Source of the DNA: Bacteriovoracaceae bacterium
Lineage (GTDB): Bacteria > Bdellovibrionota > Bacteriovoracia > Bacteriovoracales > Bacteriovoracaceae
DNA: 64,000 nt
Assembly: GCA_021737405.1 (NCBI GenBank)
Contig: JAIPEG010000005.1
Span: 62,001 to 126,000 of the forward strand
Reading direction: 5' to 3'
Part shown: one piece after another, positions 1-64,000 of the stretch
Numbering within the stretch: position 1 is the first letter of the stretch
How the letters are laid out: each line of letters starts with the position of its first letter
Translations under genes and position numbers: made by a program
The notes under the pieces: model-generated
What the model saw: only the letters and a program-made list of their open reading frames with translations
The model's database searches: none
What the model was told of the DNA's origin: nothing

Positions 1-2
1 CT

Positions 3-419
3 ACTCCAAATGCGCCTGGAATATGCGCTAATGATAATCGCTTCCTAGACACTATTGCTTCCACTTGTCCTGGCTATAAAGTTTATTTCAATGACCAATT
101 TAGTGATACTAACTTCAATTGTAACGGCCATAAAGGACGCTACTGGAGCCTCCAAGCAGAGTGTAAGGTAGCCCGTGATGCCTATGAAAAATCCATTCAA
201 GAAAAGCATTGTGAATTTACCAGCAATTTACCACAAGTTTCAAGATGTGAGGCTGCCTTTAACTCAGTAAACCTAATGGAAAGTGCCGAAGCCCAATCAA
301 ATGAAGTTGTTAATCTTCCAAGAGATTCATATGGTCTTTACGACAACCTTCTAGAGACCCAAGGACAATTTTATACTGAAACTGGCCCAGACTCACCTCC
401 GCAAGCCGCACAAAAATAG
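3..419 (+). CDS. C-terminal part of an unrecognised Cys-containing protein
   Basis: An open frame runs from the window edge to a TAG at 417-419, leaving 138 residues of a protein whose start lies outside the window. It has six cysteines (for example in ICAND, STCPG, FNCNG, AECK, HCEF and SRCEAA), many Asn/Ser/Gln residues and a Pro/Gln-rich tail. This composition resembles the other exported proteins of the window, so a periplasmic or surface location with disulfides is plausible. No family is recognised. It is convergent with leuS, with only 11 bases between the stop codons. Confidence 0.6.
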   Translation, partial: TPNAPGICANDNRFLDTIASTCPGYKVYFNDQFSDTNFNCNGHKGRYWSLQAECKVARDAYEKSIQEKHCEFTSNLPQVSRCEAAFNSVNLMESAEAQSNEVVNLPRDSYGLYDNLLETQGQFYTETGPDSPPQAAQK

Positions 420-430
420 CTAGCGCTCTT

Positions 431-3217
431 TTACCCTACAACGATATTAACAATCTTCTTAGGGACAATAATGATTTTCTTGATCGTTTTTCCTTCTAAC
501 CATTTTTGAGAGTCTTCATTTTCTAAAACGGCCTTTTCAATCTCTTCCTTTCCAAGATCTATGGGAAGGTCTAACAGAAAGCGCATTTTACCATTAAACG
601 ATATGGGATAAGTAAAAGTACTCTCTATTAAATATTTCTCTTCTGTTTGAGGCCATGGTGCTTTAGAAACAGAGTCAGAGTTCCCTAGAAGTGACCACAA
701 CTCTTCAGCCGTATGAGGGGCAAAAGGAGAAAGGGCTATGACAAGAGGGCCTAAGACTTCTGCTTTATTGCATTTTAACTTACTCAACTCATTCACAGCG
801 ATCATGAAAGCCGATACCGAAGTGTTGAAGGCAAAGTTCTCCATATCTTCGCTAACTTTTTTCAAACATGTATGAAGAACCTTAAGCTCTTCTGGCTTTG
901 CTGATTCATCTGATAGTTGAAGGGAGTCACCTTCGTGAAAAAGATTCCAAAGTTTAACAAGAAAACGATAAACTCCCTCTATTCCGTTTGTATTCCATGG
1001 CTTTGATTGCTCAAGAGGGCCTAGAAACATTTCATAAAGCCTAAGAGTATCAGATCCATATTTTTCAGCAATAATATCGGGGTTTACAACGTTGTACTTT
1101 GATTTACTCATTTTCTCGATGGCCCAGCCGCATTTATAAACCTCAAGATCTCCTTCTTTTTCAAGAACAAACTCTACGTCTTTAAATTCTGGTCGCCATG
1201 ACTTAAAGGCTTCGATATCTAAAATATCATTACTCACGATATTTACATCAACGTGAATCTCTTGAGTTTCATAATTATCTTTTAGGCCGAGAGAGACAAA
1301 TTTCTTTTGATCATTTTTCAAGCGATAGACAAAGTTAGAACGCCCTTGAATCATGCCTTGATTGACCATTTTCTTAAAAGGCTCATCCTCACAGATGACT
1401 CCAAGGTCATATAAAAACTTATTCCAAAAACGTGAGTAAATAAGGTGCCCTGTCGCATGCTCTGGACCTCCGACGTAGAGGTCTACATTTTTCCAATAAG
1501 AGTTGGCCTCAATAGATACTAACTGATCCTCATTGTGAGGATCCATATAACGGAGGAAGTAAGCACTTGAACCTGCAAAGCCTGGCATCGTAGAGAGTTC
1601 ATAAGGATGACCTTCTTTTGTTTGCCAATTTTTCGCTCGGCCAAGAGGAGGCTCGCCCTCTTCAGTTGGAAGATAGGCATCAACTTCAGGTAACTCTAAG
1701 GGAAGCTTGGAGAGCTCAAGCATTTGCGGTTTGCCTTCTTTGTAATAAACAGGGAAAGGTTCACCCCAATAGCGTTGACGAGAAAAGATAGCATCTCGCA
1801 GACGATAATTAATCTTCTTTGAACCAAGGCCCCGTTTTTCGACCTCATCATTCATTTTAGCGATGGCCTCTTTGACGGTGAGACCGTTAATAATATCAGA
1901 ATTTATGCATATACCATTTTTTGCATCATAGGATTCGTCTTGAACATTTGCCGTGCCCTCGCCTTCAATGACAGGAATAATGGGAAGATCGAAATTTTTA
2001 GCGAAAGCATGGTCTCGACTGTCGTGAGCAGGAACTGCCATGATGGCGCCCGTTCCATAACCACCAAGAACATAATCTCCAACCCAAATAGGAATTTCTT
2101 TGCCCGTAAAAGGATGAACACAGAACCCACCAGTAAAGACACCGGTCATGGTCTTTGTATCCATCATTCTTTCACGTTGAGATTTCTTCTTACAGTCTTC
2201 TAGATAATTTTCAACTGCTGCTTTTTGCTCTTTAGTTGTCACTTGAAAAACGTAATCACTCTCCGGCGCCAGGACCATGAAAGTCACACCATAAATCGTA
2301 TCTGGTCTTGTGGTAAAAATATCAAAGCCAAAGTCTTTGCCAGAAACCAAGAAATTCATCTGGGCCCCAACAGAGCGACCAATCCAATTGCGCTGAACTT
2401 CCTTCATTGACTCTGACCAATCAAGAGTCTCAAGACGATCAAGAAGTCTTTGAGCGTAAGCAGATACTCGTAAGCACCACTGCTTCATAACCTTCTGCTC
2501 TACGGGGTGACCGCCTCGCTCACTAAGACCATCTTTCACTTCATCATTGGCCAAAACTGTTCCTAAGGCCGGACACCAATTCACGGGAACCTCATCAAGA
2601 TAAGCGATTCGATAGTTTTGAAGAATCTCTTCTCTCCTATCTTCACTAAACGCCTTCCACTCGTCTTTGGAAAAACTAAGTTCTTGTGAAGACCAAGCCT
2701 TTACAGAATTTGTGCCATTTTTTTCAAAGGATTCGATCAAATTTGAGATGGGTTGGGCCTTATCCATTGCCACGTCATAGTAGTGTTCAAACATTTGGGT
2801 AAAGGCCCATTGAGTCCACTTATAATAAGCAGGGTCACATGTTTTAACTTCACGACTCCAATCAAAGGAGAAACCAATCTTATCTAATTGTTCACGGTAG
2901 CGTTTTAGATTTTCTTCGGTCGTCACCGCCGGATGGGTGCCTGTCTGAATAGCGTACTGTTCTGCAGGAAGACCAAAGGCATCGTAGCCCATGGGGTGAA
3001 GAACATTAAAACCATTATTTCTTTTAAAGCGCGCATAAATGTCGGAGGCAATATAACCAAGAGGGTGTCCCACGTGAAGGCCGGCCCCAGAAGGATAAGG
3101 AAACATATCAAGGACATAATATTTTGGACGAGACGAATGATCTTCGGTCTTGAAGGTTTGATTTTCGGCCCAAAATTTTTGCCACTTCTTGTCAATTTCT
3201 TGGAAATTATAGCTCAT
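431..3217 (-). CDS. leuS: Leucyl-tRNA synthetase
   Basis: This class Ia aminoacyl-tRNA synthetase charges tRNA-Leu in the cytoplasm. The HIGH-type motif is HVGH at residues 48-51, after PYPSGAGL, and KMSKS lies at about 702-706. The editing domain carries TTRPDTIYG and [10 protein letters not shown]. At 928 residues it is longer than the roughly 860 of E. coli LeuRS. The extra length is an insertion between the first Rossmann half and [16 protein letters not shown], plus about 70 residues just before KMSKS. I associate both with Bacteroidetes-type LeuRS. The ATG at 3217 has GAG about 7 nt upstream. The stop lies only 11 bases from that of the convergent partial gene. Confidence 0.97.
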
Positions 3218-3292
3218 AACGCACTCTATCTACAGGGGGTTTAAAACATCTTTAAAATAAGCGATTTGAATTCTTTTGTCTAAGAGGGTCCC

Positions 3293-4150
3293 TTAGGAAT
3301 CTCTCAAGCAAGGATCGAGGGCAGGAATCTCTGCTGGAGTATCAATGTGCTTCTCATCCCCGTGCCAATCGAAAACTAAGCGACTCGCTCTCAGCTGCAA
3401 ACCACGATGATCTTTGTTCTTTCGCCCATAAACAGGATCTCCCATAATGGGGTGCCCCACTCCTTCAAGATGCTTTCGAATCTGGTGGGTTCTTCCTGTT
3501 CCTAGGCGCAGCTCTAAATAAGTTCTATTATCAAGGCGCTCTAGAACCTTGAAGTAAGTGATGGCCTTCTTTCCATCAATCATCGCATCAAGGCGGCCCT
3601 CTTCCTCTACCACCTCGCCTAAAACCCAAGCGTGATAGATTTTTTGAACAAGGGTTCCTTGCCATTTAGCACTGAGAAGCTTTGCGGCCTTCGCATTATG
3701 GGCAACAACCATCACCCCATCAGTTTCTCTATCTAGGCGATGAATGAGGAAGGGCTCATTCTTGGTTTCTTTTTCAATCATTCGCAACAAGGACATGGAA
3801 TCTCCGTATCTCGTACCTTGAGATAAGAGACCAGCTGGTTTGTACCATGCGCTCCAGTCCCGCTCTTTCTTTATAAGAGTTGGTGCAGCAATATCACCCT
3901 CTCTTTGACGTTCAAAGAGCATAGGATCGTAATAAAATTCCACATGATCCCCAGGCCTAATCGGAGTTTTTGCGCGCCGGATGCGACGCAAGGCCTTACT
4001 ATTGCCCTTTTTAAGCCAGCAAGATCCTTGGATCATCGCTTCTTTTAAGATCGATTTTGAAAGAGGTAATTCTTTATCGAGAAACTCGATAATTTGAATC
4101 TCATCACCCTTAGGAACAGACTTTTTTAAGACAACTTTTTTCTTCATCAT
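3293..4150 (-). CDS. RluA-family pseudouridine synthase
   Basis: Predicted to isomerise uridine to pseudouridine in rRNA or tRNA. An S4-like RNA-binding region (about residues 25-70, SKSILKEAMIQGSCWLKKG) precedes the catalytic domain. HRLDRETDGVMV contains the catalytic Asp, and GRTHQIRKHL with HPIMGDPVYG are the usual C-terminal family motifs. I place the start at ATG 4150, with GAGAGAG 4 nt upstream; a TTG at 4162 is in frame but has no ribosome site. It sits upstream of leuS on the same strand, 75 bases away, and is divergent from the ABC exporter. Which RNA position it modifies cannot be told from sequence. Confidence 0.93.
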   Translation of the reverse strand: MMKKKVVLKKSVPKGDEIQIIEFLDKELPLSKSILKEAMIQGSCWLKKGNSKALRRIRRAKTPIRPGDHVEFYYDPMLFERQREGDIAAPTLIKKERDWSAWYKPAGLLSQGTRYGDSMSLLRMIEKETKNEPFLIHRLDRETDGVMVVAHNAKAAKLLSAKWQGTLVQKIYHAWVLGEVVEEEGRLDAMIDGKKAITYFKVLERLDNRTYLELRLGTGRTHQIRKHLEGVGHPIMGDPVYGRKNKDHRGLQLRASRLVFDWHGDEKHIDTPAEIPALDPCLRDS

Positions 4151-4204
4151 TTTCTCTCTCAAGGACGCTAGACACCCCTATACCATTAAGGCAAACTTCG
4201 CCAC

Positions 4205-5230
4205 ATGACAACACCACTTATAAAAGCTCATGGGCTTAGAAAGCAATTTATTAGCTATAAAAAGAACCCAGGGATTATGGGAAGTTTCACTTCCTTTTTT
4301 AAAAGATCACCTCTGATCAAAGATGCTGTAAAGGGTTTTGACCTTGAGGTTAAAAAGGGTGAGATCGTTGGTCTTCTTGGACCAAATGGTGCTGGAAAAA
4401 CGACTTTGATGAAGATGTTTACGGGCATTATTGTTCCCACAGAGGGAGAACTCAAGATTATTGGCTCAAATCCTTGGGAGCGAGATAAGAACTTTAGAAA
4501 GCGCATTGCCCTTGTTATGGGTCAAAAGTCGCAACTCTGGTGGGATATTCCTGCCATGGATAGCTTTCTTTTGCTTCAAAAATATTATGAAGTTTCGGAT
4601 GAACGTTTCCAAGAGCGCATTAAAAAGATGAGCTCTCTGTTAGGTGTAGAGGAACTTCTTCACATTCATGTGAGAAAACTCTCCTTAGGCGAGAGAATGA
4701 AGATGGAACTTATGGCCTCCCTTCTTCATAACCCGGAGGTCATTTTTCTTGATGAACCCACCATTGGCCTTGATCTCGTGGCCCAAGAGAATATCCGTCA
4801 CTTTATCAAAGAATATCATCGAGAAAATGAGTGCTGTATCATTATCACTTCTCACTATATGCAAGATGTTCAAGCCCTATGTGACAGACTTGTTCTCATT
4901 TTTGATGGAGAAAAAGGCTATGATGGAACCCTTGAAGATTTTGAAGACATCTTAGGTTGTGACAAGAGTGTCACTTTTTCCTTTAAAGAATCTCAAGACC
5001 CAAATCAACAAATTTTTCAAGGCCTTGATGCCACATGGAATGAAGACCATACAGGTGTTGAGCTAAGAGTCCCTGAAGAAACGTTATGCCCAATAAGCTC
5101 TAAAATCATTGATCAACTTCCTGTTGAAGATTTTGCTACGGAAAAACTTCCGATCGAAAGAGTGATGAAGGAGCTCATGAATAATCCCGAAATTCTTAGG
5201 GCCCGTAAGGAAAAAGAAGCGCGTGTTTAA
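4205..5230 (+). CDS. ABC-2 type exporter, ATP-binding protein
   Basis: ATPase subunit of a three-gene exporter with the next two membrane proteins. Walker A is GPNGAGKTT at residues 59-67, the signature is LSLGERMKMEL and Walker B is VIFLDEPTIGLD. The 341 residues include a roughly 100-residue C-terminal extension after the ATPase domain. That extension and the two following permeases match the uncharacterised COG4586/COG4587/COG3694 set, as I remember it. The substrate is unknown. The permease gene overlaps its end by 8 bases, suggesting translational coupling. Confidence 0.93.
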   Translation: MTTPLIKAHGLRKQFISYKKNPGIMGSFTSFFKRSPLIKDAVKGFDLEVKKGEIVGLLGPNGAGKTTLMKMFTGIIVPTEGELKIIGSNPWERDKNFRKRIALVMGQKSQLWWDIPAMDSFLLLQKYYEVSDERFQERIKKMSSLLGVEELLHIHVRKLSLGERMKMELMASLLHNPEVIFLDEPTIGLDLVAQENIRHFIKEYHRENECCIIITSHYMQDVQALCDRLVLIFDGEKGYDGTLEDFEDILGCDKSVTFSFKESQDPNQQIFQGLDATWNEDHTGVELRVPEETLCPISSKIIDQLPVEDFATEKLPIERVMKELMNNPEILRARKEKEARV

Positions 5231-6038
5231 AGATCTCACTCTCGCTAATATTGAAAAGTGGTGGATCACCATTCAAATAAGCTGGGTCAAGCACACGGCC
5301 TATCGCTTGAATTTCTTCCTACAAATCATAGGCCCTGCCTTAGTGTTTTTCTTTGTTAAATATAATTTATGGGCCTCTATTTATGCAGGCGACAGTGAAC
5401 TCATTATCCGTGGGTTTAACTTTGAGCAAATGATTAACTATCATATCTGGGCCTTTGTTGTGGCCTTAGTGGCCCAAGGCCATGGCTCTTGGAACCTTGC
5501 TGAAGATATTCGCCTAGGCCGTATTTCAAGTTATTTAATCTATCCCTTTAACTTTTGGGAATTTCACACCGCCAGCTGGCTCTCCTTTCAAGTTATCCAA
5601 ATGGTCATTGCCACCTTTACCCTTGGAATCATCAGCTACTTTGGTCTTCTGATTTTTCCAAGTCTTAATTATTTTCTTATTGGTGTCGCTTATACCTTAT
5701 TCATTTCTCTTTTTTGGTTCACCCTTCAATACCTAACGGGTGTTATGGCGTTTTGGCTTGAGGAGACTTGGATTCTTAGAGTTATGTTAAATATCATCGC
5801 CTACTTCCTCTCTGGCGCCATCATTCCACTTGATCTTTATCCAAAGTGGCTTGTTGATATTCTTAACTACACCCCTTTTCCCTACCTCACTTACTACCCT
5901 ATTAAGATTTTTATGGGAGAGATGACAAATCTTTCCTTAGGTCTTGCGATTATCTCGTTTTGGACAATTGTTTTTGCCATTATCAATCATCTTGTGTGGA
6001 AGAAAGGCATTAAACTCTACACAGCGGCGGGGATGTAG
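5223..6038 (+). CDS. ABC-2 type exporter permease (first subunit)
   Basis: A 271-residue integral membrane protein with about six hydrophobic segments, for example LNFFLQIIGPALVFFFV and IAYFLSGAIIPLDLYP. The latter is the conserved region between the last two segments of ABC-2 permeases. It starts at GTG 5223 inside the end of the ATPase gene, and the next permease starts two bases after its stop. It is probably one half of a heterodimeric inner-membrane channel. The substrate is unknown. Confidence 0.88.
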   Translation: MFKDLTLANIEKWWITIQISWVKHTAYRLNFFLQIIGPALVFFFVKYNLWASIYAGDSELIIRGFNFEQMINYHIWAFVVALVAQGHGSWNLAEDIRLGRISSYLIYPFNFWEFHTASWLSFQVIQMVIATFTLGIISYFGLLIFPSLNYFLIGVAYTLFISLFWFTLQYLTGVMAFWLEETWILRVMLNIIAYFLSGAIIPLDLYPKWLVDILNYTPFPYLTYYPIKIFMGEMTNLSLGLAIISFWTIVFAIINHLVWKKGIKLYTAAGM

Positions 6039-6040
6039 AG

Positions 6041-6835
6041 ATGACCGAAAAAATGGCCCACTATTGGGATGTTTATAAAAAGTTTGTATCGACTTCAATC
6101 TCTGTTGAAACAAGTTTTCGAACGAGCTTTATTCTTTTGATCTTCATGGATTTCTTCTTCTTCTTTTCCTCTATTGGATCTGTGAGCTTTATTTATGACC
6201 ACGTTGTTAATATTGGTCCCTGGCAAAAAGATCAGCTTCTCTTCTTCCTAACCTTTATGCTCGCCATTGATAATTTACATATGATGATCTTCTCTCAAAG
6301 CTTCTGGGAATTTTCCTTTCATATTAAAACAGGTCAACTTGATTACGTTATCCTAAAACCCATGAACACCATCTTCAGTGTGTTCTTTCGCCACTTCAGG
6401 GCCTCTAGCCTTTTTAACACACCCCTCTTTATGGGTTACTTAATTTATTATGGAATTCAAGTGAACCTTAGTTTTCTTGACTGGACTCTCTTACCCTTTC
6501 TCATCGTTCTTTCTTTGGCCTTACTTGTCGTTATTGAATTCATTTTAAGCACTTCTATGTTTTGGCTAACTGATGGAATGGGGATTAATTTTTTAAGAAT
6601 GCAGATGCAGCAACTTGGTCGTTGGCCCAACTTTATCTATCAAGGATTCATTAGAAAAGTTCTAACCGTTGTCTTACCCATACTTTTAGTGGGCTCAGGC
6701 CCTGTTCACTTCCTTTTTGACAAAAGTGCATGGCAACTTTTAGTCACTATGATCGCCGCCCTGTTCATCTTGGTCCTTGTCTTATTAGTGACTTGGAGAA
6801 TTGGAATTAGGCGTTACGACTCCGCTAGCTCCTAA
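6041..6835 (+). CDS. ABC-2 type exporter permease (second subunit)
   Basis: A 264-residue membrane protein with about six hydrophobic segments, including FILLIFMDFFFFFSSIGSV near the N-terminus and a long hydrophobic C-terminus. The motif QLDYVILKPMN is typical of the COG3694 ABC-2 family (paired permeases such as those called YhaP-like). It is the last gene of the exporter operon. A loosely structured 60-base gap without an obvious terminator follows. Confidence 0.88.
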   Translation: MTEKMAHYWDVYKKFVSTSISVETSFRTSFILLIFMDFFFFFSSIGSVSFIYDHVVNIGPWQKDQLLFFLTFMLAIDNLHMMIFSQSFWEFSFHIKTGQLDYVILKPMNTIFSVFFRHFRASSLFNTPLFMGYLIYYGIQVNLSFLDWTLLPFLIVLSLALLVVIEFILSTSMFWLTDGMGINFLRMQMQQLGRWPNFIYQGFIRKVLTVVLPILLVGSGPVHFLFDKSAWQLLVTMIAALFILVLVLLVTWRIGIRRYDSASS

Positions 6836-6898
6836 AATCAACGCATCACAAGATAAACTGCCCCTTGCGCTTTTCGTTTTGGCCCCCATCTTTATTGC

Positions 6899-7060
6899 AT
6901 GACAACTTTAATCATAAGCCAATTTCCATGGCCTGCACTCGGTCTCTTTATAGGACTTCTTGTAGGTGGACTGATTTTCTCTAATCAGGATATGCTTGAG
7001 GACATCCAAAATGACCAAAAAGCCCCTGAGGAAAAATGCAGAAACAAATCCTGTTTTTAG
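6899..7060 (+). CDS. Possible 53-residue single-pass membrane protein
   Basis: An ATG at 6899 opens 53 codons ending with TAG at 7058-7060. Residues 10-28 (PWPALGLFIGLLVGGLIFS) form one likely transmembrane helix. The tail is charged (EDIQNDQKAPEEKC) and ends in CRNKSCF. It overlaps the start of the MipA/OmpV gene by 25 bases in another frame, and the MipA ribosome site lies inside it, so the two could be coupled. Against it, no clear Shine-Dalgarno precedes 6899. No family is recognised. Confidence 0.4.
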   Translation: MTTLIISQFPWPALGLFIGLLVGGLIFSNQDMLEDIQNDQKAPEEKCRNKSCF

Positions 7061-7893
7061 TCGCCTTATTTACGTTCTTCATAACACCCAGCTATACGCA
7101 AATTACTAAAAGTCTCGATGGATCGGCCTTACCTCTTTGGGAGGCAGGAGCAGGGTTCGTTGCCGCCAATGTCCCCGCCTATCCAGGATCAGAGGACAGC
7201 AATAATTTCTTTATTCCGATTCCAACCTTTTTTTATCGCGGGGAAATTATTCGCGCAGATGAAGAGGGTGGCATGCGGGGCCGCTTTCTCAAAACGGACG
7301 ATTTTGAAATTAATCTAAGTATCGGTGGCTCCCTTCCGGCAAGCTCTAAAGATGTGGCCGCTCGTGCAGGAATGCCAAACCTTAAAACCATGGTTGAACT
7401 AGGCCCTGGGCTTCTCGCTACTTTATGGAGAAAAAGAGGTATCCAAAGTTATAAGTTAGGTCTCAATATCCCCTTGAGAGCGGCCTTCACAGTAGACTTC
7501 TTTGAAGCAAAAGAGAGAGGTCTTGTTTTCAATCCCCTTCTTTATTTCATCACTGAGAACCTCGTTGGAAAGAGAGTCTTTACCTTTACCAGTCTCTCAA
7601 GCATTGTTACCTCTCATAAATTTCAAAAAGTCTTTTATCAGGTTGACCCCCAATTCGCTCTGCCAACAAGACCGGCCTATGCGGTTGAGTCTGGTTATCT
7701 AGGATCCACCCTTTCTCAAGGTTTTAGTAAACTTCTCTTTAATGAAATTAATGCCTTTATTGGCGTCAATTGGACCAATCTTCGAGGGGCCTCTAATCAA
7801 AACTCCCCCCTTTTTAAAAGAAAAGATAATTTCTCTGCTGCCATTGGTTTTGTCTGGTGGTTTTATGAATCAGGGCCACGCGAAAAGAGCTAA
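7036..7893 (+). CDS. MipA/OmpV-family outer membrane protein
   Basis: A 285-residue protein with a Sec signal peptide (residues 1 to about 21, ending PSYTQ). The mature part begins with the family pattern WEAGAGFVAANVPAYPGSED, followed by alternating amphipathic strands and a C-terminal FSAAIGFVWWFYES typical of outer-membrane barrels. MipA of E. coli links murein synthase and hydrolase, while other members are porin-like; which applies here is unknown. GAGG lies 5 nt before ATG 7036. The deacylase gene starts on its last base (TAATG). Confidence 0.88.
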   Translation: MQKQILFLVALFTFFITPSYTQITKSLDGSALPLWEAGAGFVAANVPAYPGSEDSNNFFIPIPTFFYRGEIIRADEEGGMRGRFLKTDDFEINLSIGGSLPASSKDVAARAGMPNLKTMVELGPGLLATLWRKRGIQSYKLGLNIPLRAAFTVDFFEAKERGLVFNPLLYFITENLVGKRVFTFTSLSSIVTSHKFQKVFYQVDPQFALPTRPAYAVESGYLGSTLSQGFSKLLFNEINAFIGVNWTNLRGASNQNSPLFKRKDNFSAAIGFVWWFYESGPREKS

Positions 7894-8363
7894 TGGATCT
7901 TCACAATCGCCTTATCTCCTTTCTTAATCAAAATGAAATTCAATATGATTCGCTAGAACATGTTGCGAGCATGACCTGTGCTGCCTCAGCAACAGCGCGC
8001 GGAGAAGATCAAAAGATTGGTGGAAAGACACTTCTCTTGAAGGACAAAACTGATTTTAGACTCTTTGTGATGAGTGCCGCCCTTGAATTTGACTCTCAGA
8101 AGGCCCGTAAGATTCTAAAAAGTCATAAATTAAGATTTGCTTCAAAAGAAGAACTGTTGCAACAAACAGGTGCTTTAAGTGGGGCTTTGCCTCCCTTTGG
8201 TCGTCCCCTGCAAAGTTTCGATCTCTATATAGACCCATCAGTCCTCGACAACGATAAAATTGCCTTTAATGCAGGTCTTCTGACTTGCTCTTTTATTATG
8301 AATACGCAAGATTGGTATGAGCTTGTTAAAAGTCACGCCAAGCTTTTGAGTTTTACGAAATAA
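7893..8363 (+). CDS. YbaK/EbsC-family aminoacyl-tRNA deacylase
   Basis: A 156-residue stand-alone editing domain. The conserved features are GKTLLLKDKTDFRLFVM early on and the loop GALSGALPPFG (about residues 91-101), which contains the family Gly-x-x-Pro-Phe. Members hydrolyse mischarged aminoacyl-tRNAs such as Cys-tRNA-Pro or Ala-tRNA-Pro in the cytoplasm; the exact substrate cannot be assigned. Its start overlaps the mipA stop and menB starts 9 bases after its end, so these genes are probably cotranscribed. Confidence 0.85.
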   Translation: MDLHNRLISFLNQNEIQYDSLEHVASMTCAASATARGEDQKIGGKTLLLKDKTDFRLFVMSAALEFDSQKARKILKSHKLRFASKEELLQQTGALSGALPPFGRPLQSFDLYIDPSVLDNDKIAFNAGLLTCSFIMNTQDWYELVKSHAKLLSFTK

Positions 8364-8372
8364 GGATGAACT

Positions 8373-9272
8373 ATGGCCGATTCAATCTCCCCTATCTTTG
8401 ATCCCGAGCAGTGGCTTGAGGTTCCAGAGTTTTCTTTTACTGATATCACTTACCACCGAGCGAAGAACCAAGGCACGGTCCGAATTGCCTTTAATCGTCC
8501 AGAAGTTAGAAATGCTTTTCGTCCCCATACGGTAGATGAATTATATCAGGCCCTCGAACACGCCCGCACAACAAGTGATGTCGGCTGCGTTTTACTCACT
8601 GGAAATGGTCCCTCTGAAAAAGATGGTGGCTGGGCTTTTTGTAGTGGAGGGGATCAAAGAATTCGTGGAAAAGATGGTTATAAATATGAAGGTCAAGGAA
8701 AGATTGATCCCGCAAAACTAGGGCGGCTCCATATCTTAGAAGTTCAGCGTCTCATTCGCTTTATGCCAAAAGTTGTCATTGCCGTTGTTCCAGGCTGGGC
8801 CGTTGGTGGTGGTCACTCACTTCATGTGGTTTGTGACATGACTATTGCTTCTAAGGAACATGCTATTTTTAAACAAACTGATCCAGATGTAGCAAGCTTT
8901 GACTCGGGTTATGGATCTGCTTACCTGGCAAAGATGTGTGGCCAAAAAAGAGCTCGAGAAATTTTCTTCTTGGGTCTTAACTATTCTGCCCAAGAGGCCT
9001 TTGAGATGGGAATGATCAATAAAGTCGTTCCTCATGCTGAGCTTGAGAAAGTTGCCCTTGAATGGGGAAGTCTAATCAATTCAAAAAGTCCTACGGCCAT
9101 GAGAATGCTTAAATATGGCTTTAATATGACCGATGATGGCCTTGTGGGCCAACAGCTCTTTGCAGGTGAGGCCACTCGCTTGGCCTACGCTTCAGAAGAA
9201 GCAAAAGAAGGCCGAGATGCTTTTCTTGAAAAGAGAGATCAAGATTACAGCTCTTTTCCATGGCATTACTAA
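8373..9272 (+). CDS. menB: 1,4-dihydroxy-2-naphthoyl-CoA synthase
   Basis: A crotonase-fold enzyme of menaquinone synthesis that closes the second ring of o-succinylbenzoyl-CoA. MenB-specific motifs include NRPEVRNAFRPHTVDEL, WAFCSGGDQRIRG and VPGWAVGGGHSLHVVCD. The C-terminal GRDAFLEKRDQDYSSFPWHY also matches, giving the usual length of about 299 residues. AAGGA precedes the ATG. No other men genes lie in the window, so the pathway is dispersed in this genome. A methyltransferase-like gene overlaps its last 13 bases. Confidence 0.96.
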   Translation: MADSISPIFDPEQWLEVPEFSFTDITYHRAKNQGTVRIAFNRPEVRNAFRPHTVDELYQALEHARTTSDVGCVLLTGNGPSEKDGGWAFCSGGDQRIRGKDGYKYEGQGKIDPAKLGRLHILEVQRLIRFMPKVVIAVVPGWAVGGGHSLHVVCDMTIASKEHAIFKQTDPDVASFDSGYGSAYLAKMCGQKRAREIFFLGLNYSAQEAFEMGMINKVVPHAELEKVALEWGSLINSKSPTAMRMLKYGFNMTDDGLVGQQLFAGEATRLAYASEEAKEGRDAFLEKRDQDYSSFPWHY

Positions 9273-10351
9273 GTCCCACGAGTATTAGAGAAATAATTGG
9301 TGTCCAAGGTGATCAGGATATCGATCAACTCATTGGACTTGAGTCACCGACAGCTTGCGACTATGCGGATACAGAATCCTATAGTGACGGGTTTACGGGA
9401 GCCACTGCCCTCTTCACCGGCTATCAAGATTTTCTCTCTATTCATGATGATTTAATTAAACGAAATTTAACAAGTATAGGGGATTTAGGGGCCGGTAATT
9501 GTCGCTCTAAAATTCTCTTTGATTTTTTAAAGGCGCCTTTTCAAACCTTTGCCTATGAATTCGTACCTGAAAGAGTAACTGCTGCCATTAATTGCTATCA
9601 AAAATTATCTCTTAGTGACGTTGATACTATTATTCAAGCTGACCTAAAAACTCATGAACTCCCATTGCTTGATGCTTATTTTATCTACCTTCCCGTGGGA
9701 AAAACGTTAAAGAAAATCATTCAACAATTGAAAGTGCTCTCAACACAAAAACCGCTCACTCTTTATGTTATTGAATCCCATGGTGATCTCCTTAATTATC
9801 TAGAAGATCAACTATGCGCCTTAGAAAGGGTTGGTGAATTACCTCTAAAAGGAGTTCGTCATTATCCAAATATTGTCATCTATCACCTATTTGATAGTTC
9901 TGAACAAATTAAAAATGAACGGACTCTCCTCGTGAAATCAATTGAGGCCTTAAAGGATCACCAAGGCTTTAGTTTGAAGAACCTAAGGCCATGGCAAAAG
10001 TTTTATCTCTTTGACACTTATATGGAGTCTTTTAGTCTTCAGTTTCTCATCTCTGAGGAAGATAAATCATGGCTTGCCTCAATAGAAGATTGGCAATATG
10101 GAGTTCAAAGAGGAACCATTGAAACGAAACATCCTTTTCGTATTCACAATCTTGATCAAATCAACGCTATCGTTGAGCCACCTAAGAGTTGGCTAACCTA
10201 TGTGGATGAGAGAAGAGATACCTTTCAGCCTCCCCTAAGCACGATCAGAAAAATTCTCATCTCCCCAGAAGCCGCAATTGAAAGGGCCAATGGTGCCTTA
10301 GAGCCTGTAAGCGAATTATGGCCAGAGCTTGAATTTCCTGAGCTTTTTTAA
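9260..10351 (+). CDS. Putative class I SAM-dependent methyltransferase
   Basis: 363 residues. A glycine-rich motif I (IGDLGAGNCRSKI, about residues 73-85) followed by an acidic strand end (AYEFVPERV) indicates a Rossmann methyltransferase fold. The rest resembles nothing I can name; the C-terminal 140 residues carry no known motif. It does not look like MenG/UbiE, the menaquinone methylase. The ATG lies inside the end of menB, so expression is probably coupled to it. The methyl acceptor is unknown. Confidence 0.6.
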   Translation: MALLSPTSIREIIGVQGDQDIDQLIGLESPTACDYADTESYSDGFTGATALFTGYQDFLSIHDDLIKRNLTSIGDLGAGNCRSKILFDFLKAPFQTFAYEFVPERVTAAINCYQKLSLSDVDTIIQADLKTHELPLLDAYFIYLPVGKTLKKIIQQLKVLSTQKPLTLYVIESHGDLLNYLEDQLCALERVGELPLKGVRHYPNIVIYHLFDSSEQIKNERTLLVKSIEALKDHQGFSLKNLRPWQKFYLFDTYMESFSLQFLISEEDKSWLASIEDWQYGVQRGTIETKHPFRIHNLDQINAIVEPPKSWLTYVDERRDTFQPPLSTIRKILISPEAAIERANGALEPVSELWPELEFPELF

Positions 10352-10369
10352 AAAGAGAAGTCCTCAGAA

Positions 10370-10393
10370 GCTGGACAAGCGAACTTGCCCAGC
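10370..10393. other. Hairpin with CGAA tetraloop
   Basis: GCTGGACAAG-CGAA-CTTGCCCAGC folds into nine base pairs with one A/C mismatch and a four-base loop. It lies just after the methyltransferase stop. No T-run follows on the plus strand. On the minus strand a T-rich stretch lies about 20 bases beyond. It could be part of a 3' structure or a small RNA. Confidence 0.4.
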
Positions 10394-10419
10394 CTCATCA
10401 TCGGAGTATGTGGAGGAGA

Positions 10420-10455
10420 AAAAAACTAACTAAAGAAGAGGGAGAACTTCTTTAG
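10420..10455 (-). terminator. Rho-independent terminator of the 10468-10761 gene
   Basis: CTAAAGAAG (10430-10438) and CTTCTTTAG (10447-10455) form a perfect 9-bp stem around an 8-base loop. Read on the minus strand it is followed by TTAGTTTTTTTC. It lies 12 bases past the stop of the minus-strand gene. A second imperfect hairpin (GGAGGAC/GTCCTCC) overlaps that stop codon. Confidence 0.7.
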
Positions 10456-10467
10456 CTAGAGGAGGAC

Positions 10468-10761
10468 TTAAATATAGTTAGGTCCTCCATGATCAAATCC
10501 TTGGCCATCATTCGATGGAACGGAGATCTTGAAGGACCTATATTCTCTCTCATCACTCATTCTTTGCAGGACAGAATGAGCAAAAGTTGATTTGAAATTT
10601 GTGGCACCGTGCGCCCGTAAAGGGAGGAAAGCAAGGCGAGAGTTGGAGTTGTGATAAAACCACAAAGTGATCATCATAAGAGCGGTCATTACGACCAAGA
10701 GTGAAATAAGAAGAGCATTTATCACAGTGCCACCTAGAGCTTCGATTGATCCAACTATCAA
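10468..10761 (-). CDS. Small membrane protein, unrecognised
   Basis: 97 residues from a TTG at 10761 that directly follows an in-frame TGA. A GTG within the same frame (residue 13, preceded by AGGTGG) is an alternative start. One strong transmembrane helix, INALLISLLVVMTALMMITLWF, is followed by a soluble basic tail ending GFDHGGPNYI. The layout recalls TadE/pseudopilin-like small proteins, but no motif proves it. An overlapping 70-residue frame from ATG 10765 lacks a comparable membrane segment and is less convincing. A convincing terminator follows the gene. Confidence 0.5.
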   Translation of the reverse strand: MIVGSIEALGGTVINALLISLLVVMTALMMITLWFYHNSNSRLAFLPLRAHGATNFKSTFAHSVLQRMSDEREYRSFKISVPSNDGQGFDHGGPNYI

Positions 10762-10806
10762 TCATTTCTTAAACCTAAGTTAATATATGCACCGAAAAGA
10801 ACAAGG

Positions 10807-10820
10807 TTCACTCAAGTGAA
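10807..10820. promoter_or_regulatory. Palindrome upstream of the small membrane protein gene
   Basis: TTCACT-CA-AGTGAA is a perfect inverted repeat with a 2-base centre, about 45 bases upstream of the minus-strand start at 10761 and abutting a TTGACA on the plus strand. It could be an operator. No regulator gene is adjacent. Confidence 0.3.
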
Positions 10821-10909
10821 TTGACAGAGACTTTACAATTAAAGGGTGTTGATTTTACTTAGCAGCAAGAGCACCGCATTAAAACACACATAAGATGAGA
10901 TTCTTTTAA

Positions 10910-11365
10910 CTATTTTTTACAGATGAAAGCAGGCCTTGAAACACTGACCTTCTCACACTGGCTCAGCCAATTGCCTGCCTTATAGTAGGCAAATCCAAAA
11001 AACCAGGTAACTTTCTTAGAATTCTTATTGAGAGAATAATAAGGAGGAAGAACTTCAGGTACTTGACCATCAACTTCATAGCACCAACCGTATGAGCGCA
11101 TTTCAAGTCTATTGATAATTTCGAGGGCCTCATCTCCAGTAGGTGTCCCCAGCATTGTATTAATGCCTAAATCGCTTCCAACATACTCAACACCTAATTT
11201 ATCCAATAGAGACGTTGTTAAAGAACCTACTTCTAAATACTCACCTTCTACTTTTTCTAAATACAAAGAGTGCCCAGTACAAACGTCTTGAATTTCAAAT
11301 TGAAGAGCGAGAGATTTATAAGGAAATAAAATAAGAACGAAAGTGAGGGAAATGATCTTTAACAT
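10910..11365 (-). CDS. Exported protein, possibly DUF4430-like
   Basis: 151 residues with a Sec signal peptide (about residues 1-20, ending KSLALQ). The mature part has paired cysteines (DVCTGH, YGWCYEV, SQCEKV, FICKK) and a segment YGWCYEVDGQVPEV followed by KKVTWFFGFAYY. This vaguely resembles the transcobalamin C-terminal-like DUF4430 fold; I would not rely on that. The protein is probably periplasmic with two disulfides. It lies downstream of the 66-residue gene on the same strand, separated by a terminator-like hairpin. Confidence 0.65.
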   Translation of the reverse strand: MLKIISLTFVLILFPYKSLALQFEIQDVCTGHSLYLEKVEGEYLEVGSLTTSLLDKLGVEYVGSDLGINTMLGTPTGDEALEIINRLEMRSYGWCYEVDGQVPEVLPPYYSLNKNSKKVTWFFGFAYYKAGNWLSQCEKVSVSRPAFICKK

Positions 11366-11383
11366 AAGCGCCTTGAAAATATC

Positions 11384-11410
11384 GCCCTCTCTTAGTTTAA
11401 AAGAGAGGGC
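11384..11410 (-). terminator. Terminator-like hairpin after the 66-residue protein gene
   Basis: GCCCTCTCTT and AAGAGAGGGC form a perfect 10-bp stem around a 7-base loop, 8 bases past the stop of the minus-strand gene at 11419. On the minus strand the stem is followed by GATATTTTC, a weak T-tract, so termination may be partial before the next gene. Confidence 0.55.
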
Positions 11411-11418
11411 TTTAAAAA

Positions 11419-11619
11419 TTACTCTTCAGTTGCAGGAGCTTCTTCAGCTACCGGCTCTTCTTTCTTTGCAGGCATGGCAACTTTAATGAGGCCTTCTCCA
11501 AGAAGTACTTTTACTTTGTCTTCTTTGTTGATCCATTTACCTTTGGCGTTTTTTACACCATAACGACCATTTCTCTTTTTAAGAATTGTGAATTCTTTTG
11601 TTTGCTTTACAACTTCCAT
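11419..11619 (-). CDS. Small basic/acidic-tailed protein, unrecognised
   Basis: 66 residues. The N-terminal 45 are lysine-rich with short beta-like strands (KEFTILKKRNGRYGVKNAKG). The last 15 are Glu/Ala/Pro-rich (KKEEPVAEEAPATEE), like the flexible acidic tails of histone-like or ribosome-associated proteins. AAAGGAG lies 5 nt before the ATG, an excellent ribosome site suggesting high expression. Function unknown; nucleic-acid binding is a guess from charge. Confidence 0.8.
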   Translation of the reverse strand: MEVVKQTKEFTILKKRNGRYGVKNAKGKWINKEDKVKVLLGEGLIKVAMPAKKEEPVAEEAPATEE

Positions 11620-11733
11620 GACATCTCCTTTTGACTGTAGTCACTACTCGTTAAGAATTAAGAATGCGGTAATATAAAGGCCTAGGATGAATAATTCAAG
11701 CCTTTTGTGGCGCGTCAGCAACAAGAATTGTGA

Positions 11734-11739
11734 TACAAT
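11734..11739 (+). promoter_or_regulatory. Extended -10 promoter upstream of the phosphodiesterase gene
   Basis: TGATACAAT is a TGn extended -10 element (TACAAT, one mismatch to TATAAT), 56 bases before ATG 11796. No good -35 is seen. The same 12-mer, TGTGATACAATT, recurs at 39294-39305 upstream of another gene. Confidence 0.45.
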
Positions 11740-11795
11740 TAATCAGAGTCTTGTGACCCAAGCTCCACCGAGAACCCTAAAAAGGTAAGAAAGGT

Positions 11796-12344
11796 ATGGG
11801 CAGATACTTTATTGGCATCCCTCTCCCACTAGAAGTGAAGAAAAAGCTTAAGGTCCAAAGTTGGCCCGGACTTAGCCGCTATAAGGATGAAAAGCTCGTT
11901 CCTCAGAATAACTGGCATATTACCCTCGCCTTTATTGGCCAATTGGATGAGGAAAAGCTTGAAGAACTCAAGAGCCTGCTTCAGGTTTTCACTTGGGGCG
12001 ATGCCTTTAAAGTCGGCATTCGCAATTTTGGAGCCTTCCCCTCTTTTGAGGAAGGACGGGTTTTATGGATGGGTTGTGAAAAAGGCCATGACAGTGTCAC
12101 CGTTTTGGCCAATAAAATCAGGCGCCAATTAGACGATTTAGAAATTTCCTATGACTCTAAACCTTTTGTCCCCCATATCACTTTAGCTCGTCTACGTTCT
12201 CCTAAAAACCTTTCTCGCTTAGCCGATAATGGAAAAATGAAACAAGAAGTTACTTTCAACGCTGAAGAAATTGTTCTCTTTGACTCAGAAAAAGAAAAAA
12301 CCCCATACGCTGTTGTTGAAAGAATAGCTCTTAATAGTTTATGA
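11796..12344 (+). CDS. thpR: RNA 2',3'-cyclic phosphodiesterase (2H family)
   Basis: 182 residues with the two H-x-T-x signatures of the 2H phosphoesterase family, HITLAFIGQL (about residue 42) and HITLARLR (about residue 126). MGRYFIGIPLP opens the protein as in LigT/ThpR. These enzymes hydrolyse 2',3'-cyclic ends on RNA and can join 2'-5' ends in vitro. TAAGAAAGG precedes the ATG. The next gene overlaps its stop (ATGA). Confidence 0.92.
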   Translation: MGRYFIGIPLPLEVKKKLKVQSWPGLSRYKDEKLVPQNNWHITLAFIGQLDEEKLEELKSLLQVFTWGDAFKVGIRNFGAFPSFEEGRVLWMGCEKGHDSVTVLANKIRRQLDDLEISYDSKPFVPHITLARLRSPKNLSRLADNGKMKQEVTFNAEEIVLFDSEKEKTPYAVVERIALNSL

Positions 12345-12973
12345 CCACTTTTTCTCAAACTCTTTCCCACTCTGTGGCCTGTGAACGCAATCAAGAACCA
12401 ATCAAAGATGTTCTTAAAAACGAAATCATATTTGGACAAAATTTTTTAGAAATAGGATTTGGTACGGCCCAACATGCTTTCTTCTTTTCAAGTTGTTTTC
12501 CTGATATCAGTTACTATGCTGCTGATCAGGAACAGGCTCATTTAAATTACCTGCAAAGAAAAATGGTTTTGGGAGCACCAGAGAACTTATTTGGTCCCTT
12601 TCAGTTTAAGGCCTCTGATAAAGGAGTTCTTCATAACCTCAACGACGAAAAATTTTCTCAGATTTATTCGGCCAATACTCTACACATTATGAGTTGGCCT
12701 GAGTGCCAGAGTTTTCTAAAATTTGCTGCGAACCTTTTAGAGGATCAGGGAAAACTTTTTCTCTATGGCCCCTTTAAATTCAACGGAGATTTCACGAGTG
12801 AAAGCAACGAAGCTTTTGATAAAAGTTTGCGCGCGAGAGACCCAAAAATGGGAATTCGCTCTTTTGAAGATGTAGAAAAATTGTTACTTGGTCAAAATCT
12901 CCATCAATCTAATGTTTATGATCTACCTGCTCATAATAACCTCTTAGTTTTTACCAAAAGGTCCATTGAATAG
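12341..12973 (+). CDS. DUF938-family SAM-dependent methyltransferase
   Basis: 210 residues. CERNQEPIKDVL, EIGFGTAQHAFFFS (motif I), ANTLHIMSWPE and YGPFKFNGDFTSESNEAFD are the hallmark blocks of DUF938. The last of these is followed by SLRARDPKMGIRSFEDV. The fold is a class I methyltransferase; the natural substrate of the family is not established. It overlaps the phosphodiesterase gene by four bases. A weak AGCCT/AGGCT hairpin follows the stop. Confidence 0.88.
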   Translation: MTTFSQTLSHSVACERNQEPIKDVLKNEIIFGQNFLEIGFGTAQHAFFFSSCFPDISYYAADQEQAHLNYLQRKMVLGAPENLFGPFQFKASDKGVLHNLNDEKFSQIYSANTLHIMSWPECQSFLKFAANLLEDQGKLFLYGPFKFNGDFTSESNEAFDKSLRARDPKMGIRSFEDVEKLLLGQNLHQSNVYDLPAHNNLLVFTKRSIE

Positions 12974-13055
12974 CCTATAAATAAGGCTCTAATTTCAATG
13001 GGTTATGCTTAAAAAAGTCCTCATTTTCCGACGAAATCAATCCGAAAAGACTATT

Positions 13056-15044
13056 GTGAAAAAATTATTCCTGCTCCTAGCTCTTTTTGGTGTTTCTCCC
13101 TTCTCGTTTTCTCAGAGTCAAAGAATGACTGAATCATTTGTCGATACCATCCTATCTTTGGGACAGAATAAGCAGCAGGTTGGCGCTCAAGATATTTACT
13201 GTCGAACTGGTTCAAGAGCTGAAAAGTCTGGTCCAGAATTTCCAGAACTCATCGATAGGTGCATGCAGGATATTTGCGGCACTCCTCAACAAAATCCGAC
13301 AACCACACTAACAGAGCATAATCTTAGTCAATTTATCCCAAAAAATATCGACTCCAGAATGAACTCCTTAAAAAGGGCCATTCAAAATGCTGTGGCCACA
13401 GAGGTTGATAGTAACTTTGATCATATATCGGCCGCAAGAAAGCTGATGGTTAATAATCAAATTAGAGTCAATCCACGAGATATGAGCTCTGGTGATTGGC
13501 AAAATATCCTTCATAAAGTTTATAGTCCATTTGTTCAGATGTACAAAGACAATGCTGCTAAAGATGGGGAGAGGTTTGAAGTTGCCATTGATCTTAAGGT
13601 TAAACAAAACATCAGCGAAGAGCATGGTTTAATCCTAAGAGACTTTGTTTCTCAACTTAAGAATCATGTGAATAATGGTCCTTGGTTTGTAAAAGTAAAA
13701 TATGGTGTTTTAACAATCGATGAGATTAAAAGAGAAATTAGAGCAAATTATCAAAAGATGCACGCAGATATGGAAGAGGCCATTGATAATGATACCACTT
13801 TTAGTTTATCAGCAATTTTTGGTACTCGTGAAGAAAGCAGACTTACAGAAGTTGAAGAGATGTTTAACAATTTAGACAATCTTGATACTAATGAACTTCA
13901 TCAGTTAAGCCGTGATTTGGTTGATGCACATGCTGAAATTACAGGCGATGATACAAACCTCAATGTTAGCTTTTGCACATCAGGTCCATGTGCAGGAGGA
14001 GTTCAAGAGTATTTAAATCAGATGGATATGGGGTCCATTATTAACAGAATTGAATCTCAAAATAATCCAAATATGGCGATCAATATCATTGATCAATGTC
14101 GATTCAAAGTGCTAGCTGATAATATTCTTACCCCTGACCCAAGTGCCATTTTAGAAGCTTTTCCTGAAGTTCTTAATAATTTTAATAGAAATGTTTTAAC
14201 CAATTACAGCGATCACTCAAAAGCGGCTTTTAACCGCATTGCTCAAGATGAACTAGAGATTAGGGCAGCAGAGCATAGGAGTAGCAACGTTCAAGAGGAT
14301 TTAACTCAAAATTTTGAAAATATTGCCCTTGAAAATGAAATTCTTAATGATCAACGAACATCTCTTAGCAGTTCAGACATTCTCTCTTGGATCTTCAAAA
14401 AAAATACCAACTCAACAGTTTCTTACGAAGAAAGTATTAATTGGGATGTGGATGCCTTTTCAAATATAAATCCTTGTCGAGGATCAAGACCTGATCTTGG
14501 TGGCGACATGTTTAGAGCGAATAAGGCAGGCTCAGGAAGAAGCCCTTATGAAATAAAGGTCTCTCCTCATACCTGTACTCACTTATCTTCGGGAAAGGGA
14601 ACATTGGCCCATGAAATGGGTCACTTCCTAAGCCGTCTTTTTTTGGATAACCGCTTAAGCCAACAGTCCTATGAAGACTATTCCCAAAAGCGAACTTGTG
14701 CTTCTTCTGCGTACAAGTTCCTAGAACCAATGCCACCTGGGATGAGTGGTACTCATGAACTTGATCATTTGAAAACAGAAGAGGACACAGCAGATCTCAT
14801 TGGCATTATGGCCATGAAAGATCAGGCGCAAAACTCTTCCCCATCAAGCTGTGCCTTACTAGTCCCCAATCAATACAATACAGGCTATGAGCATAGCAGT
14901 TTGATAGACTACGCAGGACAACACTCCACAGCTCCCTTAAGAGTTTTAACAGAATCAATTCATCAAAATCGTCCCATTAGCCCAAGCTGCAGAGAATTGA
15001 TCTTGGCCAATCGTGAAAATTTAAGGTTTGGGGCATGCTTCTAA
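13056..15044 (+). CDS. Exported gluzincin-like metalloprotease
   Basis: I start it at GTG 13056, because a clean Sec signal peptide (KKLFLLLALFGVSPFSFS) begins there. An in-frame ATG at 13005 would add 17 basic residues. The 662-residue protein has a HEMGH zinc motif (about residues 519-523, within TLAHEMGHF) and, 50 residues later, EEDTADLIG. This gives the E-x-x-x-D pattern of a gluzincin third ligand. About ten cysteines suggest a disulfide-rich periplasmic or secreted enzyme. The N-terminal 450 residues match nothing known to me. A small exported protein gene overlaps its end by 10 bases. Its substrate is unknown; a role in predation or envelope remodelling is only a guess. Confidence 0.75.
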   Translation: MKKLFLLLALFGVSPFSFSQSQRMTESFVDTILSLGQNKQQVGAQDIYCRTGSRAEKSGPEFPELIDRCMQDICGTPQQNPTTTLTEHNLSQFIPKNIDSRMNSLKRAIQNAVATEVDSNFDHISAARKLMVNNQIRVNPRDMSSGDWQNILHKVYSPFVQMYKDNAAKDGERFEVAIDLKVKQNISEEHGLILRDFVSQLKNHVNNGPWFVKVKYGVLTIDEIKREIRANYQKMHADMEEAIDNDTTFSLSAIFGTREESRLTEVEEMFNNLDNLDTNELHQLSRDLVDAHAEITGDDTNLNVSFCTSGPCAGGVQEYLNQMDMGSIINRIESQNNPNMAINIIDQCRFKVLADNILTPDPSAILEAFPEVLNNFNRNVLTNYSDHSKAAFNRIAQDELEIRAAEHRSSNVQEDLTQNFENIALENEILNDQRTSLSSSDILSWIFKKNTNSTVSYEESINWDVDAFSNINPCRGSRPDLGGDMFRANKAGSGRSPYEIKVSPHTCTHLSSGKGTLAHEMGHFLSRLFLDNRLSQQSYEDYSQKRTCASSAYKFLEPMPPGMSGTHELDHLKTEEDTADLIGIMAMKDQAQNSSPSSCALLVPNQYNTGYEHSSLIDYAGQHSTAPLRVLTESIHQNRPISPSCRELILANRENLRFGACF

Positions 15045-15421
15045 AGATTATAACGATATTCACTTTATTTATGGTTAGCATTAACGCTAAAGAGTTTTCT
15101 TATAGGTACGGTCAAAAATCTTACGTCGTGCAATATGATGAGGAAACACTTGGCCTCAAGAGTGTGGATATCAACTTAACGATTAAAGCGAGTAAGTGCT
15201 TTCAGAATCATTATAAAGACCTTTATCGTCAATTAAGTACCCTACTTAAAGAAAGCGTTATCCCAAGAAATGGCCAAGAAAAAGATATTCTCTTAAATTA
15301 TGAAAATAATGATTATCGACTTTCGAAAAACTCCACGATAGGCCAGAGAGTATTAGAAGTTCCTCGAAGCTTTATTCAATATAAACTCATGGAAAAAAAA
15401 CAATGTGGTCTTCAAAAGTAA
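15035..15421 (+). CDS. Small exported protein, unrecognised
   Basis: 128 residues with a Sec signal peptide (about residues 1-18, ending SINAK) and two cysteines (SKCFQ, QCGLQ). It starts 10 bases inside the protease gene, so translation is probably coupled. A partner, inhibitor or chaperone role for that protease is possible but unsupported by any motif. Confidence 0.7.
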   Translation: MLLKIITIFTLFMVSINAKEFSYRYGQKSYVVQYDEETLGLKSVDINLTIKASKCFQNHYKDLYRQLSTLLKESVIPRNGQEKDILLNYENNDYRLSKNSTIGQRVLEVPRSFIQYKLMEKKQCGLQK

Positions 15422-15443
15422 ATTAATAGATTATAATGGCCCC

Positions 15444-16292
15444 ATGGAAAAACTATTTACGATATTAAAACAACCCGGCTATACCCACGTCATCAGTACG
15501 TTAACTCTCATCCTTATTGTTTTAAGCGTCAGGGCCCTTCTTATGAAGAAGGTTCGAAAGACTGATTGGCGCACAGAAGACAAGAGAAAATGGTATGTGA
15601 CCATAAGAAACTGGTCCACGCTCACCCTTGTTTTTGGAGGACTTGGGATTTGGGGCACAGAAATCCAAACCTTTGCTTACTCAATTATCGCAATTACCGG
15701 TGCCCTCATCATTACGGGCAAAGAGTTAATACTTTGTTTTCACGGAGGGCTCCTGCGCGCCTTTAACAGTATGTATAAAGTCGGAGATCGTATTGAAATT
15801 GATGGCATTCGCGGTGATGTTATCGACACTAACCTAATGATTACTAAAATTTTAGAAATTGGTCCAAGCAATTTTACCCATCAATTCACAGGACGCTCCA
15901 TAACGATCCCCAATTCCCTTTTACTTTCGAAAGTTCTTATTAATGAATCTTTTATGCATAAGTATGTCCTTCACGTCTTTAAAGTCACTTTTAAGAGAGA
16001 AGAAAACTGGAAAGAAGCGGAATCATGCATGATGGAAGCTGCGAGAAAGGAATGCGCAAACTTCATGGAAAAGGCCCAAGAAAATATGGAAAAGCTCGCA
16101 CTTAGAGAAGGTATTGAAGTGCCTAGTGTCGAGCCAAGAATTACCTATAAGTTCTCATCAGCTAGTGATCTTGAAATGATCATTAGGGTTCCAGCTCCTG
16201 CCAGTAGAAAAGGAAATATTGAACAACATATCCTTAAGCGCTTTATGGCCATGTATCTCGTTGATAAATCTGAAAAAAACAAGCACTCATAA
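15444..16292 (+). CDS. MscS-family mechanosensitive channel
   Basis: I start it at ATG 15444. The frame is open from 15405, inside the preceding gene, but that extension adds no membrane segment. The 282-residue protein has three predicted transmembrane helices, the last being the pore helix region (IAITGALIITGKEL). These are followed by the MscS beta domain: FNSMYKVGDRIEIDGIRGDV and GRSITIPNSLLLSK. It lies in the inner membrane and probably releases osmolytes under hypo-osmotic stress. It sits tightly between the small exported protein and the RNA methylase genes. Confidence 0.9.
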   Translation: MEKLFTILKQPGYTHVISTLTLILIVLSVRALLMKKVRKTDWRTEDKRKWYVTIRNWSTLTLVFGGLGIWGTEIQTFAYSIIAITGALIITGKELILCFHGGLLRAFNSMYKVGDRIEIDGIRGDVIDTNLMITKILEIGPSNFTHQFTGRSITIPNSLLLSKVLINESFMHKYVLHVFKVTFKREENWKEAESCMMEAARKECANFMEKAQENMEKLALREGIEVPSVEPRITYKFSSASDLEMIIRVPAPASRKGNIEQHILKRFMAMYLVDKSEKNKHS

Positions 16293-16293
16293 A

Positions 16294-17187
16294 ATGGGAA
16301 AAAAGAAGTCAGGATCAGATCAATTTGATGAGTTTTACCAAGAGTTCTATCAAACGAGGTGGACGACATTAAAAGAGTCCCTTCTTAGCCCAAAATCTCA
16401 CGTCATCTTAAAGAACCCCTATCATCAAGGCGCTCTTGAAAATGTTTCCCCTTTTCATGATCTTCCGAACCTCTATGTTGGTAGTGAAGAGCTGCCTCAG
16501 CCTCAAGGAGAAGAACTTCTTCCCTATTATTTTCTAGATGGAGCCTCTGCTTTTGCACCTTTGGCCCTTGATATTAAGCCCGGTGATAAAGTTTTAGATT
16601 TATGTGCAGCCCCCGGTGGAAAAAGCTTAATTATGGCCTATGCCTTAAGAGGACACGGTCATCTTTCTGCCAATGACAAATCCGAGAACCGAAGATTTCG
16701 CCTTCAAAAAGTTCTAAGAAGCTTTCTTCCTCCTGAAATCTATAAAGACACCATTAGAATTACTGGTTTTGATGCTTCCTCTTGGTGCCTTTATGAATTG
16801 GAGGCCTACGATAAGATTCTCTTAGATGCTCCTTGTAGTTCAGAACGACATGTTCTTGATTCTCCAACACATCTCTTAGATTGGCGACCCGGTCGTACAA
16901 AGAGGCTTGCCGCCAATCAATGGACTATGCTCGCCTCGGCTTGGCTTGTTCTAAGATATGGGGGACGTTTGGTGTACTCAACATGCTCATTATCCCCATT
17001 AGAAAATGATGGCGTCGTTTCAAAGTTATTAAAAAAATTTGGCGAAGAAGTTCTGATTTCAAAACCAGAGATCCCAGGTGGTGAACCAACTGAATGGGGA
17101 ACCATTCTTCTTCCTGATAAATCAGGCCAGGGCCCTTTTTACTTGTCGATCATGGAAAAAGTTAAGACTTTAAGCGATAAATCATAA
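16294..17187 (+). CDS. RNA m5C methyltransferase, NSUN4-like
   Basis: The start at ATG 16294 lies one base after the MscS stop; an earlier in-frame ATG at 16219 would run through that gene. The 297 residues hold motif I VLDLCAAPGGKS, motif IV DAPCSSERHV and motif VI YSTCSLSPLEND, with the two catalytic cysteines. DAPCSSERH and the long spacing before the motif VI block look more like mitochondrial NSUN4 (DVPCTTDRH) than RsmB/RsmF. There is no NusB-like domain or PUA domain. It probably methylates a cytosine in rRNA. It overlaps the convergent FAN1 gene by 26 bases. Confidence 0.88.
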   Translation: MGKKKSGSDQFDEFYQEFYQTRWTTLKESLLSPKSHVILKNPYHQGALENVSPFHDLPNLYVGSEELPQPQGEELLPYYFLDGASAFAPLALDIKPGDKVLDLCAAPGGKSLIMAYALRGHGHLSANDKSENRRFRLQKVLRSFLPPEIYKDTIRITGFDASSWCLYELEAYDKILLDAPCSSERHVLDSPTHLLDWRPGRTKRLAANQWTMLASAWLVLRYGGRLVYSTCSLSPLENDGVVSKLLKKFGEEVLISKPEIPGGEPTEWGTILLPDKSGQGPFYLSIMEKVKTLSDKS

Positions 17188-18826
17188 AAGGAATATTCCA
17201 AGAACTAAATAAATCTATCCATCGTTTTTGAGAAGACTGGATTTGGTCATTAGGAGATTTTACTTCACCTAAAATATAGTCGCCTTTTATTCGATATAAG
17301 AAGAGATCGGGTAGTCCACTTCCATATTGGCGTGGGTCCTTAAGGATCTGCTGACAAACCTGTAAGATGTCCTTCTTAGGAATATTTTTACACATCTTTT
17401 TAAGATCAGCTGGACTTGTCTTCTTCCAATTCGTTAATCGACAAGCAGTCGTAGACTTTTCTTCATAGAGATCTATTATTTCTGATTCCCAATTCTCATG
17501 TTCTTCCCAATAGAGACACTTTTTTTCAATAGCGACAGATTGTCTTTGATAGAATTCACCACTATAAAAATCTCGTGGCGCTTGCTCAAAGGGATGATAA
17601 AAAACTCCTGGACCACTGGCCCAAAACTCCTCCCAAAAGAGTAAAGCCGTTAGAGTAGTCCAATAATGATTTTCACAATAGAAGCCTTTAAAACCTTCAG
17701 TCTTTAGGTGTTCAAGCACCTGAGTCTCCACTCGTCCTGACTTATCCCATTTGAGAGGGAGTATTTTTTCTTGGGGAGTGGGTAATCGTTTTTTTGTAGC
17801 ATAAGGGAGAGAGAGCTTTTTCTTCATTTTCTCTATAAAGAATAAGGCAAAGAAGCGTTCACTCTCTGATATCGGATTCTTTAGGATGAGCTCACATTGC
17901 TTGAGGGACTTTTGAGGATCCTCCAACTTATCATAAAGCCTTGCGACCCTCTCTCTGGCCGGCTCAATTGATGATTTCTGATATATTTCAAGGGCTTTTT
18001 CATATTCCCTTTCGCTTTCAAGAAGCTTGGCCATTAAATTATAAGAGCGAGAGAGTCTTCGCTTGAGCGGTGAACTTCTTAAAGAAATTCGTAATATGTC
18101 TTTAAATATTTCAGTGGCACTTTCAAGATCTTTTAAATCACAAGCTTCCCACAGATGCGAGTGAAGGATGATCCAGTTGTAATGCTCATCCAGGTGTTTT
18201 CGGCCTTCAAAATAACGATTTTTCTTATCAATTCGAATCTTCTCAAATTTCATAATACCCAGATCTTCTAAAATAAATTGGGCCATATCCAAATCAAGAT
18301 TTCCAAAGAAAAGAAGTTTGAATCTCTCTACCTCTTCAGCAAAAAGAGGCCAAAGAAGCTTTTCTTTAGAAATTGTCCATTGATAACAATCTTCTTTAAA
18401 TTCTTGGCAGGCCTGTATGAGGTTTTCTCTCTTTCCCGTTGCTGTTATTTCCGGATGACTTGCTTTAAGAAAATCAGAGATTTCTTTTACGGTAAAAGGA
18501 CCTAAAAAATCAGGAAATTCGATTAAAGGATTTACTTCAATGAGTTTATGTTTTTGAAGCTCATTTACCGCCGCTTCAAGATCAATTTCTGGATAATTTA
18601 ACTTGCTCAGGCGATAGAAATCTTTACTTCGAAAGATCAGGCGGACATAGAGCTTTTGACCATTCTCACTAAGGTGCGAGAAACACTTTAAAAAGTCTCG
18701 CTCCTTTTTTTGCAAGATGTCGATATAGACCTCTTCCACGAAGCTCAGAAGCTTTTGAAAATTGGTTAAGTAATAACCCTCATCTAAGGTAATGCTTCTT
18801 GGATTTGGTCTTTTGCGCTTGGCCAT
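17162..18826 (-). CDS. FAN1-like VRR-NUC structure-specific nuclease
   Basis: 554 residues, the length of bacterial FAN1 homologues. The C-terminal VRR_NUC domain carries a PD-(D/E)xK site, GLPDLFLY (D507) and GEVKSPND (E521, K523), with the following Q-x-x-W helix. The middle (about residues 240-370) looks TPR-like helical. The N-terminal region contains a SAP-like stretch near EISDFLKASHPEITATGKRENL. Eukaryotic and Pseudomonas FAN1 cleave 5' flaps and interstrand-crosslink intermediates, so crosslink repair is the likely role. It is divergent from paaZ. Confidence 0.88.
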   Translation of the reverse strand: MAKRKRPNPRSITLDEGYYLTNFQKLLSFVEEVYIDILQKKERDFLKCFSHLSENGQKLYVRLIFRSKDFYRLSKLNYPEIDLEAAVNELQKHKLIEVNPLIEFPDFLGPFTVKEISDFLKASHPEITATGKRENLIQACQEFKEDCYQWTISKEKLLWPLFAEEVERFKLLFFGNLDLDMAQFILEDLGIMKFEKIRIDKKNRYFEGRKHLDEHYNWIILHSHLWEACDLKDLESATEIFKDILRISLRSSPLKRRLSRSYNLMAKLLESEREYEKALEIYQKSSIEPARERVARLYDKLEDPQKSLKQCELILKNPISESERFFALFFIEKMKKKLSLPYATKKRLPTPQEKILPLKWDKSGRVETQVLEHLKTEGFKGFYCENHYWTTLTALLFWEEFWASGPGVFYHPFEQAPRDFYSGEFYQRQSVAIEKKCLYWEEHENWESEIIDLYEEKSTTACRLTNWKKTSPADLKKMCKNIPKKDILQVCQQILKDPRQYGSGLPDLFLYRIKGDYILGEVKSPNDQIQSSQKRWIDLFSSWNIPFMIYRLKS

Positions 18827-18850
18827 ACACTTAAGGTACTCCCATGCTTA

Positions 18851-18880
18851 TTAGACTGTCTAATGCGAAGGCCTTACAAT
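18851..18880 (+). promoter_or_regulatory. Putative paaZ promoter with operator palindrome
   Basis: TTAGAC-T-GTCTAA (18851-18863) is a perfect 13-base palindrome. Its left half could act as a poor -35, 18 bases before TACAAT (18875-18880), a good -10. The geometry fits a repressor, for example of the TetR class, blocking a promoter for paaZ. No regulator gene is next to it. Confidence 0.45.
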
Positions 18881-18936
18881 GCCTAAATATTTAATCAACG
18901 TTGAATGAGCATCATTTTTCAACAAGGGGCACAAAG

Positions 18937-20973
18937 ATGAAATTAATGAACTACTGTTTAGGAAATTGGCAAGAAGGCCTTGGCGAGGGTTCACAGTTAA
19001 GAGATGCCATCTTTGGTAATGTTGTAGCGACGGCCTCAAGTGAAGGATTAAATTTTGAAGAAATTTTACATTTCGGACGCACCGTTGGAGCACCTGCTCT
19101 TCATAAAATGACCTTTCATGAAAGAGGTCGTGCTTTAAAAGCATTGGCCTTGCACCTAACTGAAAAAAAGAATGATTTCTACAAAGTAAGCGCTTTAACT
19201 GGAGCCACTAAAATCGATTCTTGGATAGATATTGAAGGTGGTATTGGAAATCTTTTTGCCATGGCCTCCAAAGGCCGGCGTGAAATGCCAGATGACGTTC
19301 TCTATGTTGATGGAAAAGCTGAAATTTTATCAAAGAATGGTAGTTTTATCGGTCATCATATTTACACTCCCAAAAAAGGTGTAGCCGTTCATATAAATGC
19401 TTTTAATTTTCCCGTCTGGGGAATGCTTGAAAAGATTGCCGTTAACCTACTGGCCGGAATGCCAGCGGTTGTGAAACCTGCAACCTCAACTTCGTACCTC
19501 ACTGAAGCTGTCTTTAAAGAGATTATTGCTTCAAAAATATTGCCCGTTGGAGCAGTCCAGCTCATTTGTGGTAGTGCGAGAGAGCTTCTCAATTTTGTGG
19601 ACTCTCAAGATGTGGTCACTTTCACAGGAAGTGCACAAACCGGTCAAATGCTTAAGTCTAATAAGCGCATCATTGAAAAGGCCGTCCCTTTTAACATGGA
19701 AGCCGATAGCCTAAACTGCTCGATTCTTTGTCCAAATGCCGATCCAAGTAGTGAAGAGTTCCAGCTCTTTGTCAAAGAAGTCGCTAAGGAGATGACCGTT
19801 AAGGCCGGTCAAAAGTGTACGGCCATTCGCCGGGTCCTCATTCCAGAGAACCGAGTCGAAGAAGTTGCCAAGGCCATCACTGCTCGCTTAGAAAAAGTCG
19901 TCATTGGAGACCCAAAAGAAGAAAGTGTTAGAATGGGTGCCCTTGCTTCAAGAGATCAATTAAAAGAAGTCGAGGAAAAAATTGAGCAATTGAAAAAGAC
20001 AAGTGAGCTCCTGTATCAAAATACAGACTTTAATCTTGTTGGTGGTGATAGAGAAAAAGGCGCTTTTATGGCACCGACTCTTCTCTTATGTAATAATTCT
20101 GGCTCTACTGACGCTCATACAATTGAGGCCTTTGGTCCAGTTGCAACTTTAATTCCTTATAAAGATGCTGAGCACGCCATTCTACTGGCCAATAAGGGCG
20201 AAGGCTCTCTTGTGGCCTCCGTCGTTACCCATGACCAAGATTTTGCTCGAAAAATCGCCCTTGGTATTGGCTCTCATCACGGACGCCTCTATTTTCTTGA
20301 TAGAGATTGTGCCAAAGAAGGTACAGGTCATGGCTCGCCCCTTCCTCAACTGGTCCACGGAGGTCCAGGTCGCGCTGGTGGTGGTGAAGAAATGGGAGGT
20401 CTTAGAGGAGTTTTTCACTATATGCAAAGAACCGCGATTCAAGGTCACCCTTCTATGCTTACAAGAGTAACTGGAGTGTATCAGCCAGGTGGTGCCCGCC
20501 CAGAAAGTGAAAAGCATCCCTTTCGCTATTACTTTGATGATCTAGAAATTGGTCAAACTTTAACGACTCACAAGAGAACGATCACTGAGGCGGACATCGT
20601 AAATTTTGCGAATCTCACTTGGGATCACTTCTATGCCCACACCGATGACACTTCTTTTGATGGAACTTTTTTTGAAAGAAGAGTGGCCCATGGCTACTTT
20701 ATCATTGCCGCCGCAGCAGGCCTCTTTGTGGATCCAGGAAAAGGTCCCGTTCTGGCCAATTATGGACTCGATGAACTTCGGTTCACAAAACCAGTTTATG
20801 TGGGAGCGACGATTAAAGTAAAACTCACCTGTAAAGAAAAGGTGAATCAAGAAGATCGAGAAGGCGAAATTCCCCGTGGTGTCGTCAAGTGGCAGGTCGA
20901 AGTTACTGATGAAGAACAAGAAGTTGTCGCCCTTGGAACAATTTTAACGATGGTCGCAAAGAAGCAATCCTAG
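18937..20973 (+). CDS. paaZ: PaaZ-like aldehyde dehydrogenase/enoyl-CoA hydratase fusion
   Basis: The start is ATG 18937 with AAGGGG about 8 nt upstream; a TTG at 18901 is in frame but lacks a site. The 678 residues have an N-terminal aldehyde dehydrogenase (catalytic GQKCTAIRR, general base in MEADSLN) and a C-terminal MaoC hotdog hydratase (ITEADIVNFANLTWDHFYAH and VAHGYFIIAAAAGLF). In E. coli, PaaZ opens the oxepin-CoA ring and oxidises the resulting semialdehyde during phenylacetate catabolism. No paaABCDE, F, G, H, J or K gene lies nearby, so the pathway is dispersed or the enzyme has another job. Confidence 0.93.
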   Translation: MKLMNYCLGNWQEGLGEGSQLRDAIFGNVVATASSEGLNFEEILHFGRTVGAPALHKMTFHERGRALKALALHLTEKKNDFYKVSALTGATKIDSWIDIEGGIGNLFAMASKGRREMPDDVLYVDGKAEILSKNGSFIGHHIYTPKKGVAVHINAFNFPVWGMLEKIAVNLLAGMPAVVKPATSTSYLTEAVFKEIIASKILPVGAVQLICGSARELLNFVDSQDVVTFTGSAQTGQMLKSNKRIIEKAVPFNMEADSLNCSILCPNADPSSEEFQLFVKEVAKEMTVKAGQKCTAIRRVLIPENRVEEVAKAITARLEKVVIGDPKEESVRMGALASRDQLKEVEEKIEQLKKTSELLYQNTDFNLVGGDREKGAFMAPTLLLCNNSGSTDAHTIEAFGPVATLIPYKDAEHAILLANKGEGSLVASVVTHDQDFARKIALGIGSHHGRLYFLDRDCAKEGTGHGSPLPQLVHGGPGRAGGGEEMGGLRGVFHYMQRTAIQGHPSMLTRVTGVYQPGGARPESEKHPFRYYFDDLEIGQTLTTHKRTITEADIVNFANLTWDHFYAHTDDTSFDGTFFERRVAHGYFIIAAAAGLFVDPGKGPVLANYGLDELRFTKPVYVGATIKVKLTCKEKVNQEDREGEIPRGVVKWQVEVTDEEQEVVALGTILTMVAKKQS

Positions 20974-21062
20974 TTCAGGAAGTACCATAAGTTTTTGGTT
21001 TTATTGAAATACTTTGGCCTCTATGTTAGCCTAGTGCGGCACATAATTTAAAAGAGAAAAAC

Positions 21063-22484
21063 TTGAGTAAAGAAAGCGTTCTCATTATTGGAGCAGGACC
21101 CGCAGGCCTGACCGCAGGCCATCTTTTAAGTGAAAAAGGGTTTCAAGTTTTTATTTATGAATCCCATCCTCATTTAGTGGGAGGACTCTCTAAAACCGTT
21201 AACTTTAATGGATTTTCTTTTGATCTTGGAGGCCATAGATTTTACACAAAGGCCCCTGAAGTTGCCGAGTATTGGCACAGCATTTTAGGTGATAAATTCA
21301 TGAAGAGATCCAGACTCTCTCGTATTTATTACAATCAAACATTCTTCCAATATCCATTGAGACTTGCTGATGTTCTTAAGAATCTGTCATGGTGGAGAGG
21401 TTTTACATTTTTAACGAGCTACTTAAAAGTAAAAGTCTTTCCGATTAAAGAAATTGTATCCTTTGAAGATTGGGTAACCGCTAATTTTGGCAAGGGTCTC
21501 TATCAAGCCTTTTTTAAAAGCTACACCGAAAAGGTCTGGGGAAGGGCTTGTCACGAAATCTCAAAAGATTGGGCGGCTCAGAGAATTAATAACCTCAACA
21601 TTTCTAAAATCATTATTCAATTTTTAAAAGGTATCTTTGGAATTAAAGATAAAGAAGTCATTAAAAGCCTAATCGATTCCTTCGATTACCCAGAGAAAGG
21701 CCCTGGAATGCTGTGGGAAACAGTAAAAGAGAGAATTGAAGACCATGGTGGACAAGTATTCCTTGGTGCTGAAGTTACTGGAATAGAGCAATCTGATAGA
21801 AAATGGACCGTTACCCTTGCCAATGGGACCAAGGGTCCAAAAGCGGAGCACATCATTTCAACTTGTCCTCTAAAGCAACTTCTAGAAAACCTAACTCCTT
21901 CCGTATCAGAAAAAATAAAAGATGAACTTTCTTTGATTTCTTATAGAGACTTTTTAACTGTTGTCTTAATGTTTAAAAAGAAAGAGTCCTTTCCTGATAA
22001 TTGGATTTATATACATGATGACAGAGTCAAAGTCGCAAGAATTCAAAATTATAAGAATTGGTCTCCCCACATGGTGCCGAGTGATGATTACACAAGTTAT
22101 GGTCTTGAGTTCTTTTGCCAAAAAGATGATGAACTCTGGGCCCTCAGTGACGAAAAGCTTAAAGAGCTTGCGATAAAAGAAGTTAAAATAATAGGGCTGC
22201 CATTTAGTGATGAAGAGCTAGAAGCTCAAGTCATTCGTATGCCCTATGCCTACCCTGTTTATGATCATGAACATCAAAAAAGATCGCTCTTAATAAGAGA
22301 AGAGCTCAAAAAGTATCCTAATCTGCACCTGATTGGCAGAAATGGCATGCACCGCTATAACAATCAAGATCACTCCATTAAAACAGCAATGCTAGTCGTG
22401 AATAATATCATTAAGGGCAAAGAAGAATATGATCCCTGGAAGGTCAATCAAGATGCCATCTATTTAGAAGAAGACAAAACCTAA
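21063..22484 (+). CDS. FAD-dependent oxidoreductase, UDP-galactopyranose-mutase-like
   Basis: 473 residues starting at TTG 21063, with AAGAGAAA upstream. The dinucleotide-binding motif is LIIGAGPAGLTAGHLLSEKG, followed by GGLSKT and DLGGHRFY as in the UGM/protoporphyrinogen-oxidase-like family COG1232. The C-terminal HLIGRNGMHRYNNQDHS is the second FAD contact. Related genes often sit in polysaccharide clusters, and here three glycosyltransferase genes run convergently into it with a 4-base overlap. The substrate is unknown; it is probably a sugar nucleotide or polyprenyl-linked sugar. Confidence 0.85.
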   Translation: MSKESVLIIGAGPAGLTAGHLLSEKGFQVFIYESHPHLVGGLSKTVNFNGFSFDLGGHRFYTKAPEVAEYWHSILGDKFMKRSRLSRIYYNQTFFQYPLRLADVLKNLSWWRGFTFLTSYLKVKVFPIKEIVSFEDWVTANFGKGLYQAFFKSYTEKVWGRACHEISKDWAAQRINNLNISKIIIQFLKGIFGIKDKEVIKSLIDSFDYPEKGPGMLWETVKERIEDHGGQVFLGAEVTGIEQSDRKWTVTLANGTKGPKAEHIISTCPLKQLLENLTPSVSEKIKDELSLISYRDFLTVVLMFKKKESFPDNWIYIHDDRVKVARIQNYKNWSPHMVPSDDYTSYGLEFFCQKDDELWALSDEKLKELAIKEVKIIGLPFSDEELEAQVIRMPYAYPVYDHEHQKRSLLIREELKKYPNLHLIGRNGMHRYNNQDHSIKTAMLVVNNIIKGKEEYDPWKVNQDAIYLEEDKT

Positions 22485-23839
22485 GGGGATAAGAATAATG
22501 AAACCCCATCATATGAGTACTCTTTCCAGCGTTTAGGGATAACATCCTTACAAAAATTTATATTCTGTTTAAAAATTAAAACAGCTTTTTCTTTTTTCTC
22601 TAGGTTCTTATCGGGCTTAATCTTAAAGTCCCAACCTCGTATACATTTAATTTTGTCAGCATTAAAGTAAAATGAAGGGCAATTCCCACAATTGAGTACG
22701 ACCTCTGTTTTTAACTCCGGGTGATTCTTGATCATGCCAGGTATGTCGATTTTATTAGAGAGAGAATAGAAGTTCTTTTGAAAAACAAGAAAGAATACAA
22801 TTGAAAGCAAGCTTAGTGACTGTAAAAAGCGTTTCGTTTTAAAGAACTCACCACAACTTTCATAGAGATAGTGTGTAAAAAGTAGGGAAAAGAAAATACT
22901 TGTATGAGCAAGGTAGCGAAGTTCAAAAACCGGAAAATAGGACCAAGAGATGAAGATACCTGCAATAAAAGGCAGGATCAAAAAGAATAACCCCATAGTA
23001 ACAACTGGTTCCGAGAATTTTCTCTTTTTGATTATATGATAATTTAAAAATAAACCTAAAAATATCAATGCGTTTAAGTGACCAGAGGTCGTTAAGACTC
23101 CTGCTCCAAGTATTTTCAGTATATTGGGAGGAATATAATTGGGATGATAGAAACTAGAGTTCTTTAAAAAAAAGACATTTAAAATGAGAAAAAGTAAATA
23201 GGTAACCCCCCAAAAAGCGAAACTAAGAAAAGGGGCTACTTTAAATAATTTAAATCGTCTAAATAGAACGACTGCCAATACAAAGAGAAAGCTTACCGCC
23301 TGTAGTAATCCATATGGGTGAGTCAACATCATTAGGAAAACAGATAAAAAAAGACCTACCATATTTTTCAAATTGAATTGCGCGCGTAATGTTTTTGTCA
23401 GAAAGTATAAACCCGACAATGTCAGAAGGATGAGAAGTGGATAAGGTCTCATCGTATGGGTGAAATTCAGAGGATAAAAGGCAATTCCAAAAAGTGCAGT
23501 TGAAAAGAGGGCCTTTTCCTTTTTGAAGAATAGACAAGAGCTCTTCCAAAAGACCAAGAGACTTAAAAGTGAAATAAGAATCCCGGGTATTCTTAAAACA
23601 AGTAAATTATGAGGAAATATCTTAACGATTGGATAATACAACATATATGCAAGTGGCAGTTGTCGTTCGTGGTGCCTTAAATAGAGAGACACTTCCTTCC
23701 ACTTCGAAAGAGATAAAATATCGTATTGAATGAGCTCATCAAAATTAAGAGGGAAGAAACTCAATAGAAAGATACGTGAAAAAACCCCTAAGAATAAGGC
23801 AAAGAAAACAATCCTCAAGTAAGTGCGATTGCCCTTCAT
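22481..23839 (-). CDS. Membrane glycosyltransferase (GT39/GT83-like)
   Basis: 452 residues with about ten transmembrane segments. The first periplasmic loop has FPLNFDELIQYD, an acidic motif like that of GT-C transferases which use lipid-linked sugars. The C-terminal region is a small soluble domain with a CGNCPSFYF motif. It overlaps the upstream GT2 gene by 4 bases and is the last of three cotranscribed glycosyltransferase genes. It probably acts on the periplasmic side of the inner membrane. Confidence 0.8.
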   Translation of the reverse strand: MKGNRTYLRIVFFALFLGVFSRIFLLSFFPLNFDELIQYDILSLSKWKEVSLYLRHHERQLPLAYMLYYPIVKIFPHNLLVLRIPGILISLLSLLVFWKSSCLFFKKEKALFSTALFGIAFYPLNFTHTMRPYPLLILLTLSGLYFLTKTLRAQFNLKNMVGLFLSVFLMMLTHPYGLLQAVSFLFVLAVVLFRRFKLFKVAPFLSFAFWGVTYLLFLILNVFFLKNSSFYHPNYIPPNILKILGAGVLTTSGHLNALIFLGLFLNYHIIKKRKFSEPVVTMGLFFLILPFIAGIFISWSYFPVFELRYLAHTSIFFSLLFTHYLYESCGEFFKTKRFLQSLSLLSIVFFLVFQKNFYSLSNKIDIPGMIKNHPELKTEVVLNCGNCPSFYFNADKIKCIRGWDFKIKPDKNLEKKEKAVLIFKQNINFCKDVIPKRWKEYSYDGVSLFLSP

Positions 23840-25143
23840 TGAATAAGTTTCCTATATTTTAAGAGTTGGAAGATCATATCTTCCTCATTTTCGACGCTAA
23901 ATTCCTTAAATAAACCTAAATGATGAAAAGTGGCATAGGAGAATAAGCTGGGCATCGCGACGTCATCACTGAGAAGCTTATGCCCATCAATATCAATGAC
24001 ATATATAGACCGTCTTAAAAGAACAAATCGTAATGTAGATTTTAAAAAAAACTTTTTACGATTTTTTAAGGTAATTTCTTTTAAGCGAATCTCAGCAGGT
24101 GCCATTTGAATCAATTGCTTCCCCTGATGGCGCGCTTTTCGAAGCGGGCTAAGGACACGACCAAAAAGTTTAAAAATTAGATTCATAAAAAGTAAAAGAT
24201 AAAAAGAGTCGAATGTTTTAAAAAATCCATATAAGGATATCGTTAAATCTCCGATGGCCCACTTTACATAATTAAGCCTATTAAATTTTTCCTTCTTATT
24301 AGCTTTCTCTTTTAATAGTCCAACTGGAAGATCCGCAAGCGATTGCTCTTCAAAGTCTTCCTTGGAGTCATACTGGCGAAGATAATCATAGTCACCCTCA
24401 ATGCCCATCCACTCCTGAGGTAAGCTCCATTTGCGATTATAATCAATTTTTGTATAACCATCTGCAAAGGATCTTAGAAAATAAGATAACCAACCCTCTC
24501 CATGATAGATAACATAGGCTCGTGCCTTTTCAGCAGAGGCCAAGGTGTAGCCACTATAAGAAACCCTGCGGGCCAAATCAATATCCTCATGGCGCTCTAG
24601 CGCCTCATCAAAGCCTCCAACAAGGTCAAACGCCTCTAATCGGTAAGCGCATGCTGCAGAATTAATCATAGGTGATTCTCGAACCACCAGATTCATTAAA
24701 CAAAATGTCTCTCTAGTGGCCTCTCCGATTGTCCGATAACGATACTTATTAATACTCTCTTGGCCATCAACGTCACTTGGAATAATCATTCCCTGTGCTC
24801 CACCAATTCCAGGGCGTTTAAGAACCTCTAGGATTTCAGAAAAATAATTAGGCTCGACAAAGACATCGGCATCTAAGAAAAATAAAATCCCCCCCCGCGA
24901 CTCCCTTCTCCCCGAATTTCGAGCAATACTTCTCCCCTGTCTTTTTTCCTTTACCACACAAATGGGGAAACGATTGGCAATCATTACCGTTTCATCTGTT
25001 GAATTATTATCAACGAGAATGACCTCCATGAGTTCTTTATTAAAATTACTTTTAAAAATAGAATCGAGTGTTCTAAATATCGTCCTTTCAGCATTAAGGG
25101 CCGGGATAATTATCGATATTTCTACCTGCTCGTTACTTTTCAA
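23836..25143 (-). CDS. GT2-family glycosyltransferase
   Basis: 435 residues. The N-terminal GT-A domain has IIIPALNAERTIFRTL, VILVDNNSTDET and FFLDADVFVEP (the DxD-like metal site), followed by ALERHEDIDLARRVSY. A C-terminal helical region of about 150 residues contains one hydrophobic segment. It overlaps genes on both sides (8-11 and 4 bases), indicating an operon for one glycan. Donor and acceptor are unknown. Confidence 0.9.
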   Translation of the reverse strand: MKSNEQVEISIIIPALNAERTIFRTLDSIFKSNFNKELMEVILVDNNSTDETVMIANRFPICVVKEKRQGRSIARNSGRRESRGGILFFLDADVFVEPNYFSEILEVLKRPGIGGAQGMIIPSDVDGQESINKYRYRTIGEATRETFCLMNLVVRESPMINSAACAYRLEAFDLVGGFDEALERHEDIDLARRVSYSGYTLASAEKARAYVIYHGEGWLSYFLRSFADGYTKIDYNRKWSLPQEWMGIEGDYDYLRQYDSKEDFEEQSLADLPVGLLKEKANKKEKFNRLNYVKWAIGDLTISLYGFFKTFDSFYLLLFMNLIFKLFGRVLSPLRKARHQGKQLIQMAPAEIRLKEITLKNRKKFFLKSTLRFVLLRRSIYVIDIDGHKLLSDDVAMPSLFSYATFHHLGLFKEFSVENEEDMIFQLLKYRKLIQ

Positions 25144-26164
25144 CAGACTCCCCTAGCCTAAAGATTGGTCTCATGAGCAATTTTACACCGTGGTAGGTAA
25201 GTCCAGAGATGGCCCCTGAAAACATGATCAATTGATCTATAAAAGTCCAAAAGATACTCATAAAGCCAAACACAAAGCCTTCTGCAGAAACTAAGAAAAT
25301 GAAGAATCTAAAATTAAGAATTAAATAAATCAAAAAACAAATTAAGGTGGTCCGCCAAGGAAAGAAATAAGAACCAACAATCGACAATAGAACGACTAAT
25401 AAAGAATAGACCTGAATAGGTTGAATATGGCTGAATTTACTTTCACTCTCCTTATTAAAAGTGGGCAGATAGGCGCGCCAACCTTGAAATAACCAAAAAG
25501 AGCGAGCAAAGCCAAAGGGAATGAGAAAGTCATTTCGAATCAAAGAGCCTAGAGAGTAATTCTTATAATGAATAACTTCTAAATCAGACATAAAAGTAAT
25601 CTTCTTGCCCATTTTTGTTAAGGTCATTCCTAATTCTGTGTCTTCTCCCCACAAAAACTTTTCAGGCCAAGGAATAAAGTCCTTTTTTTGAATGGCGCAA
25701 ATACTTCCATAGAGAAAATTCACATCAAAGGATTGAAGTCCAAAAATGAAGTTCATATAAGCATTTTTATATCTTGAAAAAAATGAAGGATACGGATGTG
25801 TGAGAGAGAGTCTTCCCGTTACAGCAGCACTCTCTGGATAGAGATTAAAAAATTGCCGTATTTTTTCTAAGCCTCCCTCTAGTATCTGCACATCAGAGTC
25901 AATAAAAACCAAAATACTCTTTTTCGCTTGGGAGACCCCATAGTTTCGAGCAAAACCCTGTCCCTTATTGACCGGAAGATGGTGAGCACAGAGATTCTTA
26001 TTTTTCTTTTCTAGTTCTTCTAAATATTCGCGAATTGGCCAATCAGAAGCATCGTCGATGACTAATAACTCATCCCCAGCTTTAAGCTGGGCCAATAATG
26101 CTTCAAGACAAGGAGTTAGGACATCCAAGCGGTTGAATACTGGAACAATTATGGATAGATCCAA
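25133..26164 (-). CDS. GT2-family glycosyltransferase with C-terminal membrane anchor
   Basis: 343 residues. The GT-A motifs are LSIIVPVFNRLDVLTPCLEA, ELLVIDDASDW and ILVFIDSDVQIL, with WGEDTELGMTLTKMG as the acceptor-side motif. Three hydrophobic segments near the C-terminus (for example VYSLLVVLLSIVGSYFF) anchor it in the inner membrane. It is the first gene of the three-gene glycosyltransferase operon. Confidence 0.9.
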   Translation of the reverse strand: MDLSIIVPVFNRLDVLTPCLEALLAQLKAGDELLVIDDASDWPIREYLEELEKKNKNLCAHHLPVNKGQGFARNYGVSQAKKSILVFIDSDVQILEGGLEKIRQFFNLYPESAAVTGRLSLTHPYPSFFSRYKNAYMNFIFGLQSFDVNFLYGSICAIQKKDFIPWPEKFLWGEDTELGMTLTKMGKKITFMSDLEVIHYKNYSLGSLIRNDFLIPFGFARSFWLFQGWRAYLPTFNKESESKFSHIQPIQVYSLLVVLLSIVGSYFFPWRTTLICFLIYLILNFRFFIFLVSAEGFVFGFMSIFWTFIDQLIMFSGAISGLTYHGVKLLMRPIFRLGESVEK

Positions 26165-26233
26165 GGTGCACTCTCAATTAATAGGGTGCTAATAGTTTAC
26201 TCTATAGGAGCAATCCTTGAAAAGTTCGAAAAA

Positions 26234-26782
26234 TTAAGGTTTATCCCCGTTTTGAGGAACTTTTTGAATCTCTTCTACCTTATAACCCAGATGAGTTAAG
26301 CGCTTTAGCGCCAATTGATAATTTTCAGGACTTAAAACTGACTGACGGGCCATAATCCAGACATAAGACTTATTGGGGACACCCACTATCGTCCAGCTGT
26401 AATCCTCGGCGAGATCGATGACGAGATAATCAAATTTTAAAGGCCAAAAGGGCTGAACCACCCAGTGGGACTTTGTATTGTCATCGAGAATCCAGCCTTT
26501 TTGGGTAATTTCCCCCTTTTTTCCATTAAACCCGCCTTTTCTATAGGTAAAGGAGATATCGACCCTCTTAGCTTCTTCGTTCCATTTATAACTTTCTAGA
26601 CCATTATAGACGCCTTTTTCAAAAGGAGTTGGAATAGAAGCAATAACAAACCAATCTCCCATAAAGCGGGGAATATCCACCTCTGTGACCACCTGATCCT
26701 TAATTTTACTAGGCATAACATAGGGTCCTGTTTGGCATGAATAAAAGGTAACACTTGATAGAATAATTAAGAGAATCTTCAT
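26234..26782 (-). CDS. blc: Lipocalin-family lipoprotein, Blc-like
   Basis: 182 residues with a lipoprotein signal peptide ending FYS-Cys16. The lipocalin fingerprint follows: DIPRFMGDWFVIASIPTPFEKG, then YKWNEEAKRVDISFTYRKGG, and near the end DYSWTIVGVPNKSYVWIMAR. Blc binds lysophospholipids and sits on the inner face of the outer membrane. It is monocistronic, between the glycosyltransferase operon and a divergent peptidase gene. Confidence 0.92.
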   Translation of the reverse strand: MKILLIILSSVTFYSCQTGPYVMPSKIKDQVVTEVDIPRFMGDWFVIASIPTPFEKGVYNGLESYKWNEEAKRVDISFTYRKGGFNGKKGEITQKGWILDDNTKSHWVVQPFWPLKFDYLVIDLAEDYSWTIVGVPNKSYVWIMARQSVLSPENYQLALKRLTHLGYKVEEIQKVPQNGDKP

Positions 26783-26821
26783 GAGATAAGTTTAGCAATG
26801 ACTGACTAAAGAGGCCTCTAA

Positions 26822-27937
26822 ATCATCTTAGACAGGTTGCTGTTAACACTTTTGACACTCTTTCTCTTTTACCGAATTTACTTTAATCCACCACTAAAAA
26901 TTGGTAACTTAGAGTCTATGAGCAAGGGATCTAAAAGGCTGATTAATTTAAATACCATATCAAATGAAGATCTCCTTCAAACTCGCCTATGTGACCTTCC
27001 CATAGAGCTTAAGAATAATTGGGTTCAAAACTGTGTGATAAAACTTAATAAGGAGCTCTCTTCAAAAGGCATCCGACTTAAGCCCCATGTTTGGATCTCT
27101 GATGATTGGTTTTCTCCAGATGGTGTACCTGGATTTGCTGTACCTTTTTTCATTATGCATCCTCGATTAATCGCTCTTGAAAAAGAGATGATCGGTGAAG
27201 TAGAAGGAGGCGATAGAGCGTGGTGTATGATGCTTATGCGCCATGAAGTAGGTCATTGCATTGATAATGCCTACCATCTAAGAAAAAACAAAAGACGCCA
27301 ATTGCTCTTTGGACTGACAAGTACCCCATACCCTGAATCCTATAAACCAAATATTAAATCACGCCAATTCGTTCGCCACCTTGATGGTCACTACGCACAA
27401 GCACATCCCGATGAGGATTGGGCCGAGACCTTTGCCGTTTGGCTAACCCCACGCTCTTCTTGGCGAAAAGTTTATGCTGACTGGCCCGCCTTAAAGAAAC
27501 TTAATCTTTTAAATGATATTTTGGAAAATATAAAGGGTGAACTCCCTTTGGTAAAAAATCGTGACCGTATGGATGAGATATCCAATATGAAAATGACGGT
27601 TGGTGAATATTATAAAATTAAAAAGCAGCGCCTAGGACTTAACAAAAGCCCTGTTATGATTAGAGATCTTAAAAAAATCTTTTCAAAAGAAGGAGAACTT
27701 CCCGCTTGGCGCTTTGTAAACGACTCAAAAACTCAAATAATCGGGCAAGTTGCCAAAAATACCCGTCTCCAGCATTATAAAATTATGAAAATGTTGCGAG
27801 AGGTTCAAAGCACTTGCCGCCAAGAGAATTTAAAAGTGGATAAATTACCAGGTGTCAGCCGCAAGCAACTTATCAATCTGATCACTAAGAAATCAGAGGG
27901 ATTTGTAAAAAGTAGCTCGCCTAGGATCATTATGTGA
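26822..27937 (+). CDS. Membrane-anchored Peptidase_Mx-like zinc metallopeptidase
   Basis: An N-terminal hydrophobic anchor (RLLLTLLTLFLFYRIYF) precedes a zincin domain with MRHEVGHCID and, further on, AQAHPDEDWAETFAVWL. The second block closely resembles the AHPxEDWAE block of putative zinc peptidases (PF15887, from memory), where the Glu is the third ligand. An in-frame stop lies at 26819-26821. AAAGAGG sits 7 nt before an ATC at 26822, while the first ordinary start, TTG 26837, has no spaced ribosome site. I therefore propose an AUC start. The ATP-grasp gene overlaps its end by 4 bases. Confidence 0.75.
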   Translation: MILDRLLLTLLTLFLFYRIYFNPPLKIGNLESMSKGSKRLINLNTISNEDLLQTRLCDLPIELKNNWVQNCVIKLNKELSSKGIRLKPHVWISDDWFSPDGVPGFAVPFFIMHPRLIALEKEMIGEVEGGDRAWCMMLMRHEVGHCIDNAYHLRKNKRRQLLFGLTSTPYPESYKPNIKSRQFVRHLDGHYAQAHPDEDWAETFAVWLTPRSSWRKVYADWPALKKLNLLNDILENIKGELPLVKNRDRMDEISNMKMTVGEYYKIKKQRLGLNKSPVMIRDLKKIFSKEGELPAWRFVNDSKTQIIGQVAKNTRLQHYKIMKMLREVQSTCRQENLKVDKLPGVSRKQLINLITKKSEGFVKSSSPRIIM

Positions 27938-28992
27938 AATCACAAAGAATTCTCGTACTCATGCACAGCGATCTAGTCCCTCCTGAAATGCCCACAATTG
28001 AAGGCCTCATGGATATCCCAGATGGATCAAAGCTTGCTGATAAAGATCGCCTAGAAACGCCTTGGACCACCGAGTATGATGTTCTCTATCACTTGGCGGC
28101 CATGGGTCACAAAGTTAAACCCCTAGGAGTTTACTCGGATCTCTCAAAGATTCGTGAGGGAATTGAAGCCTTTAAACCCCATATCGTTTTTAACTTATTA
28201 GAAGAGTTCGATGGCGAAGCAGTCTTTGACTCTAATGTCGTCTCCTATTTAGAGCTTTTAAAAATCCCCTACACTGGCTGCAATCCTAGGGGACTAATGA
28301 TCGCAAGAGATAAGTCTCTCACGAAAAAGGTTTTGATCTATCACAGAATAAAGACTCCTAAATTCGCGGTCTTTCCAAAAAATCGTCGAACAAAAGTTCC
28401 AAAATACTTAAGATATCCTTTAATTGTGAAGTGCCTCGACGAAGATGCTTCTCTTGGTTTATCTAAGGCATCCATTGTTTCAAGTGAAGAAAAGCTTCTA
28501 GAGAGAATTCAGTATATCCACAAGAAAATTGGAGTGGATGCTATCGTTGAAGAGTTTGTCGAAGGAAGAGAATTTTATATCGGTGTGATAGGAAATTATC
28601 GAATGGAGCTTCTTCCAGTCTGGGAGGTCTTCTACAATAACGCCAATAAGCCAGAGAAGGAATTTTATTCGCGCTCGGCCAAATGGAATGATAAGTATCG
28701 CCAAAGAAAAGGCATTGATAGTGGAAAGGCTCAACTCTCCGCTGACTTAGAAAAGAAATGTCACGACATTGCCAAGAGAACCTACAAATCCCTTGGTCTA
28801 AATGGGTACGCTAGAATTGATGTCAGAATGGATGCCGATGAAAACATCTATGTCATTGAGGCGAACCCTAATCCCAACATAGCAATCGACGATGAATTTG
28901 CAGAGAGTTCATATTATAAAAATCAGTGGGATTTTCATAAAATCCTTCAAAAGATTATCAATAATGGGCTTAGTTGGAATAAAGGAAGTTAA
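27934..28992 (+). CDS. ATP-grasp ligase, D-Ala-D-Ala ligase-like
   Basis: 352 residues starting at GTG 27934 inside the peptidase stop. The ATP-grasp blocks are PLIVKCLDEDASLGLS, AIVEEFVEGREFYIGVIG and the metal-binding YARIDVRMDADENIYVIEANPNPN. The region PYTGCNPRGLMIARDKSLTKKVL matches the Ddl family, but the protein is too divergent at its N-terminus to call Ddl. It more likely ligates amino acids or peptides. Tight coupling with a zinc peptidase suggests a joint peptide-forming and trimming pathway, possibly on cell-wall peptides. Confidence 0.85.
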   Translation: MKSQRILVLMHSDLVPPEMPTIEGLMDIPDGSKLADKDRLETPWTTEYDVLYHLAAMGHKVKPLGVYSDLSKIREGIEAFKPHIVFNLLEEFDGEAVFDSNVVSYLELLKIPYTGCNPRGLMIARDKSLTKKVLIYHRIKTPKFAVFPKNRRTKVPKYLRYPLIVKCLDEDASLGLSKASIVSSEEKLLERIQYIHKKIGVDAIVEEFVEGREFYIGVIGNYRMELLPVWEVFYNNANKPEKEFYSRSAKWNDKYRQRKGIDSGKAQLSADLEKKCHDIAKRTYKSLGLNGYARIDVRMDADENIYVIEANPNPNIAIDDEFAESSYYKNQWDFHKILQKIINNGLSWNKGS

Positions 28993-29001
28993 AGGAAACT
29001 T

Positions 29002-29032
29002 CTTACGGGCTACCTCAAAGGCAACCCGTAAG
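29002..29032. terminator. Bidirectional terminator hairpin
   Basis: CTTACGGG (29002-29009) and CCCGTAAG (29025-29032) form an 8-bp stem between two convergent genes. The T-tracts are modest on both sides (GTTATT on plus, AAGTTTCCTTT on minus). Confidence 0.6.
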
Positions 29033-29038
29033 CCGTTA

Positions 29039-29578
29039 TTAATGAATTAATCTTTTCTTAATCGTTTTCTTTGCCTCTTCAACATCACACTCAAAGACAA
29101 ATGAGTATTCCTTTGAAACTGTTTCGAGAAGTTCATTCATAAGCTGGCGCTCAACTGCACCCTTATCTTTAAGTTGATAAATTTCTTTAATCACACTTAA
29201 AATATTTCCAAGTGTCACCTGATTTGAACGAACTTTTTCCTGATAACAGGCAATTCTCTCTTTACGGTTTTCATATGAGTTTTTAACTTCAGTCTTATGA
29301 ACACGATCAAGTGAGCGGTTAAATGATCCCTTTGTCGCAACTTTTCTGATCAGAATATCAGAATCAGTTGGAATCATGTTCTTCATTTTTTGATGCATGC
29401 TCTGAATTGTAAAAAAAGAGCGGCCAAGACCTGGCATATGCTCGACCCCTACCATTCTACCAATACCAAACTTTGGTGAAACCACGATGTCGTCTGGTGA
29501 GAATTTACGGTCTTCAAAAATCTCTATTACTTCTTTATTTGTCGCTGTTTTGAGGGAAGATGTTGTCTGAGTCTCGAT
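29039..29578 (-). CDS. CarD/TRCF-domain transcription regulator
   Basis: The CarD RNA-polymerase-interaction domain begins with FSPDDIVVSPKFGIGRMVGVE (the usual F-x-x-GD-x-VV-x-P-x-x-G-x-G-x-I pattern). A basic helical C-terminus follows (ENRKERIACYQEKVR). The only ordinary start, GTG 29485, falls inside that pattern and would cut the domain. The frame stays open further upstream without ATG, GTG or TTG. AAAGGA at 29586-29591 sits 7 nt before an in-frame ATC at 29576-29578, which I take as the likely start (180 residues). A frameshift is the alternative. Family members bind RNA polymerase beta and stabilise open complexes. Confidence 0.8.
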   Translation of the reverse strand: METQTTSSLKTATNKEVIEIFEDRKFSPDDIVVSPKFGIGRMVGVEHMPGLGRSFFTIQSMHQKMKNMIPTDSDILIRKVATKGSFNRSLDRVHKTEVKNSYENRKERIACYQEKVRSNQVTLGNILSVIKEIYQLKDKGAVERQLMNELLETVSKEYSFVFECDVEEAKKTIKKRLIH

Positions 29579-29749
29579 AAGACATTCCTTTGTTAAAGTA
29601 GCAATCCATTGCGTTAAAACTTTTCGCCTAAAAAAAGTTGGGTATGAGTAATGGTATCAATAAAAAAATGGGAAAGTCTAGGAAACGTCTGGCAAATCTT
29701 ACAAGAATCGCAGGTTTAGGTGCATTTTAATCTACTTTGGTGTAAAGCT

Positions 29750-30577
29750 ATGCCCATGACCACCCTTGTAAATAAAAATATTCCTTCAGATGTCGAACTT
29801 AGTGACGCTTACTGGCAACGTTTCTCTGGCATCGCTCGTCTTTATGGAGAGGCGTCTTTAAAGACCTTCTCAAAAAGTAATGTTGCCATAATTGGAATCG
29901 GAGGCGTGGGCTCTTGGACTGCCGAAGCCCTAGCAAGAAGTGGTGTTCAAAATATCACCCTCATAGATCTAGACGAAGTCTGTGTGACTAACACCAATCG
30001 CCAACTTCATGCCCTTGAAAATACTGTTGGAGCGACTAAGGTCAAAGTAACAAAAGAGCGCCTAGAGCAGATCAATCCAGAGGGAATCTTTTTAGCTGTA
30101 GAAGACTTCTTAACTGAAGAAACCCTCGAAAGACTATTATCCCCAAAGTTTGATATCATCGTCGATGCCATTGATTCCTTAAAAAATAAAGTTCTTCTTG
30201 CCGTCTACTGCCGCCAATTCAATATCCCTCTTGTAACTGTTGGTGGTGCAGGTGGGAAAAAAGACCCCACTCTTATAAGGAGAGGCGATCTTAGTGAATC
30301 GACTCAAGATAACCTTTTGAAACGGATGAAAAAGAAGTTGCGCGTTGACTTTGACTTCCCACGTTTAGGCCCCATGAATATAACATGCGTGTACTCACTT
30401 GAACGTGCCGTTTACCCCACAGAGGAAGGCCTAACATGTTTTAAAAAGGATTTATTGGACAAGTCTCAAGCAAAGCTTGATTGTGCTACGGGAATGGGGA
30501 CTGCAACTTTTGGAACAGGTGGTTTTGGCTTTACCGCCGCTCACTGCGCACTTGAATTATTAACTCAAAAAAGATGA
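29750..30577 (+). CDS. tcdA: tRNA threonylcarbamoyladenosine dehydratase
   Basis: An E1-like (ThiF/MoeB fold) enzyme that cyclises t6A37 of tRNA to ct6A. The nucleotide-binding motif is VAIIGIGGVGSWTAEALARSG, followed by LIDLDEVCVTNTNRQLHA and the family-typical RRGDLSEST and GTGGFGFTAAH. I use ATG 29750; GTG 29720 and ATG 29756 are also in frame. The TatD gene overlaps its end by 4 bases. Confidence 0.92.
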   Translation: MPMTTLVNKNIPSDVELSDAYWQRFSGIARLYGEASLKTFSKSNVAIIGIGGVGSWTAEALARSGVQNITLIDLDEVCVTNTNRQLHALENTVGATKVKVTKERLEQINPEGIFLAVEDFLTEETLERLLSPKFDIIVDAIDSLKNKVLLAVYCRQFNIPLVTVGGAGGKKDPTLIRRGDLSESTQDNLLKRMKKKLRVDFDFPRLGPMNITCVYSLERAVYPTEEGLTCFKKDLLDKSQAKLDCATGMGTATFGTGGFGFTAAHCALELLTQKR

Positions 30578-31233
30578 AGATCGACTTTCACTGCCATCAC
30601 CCAGAAGCCACTGATGCTGATCTTGTCATCTACTCTCATGCAAATATTAACGATCCCATTCCAGAGTTTGTAAGAGAAAATAGCATTCTCTATACTATAG
30701 GTCTTCACCCCTGGTTTTTACCAAATGATCTTAAAAGTGGTCTGAACGAAATATCAAAACATTTTTCAAGCGATTACTTTGTGGGTCTTGGTGAATGTGG
30801 ACTCGATAGATTAAGAGGGCCAGACCTTGAAATTCAAAAGAAGTTTTTTTCTGCTCAATTAGAATTAGCCCACCATTCTAAAATTGCCTTTGTTGTCATT
30901 CACTGTGTCCGTACTTTCCCAGAGTGCCAAAAAATAATCATGTCCTCACCCTTTCAAGGTAAATTCGTTTTTCATGATTATGGTGCAAATCTAGACATAA
31001 CCGATCAACTATTAAGAGATGAACGCATATTCTTCTCCATAGGTCGCGCGCTAAACAGAGAGGTTTTTTGTAAGGAAACTTTAAAAACTATTCCATTAGA
31101 GAGAATTCTCCTAGAGACAGATGACGAAACGATCTCAATTAACTCGCGTTATGATCAACTCAAAAAGGTCAAAGAATCTCAAATTGAAGACGTCCTTTCT
31201 CAAAACCTGACTAATATCCTTCAAAACGCCTAA
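30574..31233 (+). CDS. TatD-family metal-dependent hydrolase
   Basis: A 219-residue amidohydrolase-fold protein, shorter than the roughly 260 of E. coli TatD. The metal ligands are IDFHCHHPE, GECGLDR, VVIHCVR, HDYG and LLETDDE. TatD enzymes are 3'-5' exonucleases or D-aminoacyl-tRNA deacylases. It is translationally coupled to tcdA (ATGA overlap), suggesting a link to tRNA quality control. Confidence 0.85.
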   Translation: MKIDFHCHHPEATDADLVIYSHANINDPIPEFVRENSILYTIGLHPWFLPNDLKSGLNEISKHFSSDYFVGLGECGLDRLRGPDLEIQKKFFSAQLELAHHSKIAFVVIHCVRTFPECQKIIMSSPFQGKFVFHDYGANLDITDQLLRDERIFFSIGRALNREVFCKETLKTIPLERILLETDDETISINSRYDQLKKVKESQIEDVLSQNLTNILQNA

Positions 31234-31329
31234 CCCATTGAAACTGTAATTATTTTTCCTGTTCTTACGCCTAGCGTGAATTGGCCTTAGAATAGATAAA
31301 ACAGGCAAATACATTTAGGGAATGGAGAG

Positions 31330-32493
31330 ATGAAAAAAGAAAATATCATCGTTAGTGTGATTATAGTGGCCTCTATTATTGGTTACTTTATTTTTATCAC
31401 TTTAAATAGAAAGCAAGCACAAGATAATGTTTTTCTTAACCGTCAAAAGATAGAGATTGATACCCTCGCGCCTAAGGAAGAAATTATTTCTACCCTTCGT
31501 TACAAATCAAGAAAATTTTCTTTTAAAGATCTTCCGGAAGATATTCAAATGAGAATAAAAAATGAGCAACTTGTTTCTCATATAAAAATCACTGGAATCT
31601 TAAAGGACTTTATCGTTCGCTTTCATCAAGCAGCAAAATCAAAGGATGGTGATGTGAATTCTGTTGATATAAAAAATCTTCCGAAGATGAGCACCATAAC
31701 TTCTGCAAGAGTAGGAGATAAATTGATTGAAGAAGTTTATCAAAAAAATATTGATAAATTTAAGAAAGGCCATGATCCCATTGTCATTAAACAGCAAATC
31801 AAAGTGGAGCTTCTTGCGCAGGACGCCTACGAATATATCATAAACCTCATTGGAGAAATACGAAAGACCACCAACTCTAAGCTTCCAGCTTCGCCAAAAG
31901 TTCCAGAGAGCTGGCTCATTACACAAGGAATTTCTCCTACGTTTGGGGAAAACGATGCAACAAACCATCTTATTTGGATAGGATATTATGGCTGCCCTAA
32001 TTGCTCAAATTATAGTGATGAGCTTGGAAAACTCATTCAAAAATATACTCTAAAAAATATTCGTGTAACCTTTGTTCCTTGGACATATAACGATATCGAC
32101 ACTTATGCCTTCCTCAATCTAGCAGCATTTTGTCTTAGAGAGGAAATTGATGAACAAACTTTCTGGCGCTTTCATTCTGTAGCAATGAGCAATAGCGAGA
32201 AAATCTTTGGAATGAAGCCAGATGACCTGAAAAGAGCACAAACCTTTTTAGATAAGATTCTTGAAAGCATTGAGATCTCTGCAAGTGACATTAAAAAGGT
32301 TAATCGTTGCGCAAATGACCTAAGTTCTCAAAATAAACTCTTGTACAAAATGTCAGAGGCCAAACGTAAACTAGACTTCATTCCAGATCTTATAAAATCT
32401 CCAACAATCTTTTTAAACGGGAGAATTCTAGATTTAGAAGGAACAACACTTTTTGAGGCTGTCGATTTAGAGCTCTCGCAGGTTGAAAAGTAA
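31330..32493 (+). CDS. Membrane-anchored DsbA-like thioredoxin-fold protein
   Basis: 387 residues. An N-terminal anchor (IIVSVIIVASIIGYFIFITL) is followed by about 180 helical, charged residues and a C-terminal thioredoxin-fold domain. Its active-site motif is WIGYYGCPNCSNY (C-P-N-C), with a late cis-Pro region at IKSPTIFLNGR. This fits a periplasmic thiol oxidoreductase or isomerase with an extra N-terminal module. The window contains many Cys-rich exported proteins that could be its clients. GGAGAG precedes the ATG. Confidence 0.8.
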   Translation: MKKENIIVSVIIVASIIGYFIFITLNRKQAQDNVFLNRQKIEIDTLAPKEEIISTLRYKSRKFSFKDLPEDIQMRIKNEQLVSHIKITGILKDFIVRFHQAAKSKDGDVNSVDIKNLPKMSTITSARVGDKLIEEVYQKNIDKFKKGHDPIVIKQQIKVELLAQDAYEYIINLIGEIRKTTNSKLPASPKVPESWLITQGISPTFGENDATNHLIWIGYYGCPNCSNYSDELGKLIQKYTLKNIRVTFVPWTYNDIDTYAFLNLAAFCLREEIDEQTFWRFHSVAMSNSEKIFGMKPDDLKRAQTFLDKILESIEISASDIKKVNRCANDLSSQNKLLYKMSEAKRKLDFIPDLIKSPTIFLNGRILDLEGTTLFEAVDLELSQVEK

Positions 32494-32504
32494 AAGGGGA
32501 TTCA

Positions 32505-34328
32505 ATCAGAATAGAAAGTGAAAAGATATTTAGACATTTAGTTAAAGTTTGGACCCATCCATTCTTTGTCTTCTTGACACTCGTTTTCGTCCTTTATGGA
32601 CCAAGCTTAAGTTTCCCCCCTTTTATTTTTGATGACTATTTTCATATTTTTGATAACAAAAATGTTCTCGTCCCGACTCTAAAGAGCTTTCTCTATTATT
32701 TAAAAAGTTCCTTAACACCGATTCCTTTTCTAATTTGGAAGGTCATTGCCTTGATTGATCAAGGTGACTCTCCAGGGATATTTCGAGCATTTAATTTTAT
32801 CTTACATGCCCTTAACACTTGGCTTTTCTTAAGAATAAATCAATCTTTTTGGTCTCAGCAATCTCTAAAAAAGGATGAAGTTATCTGGCTTAGCTGGGGG
32901 GCAAGTCTTGTCTATCTTCTTCATCCTGTTCAAGTAGAATCAGTTCTTTGGATATCTTCCATGAGAACCCTTTTAGGATCATTCTTTGCTTTTCTTAGTA
33001 TTTTCTTCCTCTTAAAGCATGAGTTTTCTCCACATCAAAAAGAAGTGTCATTTAGTGAAGCCCCAGCAATCTATGCTCCAACTCTTCTCTCATACTTTCT
33101 AGGACTCTTAAGTAATCCAACCATGGCCCCAGCTCTGATATTTGGCGGACTTCTCATTTTTATCGCTAAGAAAAGAATTTCTCGCGCGACCTTACTTTTA
33201 ATTATGCTTACAGCGATAGCCACCTTACTTATTGTTACCTTTACCCATGAAAAGGATATTTTAACTACTTATTTTGACAATTTATCTGCGGGTCTTAGGC
33301 TAAAACTTATTTTCATTAGCCTCAGTACCTATCTTATTAATATTTTAACTCCCTTAAATTTGGTTTTTGATTATCAAATAAACGCTTTCAGTATCAGTTT
33401 TCTTAATGAAACATCTCAGCTTGGGATCAAATTATTCCTCTCTCCTCTCTTAATTATTTATTTTTCAGTATCTTTTTTTAATGAAAAACTTAAAGAATCT
33501 GCTCTTTTAATGGCAGGATTTTTTCTTTTAATCCTTCCCCATGTAGGTATTATTCTCCATGACTTTAATAATATTTCTATCGTCAGTGATCGCTATCTAA
33601 ATTTAGCTTTAGCCGGCTTTGCCCTATTCATAAGCTATACTCTCCTTCGAATCCACTCATGGCTTAAAAGCCACCAGAAGTGGCTACCGACTTATCTTAT
33701 CCCTATCTTAATCCTTATTTCTTTAACTTTTCTTACAGGTCTTCAAATCACGAAATGGAAAAATCCGACAGTCATCCTCAACTCTTCTCAAAAACTACTC
33801 TCCCTTAGAGCACCCACTCTCATCGCCCTTGGCAATCAATTTGCTCAAAAAGAAAACTACAAAATGGCGCGCCATGCTTTTAAAGATGCCTTAGCATCTG
33901 AGCCTGATTCAACGGCCGCCCTTCTTTCTCTCATAAAGGTAAATGAACTCAGCTTTTCAGAAAAAGAAGACAAGTTTATTGAAAGCTATATAAGTTCTAA
34001 CCAACTAACCATTAACTCTGAGCTTGCTCTACCTTTGGCAAAAGTTTGGGTAAGGCGACATCGATTCAATGATGCTCTTGATCTCATTAGCATGAGCCTA
34101 GAGCGAAGCAATAAGACCAAAAAGGAGGCCTATCTTTTGAGAAATCAAATTGAGGTATATAAAGAAGAATACGCCTTTAAAGCACTCGAAAACTTACAGT
34201 CTTATCATGCTAGTAAAGGTCAGTTGAAAGAGTCGCTTAAATACCTAGAAAAAATGATTCTTCTGAGACCCCTTGATCAAAAGCTCCTGAGGAAAAGGAG
34301 AATTCTTTTACAAGAACTTAAGTATTAA
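32505..34328 (+). CDS. TMTC-like multi-spanning membrane protein with TPR tail
   Basis: About ten transmembrane segments are followed by a C-terminal TPR region (about the last 170 residues, starting FAQKENYKMARHAFKDAL). The first loop has FIFDDYFHIFDN, and HPVQVESVLWISSMR resembles the conserved loop of TMTC/O-mannosyltransferase-like proteins. The lipid-linked-sugar transferase role is inferred. The first ordinary start, TTG 32574, has no ribosome site and cuts into the first helix. AAAAGGGG lies 5 nt before an in-frame ATC at 32505, which gives a basic cytoplasmic N-terminus (RIESEKIFRHLVKVW). I propose that start. Confidence 0.75.
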   Translation: MRIESEKIFRHLVKVWTHPFFVFLTLVFVLYGPSLSFPPFIFDDYFHIFDNKNVLVPTLKSFLYYLKSSLTPIPFLIWKVIALIDQGDSPGIFRAFNFILHALNTWLFLRINQSFWSQQSLKKDEVIWLSWGASLVYLLHPVQVESVLWISSMRTLLGSFFAFLSIFFLLKHEFSPHQKEVSFSEAPAIYAPTLLSYFLGLLSNPTMAPALIFGGLLIFIAKKRISRATLLLIMLTAIATLLIVTFTHEKDILTTYFDNLSAGLRLKLIFISLSTYLINILTPLNLVFDYQINAFSISFLNETSQLGIKLFLSPLLIIYFSVSFFNEKLKESALLMAGFFLLILPHVGIILHDFNNISIVSDRYLNLALAGFALFISYTLLRIHSWLKSHQKWLPTYLIPILILISLTFLTGLQITKWKNPTVILNSSQKLLSLRAPTLIALGNQFAQKENYKMARHAFKDALASEPDSTAALLSLIKVNELSFSEKEDKFIESYISSNQLTINSELALPLAKVWVRRHRFNDALDLISMSLERSNKTKKEAYLLRNQIEVYKEEYAFKALENLQSYHASKGQLKESLKYLEKMILLRPLDQKLLRKRRILLQELKY

Positions 34329-34513
34329 AATAGAAAATGTTTAGGAAAAGCCAAGATATTGAGGCACGAAATATGAAGGTATCTTTACATCTGTAGAAGG
34401 TTTTATGAAATATCAGGTACTTATTTCTTCAAAACTTAAATAAAGCAATAAAATTACAAAGCTAGCTTAAAATATCCGATAGGACGACATAAACAAGTAA
34501 AAAGGACTAACGT

Positions 34514-36982
34514 GTGAAAAGGCTGAACTTTATCACTTTTCTCCAGGACTTATCTAAAGACCAAAAGGGTTTTTCCCTAGCGGAAGTCATGGTGGCGGCC
34601 GGCATGCTCGGTGTAATCTCTCTTGGTGTTACTCAGCTCATGCAAAATAGTGCAAAGACGGAGAAACGCTTAGGTCAACAGATCAATATCGTGAGCCTCG
34701 AAGCAGAGATTGGAGAAGCCTTAAGAAACCCTGTTGGTTGTGGGCGAACACTTAACTCTGGAGATACCAATATTACGGGTACCCCAACTGTTGATATGGG
34801 AAGAACTTGGACGGATGTTCCAGATGGAAGAATTTATCGGGCGAATAATCCTGACAACCTTTCCGACAACAAGGCTTCTTGGGGAACGGTTGTAGAAAAA
34901 TGGGTTGATCCAGCTCAAAAGGTTGGCGTCTATGGTGACGGATCAAATATGGTATCCGTATTAAATATTCAATACCGTGGTTTTTACAATAACATTGATA
35001 ATCAATTTGGTCTTGGAACTAACTACAATGCTGGCACTGCCAATCTTGAGCCCATCACAGGTGCCCCAAGCGATAGCATTGGCACCGTTGTTGTTAAGGT
35101 TGATTTCACTCGAGGAAATTATGGCCGTTTTTCTACTCTAGGTGCAGCGGCTCAACAAGAACTTAGTAATAAGCTAACAACTGGACCCTTCAGAGTCAGT
35201 AGGTTTTATAAGGTAAGAGTACGAATAGACACAGCCTCACAAAACTTGATTCGCTGTCTTACCGCTAATGATGACGTCATTGATGCCTACTGTAATGCTA
35301 TGGGTGGTTTTCTTGATGGCGACGGTCAATGTAAAAACATTAAAATTACCGATACAGAAACTGCTCCTCTAGGAACTGCTCCTGGCCAAGATAATGGATG
35401 GGCGATAGCGGCTACAAATAGAGGAGTCACAACTGCCGGTGGTAACCTCCTCGCAGAAAATCATCTGGCCGTTGGCTACGATGACGATGGAACAGATACG
35501 AGAATTACAGGCGTTACTTATAACGGTGCCGGAAACTCGACAGGAACGACAACCGGACTTGTCACAGGGGCAACACTAGGTTCCGGTGATATCCTTGCAA
35601 AGAATAATATCACCGCAGATCAAAATATTTTTGCCCAAAGAGCTCTTAATGTTGGGGCTCCTGCTACACCCGCCACCGCCTATGGTGATGGGGCCTTCGC
35701 AAGAGATTTGAATATCTACCGTGATAATTATGTAACAAGAGATCAAAGTGTTGGCAGGGCCTTAAACGTAGGTGCTCCGGTCGATACAGCGACAGTTGCA
35801 GGAGACGTGGCCATTGCACGAGATCTTCAGATTGAAAGAGGTGTCAACATCGGTACTTCTGGTGGTGCGGGAATCACAACGAAGGCAAATGCTGCGGGTA
35901 CCCTTCTTGTTCGAAGCAGAATCACTGTTGGTCAAGCAACCGCTGATGCGACTTCCTCTTTTAGAGTTGGTAGTGGTGAGTCGCAATTTGTGAATGGAAC
36001 CAATAGAAGAACCGTCATTAACTCACTAACCGGCTCTGCCCATATGCAGATTTATAATAGCGCCACGAAAGAAATCTTAAGAATTAATAATAACGGTCAG
36101 ATCGTGATGGAAGACGTGGAGACCACGGGTGATAGTATCATTATCGGGGTCGACAGACCAGAAGCTGGCTATCGAGCGATTAGAATTCGAAATCAACCTA
36201 TCACAACAAGCACCATGACTTTTTCAGAGACCACTGGTGAAGATCGATGGGAAGTACCAACAAAGCTATGGGTTCGTAAAATGATTTTTGGACAACTCTC
36301 TTCTAACCCAACTCTTGTTGCAGACGTTGTTAACAATATCGTCGACTACGCCCAACACAATCAACTTGAAACCATCAGGGCAAATATGTGCAATAGCATT
36401 ACGCTTAACACTTTCTCCCAAACTTCTGGTTGTAGTTATAATACAGGCACAAGAACATGTACTTGTGTAAACAGTAACTGTTCCAACACTGGTTCAGGAA
36501 CCCTTGGTCAACAAAACTGTGGAACCATTGAATCAACTGGTGCTCTTATTGCCAGTACCTTTATGAGAGCACCTGCCATCTACACCACTGGTTCAGCGAA
36601 CCCAGGCGTGGGTAACATGGGAACCTCAGCACTCTATGCTTCCTCATTTGTTAATTCAGCTGGTTATATATATGCAAATTCCTACATTACGACCAATGCA
36701 TATTTAACCACAAGGGGTAATATCACTGCCGGTGGGGTAACGGGTTCAACAGGTGCTAATATTTACGCGAAACGGTCAACAGTCGGTGGTAATATTATCG
36801 CGGATCTAGATGTTGGGGCTGGCCGCAGAGTGTGCGCAGAAGGAGCCACCGGGCTTACTAATTGCTACACTAAATTTGGTAAGCATATGTGTACGAATGG
36901 TGGCTTTATGATTGGTATTGCTTATGGTCACCCAGTTTGTGCGAAAATTCCAGGTGGAGCAACAGTGCCGCAAAGGTTCTAA
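34514..36982 (+). CDS. Type IV pilin-like protein with long repetitive fibre domain
   Basis: 822 residues from GTG 34514, with AAAGGA 7 nt upstream. The N-terminus is a prepilin signal: a basic leader, then KG-FSLAEVMVAAGML, with cleavage after Gly19 and the conserved Glu at mature position 5. About 200 residues resembling a pseudopilin head follow. A long Gly/Asn/Thr/Ala-rich beta-type region comes next, in which RALNVGAP plus about 30 residues is tandemly repeated (near DNA 35640-35870). The C-terminal 200 residues are Cys-rich (for example CTCVNSNCSNT) and end in an adhesin-like tip. The layout recalls PilV tip pilins and phage tail fibres; no shufflon or recombinase is nearby. It is probably a surface adhesin on a type IV pilus or pseudopilus. 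Confidence 0.85.
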   Translation: MKRLNFITFLQDLSKDQKGFSLAEVMVAAGMLGVISLGVTQLMQNSAKTEKRLGQQINIVSLEAEIGEALRNPVGCGRTLNSGDTNITGTPTVDMGRTWTDVPDGRIYRANNPDNLSDNKASWGTVVEKWVDPAQKVGVYGDGSNMVSVLNIQYRGFYNNIDNQFGLGTNYNAGTANLEPITGAPSDSIGTVVVKVDFTRGNYGRFSTLGAAAQQELSNKLTTGPFRVSRFYKVRVRIDTASQNLIRCLTANDDVIDAYCNAMGGFLDGDGQCKNIKITDTETAPLGTAPGQDNGWAIAATNRGVTTAGGNLLAENHLAVGYDDDGTDTRITGVTYNGAGNSTGTTTGLVTGATLGSGDILAKNNITADQNIFAQRALNVGAPATPATAYGDGAFARDLNIYRDNYVTRDQSVGRALNVGAPVDTATVAGDVAIARDLQIERGVNIGTSGGAGITTKANAAGTLLVRSRITVGQATADATSSFRVGSGESQFVNGTNRRTVINSLTGSAHMQIYNSATKEILRINNNGQIVMEDVETTGDSIIIGVDRPEAGYRAIRIRNQPITTSTMTFSETTGEDRWEVPTKLWVRKMIFGQLSSNPTLVADVVNNIVDYAQHNQLETIRANMCNSITLNTFSQTSGCSYNTGTRTCTCVNSNCSNTGSGTLGQQNCGTIESTGALIASTFMRAPAIYTTGSANPGVGNMGTSALYASSFVNSAGYIYANSYITTNAYLTTRGNITAGGVTGSTGANIYAKRSTVGGNIIADLDVGAGRRVCAEGATGLTNCYTKFGKHMCTNGGFMIGIAYGHPVCAKIPGGATVPQRF

Positions 36983-37539
36983 TTTTTCCACTTAGAAAGG
37001 ATATTTTGACTAAAGGCTCGTTGGGCGTCGGTGCAAAAGGATCCATGCATCAAGACGCCATAATAGTTGAGAGCAGTTACCAAAAATGATTTAATCTTAA
37101 TCAATTTTAGGGGAAGTCCTTCAGTTGTTAAATTATCGGAAGATTGAAGGCTTAATATTCCATCAGTTTCTTTATAGAACCCCTCTCCTTCTAAAGTAAA
37201 GTAAGCCTTAGTTGAATCCTCATCTTGACGGGCAACAAACTTTTTAAAATTTTCCTTATAAAAGATGAACATCACCTGATTTGTATCAAGGCTACGAGAA
37301 CAGTTAAGTGTTGTTATTCCGATCGCCTCATCAGTTGGACCTTGAGCAATCTCATCAATTGCTGATCGAGCGCCAATCATTTTACTTTCTAATTCTATAG
37401 AGAGAATAGACGCCATATCACTTGTCAGGGAAGAATCCAGTTTCTCTATATTTATCATCAGACTTCGAGCATAATAAAGAGAACTCACAAGAAGAGTGAG
37501 AAGGATAATTTTCTTAAGGATTGCTATTGATGCCTTCAT
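36979..37539 (-). CDS. Single-pass membrane protein, unrecognised
   Basis: 186 residues with an N-terminal helix (IILLTLLVSSLYYARSLMI) and a soluble extracytoplasmic domain containing two cysteines. It converges on the pilin-fibre gene with a 4-base overlap. A TACACT -10-like box sits only about 8 bases before the ATG, so the mRNA leader would be very short. No family is recognised; proximity suggests a link with the pilin. Confidence 0.65.
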   Translation of the reverse strand: MKASIAILKKIILLTLLVSSLYYARSLMINIEKLDSSLTSDMASILSIELESKMIGARSAIDEIAQGPTDEAIGITTLNCSRSLDTNQVMFIFYKENFKKFVARQDEDSTKAYFTLEGEGFYKETDGILSLQSSDNLTTEGLPLKLIKIKSFLVTALNYYGVLMHGSFCTDAQRAFSQNILSKWKN

Positions 37540-37608
37540 AGACTTTTAGTGTAAACTAAAGAGATAGCGCATGCCATATTTGAAACTATTCATTAATTAT
37601 ACTCACTA

Positions 37609-38145
37609 ATGGAGAGGGCCATTCACTACGTTAAGAAATTTTTCACAACCAACTGGGGAAATGAGGCGCTTTATCTGACTATAACGGTTGCATTAATTGG
37701 GGCAATCTTTCCTCTTCAAAATAAAGTAAAGAATCTAGAGTCGAAAATGGCATTAATCCAATTATTTAATGAACCTGAGTATAAAAGCTCCCCCTTACCA
37801 GCTCCCCATGTTGATTATTTCAAGATTTTTAAAGAATTCTATTGTGGTATTTTCCAAAATCAAATCTTTACTCTTCACTTTACACCCAGTGGAAAAGTTT
37901 ACATATGGGCCCAGCACAAAAGTAACAGACCTTTTAATTTTCCACCAAAAGGAAAACCCCAATTCATCAACAATTATCACTTTTATAATGAGCATCTATA
38001 TTGGACGACAAACCTTTTTGGAGAAAAAATATCCTTTACCTCTCCGCTCATTTTAAGTTTAAATAAAGGGGCAAAGTTGGAGTTTCTTAAAAGTGATCAG
38101 GCCATTTTCAGTCCTCTTTCCTGCTCCCTGATAGCTGACCTTTAA
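37609..38145 (+). CDS. Membrane-anchored protein, unrecognised
   Basis: 178 residues with one N-terminal helix (LYLTITVALIGAIFPL), a short coiled segment and a beta-rich soluble domain with two cysteines. TATACT (37598-37603) ends five bases before the ATG, suggesting a leaderless or nearly leaderless mRNA. It overlaps the convergent radical SAM gene by 38 bases. No family is recognised. Confidence 0.65.
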   Translation: MERAIHYVKKFFTTNWGNEALYLTITVALIGAIFPLQNKVKNLESKMALIQLFNEPEYKSSPLPAPHVDYFKIFKEFYCGIFQNQIFTLHFTPSGKVYIWAQHKSNRPFNFPPKGKPQFINNYHFYNEHLYWTTNLFGEKISFTSPLILSLNKGAKLEFLKSDQAIFSPLSCSLIADL

Positions 38146-39232
38146 TCAAACTTAGAAGAGTCGCTTTATCGATTTTAGGAAGATCATTCGCAACAGATAA
38201 GAAGAAACGTGTCAGACGTTTTAATTTTGTTTCGTCACAATTTTTAAGAACACTCATTGCCACTTCAAATTCCTCTTCAGGAGGAAGGCTCCACAAAGAC
38301 AATTCTTTTGGTTCATAACAATTATTTATGGTTAGACGCATGGCCATAGAGTCGACGAAATCAACAACGACAGGAAGTTCATGGTAATTATTTTTCATAA
38401 CAAGAAAATGCAGAGTCAAAGATAGCGGACTTAGCCCTCTCTCATCTCTGCTCTTTTCATACGTCTTTAAGTCCTTAATTGTTTGCAAGACAACCTCTAG
38501 ACGTCCTTCCTTTCTGATACTTGAATAAAGCACAGGATCAAGGCTATCTACAGAACATATGATATTTTTAATCTTTATCTTATCAAGCTGGGATTTAATT
38601 TTATCTGTTAATTTCCAATGAGCATTTGTCGTAAAGGACCAAAGTACATCGGGGTTAACCTCTGAGATCTTTTCGATTAAACGATAAGTATCCTTTTGAA
38701 TAAAAGGTTCTCCACTTAGTAACTCTATCTCTTTAATATACGGGAAAAAATCAGTCTCAGCCCGATCCCAAAAACCAATCCGATCATAAAGACCATTTTC
38801 CATCATCCAAATATCACACATCGTACACTTTAGATTGCATTGACCATTAAAGTTTGCGGTGAGTTTTAAAAGCGGCTGACTCTGGATCTCACTAAGCTCG
38901 ATTAAGGGGAATAATGTGTAGTTATCTGGTGAGAGATGACAGGAGTCATTCTTAATTTCTTTAGCACAAGTTGAAATATTGCCTGTTAAAAACTCTTGTC
39001 TCCAAGATTTAAGTTCATCACTATTCCAAATTTCGTCCAAAGATTTTCCCAATATATTTCCGACAACATGCTTCGTTCCCTTTTGCCTACAAACACCAAC
39101 ATCTCCATTAGGGTTCAGTATTAGATTAGTAAAAGGAACAATACAGAAATTTTCAGGTAAATTATTTTCAGAAAAAAGCTCCAAAAGCTCAAGCGGCGTG
39201 GGGTACTTTGGTGATGCTTGATTGTCTTTCAT
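38108..39232 (-). CDS. Twitch-type radical SAM protein (paralogue A)
   Basis: 374 residues. The core radical SAM motif is C132-x3-C136-x2-C139 in GQCNLKCTMCD, with LLSGEPF as the SAM-binding GGEP equivalent. The N-terminal 110 residues carry a SPASM/twitch-like auxiliary-cluster region placed before the core: FC30 and C48 (IVPFTNLILNPNGDVGVC), then C89 and C98. A fifth cysteine present in its close paralogue at 50543 is Ser101 here. Members usually act on peptides. It has no ribosome site; TAAAAT ends six bases before the ATG (leaderless). It diverges from the first S24/S26 gene. Confidence 0.85.
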   Translation of the reverse strand: MKDNQASPKYPTPLELLELFSENNLPENFCIVPFTNLILNPNGDVGVCRQKGTKHVVGNILGKSLDEIWNSDELKSWRQEFLTGNISTCAKEIKNDSCHLSPDNYTLFPLIELSEIQSQPLLKLTANFNGQCNLKCTMCDIWMMENGLYDRIGFWDRAETDFFPYIKEIELLSGEPFIQKDTYRLIEKISEVNPDVLWSFTTNAHWKLTDKIKSQLDKIKIKNIICSVDSLDPVLYSSIRKEGRLEVVLQTIKDLKTYEKSRDERGLSPLSLTLHFLVMKNNYHELPVVVDFVDSMAMRLTINNCYEPKELSLWSLPPEEEFEVAMSVLKNCDETKLKRLTRFFLSVANDLPKIDKATLLSLIKGQLSGSRKED

Positions 39233-39238
39233 TCTAGT

Positions 39239-39244
39239 ATTTTA
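39239..39244 (-). promoter_or_regulatory. Extended -10 of leaderless radical SAM gene
   Basis: On the minus strand TGATAAAAT (TGn plus TAAAAT) is followed by six bases and then the ATG at 39232. Transcription from this box would start at or next to the start codon. Confidence 0.55.
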
Positions 39245-39296
39245 TCACTATATTTATTTGATACCAATTGCTTTAAGGATCTGTAATTTTCTGTGA

Positions 39297-39302
39297 TACA
39301 AT
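39297..39302 (+). promoter_or_regulatory. Extended -10 of leaderless S24/S26 gene
   Basis: TGATACAAT places TACAAT six bases before ATG 39309, so the transcript would begin at or near the start codon. No Shine-Dalgarno is present. The 12-mer TGTGATACAATT is shared with the promoter at 11734. Confidence 0.55.
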
Positions 39303-39308
39303 TTTTCC

Positions 39309-39692
39309 ATGAATGACACCCAAGACCTTTGTTTTGTTAAGGTTTATACTGATAAATTCTATTTCACAGAGGCGAAGAAGTTCCTTGCACTAAAGGGCCC
39401 AATTGGCATGAACATTGTTCATGACTCGATGTATCCTCTCCTAAAATTTGGTACTTCCATTACTATTGCAAAGGGAAGCCCTGAAAAAGGGATGCTGGCC
39501 TGCTTTTGGAAAGAAGACATTATCCATCCTTGTGTTATCTCAAGAATTAATTCAGACAAATCATTTGAAGTTAAATTCTTAAAAACTAAAGATATTGAAG
39601 GACCTATTCCAGAAATGTTTTTTCTAGGTAAGATTATTTCTCCAAAAATTAGTTTGTGGTGGCGCCTTAAACTATGGCTTTTGACCAAATAG
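39309..39692 (+). CDS. S24/S26-fold mini-peptidase (first copy)
   Basis: 127 residues with the LexA/signal-peptidase-type nucleophile block VHDSMYPLLKFGTSITIAKG (Ser40). There is no DNA-binding or transmembrane segment at the N-terminus, but a basic hydrophobic C-terminal helix (LWWRLKLWLL) could touch the membrane. Where the family usually has the catalytic Lys or His before Arg-Ile, this copy reads VISRI. Such short proteins occur beside PqqD and radical SAM genes, where they may cut leader peptides. It is flanked by two radical SAM genes on the opposite strand. Confidence 0.75.
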   Translation: MNDTQDLCFVKVYTDKFYFTEAKKFLALKGPIGMNIVHDSMYPLLKFGTSITIAKGSPEKGMLACFWKEDIIHPCVISRINSDKSFEVKFLKTKDIEGPIPEMFFLGKIISPKISLWWRLKLWLLTK

Positions 39693-41045
39693 AAAACGCG
39701 CCCTTTTACATTCTATGAAAAATTCTTTTAATTCAGGAAAAATGTTTAAAAAAGATTTTTTATAGCGTTTATCATACTCGTTTACAAATCCAAAGAAGTC
39801 AGCCCGAAGAGAATCTCGCTCGGACTCATCGACCTCCTCCCTTAACCAGTTAAAGATTCTTCGACACTTATTTTTTTCAAAATCATCAAAAACACTACTC
39901 TTATCCATAATTTCGAGTGCAGAAATCATAGGTCCATGAAGATCGGAGCCCCCAATATTGGCCCTCAAATACTCAGGTTCACGCAGGTAACTCATATCTA
40001 AGATCAGATTGGGAAAAGATTTTTTTAATTTTTCTATTTCCAGAATCAATTTATCAATTTTAGGAAGTGAGAAGATACTAAAAGTCACCATCACGGTAAT
40101 AAACTCACAGGTCTGGCTTTCTAAAAAAATCTGAAGATTATGGAGAAAGGTATCATAATTAAGGCCCTCTCTAATATACTCGGCCTGTGCACCAACAGAG
40201 TCTACACTGGCATAAAGGCTAAAAGACTTGATCGCTTTTTTTTGATTTATCTCTTTTAAGAGAGAGAGAAAGCGCTCAATACGATCTCTCTCAACACCGA
40301 GGTTTGAATTTACAGCAAGCTCAAGTTTTTTTTGAGGATGGTCCAAGCAGTAATTAAGGACATTATAAGTATGTTTGCTTAAGAGAGGCTCCCCTCCTGT
40401 TATACGAAAGACATGTAAATTATCCCAAATCTCTGGCAACCACTTCCAAAAGGCCAATACGAATGGATTCTCTTTAGCTTTAAATGAGCGCTTCCATTCG
40501 GGATCTTCCATCCTGTGGTAAGAGCGCTGTACAGGATAAGGACCAAATTCTTGCATTTCTTTTTTGATGGAACTACTAATATCAGCAAGACAATAACTAC
40601 AAGAGAAGTTACAAGCATTATCAAACATCACTTCTAAATAATGAGGCGCATAATTCCCCTTGCTTCCACAGTCCAAAACATCTTGAAAATAAGGATAGGA
40701 CCAAGGATCAAGTGACTTCACGATACGATCGGAATAGTGCTCCCCAGGGGTATCCTCTATATTCCAGCAATAATCACATTCTTTTGGCCTAATTCCCCTA
40801 AGCATTTCCTCTCGCACTTCCTTCTTAAAGGCCGTGTTGTGGAGTGCCCAGGGGTTTGTTAAAACAGTGGCTTCATCAATAGCATGACGCTTAGGGTGAT
40901 GGCAGCTATGATTTGTCCCATGAAGGAGGTCCAGAGTAACTTGGGTCCATTTTGCCAAGCAGAAACTCTTTGAAACCTTATTGATTCTATCAACTTTCTC
41001 TTTTTGAGTAACTTCCTTCAAATTTCCCTTCTTCATAATTTGCAA
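39672..41045 (-). CDS. Twitch-type radical SAM protein (divergent)
   Basis: 457 residues. The radical SAM motif is C145-x3-C149-x2-C152 (CNFSCSYC), followed by FRITGGEPLL. The N-terminal auxiliary region has C29, C48, C90 and C93, in SFCLAKW, HSCHHP and KECDYCWNIED, a complete four-cysteine set. TTG 41045 has AAAGG 6 nt upstream; ATG 41036 is an alternative. It shares only the overall plan with the other two radical SAM proteins. It probably modifies a peptide, given the adjacent PqqD-like and S24/S26 genes. Its end overlaps the S24/S26 gene by 21 bases. Confidence 0.87.
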   Translation of the reverse strand: MQIMKKGNLKEVTQKEKVDRINKVSKSFCLAKWTQVTLDLLHGTNHSCHHPKRHAIDEATVLTNPWALHNTAFKKEVREEMLRGIRPKECDYCWNIEDTPGEHYSDRIVKSLDPWSYPYFQDVLDCGSKGNYAPHYLEVMFDNACNFSCSYCLADISSSIKKEMQEFGPYPVQRSYHRMEDPEWKRSFKAKENPFVLAFWKWLPEIWDNLHVFRITGGEPLLSKHTYNVLNYCLDHPQKKLELAVNSNLGVERDRIERFLSLLKEINQKKAIKSFSLYASVDSVGAQAEYIREGLNYDTFLHNLQIFLESQTCEFITVMVTFSIFSLPKIDKLILEIEKLKKSFPNLILDMSYLREPEYLRANIGGSDLHGPMISALEIMDKSSVFDDFEKNKCRRIFNWLREEVDESERDSLRADFFGFVNEYDKRYKKSFLNIFPELKEFFIECKRARFLFGQKP

Positions 41046-41164
41046 AGGAGGCCTTTGCTCAATTATTATAAACTAATCAATATTATGTCACTCCTCCTAG
41101 GACAAATCAAAGTACTGTAGAGGATTGTAAGCTAGCCCTTAAAAAGCATGGAAAGGATATATTT

Positions 41165-41452
41165 ATGAGCACCAACATTCTTGATAAAACAGTGAAAGTT
41201 CAATCTGACCTAGTGGCAAGAAATAATGATGATGGAACTATTGTTGTTATGAAGATGGATGAGTCTAATCTATTCTTTAAAATCGAAGGCATTGCTGCAG
41301 AAGTTTGGAAGGGTCTAAATCAAAATAAAAACTTGAAACAAATACACGCTGATATCAAATCAACATATGATGTAGAAGATACTCAACTCCTTGGTGACAT
41401 AGAAAACTTTATCAATGATTTAAAAAGTAGAGACCTCGTTCAAATTAGCTAG
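41165..41452 (+). CDS. PqqD-family peptide-binding protein
   Basis: 95 residues. The PqqD/RRE winged-helix pattern is clear: VVMKMDESNLFFKIEGIAAEVWKGL, then ADIKSTYDV and a final helix with LQ/LV hydrophobics. PqqD-like proteins bind leader peptides and present them to radical SAM enzymes. GGAAAGG lies about 8 nt before the ATG. It faces the radical SAM gene divergently (120-base gap) and abuts the convergent GT4 gene with no gap. Confidence 0.9.
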   Translation: MSTNILDKTVKVQSDLVARNNDDGTIVVMKMDESNLFFKIEGIAAEVWKGLNQNKNLKQIHADIKSTYDVEDTQLLGDIENFINDLKSRDLVQIS

Positions 41453-42850
41453 CTAATTTGGAAGCTCTTTTTTGTTAATAAGATAACCATTTTCTTTTGC
41501 CTCCAGAAGAGAACCTTCCCAAGGTCCTTTATGAGGATCCTTCACGCTTAATATCTTTTCGGATTTATCAAAGGGTTTTGCCCAAGGTAACAAATAACCA
41601 TTCTCAAGACTAAAGTCTTCCTCAGTCTGTTTTGCTCCATAACACTTAAAAAAAGCATGAGCATTTGGATCACTAAAGCCAGTAAAGATTCTCTGGGCCA
41701 TGAGGTCACTCATGGACTCGTGTTCTTTTCGAAAATCTAATAAATCCTGAACAATTCCCCTTGTCTTTAAAGGCTCCTTTTTAGGAACAGAGTCAGCGAT
41801 ACTTTTTTGAATCAATTCTATGGCGTGATCTTGTGTGGCAAAACTCTTTCTCTCTATGGGGTCTTTTAGGTCAATGGCTTTTTTAAAAGCTTTAACTAAG
41901 TCAGTGATGTTAATAAATGGCCCAAAGGAGCCTAGTCTCACTTTGACCTCACAAACTCTTTCAGGATAGCGAGAGATAAAATTCTGATGACCTCCCCAAT
42001 TAGTTAAGACAAGTTTTCCACCATTCTCAAGGGCAGACAGTGCGGCCATACCAAAATTCTCATCACTATGGAGGCTCGGTCCACAAAAGAGGAAAGCCTT
42101 ATTCTGGAGCACCTTATAAATCTCATCTCTCTTAACAAATCCATGAAAACAGACATCTGCAATAGATTGTTCTTTGACTAAAGATTTGAGCTCATCAAGG
42201 TAACCGAGCTCACGTTGTCCCATATTGGGAGAACCTAGGTTGTCCTCTTTTCCAAATATATGAAGCCTCATTTCATTAAAATCTTTTTTTAATAACTTGA
42301 AGGCCATTAAAAGAGAATGTAAGTTTTTCTGACGTGATATTCGGCCAACATAGACAAAGTCTTCGATTCTACCGTCATTTAGCTTTGGTAACATTTTTAA
42401 ATTTTGTTTTGTAAAAAAGGTTCCCATTTTAAAACATGCATTCTCATGAGCAAGTAAAAGGCTATCTTTATCGCCATCACAAGTTCCAATAAAACGATCA
42501 TTTGTTGTAAGTAGATCGCCAAGGCCAAGAGCATGCAAAGGCCAAAGTCCCACAGTAGCAAGACCATGCAAATAAAAATACCAAGGGCTATCAACTTTTA
42601 AGTGCCCTCGAATTAAGTTGAGGTACTGGGCCATCTTACCGTTAAAGGCTGAAACAACGATTAAATCGCTTTCAAGAAAGTCTTTAATATACTTTTGAGG
42701 AGAATCACTATCAACGTCAATGGTTACGAAATTTACATTTTCTCTTTTAGAAAAGGATAACCAACTCTCTTGAATGCAAGGAAGAATTTCTTCCATTGAA
42801 GTCCAAACGAGATTCTGGCTAGTTTTTAAAAAGATAATCTTTTTCATCAC
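41453..42850 (-). CDS. GT4-family glycosyltransferase (second in operon)
   Basis: 465 residues. The GT-B C-terminal half has DFVYVGRISRQKNLHSLLMAF and SDENFGMAALSALENGGKLV, the usual EX7E-type nucleotide-sugar site. The last 110 residues are a non-catalytic extension. It is the final gene of a tightly packed five-gene operon. It shares the layout (Ser-x-H-x-D/E-NFGMA versus DEDYGMAPAEAL) with the GT4 at 46581, so they may be distant paralogues. Confidence 0.88.
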   Translation of the reverse strand: MMKKIIFLKTSQNLVWTSMEEILPCIQESWLSFSKRENVNFVTIDVDSDSPQKYIKDFLESDLIVVSAFNGKMAQYLNLIRGHLKVDSPWYFYLHGLATVGLWPLHALGLGDLLTTNDRFIGTCDGDKDSLLLAHENACFKMGTFFTKQNLKMLPKLNDGRIEDFVYVGRISRQKNLHSLLMAFKLLKKDFNEMRLHIFGKEDNLGSPNMGQRELGYLDELKSLVKEQSIADVCFHGFVKRDEIYKVLQNKAFLFCGPSLHSDENFGMAALSALENGGKLVLTNWGGHQNFISRYPERVCEVKVRLGSFGPFINITDLVKAFKKAIDLKDPIERKSFATQDHAIELIQKSIADSVPKKEPLKTRGIVQDLLDFRKEHESMSDLMAQRIFTGFSDPNAHAFFKCYGAKQTEEDFSLENGYLLPWAKPFDKSEKILSVKDPHKGPWEGSLLEAKENGYLINKKELPN

Positions 42851-44529
42851 AGTTCAACTTTGGAAATCAATAAATCATTGAAAACCAAATGGTTCACAAC
42901 AGAATGATTAAGGAAGTGAAGTGCATCCTCAGGTGATTCTACGATAGGTTCCCCCATAATATTAAGACTCGTATTAAGAAGAATGGGCAACATTCCTTTT
43001 TCTTGGCAAGTTTTAATTAATTTATGAAATGCAGGGTTTTGCTGACTCATAACAGTTTGCATACGGCATGTTTTATCGACGTGAGAAACTTCTTTTAAAA
43101 GTTCGTAATATTGACTACGAATAGGAGTCGCAAAAGACATAAATGGGTTTTGAAAGCCTTCCTCAACGTCAAAATATTCATGACTCTCTTCCCACAGTAC
43201 ACTTGCCCCATAGGGTCTAAAGTTTTCCCGAAATTTAATGGTTTGATTCAACTGATCTTTCAAACCTGGCCTATCAGGACGGGCCAAAAGACTTCGATGA
43301 CCAAGGGATCGAGGTCCACACTCGCTTCTTCCCTGAAACCAAGCAATGACTTCCCCCTTCTTTAGTAAGGAGACAACCAAATGGAGATCTTTAAGCGGTA
43401 CCGTATAAAAGTCCTTAAAAAAGAGGTGAGCCTCATTACCATAATTCCACCCAAAAGCCGAAGTTTGCAATTCATACGGAATTTTTTTGGGGGTTATATT
43501 TTTGTCTAAAAACGCCTTACCAAAAGCTAGGCCCAAACTTATCCCCTCATCTCCTGGATTAGGTGGAATATAAATATCTGGAAAGACTTTTTTCTGATAG
43601 GCTTTAAAATTGGCAGTGCAATTAAGGGCACACCCTCCCGTAAAAACCAAGGGAAGATGATTTAAAGATCTCGCGGTGATCTTTTCAAATACTCTCATAA
43701 GATTTACTTCAAATGCCTCTTGAACAGTAGCCGCCTCATCTTGCCAATAAGATTGATTCCCGTTTTTTTGCCAAATACCTTTATCTTGTCCAGTAAAGCC
43801 TTTCGTCCAATCGATATTTCTTTGTAAGGTGACATGGTCTTGATTCTTAAACGATGAATGACCAAAGGAAGCCAACCCCATCACTTTACCAGAACTTAGA
43901 TTATCATTAAATATTAACTGAGCGACCTTTTCATAATAGGAACCAATACCATTACTAAACTTTTTCGATGAGTCAGAGTAATTTTCATAAACAAGTTCCT
44001 CTTGAAAGAGGGGTGTTAAATGATGTCCATCCCACTCATATAGACTTGTATGCTCAATACTATTGTCGGCAAAAGTCTTCAAACCATATTCTTTAAACTG
44101 GCTAGATTCATATTCTTTTAAAGAGCTTCCTCCCCCATCCATGACCAGTATCAATGCCTTTTCAAAGGGCATGAGGGCAAGTGAGCTAAAAGCGTGAGCA
44201 AGATGATGAGGAATGAATAAGATATTTTCATTGAATTTGGAGCAAAATAAATCTAATTTTTTATTTTTAAGAAGTTCATAGAACATTCCCTTCTTCTGAT
44301 AAAGATCCTCCACAAACCGTGGAGTTGTGATATCTCTATTTTCAGCGATACCTTCATAATCCGATGGGCACGCCTTGATCTTTTTTAAGGCGATCTCAGG
44401 CCACTGTCCAGACCATTTCTTTCGACTAAGCCGCTCCGATAGTAAAGTGGTCCACTGATACTGATCCCCTAGAGTCAGCTCAGTAATATTACTATTATAA
44501 ATGGTTTTACCTAGTCCAAGATATTTCAT
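42847..44529 (-). CDS. NodU/CmcH-family O-carbamoyltransferase
   Basis: 560 residues. The N-terminal Kae1/TobZ-like domain has HHLAHAFSSLALMPFEKALILVMDGGGSS with the metal-binding His pair, and TGGCALNCTAN. The C-terminal YrdC-like portion carries GRSECGPRSLGHRSLLARP and KFRENFRPYGASVL. These enzymes transfer a carbamoyl group from carbamoyl phosphate to a sugar or antibiotic hydroxyl. Flanking GT4 genes suggest carbamoylation of the glycan made here. Its start directly follows the stop of the upstream nucleotidyltransferase-like gene. Confidence 0.93.
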   Translation of the reverse strand: MKYLGLGKTIYNSNITELTLGDQYQWTTLLSERLSRKKWSGQWPEIALKKIKACPSDYEGIAENRDITTPRFVEDLYQKKGMFYELLKNKKLDLFCSKFNENILFIPHHLAHAFSSLALMPFEKALILVMDGGGSSLKEYESSQFKEYGLKTFADNSIEHTSLYEWDGHHLTPLFQEELVYENYSDSSKKFSNGIGSYYEKVAQLIFNDNLSSGKVMGLASFGHSSFKNQDHVTLQRNIDWTKGFTGQDKGIWQKNGNQSYWQDEAATVQEAFEVNLMRVFEKITARSLNHLPLVFTGGCALNCTANFKAYQKKVFPDIYIPPNPGDEGISLGLAFGKAFLDKNITPKKIPYELQTSAFGWNYGNEAHLFFKDFYTVPLKDLHLVVSLLKKGEVIAWFQGRSECGPRSLGHRSLLARPDRPGLKDQLNQTIKFRENFRPYGASVLWEESHEYFDVEEGFQNPFMSFATPIRSQYYELLKEVSHVDKTCRMQTVMSQQNPAFHKLIKTCQEKGMLPILLNTSLNIMGEPIVESPEDALHFLNHSVVNHLVFNDLLISKVEL

Positions 44530-45555
44530 TTAATTTTTATCTACCTTTTCAGAAGGCCGCTGACCTTCACTAAGCTTCCTTAAGCCATTTAAGATTGACT
44601 CATCGACATTGTCCAATCTACTGACACAATTAATTAAATTTTCAGTATGAATAAAGAAGTTAATATCAACACCTGAGTGCATCCACTGGCCATAGAGCCC
44701 CCAAATCTCCCACTTTATCTGACAATCAAAAAGTTTTCTATATATTTTGGGCTGCTCTTTCAAGTTGTCCAAGTCATCTTCAAAACCATTAAAAAGTAGG
44801 GCAGGCCCTATCCAAATCTGGGGATAACAGCATAGGAGAAAAACTCTTAAATGAGGGTGATCCAAATAGAACTGATTAAGACCAACATTATCTTTAAAAT
44901 TTATTCTAAAGAATGTCTCAAAAAAATGATCGATTCGCTCATTTGCTTTAATGAAGTCACAAAAAAGGTGGGACTTAAGAATTTTTAATACATCTCTCCA
45001 ATCTTTAGTGATTTTATTTGCCTCATCAATTTCTAATAGAGAAAGGAAACGATTGATTTTTTTCTCACGACTTAAGAAGTGCCCTTTCATCTTATGCAGA
45101 TCATTTTTCAACCAATTTAGTGAAAAAACGACTTTTTCGATATTTGTAATTTTTTTCTGAAAATTATAGTCAATCTTTTGCAAGAGGATTGGGTCCCTCG
45201 ATAACTCGATAGGATTTGCAAATTTTAAAAAATCATGAAGTCCTTGTTGATCGTAATAAGCGATTTCTCCAAGGTGAGGAAAGAGAACTTTAAATTTACC
45301 AAGAGTTCTTTCTATTTTTTGAATAGAGGAGCGATCGAATTTTTCATTAAAGTAATAGGTTAGGTCGATATCACTATGACCAAAGACAATGTCCTTGAAG
45401 AAAAGACTATTTCGAAACCAAATTTGCCCCTTTTCATTACCTAGCCACTTTTTAAAAAGCCAAAAGGGTGTCACATAGAAGAAATCACATATGGGTGCTG
45501 GTAAGAAGTTACCTAGTTTGATAATAGACCACTGGAATATACCCAATCTCTCCAT
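44530..45555 (-). CDS. Nucleotidyltransferase-fold protein, unassigned
   Basis: 341 residues. SLFFKDIVFGHSDIDLTYYF contains the G-x-SD-x-D block of the DNA polymerase beta-like nucleotidyltransferase fold, here near residue 60. The remaining 270 residues are helical and match nothing I know. It lies between an unrecognised gene and the carbamoyltransferase gene, with almost no spacing. It might transfer a nucleotide to a sugar, lipid or peptide, or be a regulatory member. Confidence 0.6.
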   Translation of the reverse strand: MERLGIFQWSIIKLGNFLPAPICDFFYVTPFWLFKKWLGNEKGQIWFRNSLFFKDIVFGHSDIDLTYYFNEKFDRSSIQKIERTLGKFKVLFPHLGEIAYYDQQGLHDFLKFANPIELSRDPILLQKIDYNFQKKITNIEKVVFSLNWLKNDLHKMKGHFLSREKKINRFLSLLEIDEANKITKDWRDVLKILKSHLFCDFIKANERIDHFFETFFRINFKDNVGLNQFYLDHPHLRVFLLCCYPQIWIGPALLFNGFEDDLDNLKEQPKIYRKLFDCQIKWEIWGLYGQWMHSGVDINFFIHTENLINCVSRLDNVDESILNGLRKLSEGQRPSEKVDKN

Positions 45556-45565
45556 TTATGAGTTC

Positions 45566-46588
45566 CTATCTTGGTCCATTTTTACTTAAGAACATGGCCC
45601 GTCCTAAATCACGGCTTAATTGCATTAAATCTTTTGAATAATAAAAAACCTTGAAATAATCCTCAAGATCACGATTTAATGATGGTTCTTCTTGAAAGAG
45701 AGAACCTTTTGGAAACTCAAGTTCTTCAAAGAGCCTCTTCCTTATGTCTTCTTGCCAATTTTTAACTTCAAAGGGCGAGAGAGTCATTCCATGATTTGGA
45801 CTTAGCCGAATAATATTATCAATATTTGTTTCAACATTTTCAATAGCAGGACTTTTCCATCCACTTCTTAGAAAGTTATGAACAACACTTGAGTCAGAAC
45901 AAAATAATTTCTGTGGATTAGCATTTATAAACACAGATTCTCGCTCATTTAAATGACCTAACTGAGAGTAATTAATAACTCTGACATCACCCTTAAATAT
46001 ATCTTTTAAAGGTTCAAGGGACTCTGCTCTGTCATAGTCAAGATAATCCTCTCCCCTCATTTGATTATAAAACGGAAGAATTGATAAAGAGCGAGTATCA
46101 TTTTTAAACTTAAGGACTAAGCTTTGCAATAAATCACTATCCTGGAGTTCATGTAAGTTTAAAATTAAGACTAAATCCTTTTTATCAAAACCTTTCTTAC
46201 CGATGGTTACAGTTTTATATAGGAGAACTGACTCACACCATGTTTTTGGAATTATAAAGGCGAGATCCTCATGAATAAATATCTTTGAATGGAATCCGCT
46301 AGGTTCTGGAAATCTTTGAAAGAACCTTAATAAAAGTACAACTCCGTCCCTAAATAAGACGTGACTAAAAGAATTTAGATTTTTCAGTTCTTTTACTTCA
46401 AAAGAAAACAGAGGTCTTAATCTTGAAAAGTAAGGACGAGAGTGCGGTGATAAAAACTCTAAATACTTCTCATCAAGAGTATCTTCTTTATTCCAGTTCT
46501 CACGACGATTAAAGAGATTGGTTTCTTCATTGGCCTCATCGCCATAGAAAGTCAGCTCATCTAATAAGGGATTTATAACTTTACTCAT
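45566..46588 (-). CDS. Unrecognised protein of the glycan operon
   Basis: I start it at ATG 46588, which overlaps the upstream GT4 gene by 8 bases. The frame is open further (to 46771), but only as read-through of that gene. The 340-residue protein is rich in aromatic and charged residues, with no signal peptide or membrane helix. The segment FSCDS-like at LFCSDSSVVHNFLRSGWKSP and the final DYFKVFYYSKDLM are features without known match. Its position suggests a cytoplasmic role in building the cluster product. Confidence 0.6.
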   Translation of the reverse strand: MSKVINPLLDELTFYGDEANEETNLFNRRENWNKEDTLDEKYLEFLSPHSRPYFSRLRPLFSFEVKELKNLNSFSHVLFRDGVVLLLRFFQRFPEPSGFHSKIFIHEDLAFIIPKTWCESVLLYKTVTIGKKGFDKKDLVLILNLHELQDSDLLQSLVLKFKNDTRSLSILPFYNQMRGEDYLDYDRAESLEPLKDIFKGDVRVINYSQLGHLNERESVFINANPQKLFCSDSSVVHNFLRSGWKSPAIENVETNIDNIIRLSPNHGMTLSPFEVKNWQEDIRKRLFEELEFPKGSLFQEEPSLNRDLEDYFKVFYYSKDLMQLSRDLGRAMFLSKNGPR

Positions 46589-47906
46589 TTTCAAAAACCT
46601 CTTTATAAGCCGTCCAGTATGGATGATATAAGTCTTTATAAAATAGACTATAGTTTCCACCAGGACCCCGAAAAGGTGCTCTTGGGTTATTTTCAAATAG
46701 AGAGCAAAGTTTAAAGAACTTCTCATTAAATCCCGAAAACTCAGTAATTTCACGCTTACAAAGACTTTCAATTTGTTTAGAAATTTCAGTTATTCCGAGA
46801 TTATTGTGAGAATTTTTTGAAAGTGCCCTTCTGTCTGTCCCCATTGATAATGTGGCCATTGCCTTAACGGCCATGGCCTTTTGAGGCTTATGTCGTTGCT
46901 CGCCCGGCTCAACAGGGACAAGTCCAATAAAACTGGGCGAATAAGATTTAAAAGAGCTATAACCACCCCAGTCGGTCAAAACACAGGGAAGTCCACAGGA
47001 TAGAGCTTCGGCGGGGGCCATTCCATAATCCTCATCATTATGACAACTAAGAGAAGTAAAGACATCAGAAGCACAATATGTACCAAGTAAATCTTCCTGA
47101 GAGAGGTTTCCTAGATAAACGATCTTCCCTGCTTCAACCAGGCCAAAAAGATCCCTTAAACATTCTTCCCAGTGAAAGAAAAAAGTTCCATCTAATGCTT
47201 CCTTACCCAGATAGGGAATTCCTAAGTCATCCATAGGTCCACTTAGAATAAGCTTAGCCTTTGAATCAAAATTTTTAGAATAGGCAGAAAAAGTATAAAT
47301 TAAGTCGATAATATTTTTTTGATAACTCAGCCTTCCACTATAGTAGAAAATAGTTTCACCATCTTTGAAGTTATACTTTTTTCGATAGGTTTGACGAATT
47401 TCGGATGAAAAGAAGAAGGACGTTTCATTTACAGGAAAGGCCATCACTGAAACATTTTCATCTGTTGCGCTTTTAAGCAGTGATTTAACCAAATCTCTTT
47501 GTTTGTGAGATGCCGCAACGAAATGTAATTTTAGTTTATTTCCCGTTTTTCTGATTTCTTCTTCGACGCCACCCCACATAGGAGCATGCAATATAAAATC
47601 ACCAAAAAGGTGAATAACAAATGGAGGACATTCATTCTTTGCACAATTATTTAATAAGAATTTAATAAGACCATAAGGATGAGGGTAATGATCGAGCCAA
47701 ACGACAAGGTCAAACTCCCCCTCTAGAATCCGTTTTCCCAAATCATGAGATTCTAAATGACCTGCTTGAGAGCTATAGACTAAAGTTTCGACTTCATGTC
47801 CTTCTCTTTCACAAGAGTTAGTATATGCCTGCTCCAAATTGCTGGTAATACTCTGGCAACTTCTCCAAAAGGAGGAGTCCTTTTTTTTGACAAGAGCTAA
47901 CTTCAT
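46581..47906 (-). CDS. GT4-family glycosyltransferase (first in operon)
   Basis: 441 residues, the promoter-proximal gene of the 47906-41453 operon. The GT-B features are IFYYSGRLSYQKNIIDLI, KAKLILSGPMDDLG and DEDYGMAPAEALSCGLPCVLTDWGG. The N-terminal domain holds FDLVVWLDHYPHPYG and FVIHLFGDF, plausible acceptor-side loops. A C-terminal tail of about 60 residues ends in YKDLYHPYWTAYKEV. Sugar specificity is unknown. Confidence 0.88.
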   Translation of the reverse strand: MKLALVKKKDSSFWRSCQSITSNLEQAYTNSCEREGHEVETLVYSSQAGHLESHDLGKRILEGEFDLVVWLDHYPHPYGLIKFLLNNCAKNECPPFVIHLFGDFILHAPMWGGVEEEIRKTGNKLKLHFVAASHKQRDLVKSLLKSATDENVSVMAFPVNETSFFFSSEIRQTYRKKYNFKDGETIFYYSGRLSYQKNIIDLIYTFSAYSKNFDSKAKLILSGPMDDLGIPYLGKEALDGTFFFHWEECLRDLFGLVEAGKIVYLGNLSQEDLLGTYCASDVFTSLSCHNDEDYGMAPAEALSCGLPCVLTDWGGYSSFKSYSPSFIGLVPVEPGEQRHKPQKAMAVKAMATLSMGTDRRALSKNSHNNLGITEISKQIESLCKREITEFSGFNEKFFKLCSLFENNPRAPFRGPGGNYSLFYKDLYHPYWTAYKEVFENE

Positions 47907-47951
47907 AATTGATTGGCCCCAAACAAGGAAGTTTATTTTGATGACTTCTAT

Positions 47952-47961
47952 ATGATATCAT
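47952..47961. promoter_or_regulatory. Palindrome between divergent cluster genes
   Basis: ATGATATCAT is a perfect 10-base palindrome in the 97-base gap between the GT4 operon (minus) and the S24/S26-exporter operon (plus). It could be a shared operator or a chance AT-rich palindrome. Confidence 0.25.
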
Positions 47962-48003
47962 GGGTTTAGAACCTAACCAATTACCTAATGATGGAATATT
48001 CAA

Positions 48004-48378
48004 ATGGCCCAAAAAGGCTCAAAAGACTTTGATATAGAGGTTTTGAAGCAAAAAATTGCTTCAGGTCGTGACCATACTTTAACAGTAGTAAGCGACTCTA
48101 TGATTCCCCTCATTGCCGTTGGGGAAAGCATTACTGTAGGCCCCATTGAAAATGTGGCAACTCTAAAGGTCTTCGATATTGTCCTTTTTTTCCAAGGAGC
48201 CCGCTTAAATGTCCATTACTTGACTAGAATAGACCATGAGCAAGGTCAATACATCACCAGATCCCTGAAAAATCCTCATGAACAGGACTATCCGCTCAAG
48301 CGAAGTGATATTTTAGGAGTCATAACAAATAAAAAACTAAGCATTTGGCACAAGATAAAAATTCTTCTGTTAAGCTAA
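48004..48378 (+). CDS. S24/S26-fold mini-peptidase (second copy)
   Basis: 124 residues. The nucleophile block is TVVSDSMIPLIAVGESITVG with Ser32. The position that usually carries the catalytic Lys or His (K/H-R-I) reads LTRI. The C-terminal KLSIWHKIKILLL is a basic amphipathic helix like that of the copy at 39309. The exporter permease gene starts 7 bases after its stop, so it is likely cotranscribed with the ABC exporter. It may process a leader before or during export. Confidence 0.75.
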   Translation: MAQKGSKDFDIEVLKQKIASGRDHTLTVVSDSMIPLIAVGESITVGPIENVATLKVFDIVLFFQGARLNVHYLTRIDHEQGQYITRSLKNPHEQDYPLKRSDILGVITNKKLSIWHKIKILLLS

Positions 48379-48385
48379 ATATAAT

Positions 48386-49144
48386 ATGAAAATCTTTTTA
48401 CGCCAGCTCATTTCCTTAACCTTTGCCAATATGAAGGCCCGCTATCGAAAAACCATCGCGGGTTTTATATGGGTCATTCTTAATCCAATTATTCTTTATT
48501 CTGTTCAGAGTGTGGTCTTTAGAAAAATTCTAAGAATTGATGTACCAGATTATGCCCTCTTTCTCATGGGAGGCCTTCTTCCCTGGATATTTATAACGAA
48601 CACTTTAGAGATGAGTATTCCCTACCTTTACAATTCTCATAATCTCTTAAGAGGCTTCAGAATAAATCCATTTCTCTTGATACTTTGCCAAGTCTTAGAT
48701 AATTTCTTTAATTTTATCGTAGCCTTTCTTGTTATCCTTATTCCGGTTACATTATTTTCAACTTACACTCATTCAGCCTTTTACTTATTACCCTTACCAA
48801 TACTTGTTCTTCTAATAGGGATTGCTTCTATTTCATCTCTAGCAAGCTTAATGAACGTTTTTTATAGAGACACAAAATTTGTTCTAACTTTTGTTTTAAA
48901 CATCATGTACTTCATTACCCCTATTTTTTACCCTGTCGAATTTGTTCCTGAAAAATACCGCTGGGTAATTGATCTAAACCCCCTATTCTATCTTATTGAA
49001 GCCTTTAGAAATGCAGTGTATGGCTACTCACCAGAACTCTTTTGGCCGGCACTTGCAAAGGCAGCCCTCGTTTCGACAGGCCTAGCAGTAATATCTTATC
49101 TCTATTGGAGTCGCAGGAAAAATGACCTCTATTACTACATCTAA
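48386..49144 (+). CDS. Wzm/TagG-type ABC exporter permease
   Basis: 252 residues with six transmembrane segments. The N-terminal LTFANMKARYRKTIAGFIWVILNP is the conserved cytoplasmic entry helix of polysaccharide ABC-2 permeases. LNIMYFITPIFYPVEFVPEKYRWV with LNPLFYLIEAFRNAVYG is the family signature between the last helices. It probably moves a lipid-linked glycan or glycoconjugate across the inner membrane. The ATPase gene overlaps its end by 23 bases. Confidence 0.92.
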   Translation: MKIFLRQLISLTFANMKARYRKTIAGFIWVILNPIILYSVQSVVFRKILRIDVPDYALFLMGGLLPWIFITNTLEMSIPYLYNSHNLLRGFRINPFLLILCQVLDNFFNFIVAFLVILIPVTLFSTYTHSAFYLLPLPILVLLIGIASISSLASLMNVFYRDTKFVLTFVLNIMYFITPIFYPVEFVPEKYRWVIDLNPLFYLIEAFRNAVYGYSPELFWPALAKAALVSTGLAVISYLYWSRRKNDLYYYI

Positions 49145-49922
49145 GACTCCTATTCTAAAAGTAGAAAACCTCTACCTCTCTTTTGATTTAGATCTTCAAA
49201 AGGGACACACCATTAGGGATATCTTTGTAAATCTTATCTCGCATCCGGTTCACTCACTACTTGGAAGAAAAGAGGTTCATAGAGTTCTAGAGGATATAAG
49301 CTTTGAGTTAAATATTGGCGAGAAAGTCGCCATCATCGGAGAAAATGGCTCCGGAAAAACAAGTCTTTGTCGATGTGTTGCTGGCATGATTATGCCGCAG
49401 CAAGGGGAGATAAAAACAAACGGGGTTATTCAAGCTGTATTCTCAACGGCCAGTGCTATTCACTTCTCCCTAACAGGAAGAGAAAATGCCTTCCTCTTAG
49501 GTGAGTTAATATTCCCAAAACTTAGTAAGACAGAATTAAAGGACGCTATTGAGGACGCTCTCGATTTTTCAGAACTAGGAAAATTTCTTGAAGCACCATT
49601 TTTTACTTATTCTCGTGGAATGCAAGCACGTTTATTTTTATCAGTCGTAACCGCCCGACCTACGGAGCTTTTAATCTTAGATGAAGTCTATGATGGCGCA
49701 GATGAATTTTTCCAAATGAAGATGCAAAATCGCATGAACAAAGTCATCGAAAAATCAGGTGCTGTTCTTTTCATCTCTCACAATGCCGAGCTTGTTAATG
49801 AAATATGTAATCGAGCTATTGTTCTTGATAAAAGAAAAATTATTTACGATGGTAAGAACGTCGCAAAAGGCATTGCTCTTTATAAGTCCCTCCATGTTGG
49901 AGGCTACAAAACTGGCCAGTAA
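49122..49922 (+). CDS. Wzt/TagH-type ABC exporter ATPase
   Basis: 266 residues. Walker A is GENGSGKTSL, the signature is the glycan-type YSRGMQARLF, and Walker B is ELLILDEVYDGADEFF. The N-terminal LYLSFDLDLQKGHTIRDIFVNL stretch is typical of polysaccharide exporters. It lacks the C-terminal carbohydrate-binding domain of O-antigen Wzt, so it resembles KpsT-like short forms. It is coupled to the permease by gene overlap. Confidence 0.9.
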   Translation: MTSITTSKTPILKVENLYLSFDLDLQKGHTIRDIFVNLISHPVHSLLGRKEVHRVLEDISFELNIGEKVAIIGENGSGKTSLCRCVAGMIMPQQGEIKTNGVIQAVFSTASAIHFSLTGRENAFLLGELIFPKLSKTELKDAIEDALDFSELGKFLEAPFFTYSRGMQARLFLSVVTARPTELLILDEVYDGADEFFQMKMQNRMNKVIEKSGAVLFISHNAELVNEICNRAIVLDKRKIIYDGKNVAKGIALYKSLHVGGYKTGQ

Positions 49923-50017
49923 CTCCCTTATTATTATAAGCCACCTTAAATCATTAGTGTAAAATCAGGTACTTAGACTGGCCGTAATCATTTGTTTTTC
50001 TCTGAGTAACAAAGGGT

Positions 50018-50023
50018 TATAAT
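50018..50023 (+). promoter_or_regulatory. Consensus -10 upstream of the S74-domain gene
   Basis: TATAAT lies 43 bases before ATG 50066. The -35 region is only T-rich (TTTTTC with 17-base spacing). A well-spaced AGGAG precedes the ATG. Confidence 0.5.
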
Positions 50024-50065
50024 GAGGAGAGCTATTTATTTAAAAACGGGATAGGAGTCAGAAAC

Positions 50066-50512
50066 ATGGCGGATTCATCTGATAATACAAAGAAATTACC
50101 TTATAGTTTTGGTGGCATCAACGATTTCAATTTAGAAGAAATTGAAAATGAAGTCCTCAATGACAGTGTCTATCTCGACGTTTTCGCAGGATCTGATGTT
50201 CGTTTCAAAGAAAATGTAAAACCATTTACTGGAGGTTTACAGAATATCTTAAATCTTCAATCCTATACCTATAACTACAAGACAAAAGAATTTACTGATA
50301 AGAATTTTCCTGAAGAAGAACAACTTGGTCTAATGGCCCAGGATGTAGAGAAAGTCGCTCCGATCGCAGTAGCTACTGATGATTCAGGCTTAAAATATGT
50401 TAATTATGCACGATTGGCGCCGATGCTCATCGAATCTATAAAAGACCTTCATCATATTATCGAAGAGCAATCAAAGAAAATTTCTGAGCTTGAAAAAAAG
50501 ATCAAAAATTAA
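50066..50512 (+). CDS. Stand-alone S74 endosialidase-chaperone domain protein
   Basis: 148 residues, almost all an intramolecular-chaperone domain of the tail-spike type: GSDVRFKENVKPF with the autocleavage Ser43-Asp44 and Lys48, then SYTYNYK, EEQLGLMAQDVEKVAPIAV and LKYVNYARLAPMLIESIKDL. It ends in a coiled coil (HHIIEEQSKKISELEKKIKN). In phage and bacterial fibres this domain sits at the C-terminus, trimerises the fibre and cuts itself off. Here only about 40 residues precede it, with no fibre, signal peptide or membrane helix. It lies 30 bases before a radical SAM gene. It could act in trans on a fibre or be a substrate of the cluster. Confidence 0.88.
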   Translation: MADSSDNTKKLPYSFGGINDFNLEEIENEVLNDSVYLDVFAGSDVRFKENVKPFTGGLQNILNLQSYTYNYKTKEFTDKNFPEEEQLGLMAQDVEKVAPIAVATDDSGLKYVNYARLAPMLIESIKDLHHIIEEQSKKISELEKKIKN

Positions 50513-50542
50513 TAGGGCAAAGATTATCCGCCCACCACTCTA

Positions 50543-51694
50543 ATGATGGACCCCCTTAAGCACCATCTCATTTCTACTCGTAGAAAGGATTTGGAAAAAA
50601 ATCTTGATCAAATCAATAATGCAGGATTTGATCCTAAGAAGTTTTGCCTTATGCCTTTCGTTAATATTATCTTAGAACCAAATGGCTCAGTTGGCCTTTG
50701 CCGCCACAAGGGAACTGAGCACTCGTTAGGAAACCTTAATAATAGTACCTGGAATGAAATCTGGAATGGGCCAAAGGCAATGGCCTGGAGAGAGGAGTTC
50801 CTCGTTGGCAAGCCTCAAGAATGTCTTAAAGAGCTCAGGGATCAAAGTTGTAACCTCTGCCCAGAACTTGGGAAAATGTTTCCTGAAAACCCTAAGGCAT
50901 TTTTAAAAAAAGAAATTGAAAGGCCTCTTAGATTAACTGCTAACTTTAATGGTCAATGTAACCTTCAATGCCAAATGTGTGACGTATGGCAACTTCCAAA
51001 TGGTTTTTATACGGAGGAAAACTTTTGGAAAGATGCTCGCGAATCTCTCTTTCCCCATTTACAAGAGATCGATATGCTTTCTGGAGAACCATTTATCCAG
51101 GCAGATACCTACAAATTAATTAATGAAGTGAGCAGTGTTAATCCAAACTGTCTGTGGTCAATTACGACAAACGCTCACTGGCGTTTAAATTCAAAGGTTA
51201 AAACTCATCTCGACAAAATAAAAATAAAAAATCTAATACTCTCGATTGATAGTCTTGATGAAAATGTTTATGCAAAGATTCGCTATCCTGGAAAACTCCA
51301 GACTGTTTTAAATACAGTAGAAGATCTTAGAGAATATGAACAGGTTAGAGTTTCTGAAGGTAAAACCGCCTTAAACTTTAATCTAAATTTTGTTGTGCAA
51401 AAAGATAATTGGCGAGAAATACCGAGTGTCATTGATTACTGCTTAAAACGAAACCTACACCCATTTATCACCTTTTGTTATATACCTTCTGAGCACTCAC
51501 TTCTCAATTACAAAGAAAGTCAGCGAGTAGAATGTTTAAACTCAATGATTGGTACCTTTAATTGGGGTGAGATCTGCTTGTCTCACAGAGTGATTACACC
51601 CTTGATGCAATCTCTTCAACATGTCGACAAAGCCCAACTTCTAGCTAAAATGAAAGAAGTCAAATTAGAATATGAGGCCTTAAACGTCTTATAA
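50543..51694 (+). CDS. Twitch-type radical SAM protein (paralogue B)
   Basis: 383 residues, clearly paralogous to the protein at 38108 over the full length. The core motif is C139-x3-C143-x2-C146 (CNLQCQMC) and the SAM loop is MLSGEPF. The N-terminal auxiliary region holds C35, C53, C94, C103 and C106 (FCLMPF, GLCRHKG, QECLKEL, QSCNLCPEL), one Cys more than paralogue A. It follows the S74-domain gene by 30 bases and is probably cotranscribed with it. It likely modifies a peptide or protein. Confidence 0.88.
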   Translation: MMDPLKHHLISTRRKDLEKNLDQINNAGFDPKKFCLMPFVNIILEPNGSVGLCRHKGTEHSLGNLNNSTWNEIWNGPKAMAWREEFLVGKPQECLKELRDQSCNLCPELGKMFPENPKAFLKKEIERPLRLTANFNGQCNLQCQMCDVWQLPNGFYTEENFWKDARESLFPHLQEIDMLSGEPFIQADTYKLINEVSSVNPNCLWSITTNAHWRLNSKVKTHLDKIKIKNLILSIDSLDENVYAKIRYPGKLQTVLNTVEDLREYEQVRVSEGKTALNFNLNFVVQKDNWREIPSVIDYCLKRNLHPFITFCYIPSEHSLLNYKESQRVECLNSMIGTFNWGEICLSHRVITPLMQSLQHVDKAQLLAKMKEVKLEYEALNVL

Positions 51695-51712
51695 GTTCAG
51701 GAGTTAATCTAA

Positions 51713-52723
51713 GTGCTATTAATGAAAAAAAACCTTTTCTGCTTATGGGTAATATTCTTTGTTTCCTCATGTAGCACTCTTCCCCATCTGTCCTCACCTT
51801 ATCACTGTGAAAAACTACGCGGAGGTATAGACATTGGATCAGGTAGCACAAAGGTGCTAGTGGCCAAAGTCAATAAGTGCGAAAGAAAAATCATCACTGT
51901 TGTTGAAGAAAAAAACTTTCCTTTTAAATTCAAAGAAGCACTACACCTTAACAATCGAAGGTTACCAGAAGACCTTTATGAAAAAATCAAAAGTATGATT
52001 CTTAATCTAAAACAAAAATTTAAGGATCAAGAGATTCAATTTTCAGGAGTGGCAACAGAAGTTTTTAGAGAAGCGGACAATGGAACATCTTTTATCACCC
52101 GTTTAGCGAAGGAGACAAAAAGCGACCTGCGAGTCGTTGATCAAGAAAAGGAAGCCGAGCTTGGTTTCTGGGGAGCAGTCGCTGTTACAGGAAAAAAGCC
52201 AGAGGAAATACTCGTTTGGGATATCGGAGGTGGAAGCATGCAAATGACTACAATGCGTAAAAACCACTTATTTAACTATCTTGGAAAACTTGCCTCTGTA
52301 AGTCTTAAAAATAGCATTTTAACTTATCAAAAGAAAACAAGAGGATCTCCTAACCCTATCGGAAAATACACAGCACTATGGGCGAAGCAGTTAATACATG
52401 ATGAAGCTTTGAAAATTGATACCGTCATAAAAGAAGATGCTAAAAACAAAGAAGTCATCGGCATCGGTGGTGTTCACTTTTACTCCATTAAAAATCAACT
52501 TAATCTCGAAGACTCTCATCCCTATTCTCAATATCAGCTTAATCAACAAGCAAAAGAGCGAGTAAATTGGTCGGACCAACGTTTTAGTGGCTCCTACAAA
52601 GAAACGGAAGCAAGCAATCTTCTTCTTGTTAAATCATTTATGGAATCATTAAAAATTGAGACCGTTCTTCCAATAAAAGTAAACTTAGCTACTGGTATCT
52701 TATTTGATGAAAACCTTTGGTAA
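51713..52723 (+). CDS. Ppx/GppA-fold lipoprotein
   Basis: 336 residues from GTG 51713, with AGGAG 9 nt upstream. A lipoprotein signal ends FVSS-Cys20. The rest is a complete first half of the Ppx/GppA actin-like fold: GGIDIGSGSTKVLV (phosphate 1), VATEVFREADNGTSF, DQEKEAELGFWGAV with the catalytic-type Glu, and LVWDIGGGSMQMT (phosphate 2). Ppx/GppA enzymes hydrolyse polyphosphate or pppGpp in the cytoplasm, so export is unexpected. It may act on periplasmic or external polyphosphate or nucleotides. Confidence 0.85.
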   Translation: MLLMKKNLFCLWVIFFVSSCSTLPHLSSPYHCEKLRGGIDIGSGSTKVLVAKVNKCERKIITVVEEKNFPFKFKEALHLNNRRLPEDLYEKIKSMILNLKQKFKDQEIQFSGVATEVFREADNGTSFITRLAKETKSDLRVVDQEKEAELGFWGAVAVTGKKPEEILVWDIGGGSMQMTTMRKNHLFNYLGKLASVSLKNSILTYQKKTRGSPNPIGKYTALWAKQLIHDEALKIDTVIKEDAKNKEVIGIGGVHFYSIKNQLNLEDSHPYSQYQLNQQAKERVNWSDQRFSGSYKETEASNLLLVKSFMESLKIETVLPIKVNLATGILFDENLW

Positions 52724-52750
52724 ATATTTTCTTGGTGGTAACCTTAATAT

Positions 52751-53539
52751 ATGCGACTAAGTAGCTATAAACTCAGCTTAATCCTCCTATTTCTACTTTT
52801 TCTTATTTTATATTTTCCTGTTATCGGAGAACCGTATACATTTGAAGAATTACGACTTACGTCATTTTTTCATACGGCCCCTAATATTGAGATTAACCCC
52901 TTTGCAACAGAGTTCCAAAAAGGCAGCCGCTTAACCCAGCTATGGAAAGAGTATTTCGCGATTTACCCCCCAGGACTCCTTATCTTTTATCGAGTTTGGT
53001 CAGTAATTTCTTTTGATAATGAACTCTTCATGAGACTTCCACTCTTGTGCCTCATTCTTTACGTCCTATATTCACTATTCTCCTTTATAAGACGATTCAC
53101 TGATAAAGATGAAGCCGCGTTAATCACCTTACTTATAGGACTTGGTCCGATTTGGTATGGCCCTCTTAGTAAAATAAGCCCTGAGAGTTTCAATTTGTGT
53201 TTTTCATTTCTTAGCTTAATGTTCTTTAGTGACTGCATAATGGCGAAGAGTTTTAGGCTTAAAAAAATTTGGATAATAAATATAATTGGATTAATTTGCT
53301 CTTATCATTTCACTTATATTATTTTTTCTCAAATTATAGCTTCGCAATTATGTCGCACGTATAATTCTCAAAAATTATTCATGTCCATATTTTCGGTCTT
53401 ATCAATTTTAAGCTTAATGACACTCATCATATTTAATAAATCAATTGACAACAATGTCCTCATCTTTTTTTGGCCTAAAGTAAAGGGTGATGAAGCCATT
53501 AGACTCATGAAATTTATCCTGCTTGGAGCTCAATCATGA
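52751..53539 (+). CDS. N-terminal half of a split GT39-like membrane protein
   Basis: 262 residues with about seven transmembrane segments. The loop FTFEELRLTSFF after the first helix and the later RLPLLCLILYVL correspond to FDELIQYD and RIPGILISLLS in the intact membrane glycosyltransferase at 22481. It ends abruptly after KFILLGAQS, at a point where the intact relative continues. The next gene, in a different frame, supplies the missing part. Confidence 0.65.
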   Translation: MRLSSYKLSLILLFLLFLILYFPVIGEPYTFEELRLTSFFHTAPNIEINPFATEFQKGSRLTQLWKEYFAIYPPGLLIFYRVWSVISFDNELFMRLPLLCLILYVLYSLFSFIRRFTDKDEAALITLLIGLGPIWYGPLSKISPESFNLCFSFLSLMFFSDCIMAKSFRLKKIWIINIIGLICSYHFTYIIFSQIIASQLCRTYNSQKLFMSIFSVLSILSLMTLIIFNKSIDNNVLIFFWPKVKGDEAIRLMKFILLGAQS

Positions 53540-54288
53540 TGAGTGACTTGAAGAATATAACTATCTTAATATTCTCAATTTTAACTTTCTTATCTGCTTC
53601 TTACCAATTCTATAATGGAGTGAAGTTTAAAAAACCTCTATCTATTGTCATTTCCATAAGTTTTCTGATTCCAATTTTTACATTACTCATTAGTTCTCTA
53701 CTTTCTTATAGGCTTGGTCACTGGACTCAATACATTTTCATTTATCCAATATCCCTTATTAATTTAATTAAGACTTCAATTGATTTAAAAATAACAAAAC
53801 CCTATAGGCTTTCAATTCTCTTATCAATCACACTTACTGGTCTTTTTAATTATGATAAAGTTTTTGTGAACGATATTGAAAGCACTCTTCTCACTGAGAA
53901 AGCACAAAGTCTCGCAAGAAAGAAAGGCGTTTTAAATATCTTTTTGACACTGGAGAATCCTTTCTACAAAGAGCTCGCCCTCTACTATGGAGGTATTCAC
54001 AAGAGTACTTCTATCATGACGCTTGATAGATTTGGCGATAAAAATCAGTTCGCAGACCTTATTGATCTCCACACAAAATACGATTTCATCAATTTTTTAT
54101 TTATTGAAAATGATCCTATCGAGAATGAATTTTCTAAAAAGGTCCTAGATATAATACTCAAGAATTATCGGATAAAAGACATAAGCTATGATCCTTTTGT
54201 CATTCATGATCATTTCTACCAAAACTATGAGAAGAAAATTTTAAAAAAAATGCTCCTTCAAAAAAAAACCCTGAATTTAAGGCATTAA
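53536..54288 (+). CDS. C-terminal half of a split GT39-like membrane protein
   Basis: 250 residues starting ATGATGAGT, overlapping the preceding stop by 4 bases. Four transmembrane segments are followed by a soluble tail. The order of helices plus SYRLGHWTQYIFIYPISLINL lines up with WSYFPVFELRYLAHTSIFFS in the protein at 22481. The pair is either a natural two-subunit form or one gene broken by a single-base change. It converges with the metzincin gene, overlapping it by 12 bases. Confidence 0.6.
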   Translation: MMSDLKNITILIFSILTFLSASYQFYNGVKFKKPLSIVISISFLIPIFTLLISSLLSYRLGHWTQYIFIYPISLINLIKTSIDLKITKPYRLSILLSITLTGLFNYDKVFVNDIESTLLTEKAQSLARKKGVLNIFLTLENPFYKELALYYGGIHKSTSIMTLDRFGDKNQFADLIDLHTKYDFINFLFIENDPIENEFSKKVLDIILKNYRIKDISYDPFVIHDHFYQNYEKKILKKMLLQKKTLNLRH

Positions 54289-55788
54289 GGCAGACGCATC
54301 TCGACGCCCTATTTGTGGCGCTAACTCACGAAGCATATTACTTACGGAATCCGTAGATGATTGATTTAAATACGAGTTATACTGTAATTGCAAGTCTACT
54401 CTAGATTCTAATGAGGTGATGTTAAATTGTCCCATCCCCTCACCTTCACATAATCTCTTTGATAATTCTCGACTTCTTCCACTCCCTGAACCATTAAAGC
54501 AATATTTTGCACATGCGGTAATTGGATCATAATGACTCTTATGTTCTGCTCCTGTCGTATGAAGAAATTCATGAAAAATAAGCTCTTTTAAGTAGCGCTC
54601 TCGATCCCTTAAAGGATAATTATCAGTGTTGGCAGCTTGTTCCTCTAAGCGTTCAAAATTTAAGCTTATAAAGGGGTGGTTGACCTTTAATCTTCCCCCC
54701 TCACAATTTAAATGTGTTTGATGATCCACTCCAGTTGAGGCCATCCCATTACCTCTAATTGTTGAACTACCTCCGACTGAAAAATCGCGATCCCTTTGAG
54801 AACAAATAACCTTTTGCCTTCTAAAGTTATCTGACCGTGCTCGTCGAGGGAAACCATTTTGCCCCCCAGACATAGATTCCATTTCCAGTGGCGTTTCATA
54901 TATTCTTTGGCCTGCTAGGCTTGCTGCACTATTTAAATACAAAAGATTAGAAAATGAAGAAGAGTCTCCCGATCGATCGGCCAAATCTTGTAAGCAAACC
55001 ATTCCCTGATTGATTGCCTCGCCATAGATTTGCTTCATACTCTTTCGAGAATCTAAAAAATTTGACGTTTTTCTATCACAGCTTCTATCAACATCTAACT
55101 GAACCAAAAGATCAAAATCATCTCTATTTGGCCAAGCAATGTTGTAAGAGTTCACAATATCATTTACTGAATCAACTAAATTTGAATCCAAATAAAAAGA
55201 TGTATTTTCTAGGCATTGTCGTTTCGATGATAAACTCGCTTCATATTGAATACTTGTTGTAATCGTCTCTTCAACAACCTTAAATTCTTCCTTGTCAGTT
55301 TTTCTGGTAGAAATCTGTAAGCGCGCTAGCTGTCCACCTAAAATAGGGTAATATCTTCTACGTAAATCATAGTAACGAGAGTTCCTCAAAGAGATAAATT
55401 CTTCAACTGAATAATCCTCTGAGCTTACTGTCTTTCTTATCATTTCAAAAAAACCATCATTATTAGAATCAATTTTTTCAAGTACTCGATGACCATCTTT
55501 TTGTTGAATGATAAAATTTATATTTGGTTTTGCTCCTTTCTTTTTTAAGGAAAAGCGCAATTCATTAATGCCTGTTTTTTCATCATAAATACTTTCGATA
55601 AGTTGTGTATTTAAATTTTTAAGGGAATTTTTCGAAATTTTTATTTCTGCTTCATCAAAAACAACGCCCTCTTCTGCCTTAAGACTTGAGACTTCAACAA
55701 AAAATAATATGGTAGTGAACAACAGAAAAAATCTGAAGATGAATTTGTAAAATTTAGACATTTTTAAAGAGGGTCCTTTTACAACCAC
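54277..55788 (-). CDS. Exported metzincin-like metalloprotease
   Basis: 503 residues. GTG 55788 has GAGG 5 nt upstream; ATG 55761 is an alternative start. The signal peptide covers roughly residues 10-35 (FIFRFFLLFTTILFFV). Near residue 406 is HEFLHTTGAEH, the full HExxHxxGxxH zinc motif of metzincins. A Cys-rich segment (ACAKYCF) and a methionine-containing loop about 35 residues later follow. The N-terminal 300 residues match nothing I know. It is probably secreted or on the cell surface, where it would degrade proteins. Confidence 0.75.
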   Translation of the reverse strand: MVVKGPSLKMSKFYKFIFRFFLLFTTILFFVEVSSLKAEEGVVFDEAEIKISKNSLKNLNTQLIESIYDEKTGINELRFSLKKKGAKPNINFIIQQKDGHRVLEKIDSNNDGFFEMIRKTVSSEDYSVEEFISLRNSRYYDLRRRYYPILGGQLARLQISTRKTDKEEFKVVEETITTSIQYEASLSSKRQCLENTSFYLDSNLVDSVNDIVNSYNIAWPNRDDFDLLVQLDVDRSCDRKTSNFLDSRKSMKQIYGEAINQGMVCLQDLADRSGDSSSFSNLLYLNSAASLAGQRIYETPLEMESMSGGQNGFPRRARSDNFRRQKVICSQRDRDFSVGGSSTIRGNGMASTGVDHQTHLNCEGGRLKVNHPFISLNFERLEEQAANTDNYPLRDRERYLKELIFHEFLHTTGAEHKSHYDPITACAKYCFNGSGSGRSRELSKRLCEGEGMGQFNITSLESRVDLQLQYNSYLNQSSTDSVSNMLRELAPQIGRRDASALMP

Positions 55789-56057
55789 AACAACCTCACA
55801 CAGTACCCTTATCGGAGCTAAGCCCCTTATAAAATAGCTACAATTTATTCACTTTATTCATTATGAGGCATGGATAAACCAAATGTTTGGCCAAGCCAGA
55901 ATTAACTAAAATCAGACACAAATTCAACAACTTAGAAGAGCATCATCCATCATTTTCCTAATGATAGTGCCCACAATTTCGGGCGTTTTAATAAGTATCT
56001 ACCTTATCTTACCAATTCCCGACTAATTCGCTTAAGTTATTTCAAAACTAGTCCGAA

Positions 56058-59000
56058 ATGATGATTGTGAAGATGTATCAACTGCTCAACATTCGCAATT
56101 CAAATCCTTGGACCGTGGCCAACTCTAGGCTACTTATCGCCCTCTACGTAGTTCTCCTATGCCAAGTAACCAGTGCACAAGGGCCATGCCTAGAAGGGGC
56201 AAGTACTACTCACCCGATAAGCGAGCAGAGATCAAGTGGCACTTTTGAAGTATCTAAAGTCATTTGCGAACAAGATGGACCAGAATTTTTCATCCAAGAC
56301 TTTGAAGTCTTAAGAGATATCAATAGTGATGTCAGGGAATACTTTTGCCATCAGTTTAACGATACAACGAGCAACACTGGAGTTTGCAGTTCAGGTGGTC
56401 GCTATAATTTCATTGAACATCCTGAGAGGATGAATCAATTTATAGAAATAATGGGAACGACACTACAAACAAAAATTAACATACCAGAAAACTTCACTGG
56501 CAGTTCAATGAATACTCAAAACATTCGCGCCATGATGTATTTATGTACAGAATATAACTTAGAGAAATATAGTAACCTTATCGCATCAGGATCAAGTGAA
56601 GCCGAAAAAAGAAGGGCCATTGAATCATTAGAACACATTGGATTATTAGGCCATTACCTCTCAAGTCGTAATGGTAGAGCGTTTTTAACAAATCCTTCAA
56701 TTCCCATAGCCTTTAGAAGCGAAGCTCTCCGATTATTTCTTAATTCTTCAAATAGTACCGATGAGAGGATCAGCTATTTTGCTAACTTTTATATGGATAA
56801 TAAAGAGAGTCAGAATGAAGGGAGAAGAGAATATGCAAATATACTTGGTTTTTCCTTCAATGAATACCTAGAGCAAAATCCAAACACTCTAAGACTTCAG
56901 ACATTAGCGATCTTTAATCAAACTGGTGTAGAGGGGGCTCAAGAAGCCATTTCTGCGAGAGGACAAGCTTCTGCTGCAGCACAGACCTTAATAAGAAGTG
57001 GTCGATCTATCGCTTCGGTTACCGACACATCAGGACCGAGCCTAACAAGACCAAATTGCTCTGAAGTTGAAGATTTAAGTGCCCAAGGCTACGCTTCAAT
57101 AATTGATCCTCTCAACAATTTTCTAGAAGATAAGTCTTCTCAACAAAACTCGGGATTCATTGAGCCTGGACAGACCATTAACACCTGGAATTGGTATAGA
57201 GAGTCTTTTAGTTCTGATAAAAATTGGGCACAGATTGAAATAGATATTGTCTCTAAAAATCCAAGTGCACTTTCACAAATACGGGCTTTTTATTGTTTCG
57301 TAGAAGACATTAACTCTAATTTCGAAATCTACAAAGGTCTTTCGCAAGCAAATTCAAGTCGAACAACACTGGCCAATCAACTCTTTGACCAAATCACATC
57401 TGTTGGAGCTCAAGACAATTTCTTATCCATTATTGGCCAACTATTTGAGGATCTTAGCGAGACGAATAAACTCTCGGCAATTGACATCATTGACCGTCAA
57501 GTCACTAATGCGACCACTGAAGAAAGTGAATCTCTTAGATTTTGGCGAAGAAGAAGACTATCTGAAATTGTTGAAAATAATACTAATGATTTAAACGGAC
57601 TCATCGTCTCTCGCGCAGTATCGGCCATTGCTAATAATGGTAGCGAAGATGAAGAAGAGATTCTAGCGACCTATTTTCAGCGTTTTAATAATGATGAATT
57701 TAGACGGCATATTATCGCTCAATATGCTAACCCTCGCCTCATTCAATCTGTTGGTTCAAACATGCAACTTTTAAACGTTCTATCTACAGTTAATCCGATG
57801 GAAAAAAGGCAAGAATATATTTCTTTGCTACTACGTAGAATTTCAAAAATCAATATTAGTAACGGTAGCTATAGGAATAACGCTATAGATGAATCGACTG
57901 TGAATAGCACGACTTTAATGGGCGTCCTAACAAGCTTATCAAGACTTTCAAGTGGAAGTGGGCTTCAGGAACAAATTGAAGCACAAATTGAAAGTATTCA
58001 AGAGAGAGCTGCTGGCGTGAATGACTCTAGACCAAGTAATGATCGAGGCGATGTAACCATTAAACCAGACCCTATACGAGTTGGCGGCGGCGGTGGAATT
58101 GGGCCAAGTGGTGGTGGTCAAGGTGGTAGTATTGGTTCTGGAAGTCAAATCACAGACATCACTCAAAGACCGACAACAAGCAACGGCTCAATAAGAACGT
58201 CAAAGGATTCCAACTTGCGCTTCGATGAAAGAGGTATCAACCTAGCTCAAGGTGCCACAGAAGCTCAAAATATTAAAGGAAAGATTTCTCAATTGGAAGA
58301 AACAGTTAGAGTAGCTAATCAAGAATCAAGTTCAAATGTAGAAGAGGAAAGAACAGTTAATAGACCAAATATTACTCGCCCAGAAAACAATATTCTTGGA
58401 TCAGAGCAAAATAACTTTTTCTCTTCTTTGGCCCAAGGCTTTGGACTACCTGAAACAAATAATTCGATCACACCAATTTTTCCTTCTGCAGGGAGCGTTG
58501 GAGAGAAGGCAGGATCGTCATCGACAAGTTCGTTTGAAGATGAATCTTTTCGCAATATCCCTCAGACAGCAGGCGCACCTTCTTCAAGCGACAAAATTAG
58601 CGAAGATGAAAACGACTCAACAAATAAAAGCAATAATTTAGATAATGAACTCTTAAAAGAAGTGAGAAAGGTATCAGAAGATACGACGAATCTAAGAAAT
58701 GAAATTGATAAACTTGATGATCCTATAATACCTCCAACAGGTCTAGGCCCAGGCTCTACCATTGCTCAAGCGACCACTTCACAAGATCGCTCACCAGTGA
58801 GGGAAAATAACTCACTGACAGCAGCACCTTTTAATGGACCACCTGTTCCTCAAACGGGGAGAGGGCCAGCTTCTTCAAGTCGATCATCAGCCTCGCCTTC
58901 TGAAGCCCCAGCAAATAATGGTAACGGCCCTGAAAATATAAGAAACTCTTTGAACGAAGGTATTCTATCTCCATTTGAAAATCCAACTGAACAAGATTTA

Positions 59001-59399
59001 AGTAAAGTCATTAAAGTGCAAAGCCTAGAAGAAAAGAATTTACTCATGAATTACATGGCTGCGAATGAAGAGATGACTTGTCCGGAGCTAAGATTTATCC
59101 AAGATTTTTACGAAAAAAATATTGATAATTTTATCCTAAGTAAAAGAAGAAAGCCCTGGAGAGAGTATGCTCTTTTAGAGCTTGAAGGCATTAATTTTCG
59201 CTTTAATTATCCAGGTGCAACGACTATGCGCCAAGAAATTAAACAAACATGTGCCACCCTAGCAGGTAAAGAAATAATTGAAGTTGGAGAGGACACACGC
59301 GCACCAGCTTCATCAGATGAATTAATTCCAGAGGAAGCGCGACCCGCACAGGAAGAGTCGGGTATGATAAAGAAGTTTATGCTTAGGTTAGGCTTATAA
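56058..59399 (+). CDS. Large exported low-complexity protein, unrecognised
   Basis: 1113 residues with an N-terminal signal peptide (LLIALYVVLLCQVTSAQG); the ATG at 56058 is followed by others at 56061 and 56073. The first 650 residues are helical, possibly HEAT-like repeats, with scattered cysteines. A Gly-rich hinge (VGGGGGIGPSGGGQGGS) comes next. A 300-residue disordered Ser/Asn/Pro/Glu stretch with two short coiled coils (ISQLEETVRVANQ and LLKEVRKVSEDTTNLRNEID) follows. It ends in a compact Cys-containing C-terminal domain. A large surface or periplasmic scaffold is the best guess. Confidence 0.75.
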   Translation: MMIVKMYQLLNIRNSNPWTVANSRLLIALYVVLLCQVTSAQGPCLEGASTTHPISEQRSSGTFEVSKVICEQDGPEFFIQDFEVLRDINSDVREYFCHQFNDTTSNTGVCSSGGRYNFIEHPERMNQFIEIMGTTLQTKINIPENFTGSSMNTQNIRAMMYLCTEYNLEKYSNLIASGSSEAEKRRAIESLEHIGLLGHYLSSRNGRAFLTNPSIPIAFRSEALRLFLNSSNSTDERISYFANFYMDNKESQNEGRREYANILGFSFNEYLEQNPNTLRLQTLAIFNQTGVEGAQEAISARGQASAAAQTLIRSGRSIASVTDTSGPSLTRPNCSEVEDLSAQGYASIIDPLNNFLEDKSSQQNSGFIEPGQTINTWNWYRESFSSDKNWAQIEIDIVSKNPSALSQIRAFYCFVEDINSNFEIYKGLSQANSSRTTLANQLFDQITSVGAQDNFLSIIGQLFEDLSETNKLSAIDIIDRQVTNATTEESESLRFWRRRRLSEIVENNTNDLNGLIVSRAVSAIANNGSEDEEEILATYFQRFNNDEFRRHIIAQYANPRLIQSVGSNMQLLNVLSTVNPMEKRQEYISLLLRRISKINISNGSYRNNAIDESTVNSTTLMGVLTSLSRLSSGSGLQEQIEAQIESIQERAAGVNDSRPSNDRGDVTIKPDPIRVGGGGGIGPSGGGQGGSIGSGSQITDITQRPTTSNGSIRTSKDSNLRFDERGINLAQGATEAQNIKGKISQLEETVRVANQESSSNVEEERTVNRPNITRPENNILGSEQNNFFSSLAQGFGLPETNNSITPIFPSAGSVGEKAGSSSTSSFEDESFRNIPQTAGAPSSSDKISEDENDSTNKSNNLDNELLKEVRKVSEDTTNLRNEIDKLDDPIIPPTGLGPGSTIAQATTSQDRSPVRENNSLTAAPFNGPPVPQTGRGPASSSRSSASPSEAPANNGNGPENIRNSLNEGILSPFENPTEQDLSKVIKVQSLEEKNLLMNYMAANEEMTCPELRFIQDFYEKNIDNFILSKRRKPWREYALLELEGINFRFNYPGATTMRQEIKQTCATLAGKEIIEVGEDTRAPASSDELIPEEARPAQEESGMIKKFMLRLGL

Positions 59400-59420
59400 A
59401 ACATTTGTTAGTATTAATTT

Positions 59421-60095
59421 ATGAAATATTTAATAAGTCTCATATTGGCCTTCTCTGTAAAGGTCTTCTCCCTAGTCTTCTTTCGTCTTGAGAGAACTAT
59501 TATTAATGAAACCCCTGACTTTTGGGATGATATAACCGTATTTGCTTTCCTCAATCACACGAGTTTATTTGAACCCCTACTCTTCTCCTCTGTACCAAAT
59601 AGTTTCTTTTACAAAAATGTTAAGAGGGCCGTTTTACCTGGGGCAGATATAACTTTAGAGAGACCTATCGTCGGCCGCCTTTATAAAACGATCTTTCCTC
59701 AAATTATTGGTATCACCCGCAAAAGGGATGACTCCTGGAGCGACTTTATGGACTTGGTGAAGCCTGGCTCACTTGTAGTCTTGGCACCTGAGGGACGTAT
59801 GATGCGAGAAGAAGGGCTTGATAAAAATGGCAAGCCCATGAGTATTAAGACAGGCATTGCCGACATCTTAAGCAAGACCCATAACGGGTACTTCCTTATT
59901 GGGTACTCTGGAGGACTCCACCATGTCCAAAGACCTGGGGAACCTTTTATCCATCTCTTTAAAACGATTAAAATCACATATGAGAGGATTTCCATCAAAG
60001 AATATAAAGAAAGTCTAAACTGGCAAGAGCCTGGCTTTCACAAAAGAGTCGTAAACGACCTCACCGAAAGAATGAAACGCAATATCCCTAAGTAA
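59421..60095 (+). CDS. PlsC-like lysophospholipid acyltransferase
   Basis: 224 residues with an N-terminal membrane helix (LISLILAFSVKVFSLVFF). The acyltransferase blocks are FLNHTSLFEPLLF, ITLERPIVGRLY and VVLAPEGRMMREEG. The first block reads H-x4-E instead of the usual H-x4-D, which may weaken or change the catalytic dyad. The likely role is acylation of 1-acyl-glycerol-3-phosphate or a related acceptor at the inner membrane. It follows the 1113-residue gene by 21 bases, so read-through expression is possible. Confidence 0.78.
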   Translation: MKYLISLILAFSVKVFSLVFFRLERTIINETPDFWDDITVFAFLNHTSLFEPLLFSSVPNSFFYKNVKRAVLPGADITLERPIVGRLYKTIFPQIIGITRKRDDSWSDFMDLVKPGSLVVLAPEGRMMREEGLDKNGKPMSIKTGIADILSKTHNGYFLIGYSGGLHHVQRPGEPFIHLFKTIKITYERISIKEYKESLNWQEPGFHKRVVNDLTERMKRNIPK

Positions 60096-60103
60096 GTTTA
60101 AGC

Positions 60104-61729
60104 CTATCTCATCTCAGTAATTGTTAATGTATCCGCAGGGTCAAAACTTTCAGCACTTGCAAGTCTAAAGGCCCACATAAATTCGGCCGGCATTGTCTCT
60201 TGTAATAATTCACCTTCTTCTAAGTAATGAAAAATCTGCCCAAAATGTTTAACCTCAGAAGCACCGGTCCTCATTTGGAGATGCCATGGCCTTAACTCAT
60301 CAGGATGACCCAGTCCCATCGCTCCTAACATGTGAGCAAAGCTTTTCATGGTCTCTTTATGAAAACTAGCAACTCTCCCTCTCTTATGAGAAACCACGAG
60401 ACCCGCTTCTAAGTTGGGATCATTTGTCGCAACTCCAGCAGGACAATGATTACTATTACAACGAAGGGCTTGAATACAACCTAGTGCCAACATCATGGAG
60501 CGAGCAGCGTAACAAACATCGGCTCCTAAACACAGTCTTTTCATTAGATCAAAGGCGCTCGCAATTTTACCAGAAGTAATAATTTTCATTTTATTTCGAA
60601 TGCCAAAACCAACTAAACAGTTGTGAACATAAACAAGACTATCTAATCCAGGAGAACCAATATGGTTGGAAAATTCAATTGGTGCAGCCCCCGTGCCTCC
60701 TTCTCCACCATCGACAGCAATGTAATCTGGAAATATTTGAGTCTTCATCATGGCCTTACAAATCGCCATAAACTCTCTTCTCTTACCCAAACAAAGTTTG
60801 AATCCAACGGGCTTTCCTCCAGAGAGTTCACGCAGTTGAGCGACAAAGTTTAAAAGACCAATCGGTGTATCAAATGTAGAGTGAGTTGGAGGAGAGAGAA
60901 CATCCTGCCCCATTGGGACCCCACGGATAGCAGCAATTTCCGGAGTAATTTTTCTGGCCGGTAATATTCCTCCATGCCCAGGCTTTGCTCCTTGAGAAAT
61001 TTTAATCTCAATCATTTTAACTTCAGGTCTAGTAGCATTTTCTTTAAACATCTCTGGATTAAAAGAGCCATCTGGATGACGACAGCCAAAGTAACCAGTT
61101 CCGACCTGCCAAATGAGGTCTCCCTTATGCTTTAAATGGTGAGGACTAATTCCGCCTTCCCCAGTGTTATGAGCAAAGTTTCCTTCCTGAGCCCCTCCAT
61201 TAAGGGCCTGAATCGCACTGCCAGAGAGTGAGCCGTAGCTCATCGCTGATATATTTAAAATGCTTGCGCTATAAGGCTGGCTACACGACTCACCACCAAT
61301 AGTGACCCTCATTGACTCATGATCGAGGTGACGGGCCTTAATTGAATGATTCACCCATTGATAACCTGGAGCATATACATCTTTTTGTGTTCCAAAAGGC
61401 AACGTATCGAGGTCTCCTTTGGATCTTTGATAAACAAGGGAGCGATCCTCTCGATTAAAAGGACGACCATCAGAATTACTTTCAATAAAATATTGTTGAA
61501 TTTCAGGCCTTACCATTTCAAGTAAATATCTAAATTTACCAAGTACCGGAAAATTTCTGAGGATAGTGTGTTTAGTCTGAAAGGCATCTTTTAAACCAAT
61601 AAAAACAATGAGAGCGAATAATGACGTAATTGTTATGTGCAACGGATGATATAAAGGAGGAAGCACCCAAAAACCTATCGCACAAATTAAAGAACCTATA
61701 ATAGCAAAAAGAAAGAATTCACGACGCAT
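60104..61729 (-). CDS. GltS-domain FMN/3Fe-4S glutamate synthase-like protein
   Basis: 541 residues. Two N-terminal transmembrane helices are followed by the FMN-binding (beta/alpha)8 domain of glutamate synthase: SAMSYGSLSGSAIQALN, GEGGISPHH, KISQGAKPGHGG and AVDGGEGGTGAAP. CIQALRCNSNHCPAGVATND contains the 3Fe-4S cysteines in C-x5-C-x4-C spacing. There is no glutaminase or GXGXG domain, as in the stand-alone membrane family annotated FMN-binding glutamate synthase family protein. The true reaction of that family is uncertain. AAAGG precedes the ATG. Confidence 0.93.
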   Translation of the reverse strand: MRREFFLFAIIGSLICAIGFWVLPPLYHPLHITITSLFALIVFIGLKDAFQTKHTILRNFPVLGKFRYLLEMVRPEIQQYFIESNSDGRPFNREDRSLVYQRSKGDLDTLPFGTQKDVYAPGYQWVNHSIKARHLDHESMRVTIGGESCSQPYSASILNISAMSYGSLSGSAIQALNGGAQEGNFAHNTGEGGISPHHLKHKGDLIWQVGTGYFGCRHPDGSFNPEMFKENATRPEVKMIEIKISQGAKPGHGGILPARKITPEIAAIRGVPMGQDVLSPPTHSTFDTPIGLLNFVAQLRELSGGKPVGFKLCLGKRREFMAICKAMMKTQIFPDYIAVDGGEGGTGAAPIEFSNHIGSPGLDSLVYVHNCLVGFGIRNKMKIITSGKIASAFDLMKRLCLGADVCYAARSMMLALGCIQALRCNSNHCPAGVATNDPNLEAGLVVSHKRGRVASFHKETMKSFAHMLGAMGLGHPDELRPWHLQMRTGASEVKHFGQIFHYLEEGELLQETMPAEFMWAFRLASAESFDPADTLTITEMR

Positions 61730-61765
61730 AAGAAGAACCTTTATAAAGTTTCCTCTTATTGTAAG

Positions 61766-62974
61766 TCAGTTTAGTTCGCTCAGAAAGCCATCTAATAATT
61801 GGGTCAAAATAAAGGTATTTTTTTCTCTTACCTTTCTGAGCCAAGTACTCTTGGGTGGGTGAAAGACGTCTTTTAGCCTTTCTTTTACCGTCCTTTTAAC
61901 TCGGTCACTAGAATACCCAAAGTGATGGCCCTGATTTTCATTGATTAAACGAGTAAGTGTTTTTAATTGAGAAAAAATACCTAAGCCCACTGTTCCATAC
62001 TCTGCAGTTAAACTTAAAATTTTGCCATCCTTTTTAAGTAGCGAAATATAGTCAATGATATCCCCTTGAATCTTATAAAAACCAGGCTCATCAGGAGTTG
62101 TTAATTCAAAGTTTTCATTCGATAAAGGCTTTAAGACCTTTTTAATCATCCTTTTGCCAAAACTTGTTAAACCAGCTCCGACCATCATATGCAGCACACC
62201 TTTTTTACCAAGTCCCGTATGAAAGTCATAATGAAGAACACTCGTATGGGAATTCAAGATATTTGGAAGAATACTCTCTAACCAAACGACTACTGGTTCA
62301 GGACCTGCTCCTCCATAATAAATACCTTCGGGAAAGTCATACTGGCCCCCGACTGAAGCCTGCCTTATGTCTTCAGGAGACTGACCCTTTAACAAACTCT
62401 TCGCTAACTTTGTCACTACACAAACCGAACGAAGAGGTAACGAGCTGATTTCATTTTTAGGGTTTAAGATATCCTCTAAATTTTTGTAAGCACTATTAAC
62501 TTGCTGATAAATACCTGAAGTGGTCGGGAAGTTTCTGTTCAAATCGATATTATTTTTGTTGAAACGCCTCATATATTTAAACCCATAAGGATTGAGAGCG
62601 TGAATAATGACTTGAGAGACACCTTGCTTACATCTTTTTTCACTCTCATTTTTAAGAAACCAAATTTGTGCAGCTGAGCCAACAAAACTCTCTGGCCCAT
62701 GTACTCCGCTGGTTAGTAATAGGAGTGGCTGGCTTTTCTGAGCGAACTTTCGGCAGTCGAGGAAGATAAAATCACTAAAAAGCTCCTCTCCCTCATCTCC
62801 AATCACAGAAAACTTATTAGTATAAATAATTTTCGGATAGCTTTTACTTATTCTCTCGGCACCCTTTAAAAATTGCTCCCTAGCGTGTTCATAATCCTTT
62901 GGGAAATAGCTCAACGCACTAAATTGTAACAAAACCATAAATATGGCCTTATAAAAGAAATCCAATCTTTTCAT
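61766..62974 (-). CDS. Exported DUF2817/M14-like peptidase
   Basis: The start is ATG 62974, because GGGAG lies 5 nt upstream; an in-frame ATG at 62986 overlaps that site. The 402 residues begin with a signal peptide (LDFFYKAIFMVLLQFSALS). The M14-type zinc site is SGVHGPESFVGSAAQ (H-x-x-E) and LHYDFHTGLG (third His), with TAEYGT as the likely catalytic Glu. NPYGFKYMRRFNKNNIDLNRNF is the DUF2817 substrate-binding block. It is a predicted periplasmic carboxypeptidase-like enzyme that may act on peptides or murein. Confidence 0.87.
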   Translation of the reverse strand: MKRLDFFYKAIFMVLLQFSALSYFPKDYEHAREQFLKGAERISKSYPKIIYTNKFSVIGDEGEELFSDFIFLDCRKFAQKSQPLLLLTSGVHGPESFVGSAAQIWFLKNESEKRCKQGVSQVIIHALNPYGFKYMRRFNKNNIDLNRNFPTTSGIYQQVNSAYKNLEDILNPKNEISSLPLRSVCVVTKLAKSLLKGQSPEDIRQASVGGQYDFPEGIYYGGAGPEPVVVWLESILPNILNSHTSVLHYDFHTGLGKKGVLHMMVGAGLTSFGKRMIKKVLKPLSNENFELTTPDEPGFYKIQGDIIDYISLLKKDGKILSLTAEYGTVGLGIFSQLKTLTRLINENQGHHFGYSSDRVKRTVKERLKDVFHPPKSTWLRKVREKNTFILTQLLDGFLSELN

Positions 62975-63041
62975 AAAATCTCCCATCGCATTCTAAATAA
63001 CTGCTATCAACGCTCCAGGTCAAGCCCTTAATCAATATCTG

Positions 63042-63061
63042 ATAAAACCTATTCGTTTTAT
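63042..63061. promoter_or_regulatory. Inverted repeat upstream of the helicase gene
   Basis: ATAAAAC and GTTTTAT form perfect 7-base arms around CTATTC in the divergent promoter region between the DUF2817 and DEAD-box genes. It could be an operator or an mRNA hairpin. Confidence 0.3.
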
Positions 63062-63084
63062 GAACTGTCATGTATACAGAGGGT

Positions 63085-64000
63085 ATGGAAACTACAACAC
63101 CCTTTAGCGACTTTAAATTAAGCGCCGCACTATTAAATTCCCTAGGTGACATTGGCTTTAAAAATGCCTCACCCATTCAGGAACTAACCCTTAATCACAT
63201 CCTTGAAGGTAAAGACATCTTTGCCCAAGCAGAAACAGGCTCTGGAAAAACGGGAGCATTTGCTATTCCCATTATTGAACAAATTTTGAGAGAGGAAGGC
63301 GAAACGGCCCAGGCTCCAGAAGACAAACTCATCCAATACGTCACTCTAAGCCCAACCCGTGAGCTTGCTCAACAAACCCATAAGGTATTTAATGACCTAG
63401 GTCAAAGCCTCGGCATCCACGCTGCCTGTCTTATCGGTGGTGAATCTATTGATAAACAGAAGACAACATTAAAAAAGGGAACGAGAGTTTTAATCGCCAC
63501 CCCTGGAAGACTCGTTGATTTAATCAAGCAAAAATCCGTTAAATTAGATGAAGTAAAAGCTGTCGTCTTTGATGAAGCAGATCGACTTTTTGATATGGGA
63601 TTTCAAAAAGATATCGAATTCATATTGTCTAAAGTTAATGATAACCGCCAGCTTATCATGGTTAGTGCAACTTCAAATATGGAAGTCCTTAAGACTTGCT
63701 ATAAGTTTAAGTCCCACCCAGTAGAATTGAAACTTAATGAAGATTCTCTTCTCGTTGATAATATTAATCACAGCTTGGCGATGATTACTCAAAAAGAAAA
63801 AATGCCTTTTTTAGTCAATCTTCTTCGTAAAAATACAGATGTTTATGCCATTATTTTTTGTAACACTCAGATTCAAACCCATCTGGTTGCAGAATGGTTG
63901 AGACTAATGGACTTTAAAGCAAAGCCCATCTCTGGTCGACTTCCACAGAATAAAAGAACCAAATTAATGGAAGAGTTTCGCAGCAAAGAGGTCACAATCT
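63085..64000 (+). CDS. DEAD-box RNA helicase, 3'-truncated by window end
   Basis: The first 305 codons of an RNA helicase. Q-motif and helicase motifs are in order: FKNASPIQELT, AQAETGSGKTGAF (I), SPTRELAQQ (Ia), TPGRLVDL (Ib), FDEADRLFDMGF (II, DEAD) and VSATSN (III). The second RecA domain begins with IIFCNTQIQT. It remodels RNA in ribosome assembly or mRNA decay. ATG 63085 is used; ATG 63070 is in frame. Neither has an ideally spaced ribosome site. The gene continues beyond the window. Confidence 0.95.
   Translation, partial: METTTPFSDFKLSAALLNSLGDIGFKNASPIQELTLNHILEGKDIFAQAETGSGKTGAFAIPIIEQILREEGETAQAPEDKLIQYVTLSPTRELAQQTHKVFNDLGQSLGIHAACLIGGESIDKQKTTLKKGTRVLIATPGRLVDLIKQKSVKLDEVKAVVFDEADRLFDMGFQKDIEFILSKVNDNRQLIMVSATSNMEVLKTCYKFKSHPVELKLNEDSLLVDNINHSLAMITQKEKMPFLVNLLRKNTDVYAIIFCNTQIQTHLVAEWLRLMDFKAKPISGRLPQNKRTKLMEEFRSKEVTI

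Follow-up and report, generated by a model that had tools for sequence, protein, structure and literature searches.

A conserved gene set of Bacteriovoracia that may combine a short S74-domain peptide precursor with glycan assembly and export

Genes for radical SAM enzymes, a PqqD-like protein, a short S74-domain protein and glycan assembly and export were found interleaved on both strands of the window, the whole stretch of 64,000 nucleotides that was analyzed. A first-pass annotation had listed these genes, and their positions and strands were checked and found correct. Two GT4 glycosyltransferases (41453..42850, minus strand, 69.4 bits, EX7E motif altered; 46581..47906, minus strand, 56.9 bits, EX7E motif intact), a NodU-type carbamoyltransferase (42847..44529, minus strand, 197.1 and 69.8 bits), a Wzm-type ABC-2 permease (48386..49144, plus strand, PF01061, 55.9 bits) and a Wzt-type ABC ATPase (49122..49922, plus strand, PF00005, 72.6 bits) all scored above their Pfam cut-offs and kept their names. 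The same applied to the PqqD-like protein (41165..41452, plus strand, 44.7 bits, cut-off 23.4) and to the S74 protein of 148 amino acids (50066..50512, plus strand, 54.4 bits, cut-off 22). Both components of the Wzm/Wzt pair were thus present, and their predicted cargo is a glycan.

Two further glycan-side proteins were harder to classify. For the nucleotidyltransferase-like protein (NTP; 44530..45555, minus strand), an SD-x-D motif in the alignment supported the label, but no convincing Pfam match was obtained and AF0614 was reached only at E 0.016 in a profile search of the PDB. The protein previously called unknown (UNK; 45566..46588, minus strand) merited that description: it had no match in Pfam, where a search with 36 family members gave only single weak matches, and its profile found nothing among PDB sequences. 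The best Foldseek match of its structural model (pLDDT 91.1) was the SenB glycosyltransferase (E 4.4e-3, TM 0.27-0.31), and no match reached E <= 0.001; UNK is perhaps a diverged GT-B-like protein. Relatives occurred in 41 of 144 related genomes, mostly adjoining the same partners, and 55 of 58 UNK open reading frames (some genomes being represented twice) lay directly downstream of a GT4 gene. A TPR membrane protein at 32574-34328, which we take to resemble a GT-C enzyme, was considered as such an enzyme and rejected, as Pfam yielded only TPR and single weak matches.

The two S24/S26 assignments proved weak. The protein encoded at 39309..39692 (plus strand) had no Pfam match and, in the family alignment, lacked the catalytic His; the one encoded at 48004..48378 (plus strand) scored 16.7 against a Pfam cut-off of 23.3, but retained the catalytic Ser and His. 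At E <= 0.1, 7 of the 14 relatives of the latter copy matched Peptidase_S24 and 7 matched Peptidase_S26, and the family profile matched SEC11C (E 0.0011). The Sec11-like Ser and His were present in the 48004 copy and in 31 of 39 relatives, whereas the His was missing from 8, among them the 39309 copy, and 6 of these lacked the Ser as well. These proteins had been counted with the peptide-maturation genes. However, a glycan core of GT4-UNK-S26-Wzm-Wzt occurred without PqqD, radical SAM or S74 genes in six stretches (L054, L056, L059, L061, L064, and L066), which places the S26-like protein with the glycan core instead.

All three radical SAM proteins, described earlier as twitch-type, contained CxxxCxxC, as did 126 of 126 radical SAM open reading frames above 230 aa at these loci (some genomes counted twice). 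The NCBIfam twitch model NF033640 (cut-off 170) was passed by the protein encoded at 39672..41045 (minus strand, 299.8 bits), whose Pfam radical SAM score of 24.1 was under the cut-off of 29.5. The other two reached 102.5 and 94.1 bits with the twitch model and are better described as SPASM-first proteins, with an N-terminal SPASM domain followed by the radical SAM domain, both above Pfam cut-offs (38108..39232, minus strand, SPASM 42.6 and Radical_SAM 36.9 bits; 50543..51694, plus strand, directly after the S74 gene, Radical_SAM 38.8 and SPASM 37.7 bits). None of the models for known RiPP maturases scored above cut-off.

No short precursor gene had been recognized in the intergenic gaps (77, 120, 97, and 143 bases), and the substrate had been expected to be a larger protein or to be encoded elsewhere. 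Comparison of 16 small open reading frames with five same-genus loci showed no convincing conservation, with weak or local matches for five, and a separate short precursor in the gaps was rejected on this basis. The best of them (47818-48012), which overlaps a GT4 gene at its 5' end, out of frame, had 64% identity across 53 aa in L031 and weaker matches in L032 and L034; from this conservation it may just conceivably be a gene. The substrate is probably encoded within the locus itself, with the 148-aa S74 protein (50066-50512) as the best candidate.

Conservation of the S74 protein was analyzed in 27 distinct sequences out of 38 collected, in which the same genomes were partly represented twice. 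An N-terminal segment (Y13 to D44; 50102..50197, plus strand) with the consensus YxFGGIxEFNLEEIExEVLN[DE]SxYLDVFAGSD was conserved far above the S74 domain: the mean top-residue frequency was 0.83 for residues 13-44, 0.55 for residues 45-102 and 0.42 for residues 1-12. Y36, D38 to D44 and K48 were invariant (27/27) and L37 was found in 26 of 27 sequences. Between the window and L032, 0 of 32 segment residues and, synonymously, 14 of 32 codons were changed, a sign of selection on the protein sequence. The invariant residues include S43, D44 and K48 of an SDxxxK motif, whose predicted self-cleavage residue Ser43 (codon 50192..50194, plus strand) corresponds by homology to MyRF S587 and Bd3182 S782, and whose predicted dyad partner Lys48 (codon 50207..50209, plus strand) corresponds to MyRF K592. 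According to PMC8326128, MyRF is cut between P586 and S587, S587 and K592 are both required, and its S74-related ICA domain assembles as a trimer that makes almost no contact with the upstream stalk; for the MAT fibre Bd3182, which has SDxxxK with S782 as its Ser, cleavage was shown experimentally (PMC10769870). The S74 domain profile matched 6f45, 8jov, 7dc3 and 3gud in the PDB, and the monomer model, with its long C-terminal helix, was closest to the MyRF ICA domain (E 1e-5). By these homologies, the S74 protein probably cleaves itself.

Full-length matches to the S74 protein (E <= 1.3e-52) occurred in 21 of 144 genomes, in all of which the open frame was short (147-178 aa). Further S74 matches, among those listed, had E >= 6.6e-32, began no earlier than model position 29 (for most of them, 42-45) and mostly lay within longer open reading frames. 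This separation of E-values and the uniformly short frames led us to reject the interpretation of the protein as a broken fibre. Upstream of its S74 domain, no fibre or beta-helix client was present, only ~42 residues preceding S43, and inspection by eye revealed no signal peptide. Eight S74 domains in long open reading frames carried a different sequence in the place of the segment. In at least one long fibre, LDVFG precedes the S74 domain, so that YLDVFAG may partly be a structural remnant. The short protein shares SDxxxK, the Ser-Lys dyad and the long C-terminal helix with the S74/ICA domains of phage tail fibres, MyRF and Bdellovibrio MAT fibres, but differs from them in having no fibre and in the linkage of its near-invariant segment to PqqD and radical SAM genes.

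A scan with two patterns, in which each of 84,980 species was represented by one genome, returned 88 stretches and 25 confirmed loci, from 21 Bacteriovorac-, Halobacteriovor- or Bdellovibrio-type organisms, 1 deltaproteobacterium and 3 organisms named only "bacterium." Co-occurrence in the 144 genomes was determined for PqqD, twitch radical SAM, NTP, UNK and the short S74 protein; GT4, NodU and exporter genes were followed in the fetched stretches, where they recurred beside those genes. The short S74 protein and strong PqqD matches (E <= 7.9e-27) were each detected in 21 genomes, all of them UNK-bearing, and together in 20 (expected 3.1; since the genomes are related, hypergeometric values are not literal). 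Twitch radical SAM (E <= 1e-40) and NTP were each found in 20 of the 21 short-S74 genomes. In 19 of the 20 genomes with S74 and PqqD, both were on one contig, within 200 bp in 8, within 2 kb in 10 and at most 17.1 kb apart; the distance in the window was 8.6 kb. When weaker relatives were included (E <= 0.001), PqqD was present in 41 of 144 genomes. The short S74 protein was absent from 20 genomes with UNK, 18 with twitch radical SAM (E <= 1e-40) and 25 with NTP (E <= 0.001). One genome (G048) had the S74 protein without strong PqqD, twitch radical SAM (E <= 1e-40) or NTP, another (G005) had PqqD without an S74 match on a contig that ends beforehand, and in G020 S74 and PqqD were on a different contig from UNK. 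An apparent further separation from UNK, in G075, was dismissed as a contig break, all genes being on one contig in G058 of the same genus. In several loci, a pilin-like fibre gene lay near the radical SAM-PqqD-S74 genes.

Gene order and fusions linked the components more closely. PqqD, S74 and a SPASM-type radical SAM gene formed an operon with gaps of 15 and 8 bp in L109, and L138 showed the order twitch radical SAM-PqqD-S74. PqqD-S74 fusions were present in three records (L119, L123, and L125), with a Pfam PqqD match in only two; they are 42-48% identical and formed one group in a quick tree, and may thus represent one event. A carbamoyltransferase-radical SAM fusion of 934 aa was found in L112 (radical SAM part 24.8, under the Pfam cut-off of 29.5) and radical SAM-NTP fusions, neither with a Pfam nucleotidyltransferase match, in L120 and L119. 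Each carbamoyltransferase or NTP fusion came from one genome. These fusions suggest that peptide and glycan genes belong to a single pathway.

The first-pass proposal that both gene sets form one system was thus supported by co-occurrence and fusions, even though the glycan core also occurs by itself. Chance proximity of two unrelated loci, for which only those solitary cores speak, is hardly credible and was rejected, as the same parts recur in reshuffled orders across genera, with cross fusions and co-occurrence. It is also very unlikely that the locus is of the ordinary capsule or O-antigen type, with radical SAM enzymes acting on sugars and PqqD and S74 as a separate neighbouring system. 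The six core-only stretches, the pairing of twitch radical SAM and NTP without PqqD or S74 in L126-L130, and the contig arrangement of G020 would agree with such a locus; the confinement of short S74 and strong PqqD to UNK genomes (21/21 each) and the carbamoyltransferase, NTP and PqqD-S74 fusions would not.

We consider it fairly probable, from sequence comparison, that the locus encodes a single peptide-plus-glycan pathway, conserved in Bacteriovoracia and some relatives, with the short S74 protein as its precursor. In a first step, with strong genetic support, PqqD is predicted to bind the N-terminal segment. Twitch and SPASM-first radical SAM enzymes would then modify conserved residues, perhaps in YLDVFAG. 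Judging from the invariant Ser43-Lys48 dyad and the homologues with measured cleavage, the S74 domain would trimerise and cut at Gly42/Ser43, releasing a peptide of ~42 residues ending in YLDVFAG. GT4, UNK, NTP and the carbamoyltransferase would build a glycan, to which this product may be attached or in parallel with which it may be made; the S26-like protein with Ser and His possibly acts in trimming, and Wzm/Wzt is the putative exporter. Near-invariance of the segment across genera points away from a variable antibiotic and towards a product that stays the same, for instance a linker or a cofactor-like moiety. RiPP precursors are usually short leader-core peptides, and both the length of the S74 protein (148 aa) and its folded tail count against the precursor assignment.

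Alternatively, but with a low probability, the S74 protein forms a trimeric scaffold whose segment docks PqqD and the enzymes, while the latter act on something else: a sugar, a lipid or a different protein, e.g., the pilin-like fibre encoded near several of the loci. A docking site would likewise be near-invariant and the MyRF domain is trimeric; however, a mere scaffold would not need a self-cleavage dyad kept in 27/27 sequences, and binding of precursor peptides is established for PqqD-like proteins (PMC7470986). Somewhat more doubtful is a pathway like that for PQQ or mycofactocin, in which the segment would be cut to yield a small redox cofactor and the glycan genes would decorate it, with no polymer involved. 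PqqD, radical SAM, peptidase-like and glycosyltransferase genes occur together here with a near-invariant segment, a combination typical of cofactor precursors such as those of PQQ and mycofactocin, but the Wzm/Wzt-type exporter, two GT4 enzymes and the carbamoyltransferase suggest a larger exported glycan.

Under the precursor reading, the system resembles RRE-dependent RiPP pathways (PQQ, lasso peptides, mycofactocin) in its PqqD-like, radical SAM and peptidase-like proteins and ABC exporter, and in the adjacency of PqqD and candidate precursor genes in many genomes. It differs in the folded, probably self-cleaving S74 domain that ends the candidate precursor, in the PqqD-precursor fusion of three records and in the attached glycan assembly and export set. 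Evolution would then have put a domain for phage-fibre folding and self-cutting to another use, at the end of a ribosomal peptide precursor, and in predator-lineage bacteria glycan export would be coupled to a RiPP-like pathway, a new route to a modified peptide. The orphan twitch and SPASM-first radical SAM enzymes would gain a named 148-aa substrate, which makes their function directly testable. A speculative and improbable extension, by analogy, is that a sugar or lipid acceptor intercepts the Gly42-Ser43 ester that arises in self-cleavage, so that cleavage itself attaches the modified peptide to the exported glycan; Hedgehog attachment to cholesterol is the model, and such interception would be new chemistry for peptide-glycan conjugates.

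No description of this system was found among the literature matches listed, and none of the open-licence papers searched contained both S74 and PqqD as whole words. By term counts, a review on RiPP leader proteases mentions none of S74, S24, and S26 (PMC10885120). PMC12710340 reports RREs fused to carbamoyltransferases (PF02543) and to glycosyltransferases (PF00535), whereas the fusions observed here join carbamoyltransferase to radical SAM and PqqD to S74, and the glycosyltransferases are GT4. With Wzm/Wzt-exported glycan loci, the present locus shares the ABC-2 permease, ATPase, two GT4 enzymes and NodU-type carbamoyltransferase; unlike those loci, it has added peptide genes and includes in its core the S26-like protein and, together with GT4, UNK, a protein family without recognized relative.

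All genes that the first-pass annotation had placed in the 13.6-kb stretch (38108-51694) were present at the positions given there. Of three proteins described there as twitch-type radical SAM enzymes, one (39672-41045) gave a clear twitch match, whereas in the other two (38108-39232 and 50543-51694) a SPASM domain preceded the radical SAM domain. Family-level evidence backed the S24/S26 labels, although the single proteins scored below Pfam cut-offs, and the nucleotidyltransferase-like label of the protein at 44530-45555 (- strand; NTP) was weakly supported. The catalytic His was missing from 8 of 39 family members, among them one of the S26-like copies here (39309-39692, + strand). Six of these eight also lacked the Ser, which the 39309-39692 copy retained; its sequence suggests a likely pseudo-peptidase. 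The protein at 45566-46588 (- strand; UNK) had no match to a known family. Its AlphaFold model was confident (mean pLDDT 91.1), and comparison with the PDB yielded nothing at E <= 0.001, the best match being the glycosyltransferase SenB (TM about 0.3). In the GT4 transferase at 41453-42850 (- strand), Ser replaced the second Glu of the EX7E motif (ENFGMAALS). By a simple pattern applied to these loci, this Glu was present in 51 of the 55 GT4 ORFs directly upstream of UNK (some genomes counted twice) and in 3 of the 43 other GT4 ORFs. The 41453-42850 protein may be a partner GT4 that is inactive or atypical.

The first-pass annotation found no short precursor gene in the gaps; the 148-aa S74 protein at 50066-50512 (+ strand) fits as a candidate substrate. 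Its N-terminal part was far better conserved than its S74 domain, with a mean top-residue frequency of 0.83 for residues 13-44 vs 0.55 for residues 45-102 in 27 distinct sequences out of 38 collected. Y36, D38 to D44, and K48 were identical in all 27. Relative to L032, a stretch fetched from a relative, none of the 32 residues of the segment and 14 of its 32 codons (synonymously) had changed; relative to L033, these numbers were one residue and 12 synonymous codons. Because the segment is near-invariant over genera, its sequence speaks for a product that would be fixed, rather than for a variable antibiotic. S74 matches (E <= 0.001) occurred in 70 of 144 related genomes, and the full-length short protein in 21 alone (E <= 1.3e-52; next S74 match, 6.6e-32). 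Among the other S74 matches listed, alignments started at model position 29 or later, mostly inside longer ORFs. Residues preceding eight long-ORF S74 domains (nine loci tried) were different in kind and lacked FGGI..FNLEEIE, with LDVFG in one of them. When 84,980 species, each represented by one genome, were scanned with two segment patterns, an approach that reaches close relatives only, 88 pattern matches and 25 confirmed loci were obtained, 21 with titles of Bacteriovorac-, Halobacteriovor- or Bdellovibrio-type, one of a deltaproteobacterium and three of a "bacterium".

The conserved segment terminates in AGSDxxFK. SDxxxK is described in PMC10769870 as the catalytic motif of Bdellovibrio S74 fibres, with cleavage of Bd3182 demonstrated and abolished in an S782A variant. 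Nearest to the model of the short S74 protein was the MyRF ICA (Foldseek E 1e-5); residues 1-40 were modelled with low confidence. According to PMC8326128, MyRF is cut between P586 and S587, which requires S587, K592 and a trimer, and the stalk upstream is hardly contacted. By homology, the cut in the short S74 protein would fall at Gly42/Ser43.

Among the 144 genomes, 21 encoded the short S74 protein, and a strong PqqD (E <= 7.9e-27; next best genome, 2.7e-18) was likewise found in 21; both occurred in 20 genomes, compared with 3.1 expected. Given the relatedness of the genomes, many of them MAGs, co-occurrence probabilities are not to be taken literally. G048 contained S74 without strong PqqD, twitch radical SAM (E <= 1e-40) or NTP, and G005 contained PqqD with no S74 match, its contig stopping within the exporter. 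The 21 S74 genomes included 21 with UNK, 20 with twitch radical SAM and 20 with NTP. Three genomes from genera with S74 genomes (G003, G013, G073) had neither a full-length S74 nor a match to UNK, NTP or, at E <= 1e-40, twitch radical SAM. S74 and PqqD shared a contig in 19 of the 20 genomes with both and lay within 200 bp in eight; they were separated by 8 to 10 kb in the window genus and by 0.8 kb in G020, there on a different contig from UNK. In L109, PqqD was followed by S74 and this by a SPASM-type radical SAM gene, with gaps of 15 and 8 bp; twitch radical SAM, PqqD and S74 were likewise consecutive in L138. A SPASM-type radical SAM gene directly followed S74 in 10 of 25 named loci, which, like the loci behind the ORF counts, overlap with the mapped UNK stretches. 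In L119, L123 and L125, PqqD and S74 formed a single protein with the conserved segment between both domains. Pfam recognized both domains in L119 and L123 and S74 alone in L125, where the PqqD part scored 63 bits with our own profile. Because these fusions shared 42-48% identity and clustered together in a quick tree, they may derive from one old fusion event.

In the proposed mechanism, the N-terminal segment of the S74 protein would be held by PqqD (41165-41452, + strand), a step with strong genetic support. The radical SAM enzymes would then modify the held segment, the S74 tail would release it, and the product would go into the glycan pathway.

Links between the peptide and glycan sides were also found as fusions, each in one MAG. 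A 934-aa protein (L112) joined a carbamoyltransferase to SPASM and radical SAM domains, the latter scoring 24.8 against a Pfam cut-off of 29.5. By our own profiles, radical SAM and NTP were joined in a 779-aa (L120) and a 695-aa (L119) protein, in which Pfam matched the radical SAM or SPASM side alone, under cut-off. RRE fusions with carbamoyltransferases and glycosyltransferases are reported in PMC12710340, which shows that coupling of such parts has precedent.

UNK relatives occurred in 41 of the 144 genomes, which are kin and include many MAGs. Forty wider stretches, covering 39 of the 40 other UNK-match genomes (G074 left out; G056 represented twice), were fetched and mapped, and NodU, GT4 and exporter genes were traced within them. 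Gene order was retained to contig limits in the same genus, with one additional gene in L034, and the same parts recurred in different orders in other genera. Longest-ORF gene calling overlooked some short genes, such as PqqD in L104 and L115, and a profile search found PqqD in the same genomes. For 55 of 58 UNK ORFs (some genomes counted twice), the gene immediately upstream, in the same orientation, was a GT4. Six stretches (L054, L056, L059, L061, L064, L066) contained a reduced core of GT4, UNK, S26-like and Wzm/Wzt genes, without PqqD, radical SAM, NTP or S74. In L126-L130, twitch radical SAM genes, eight of them in L128, lay close to an NTP gene without PqqD or S74, and are a separate module. 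The system therefore looks modular, made up of a glycan core, a radical SAM-NTP pair, and PqqD-S74 with SPASM-first radical SAM.

Adjoining the locus at 31330-36982 (+ strand) were genes for a thioredoxin-like protein, a TPR membrane protein and a pilin-like fibre of 822 aa that carries an N-methylation motif; in several genomes, relatives of these three were again located close to radical SAM-PqqD-S74 genes. At 52751-54288 (+ strand), two membrane-protein ORFs of 262 and 250 aa overlap and look like one split gene; the split was also present in L032, L033 and L103. An out-of-frame ORF at 47818-48012 (- strand), spanning the 5' end of a GT4 gene, showed 64% identity over 53 aa in L031; it may be a small gene, or the match may reflect conservation of upstream DNA.
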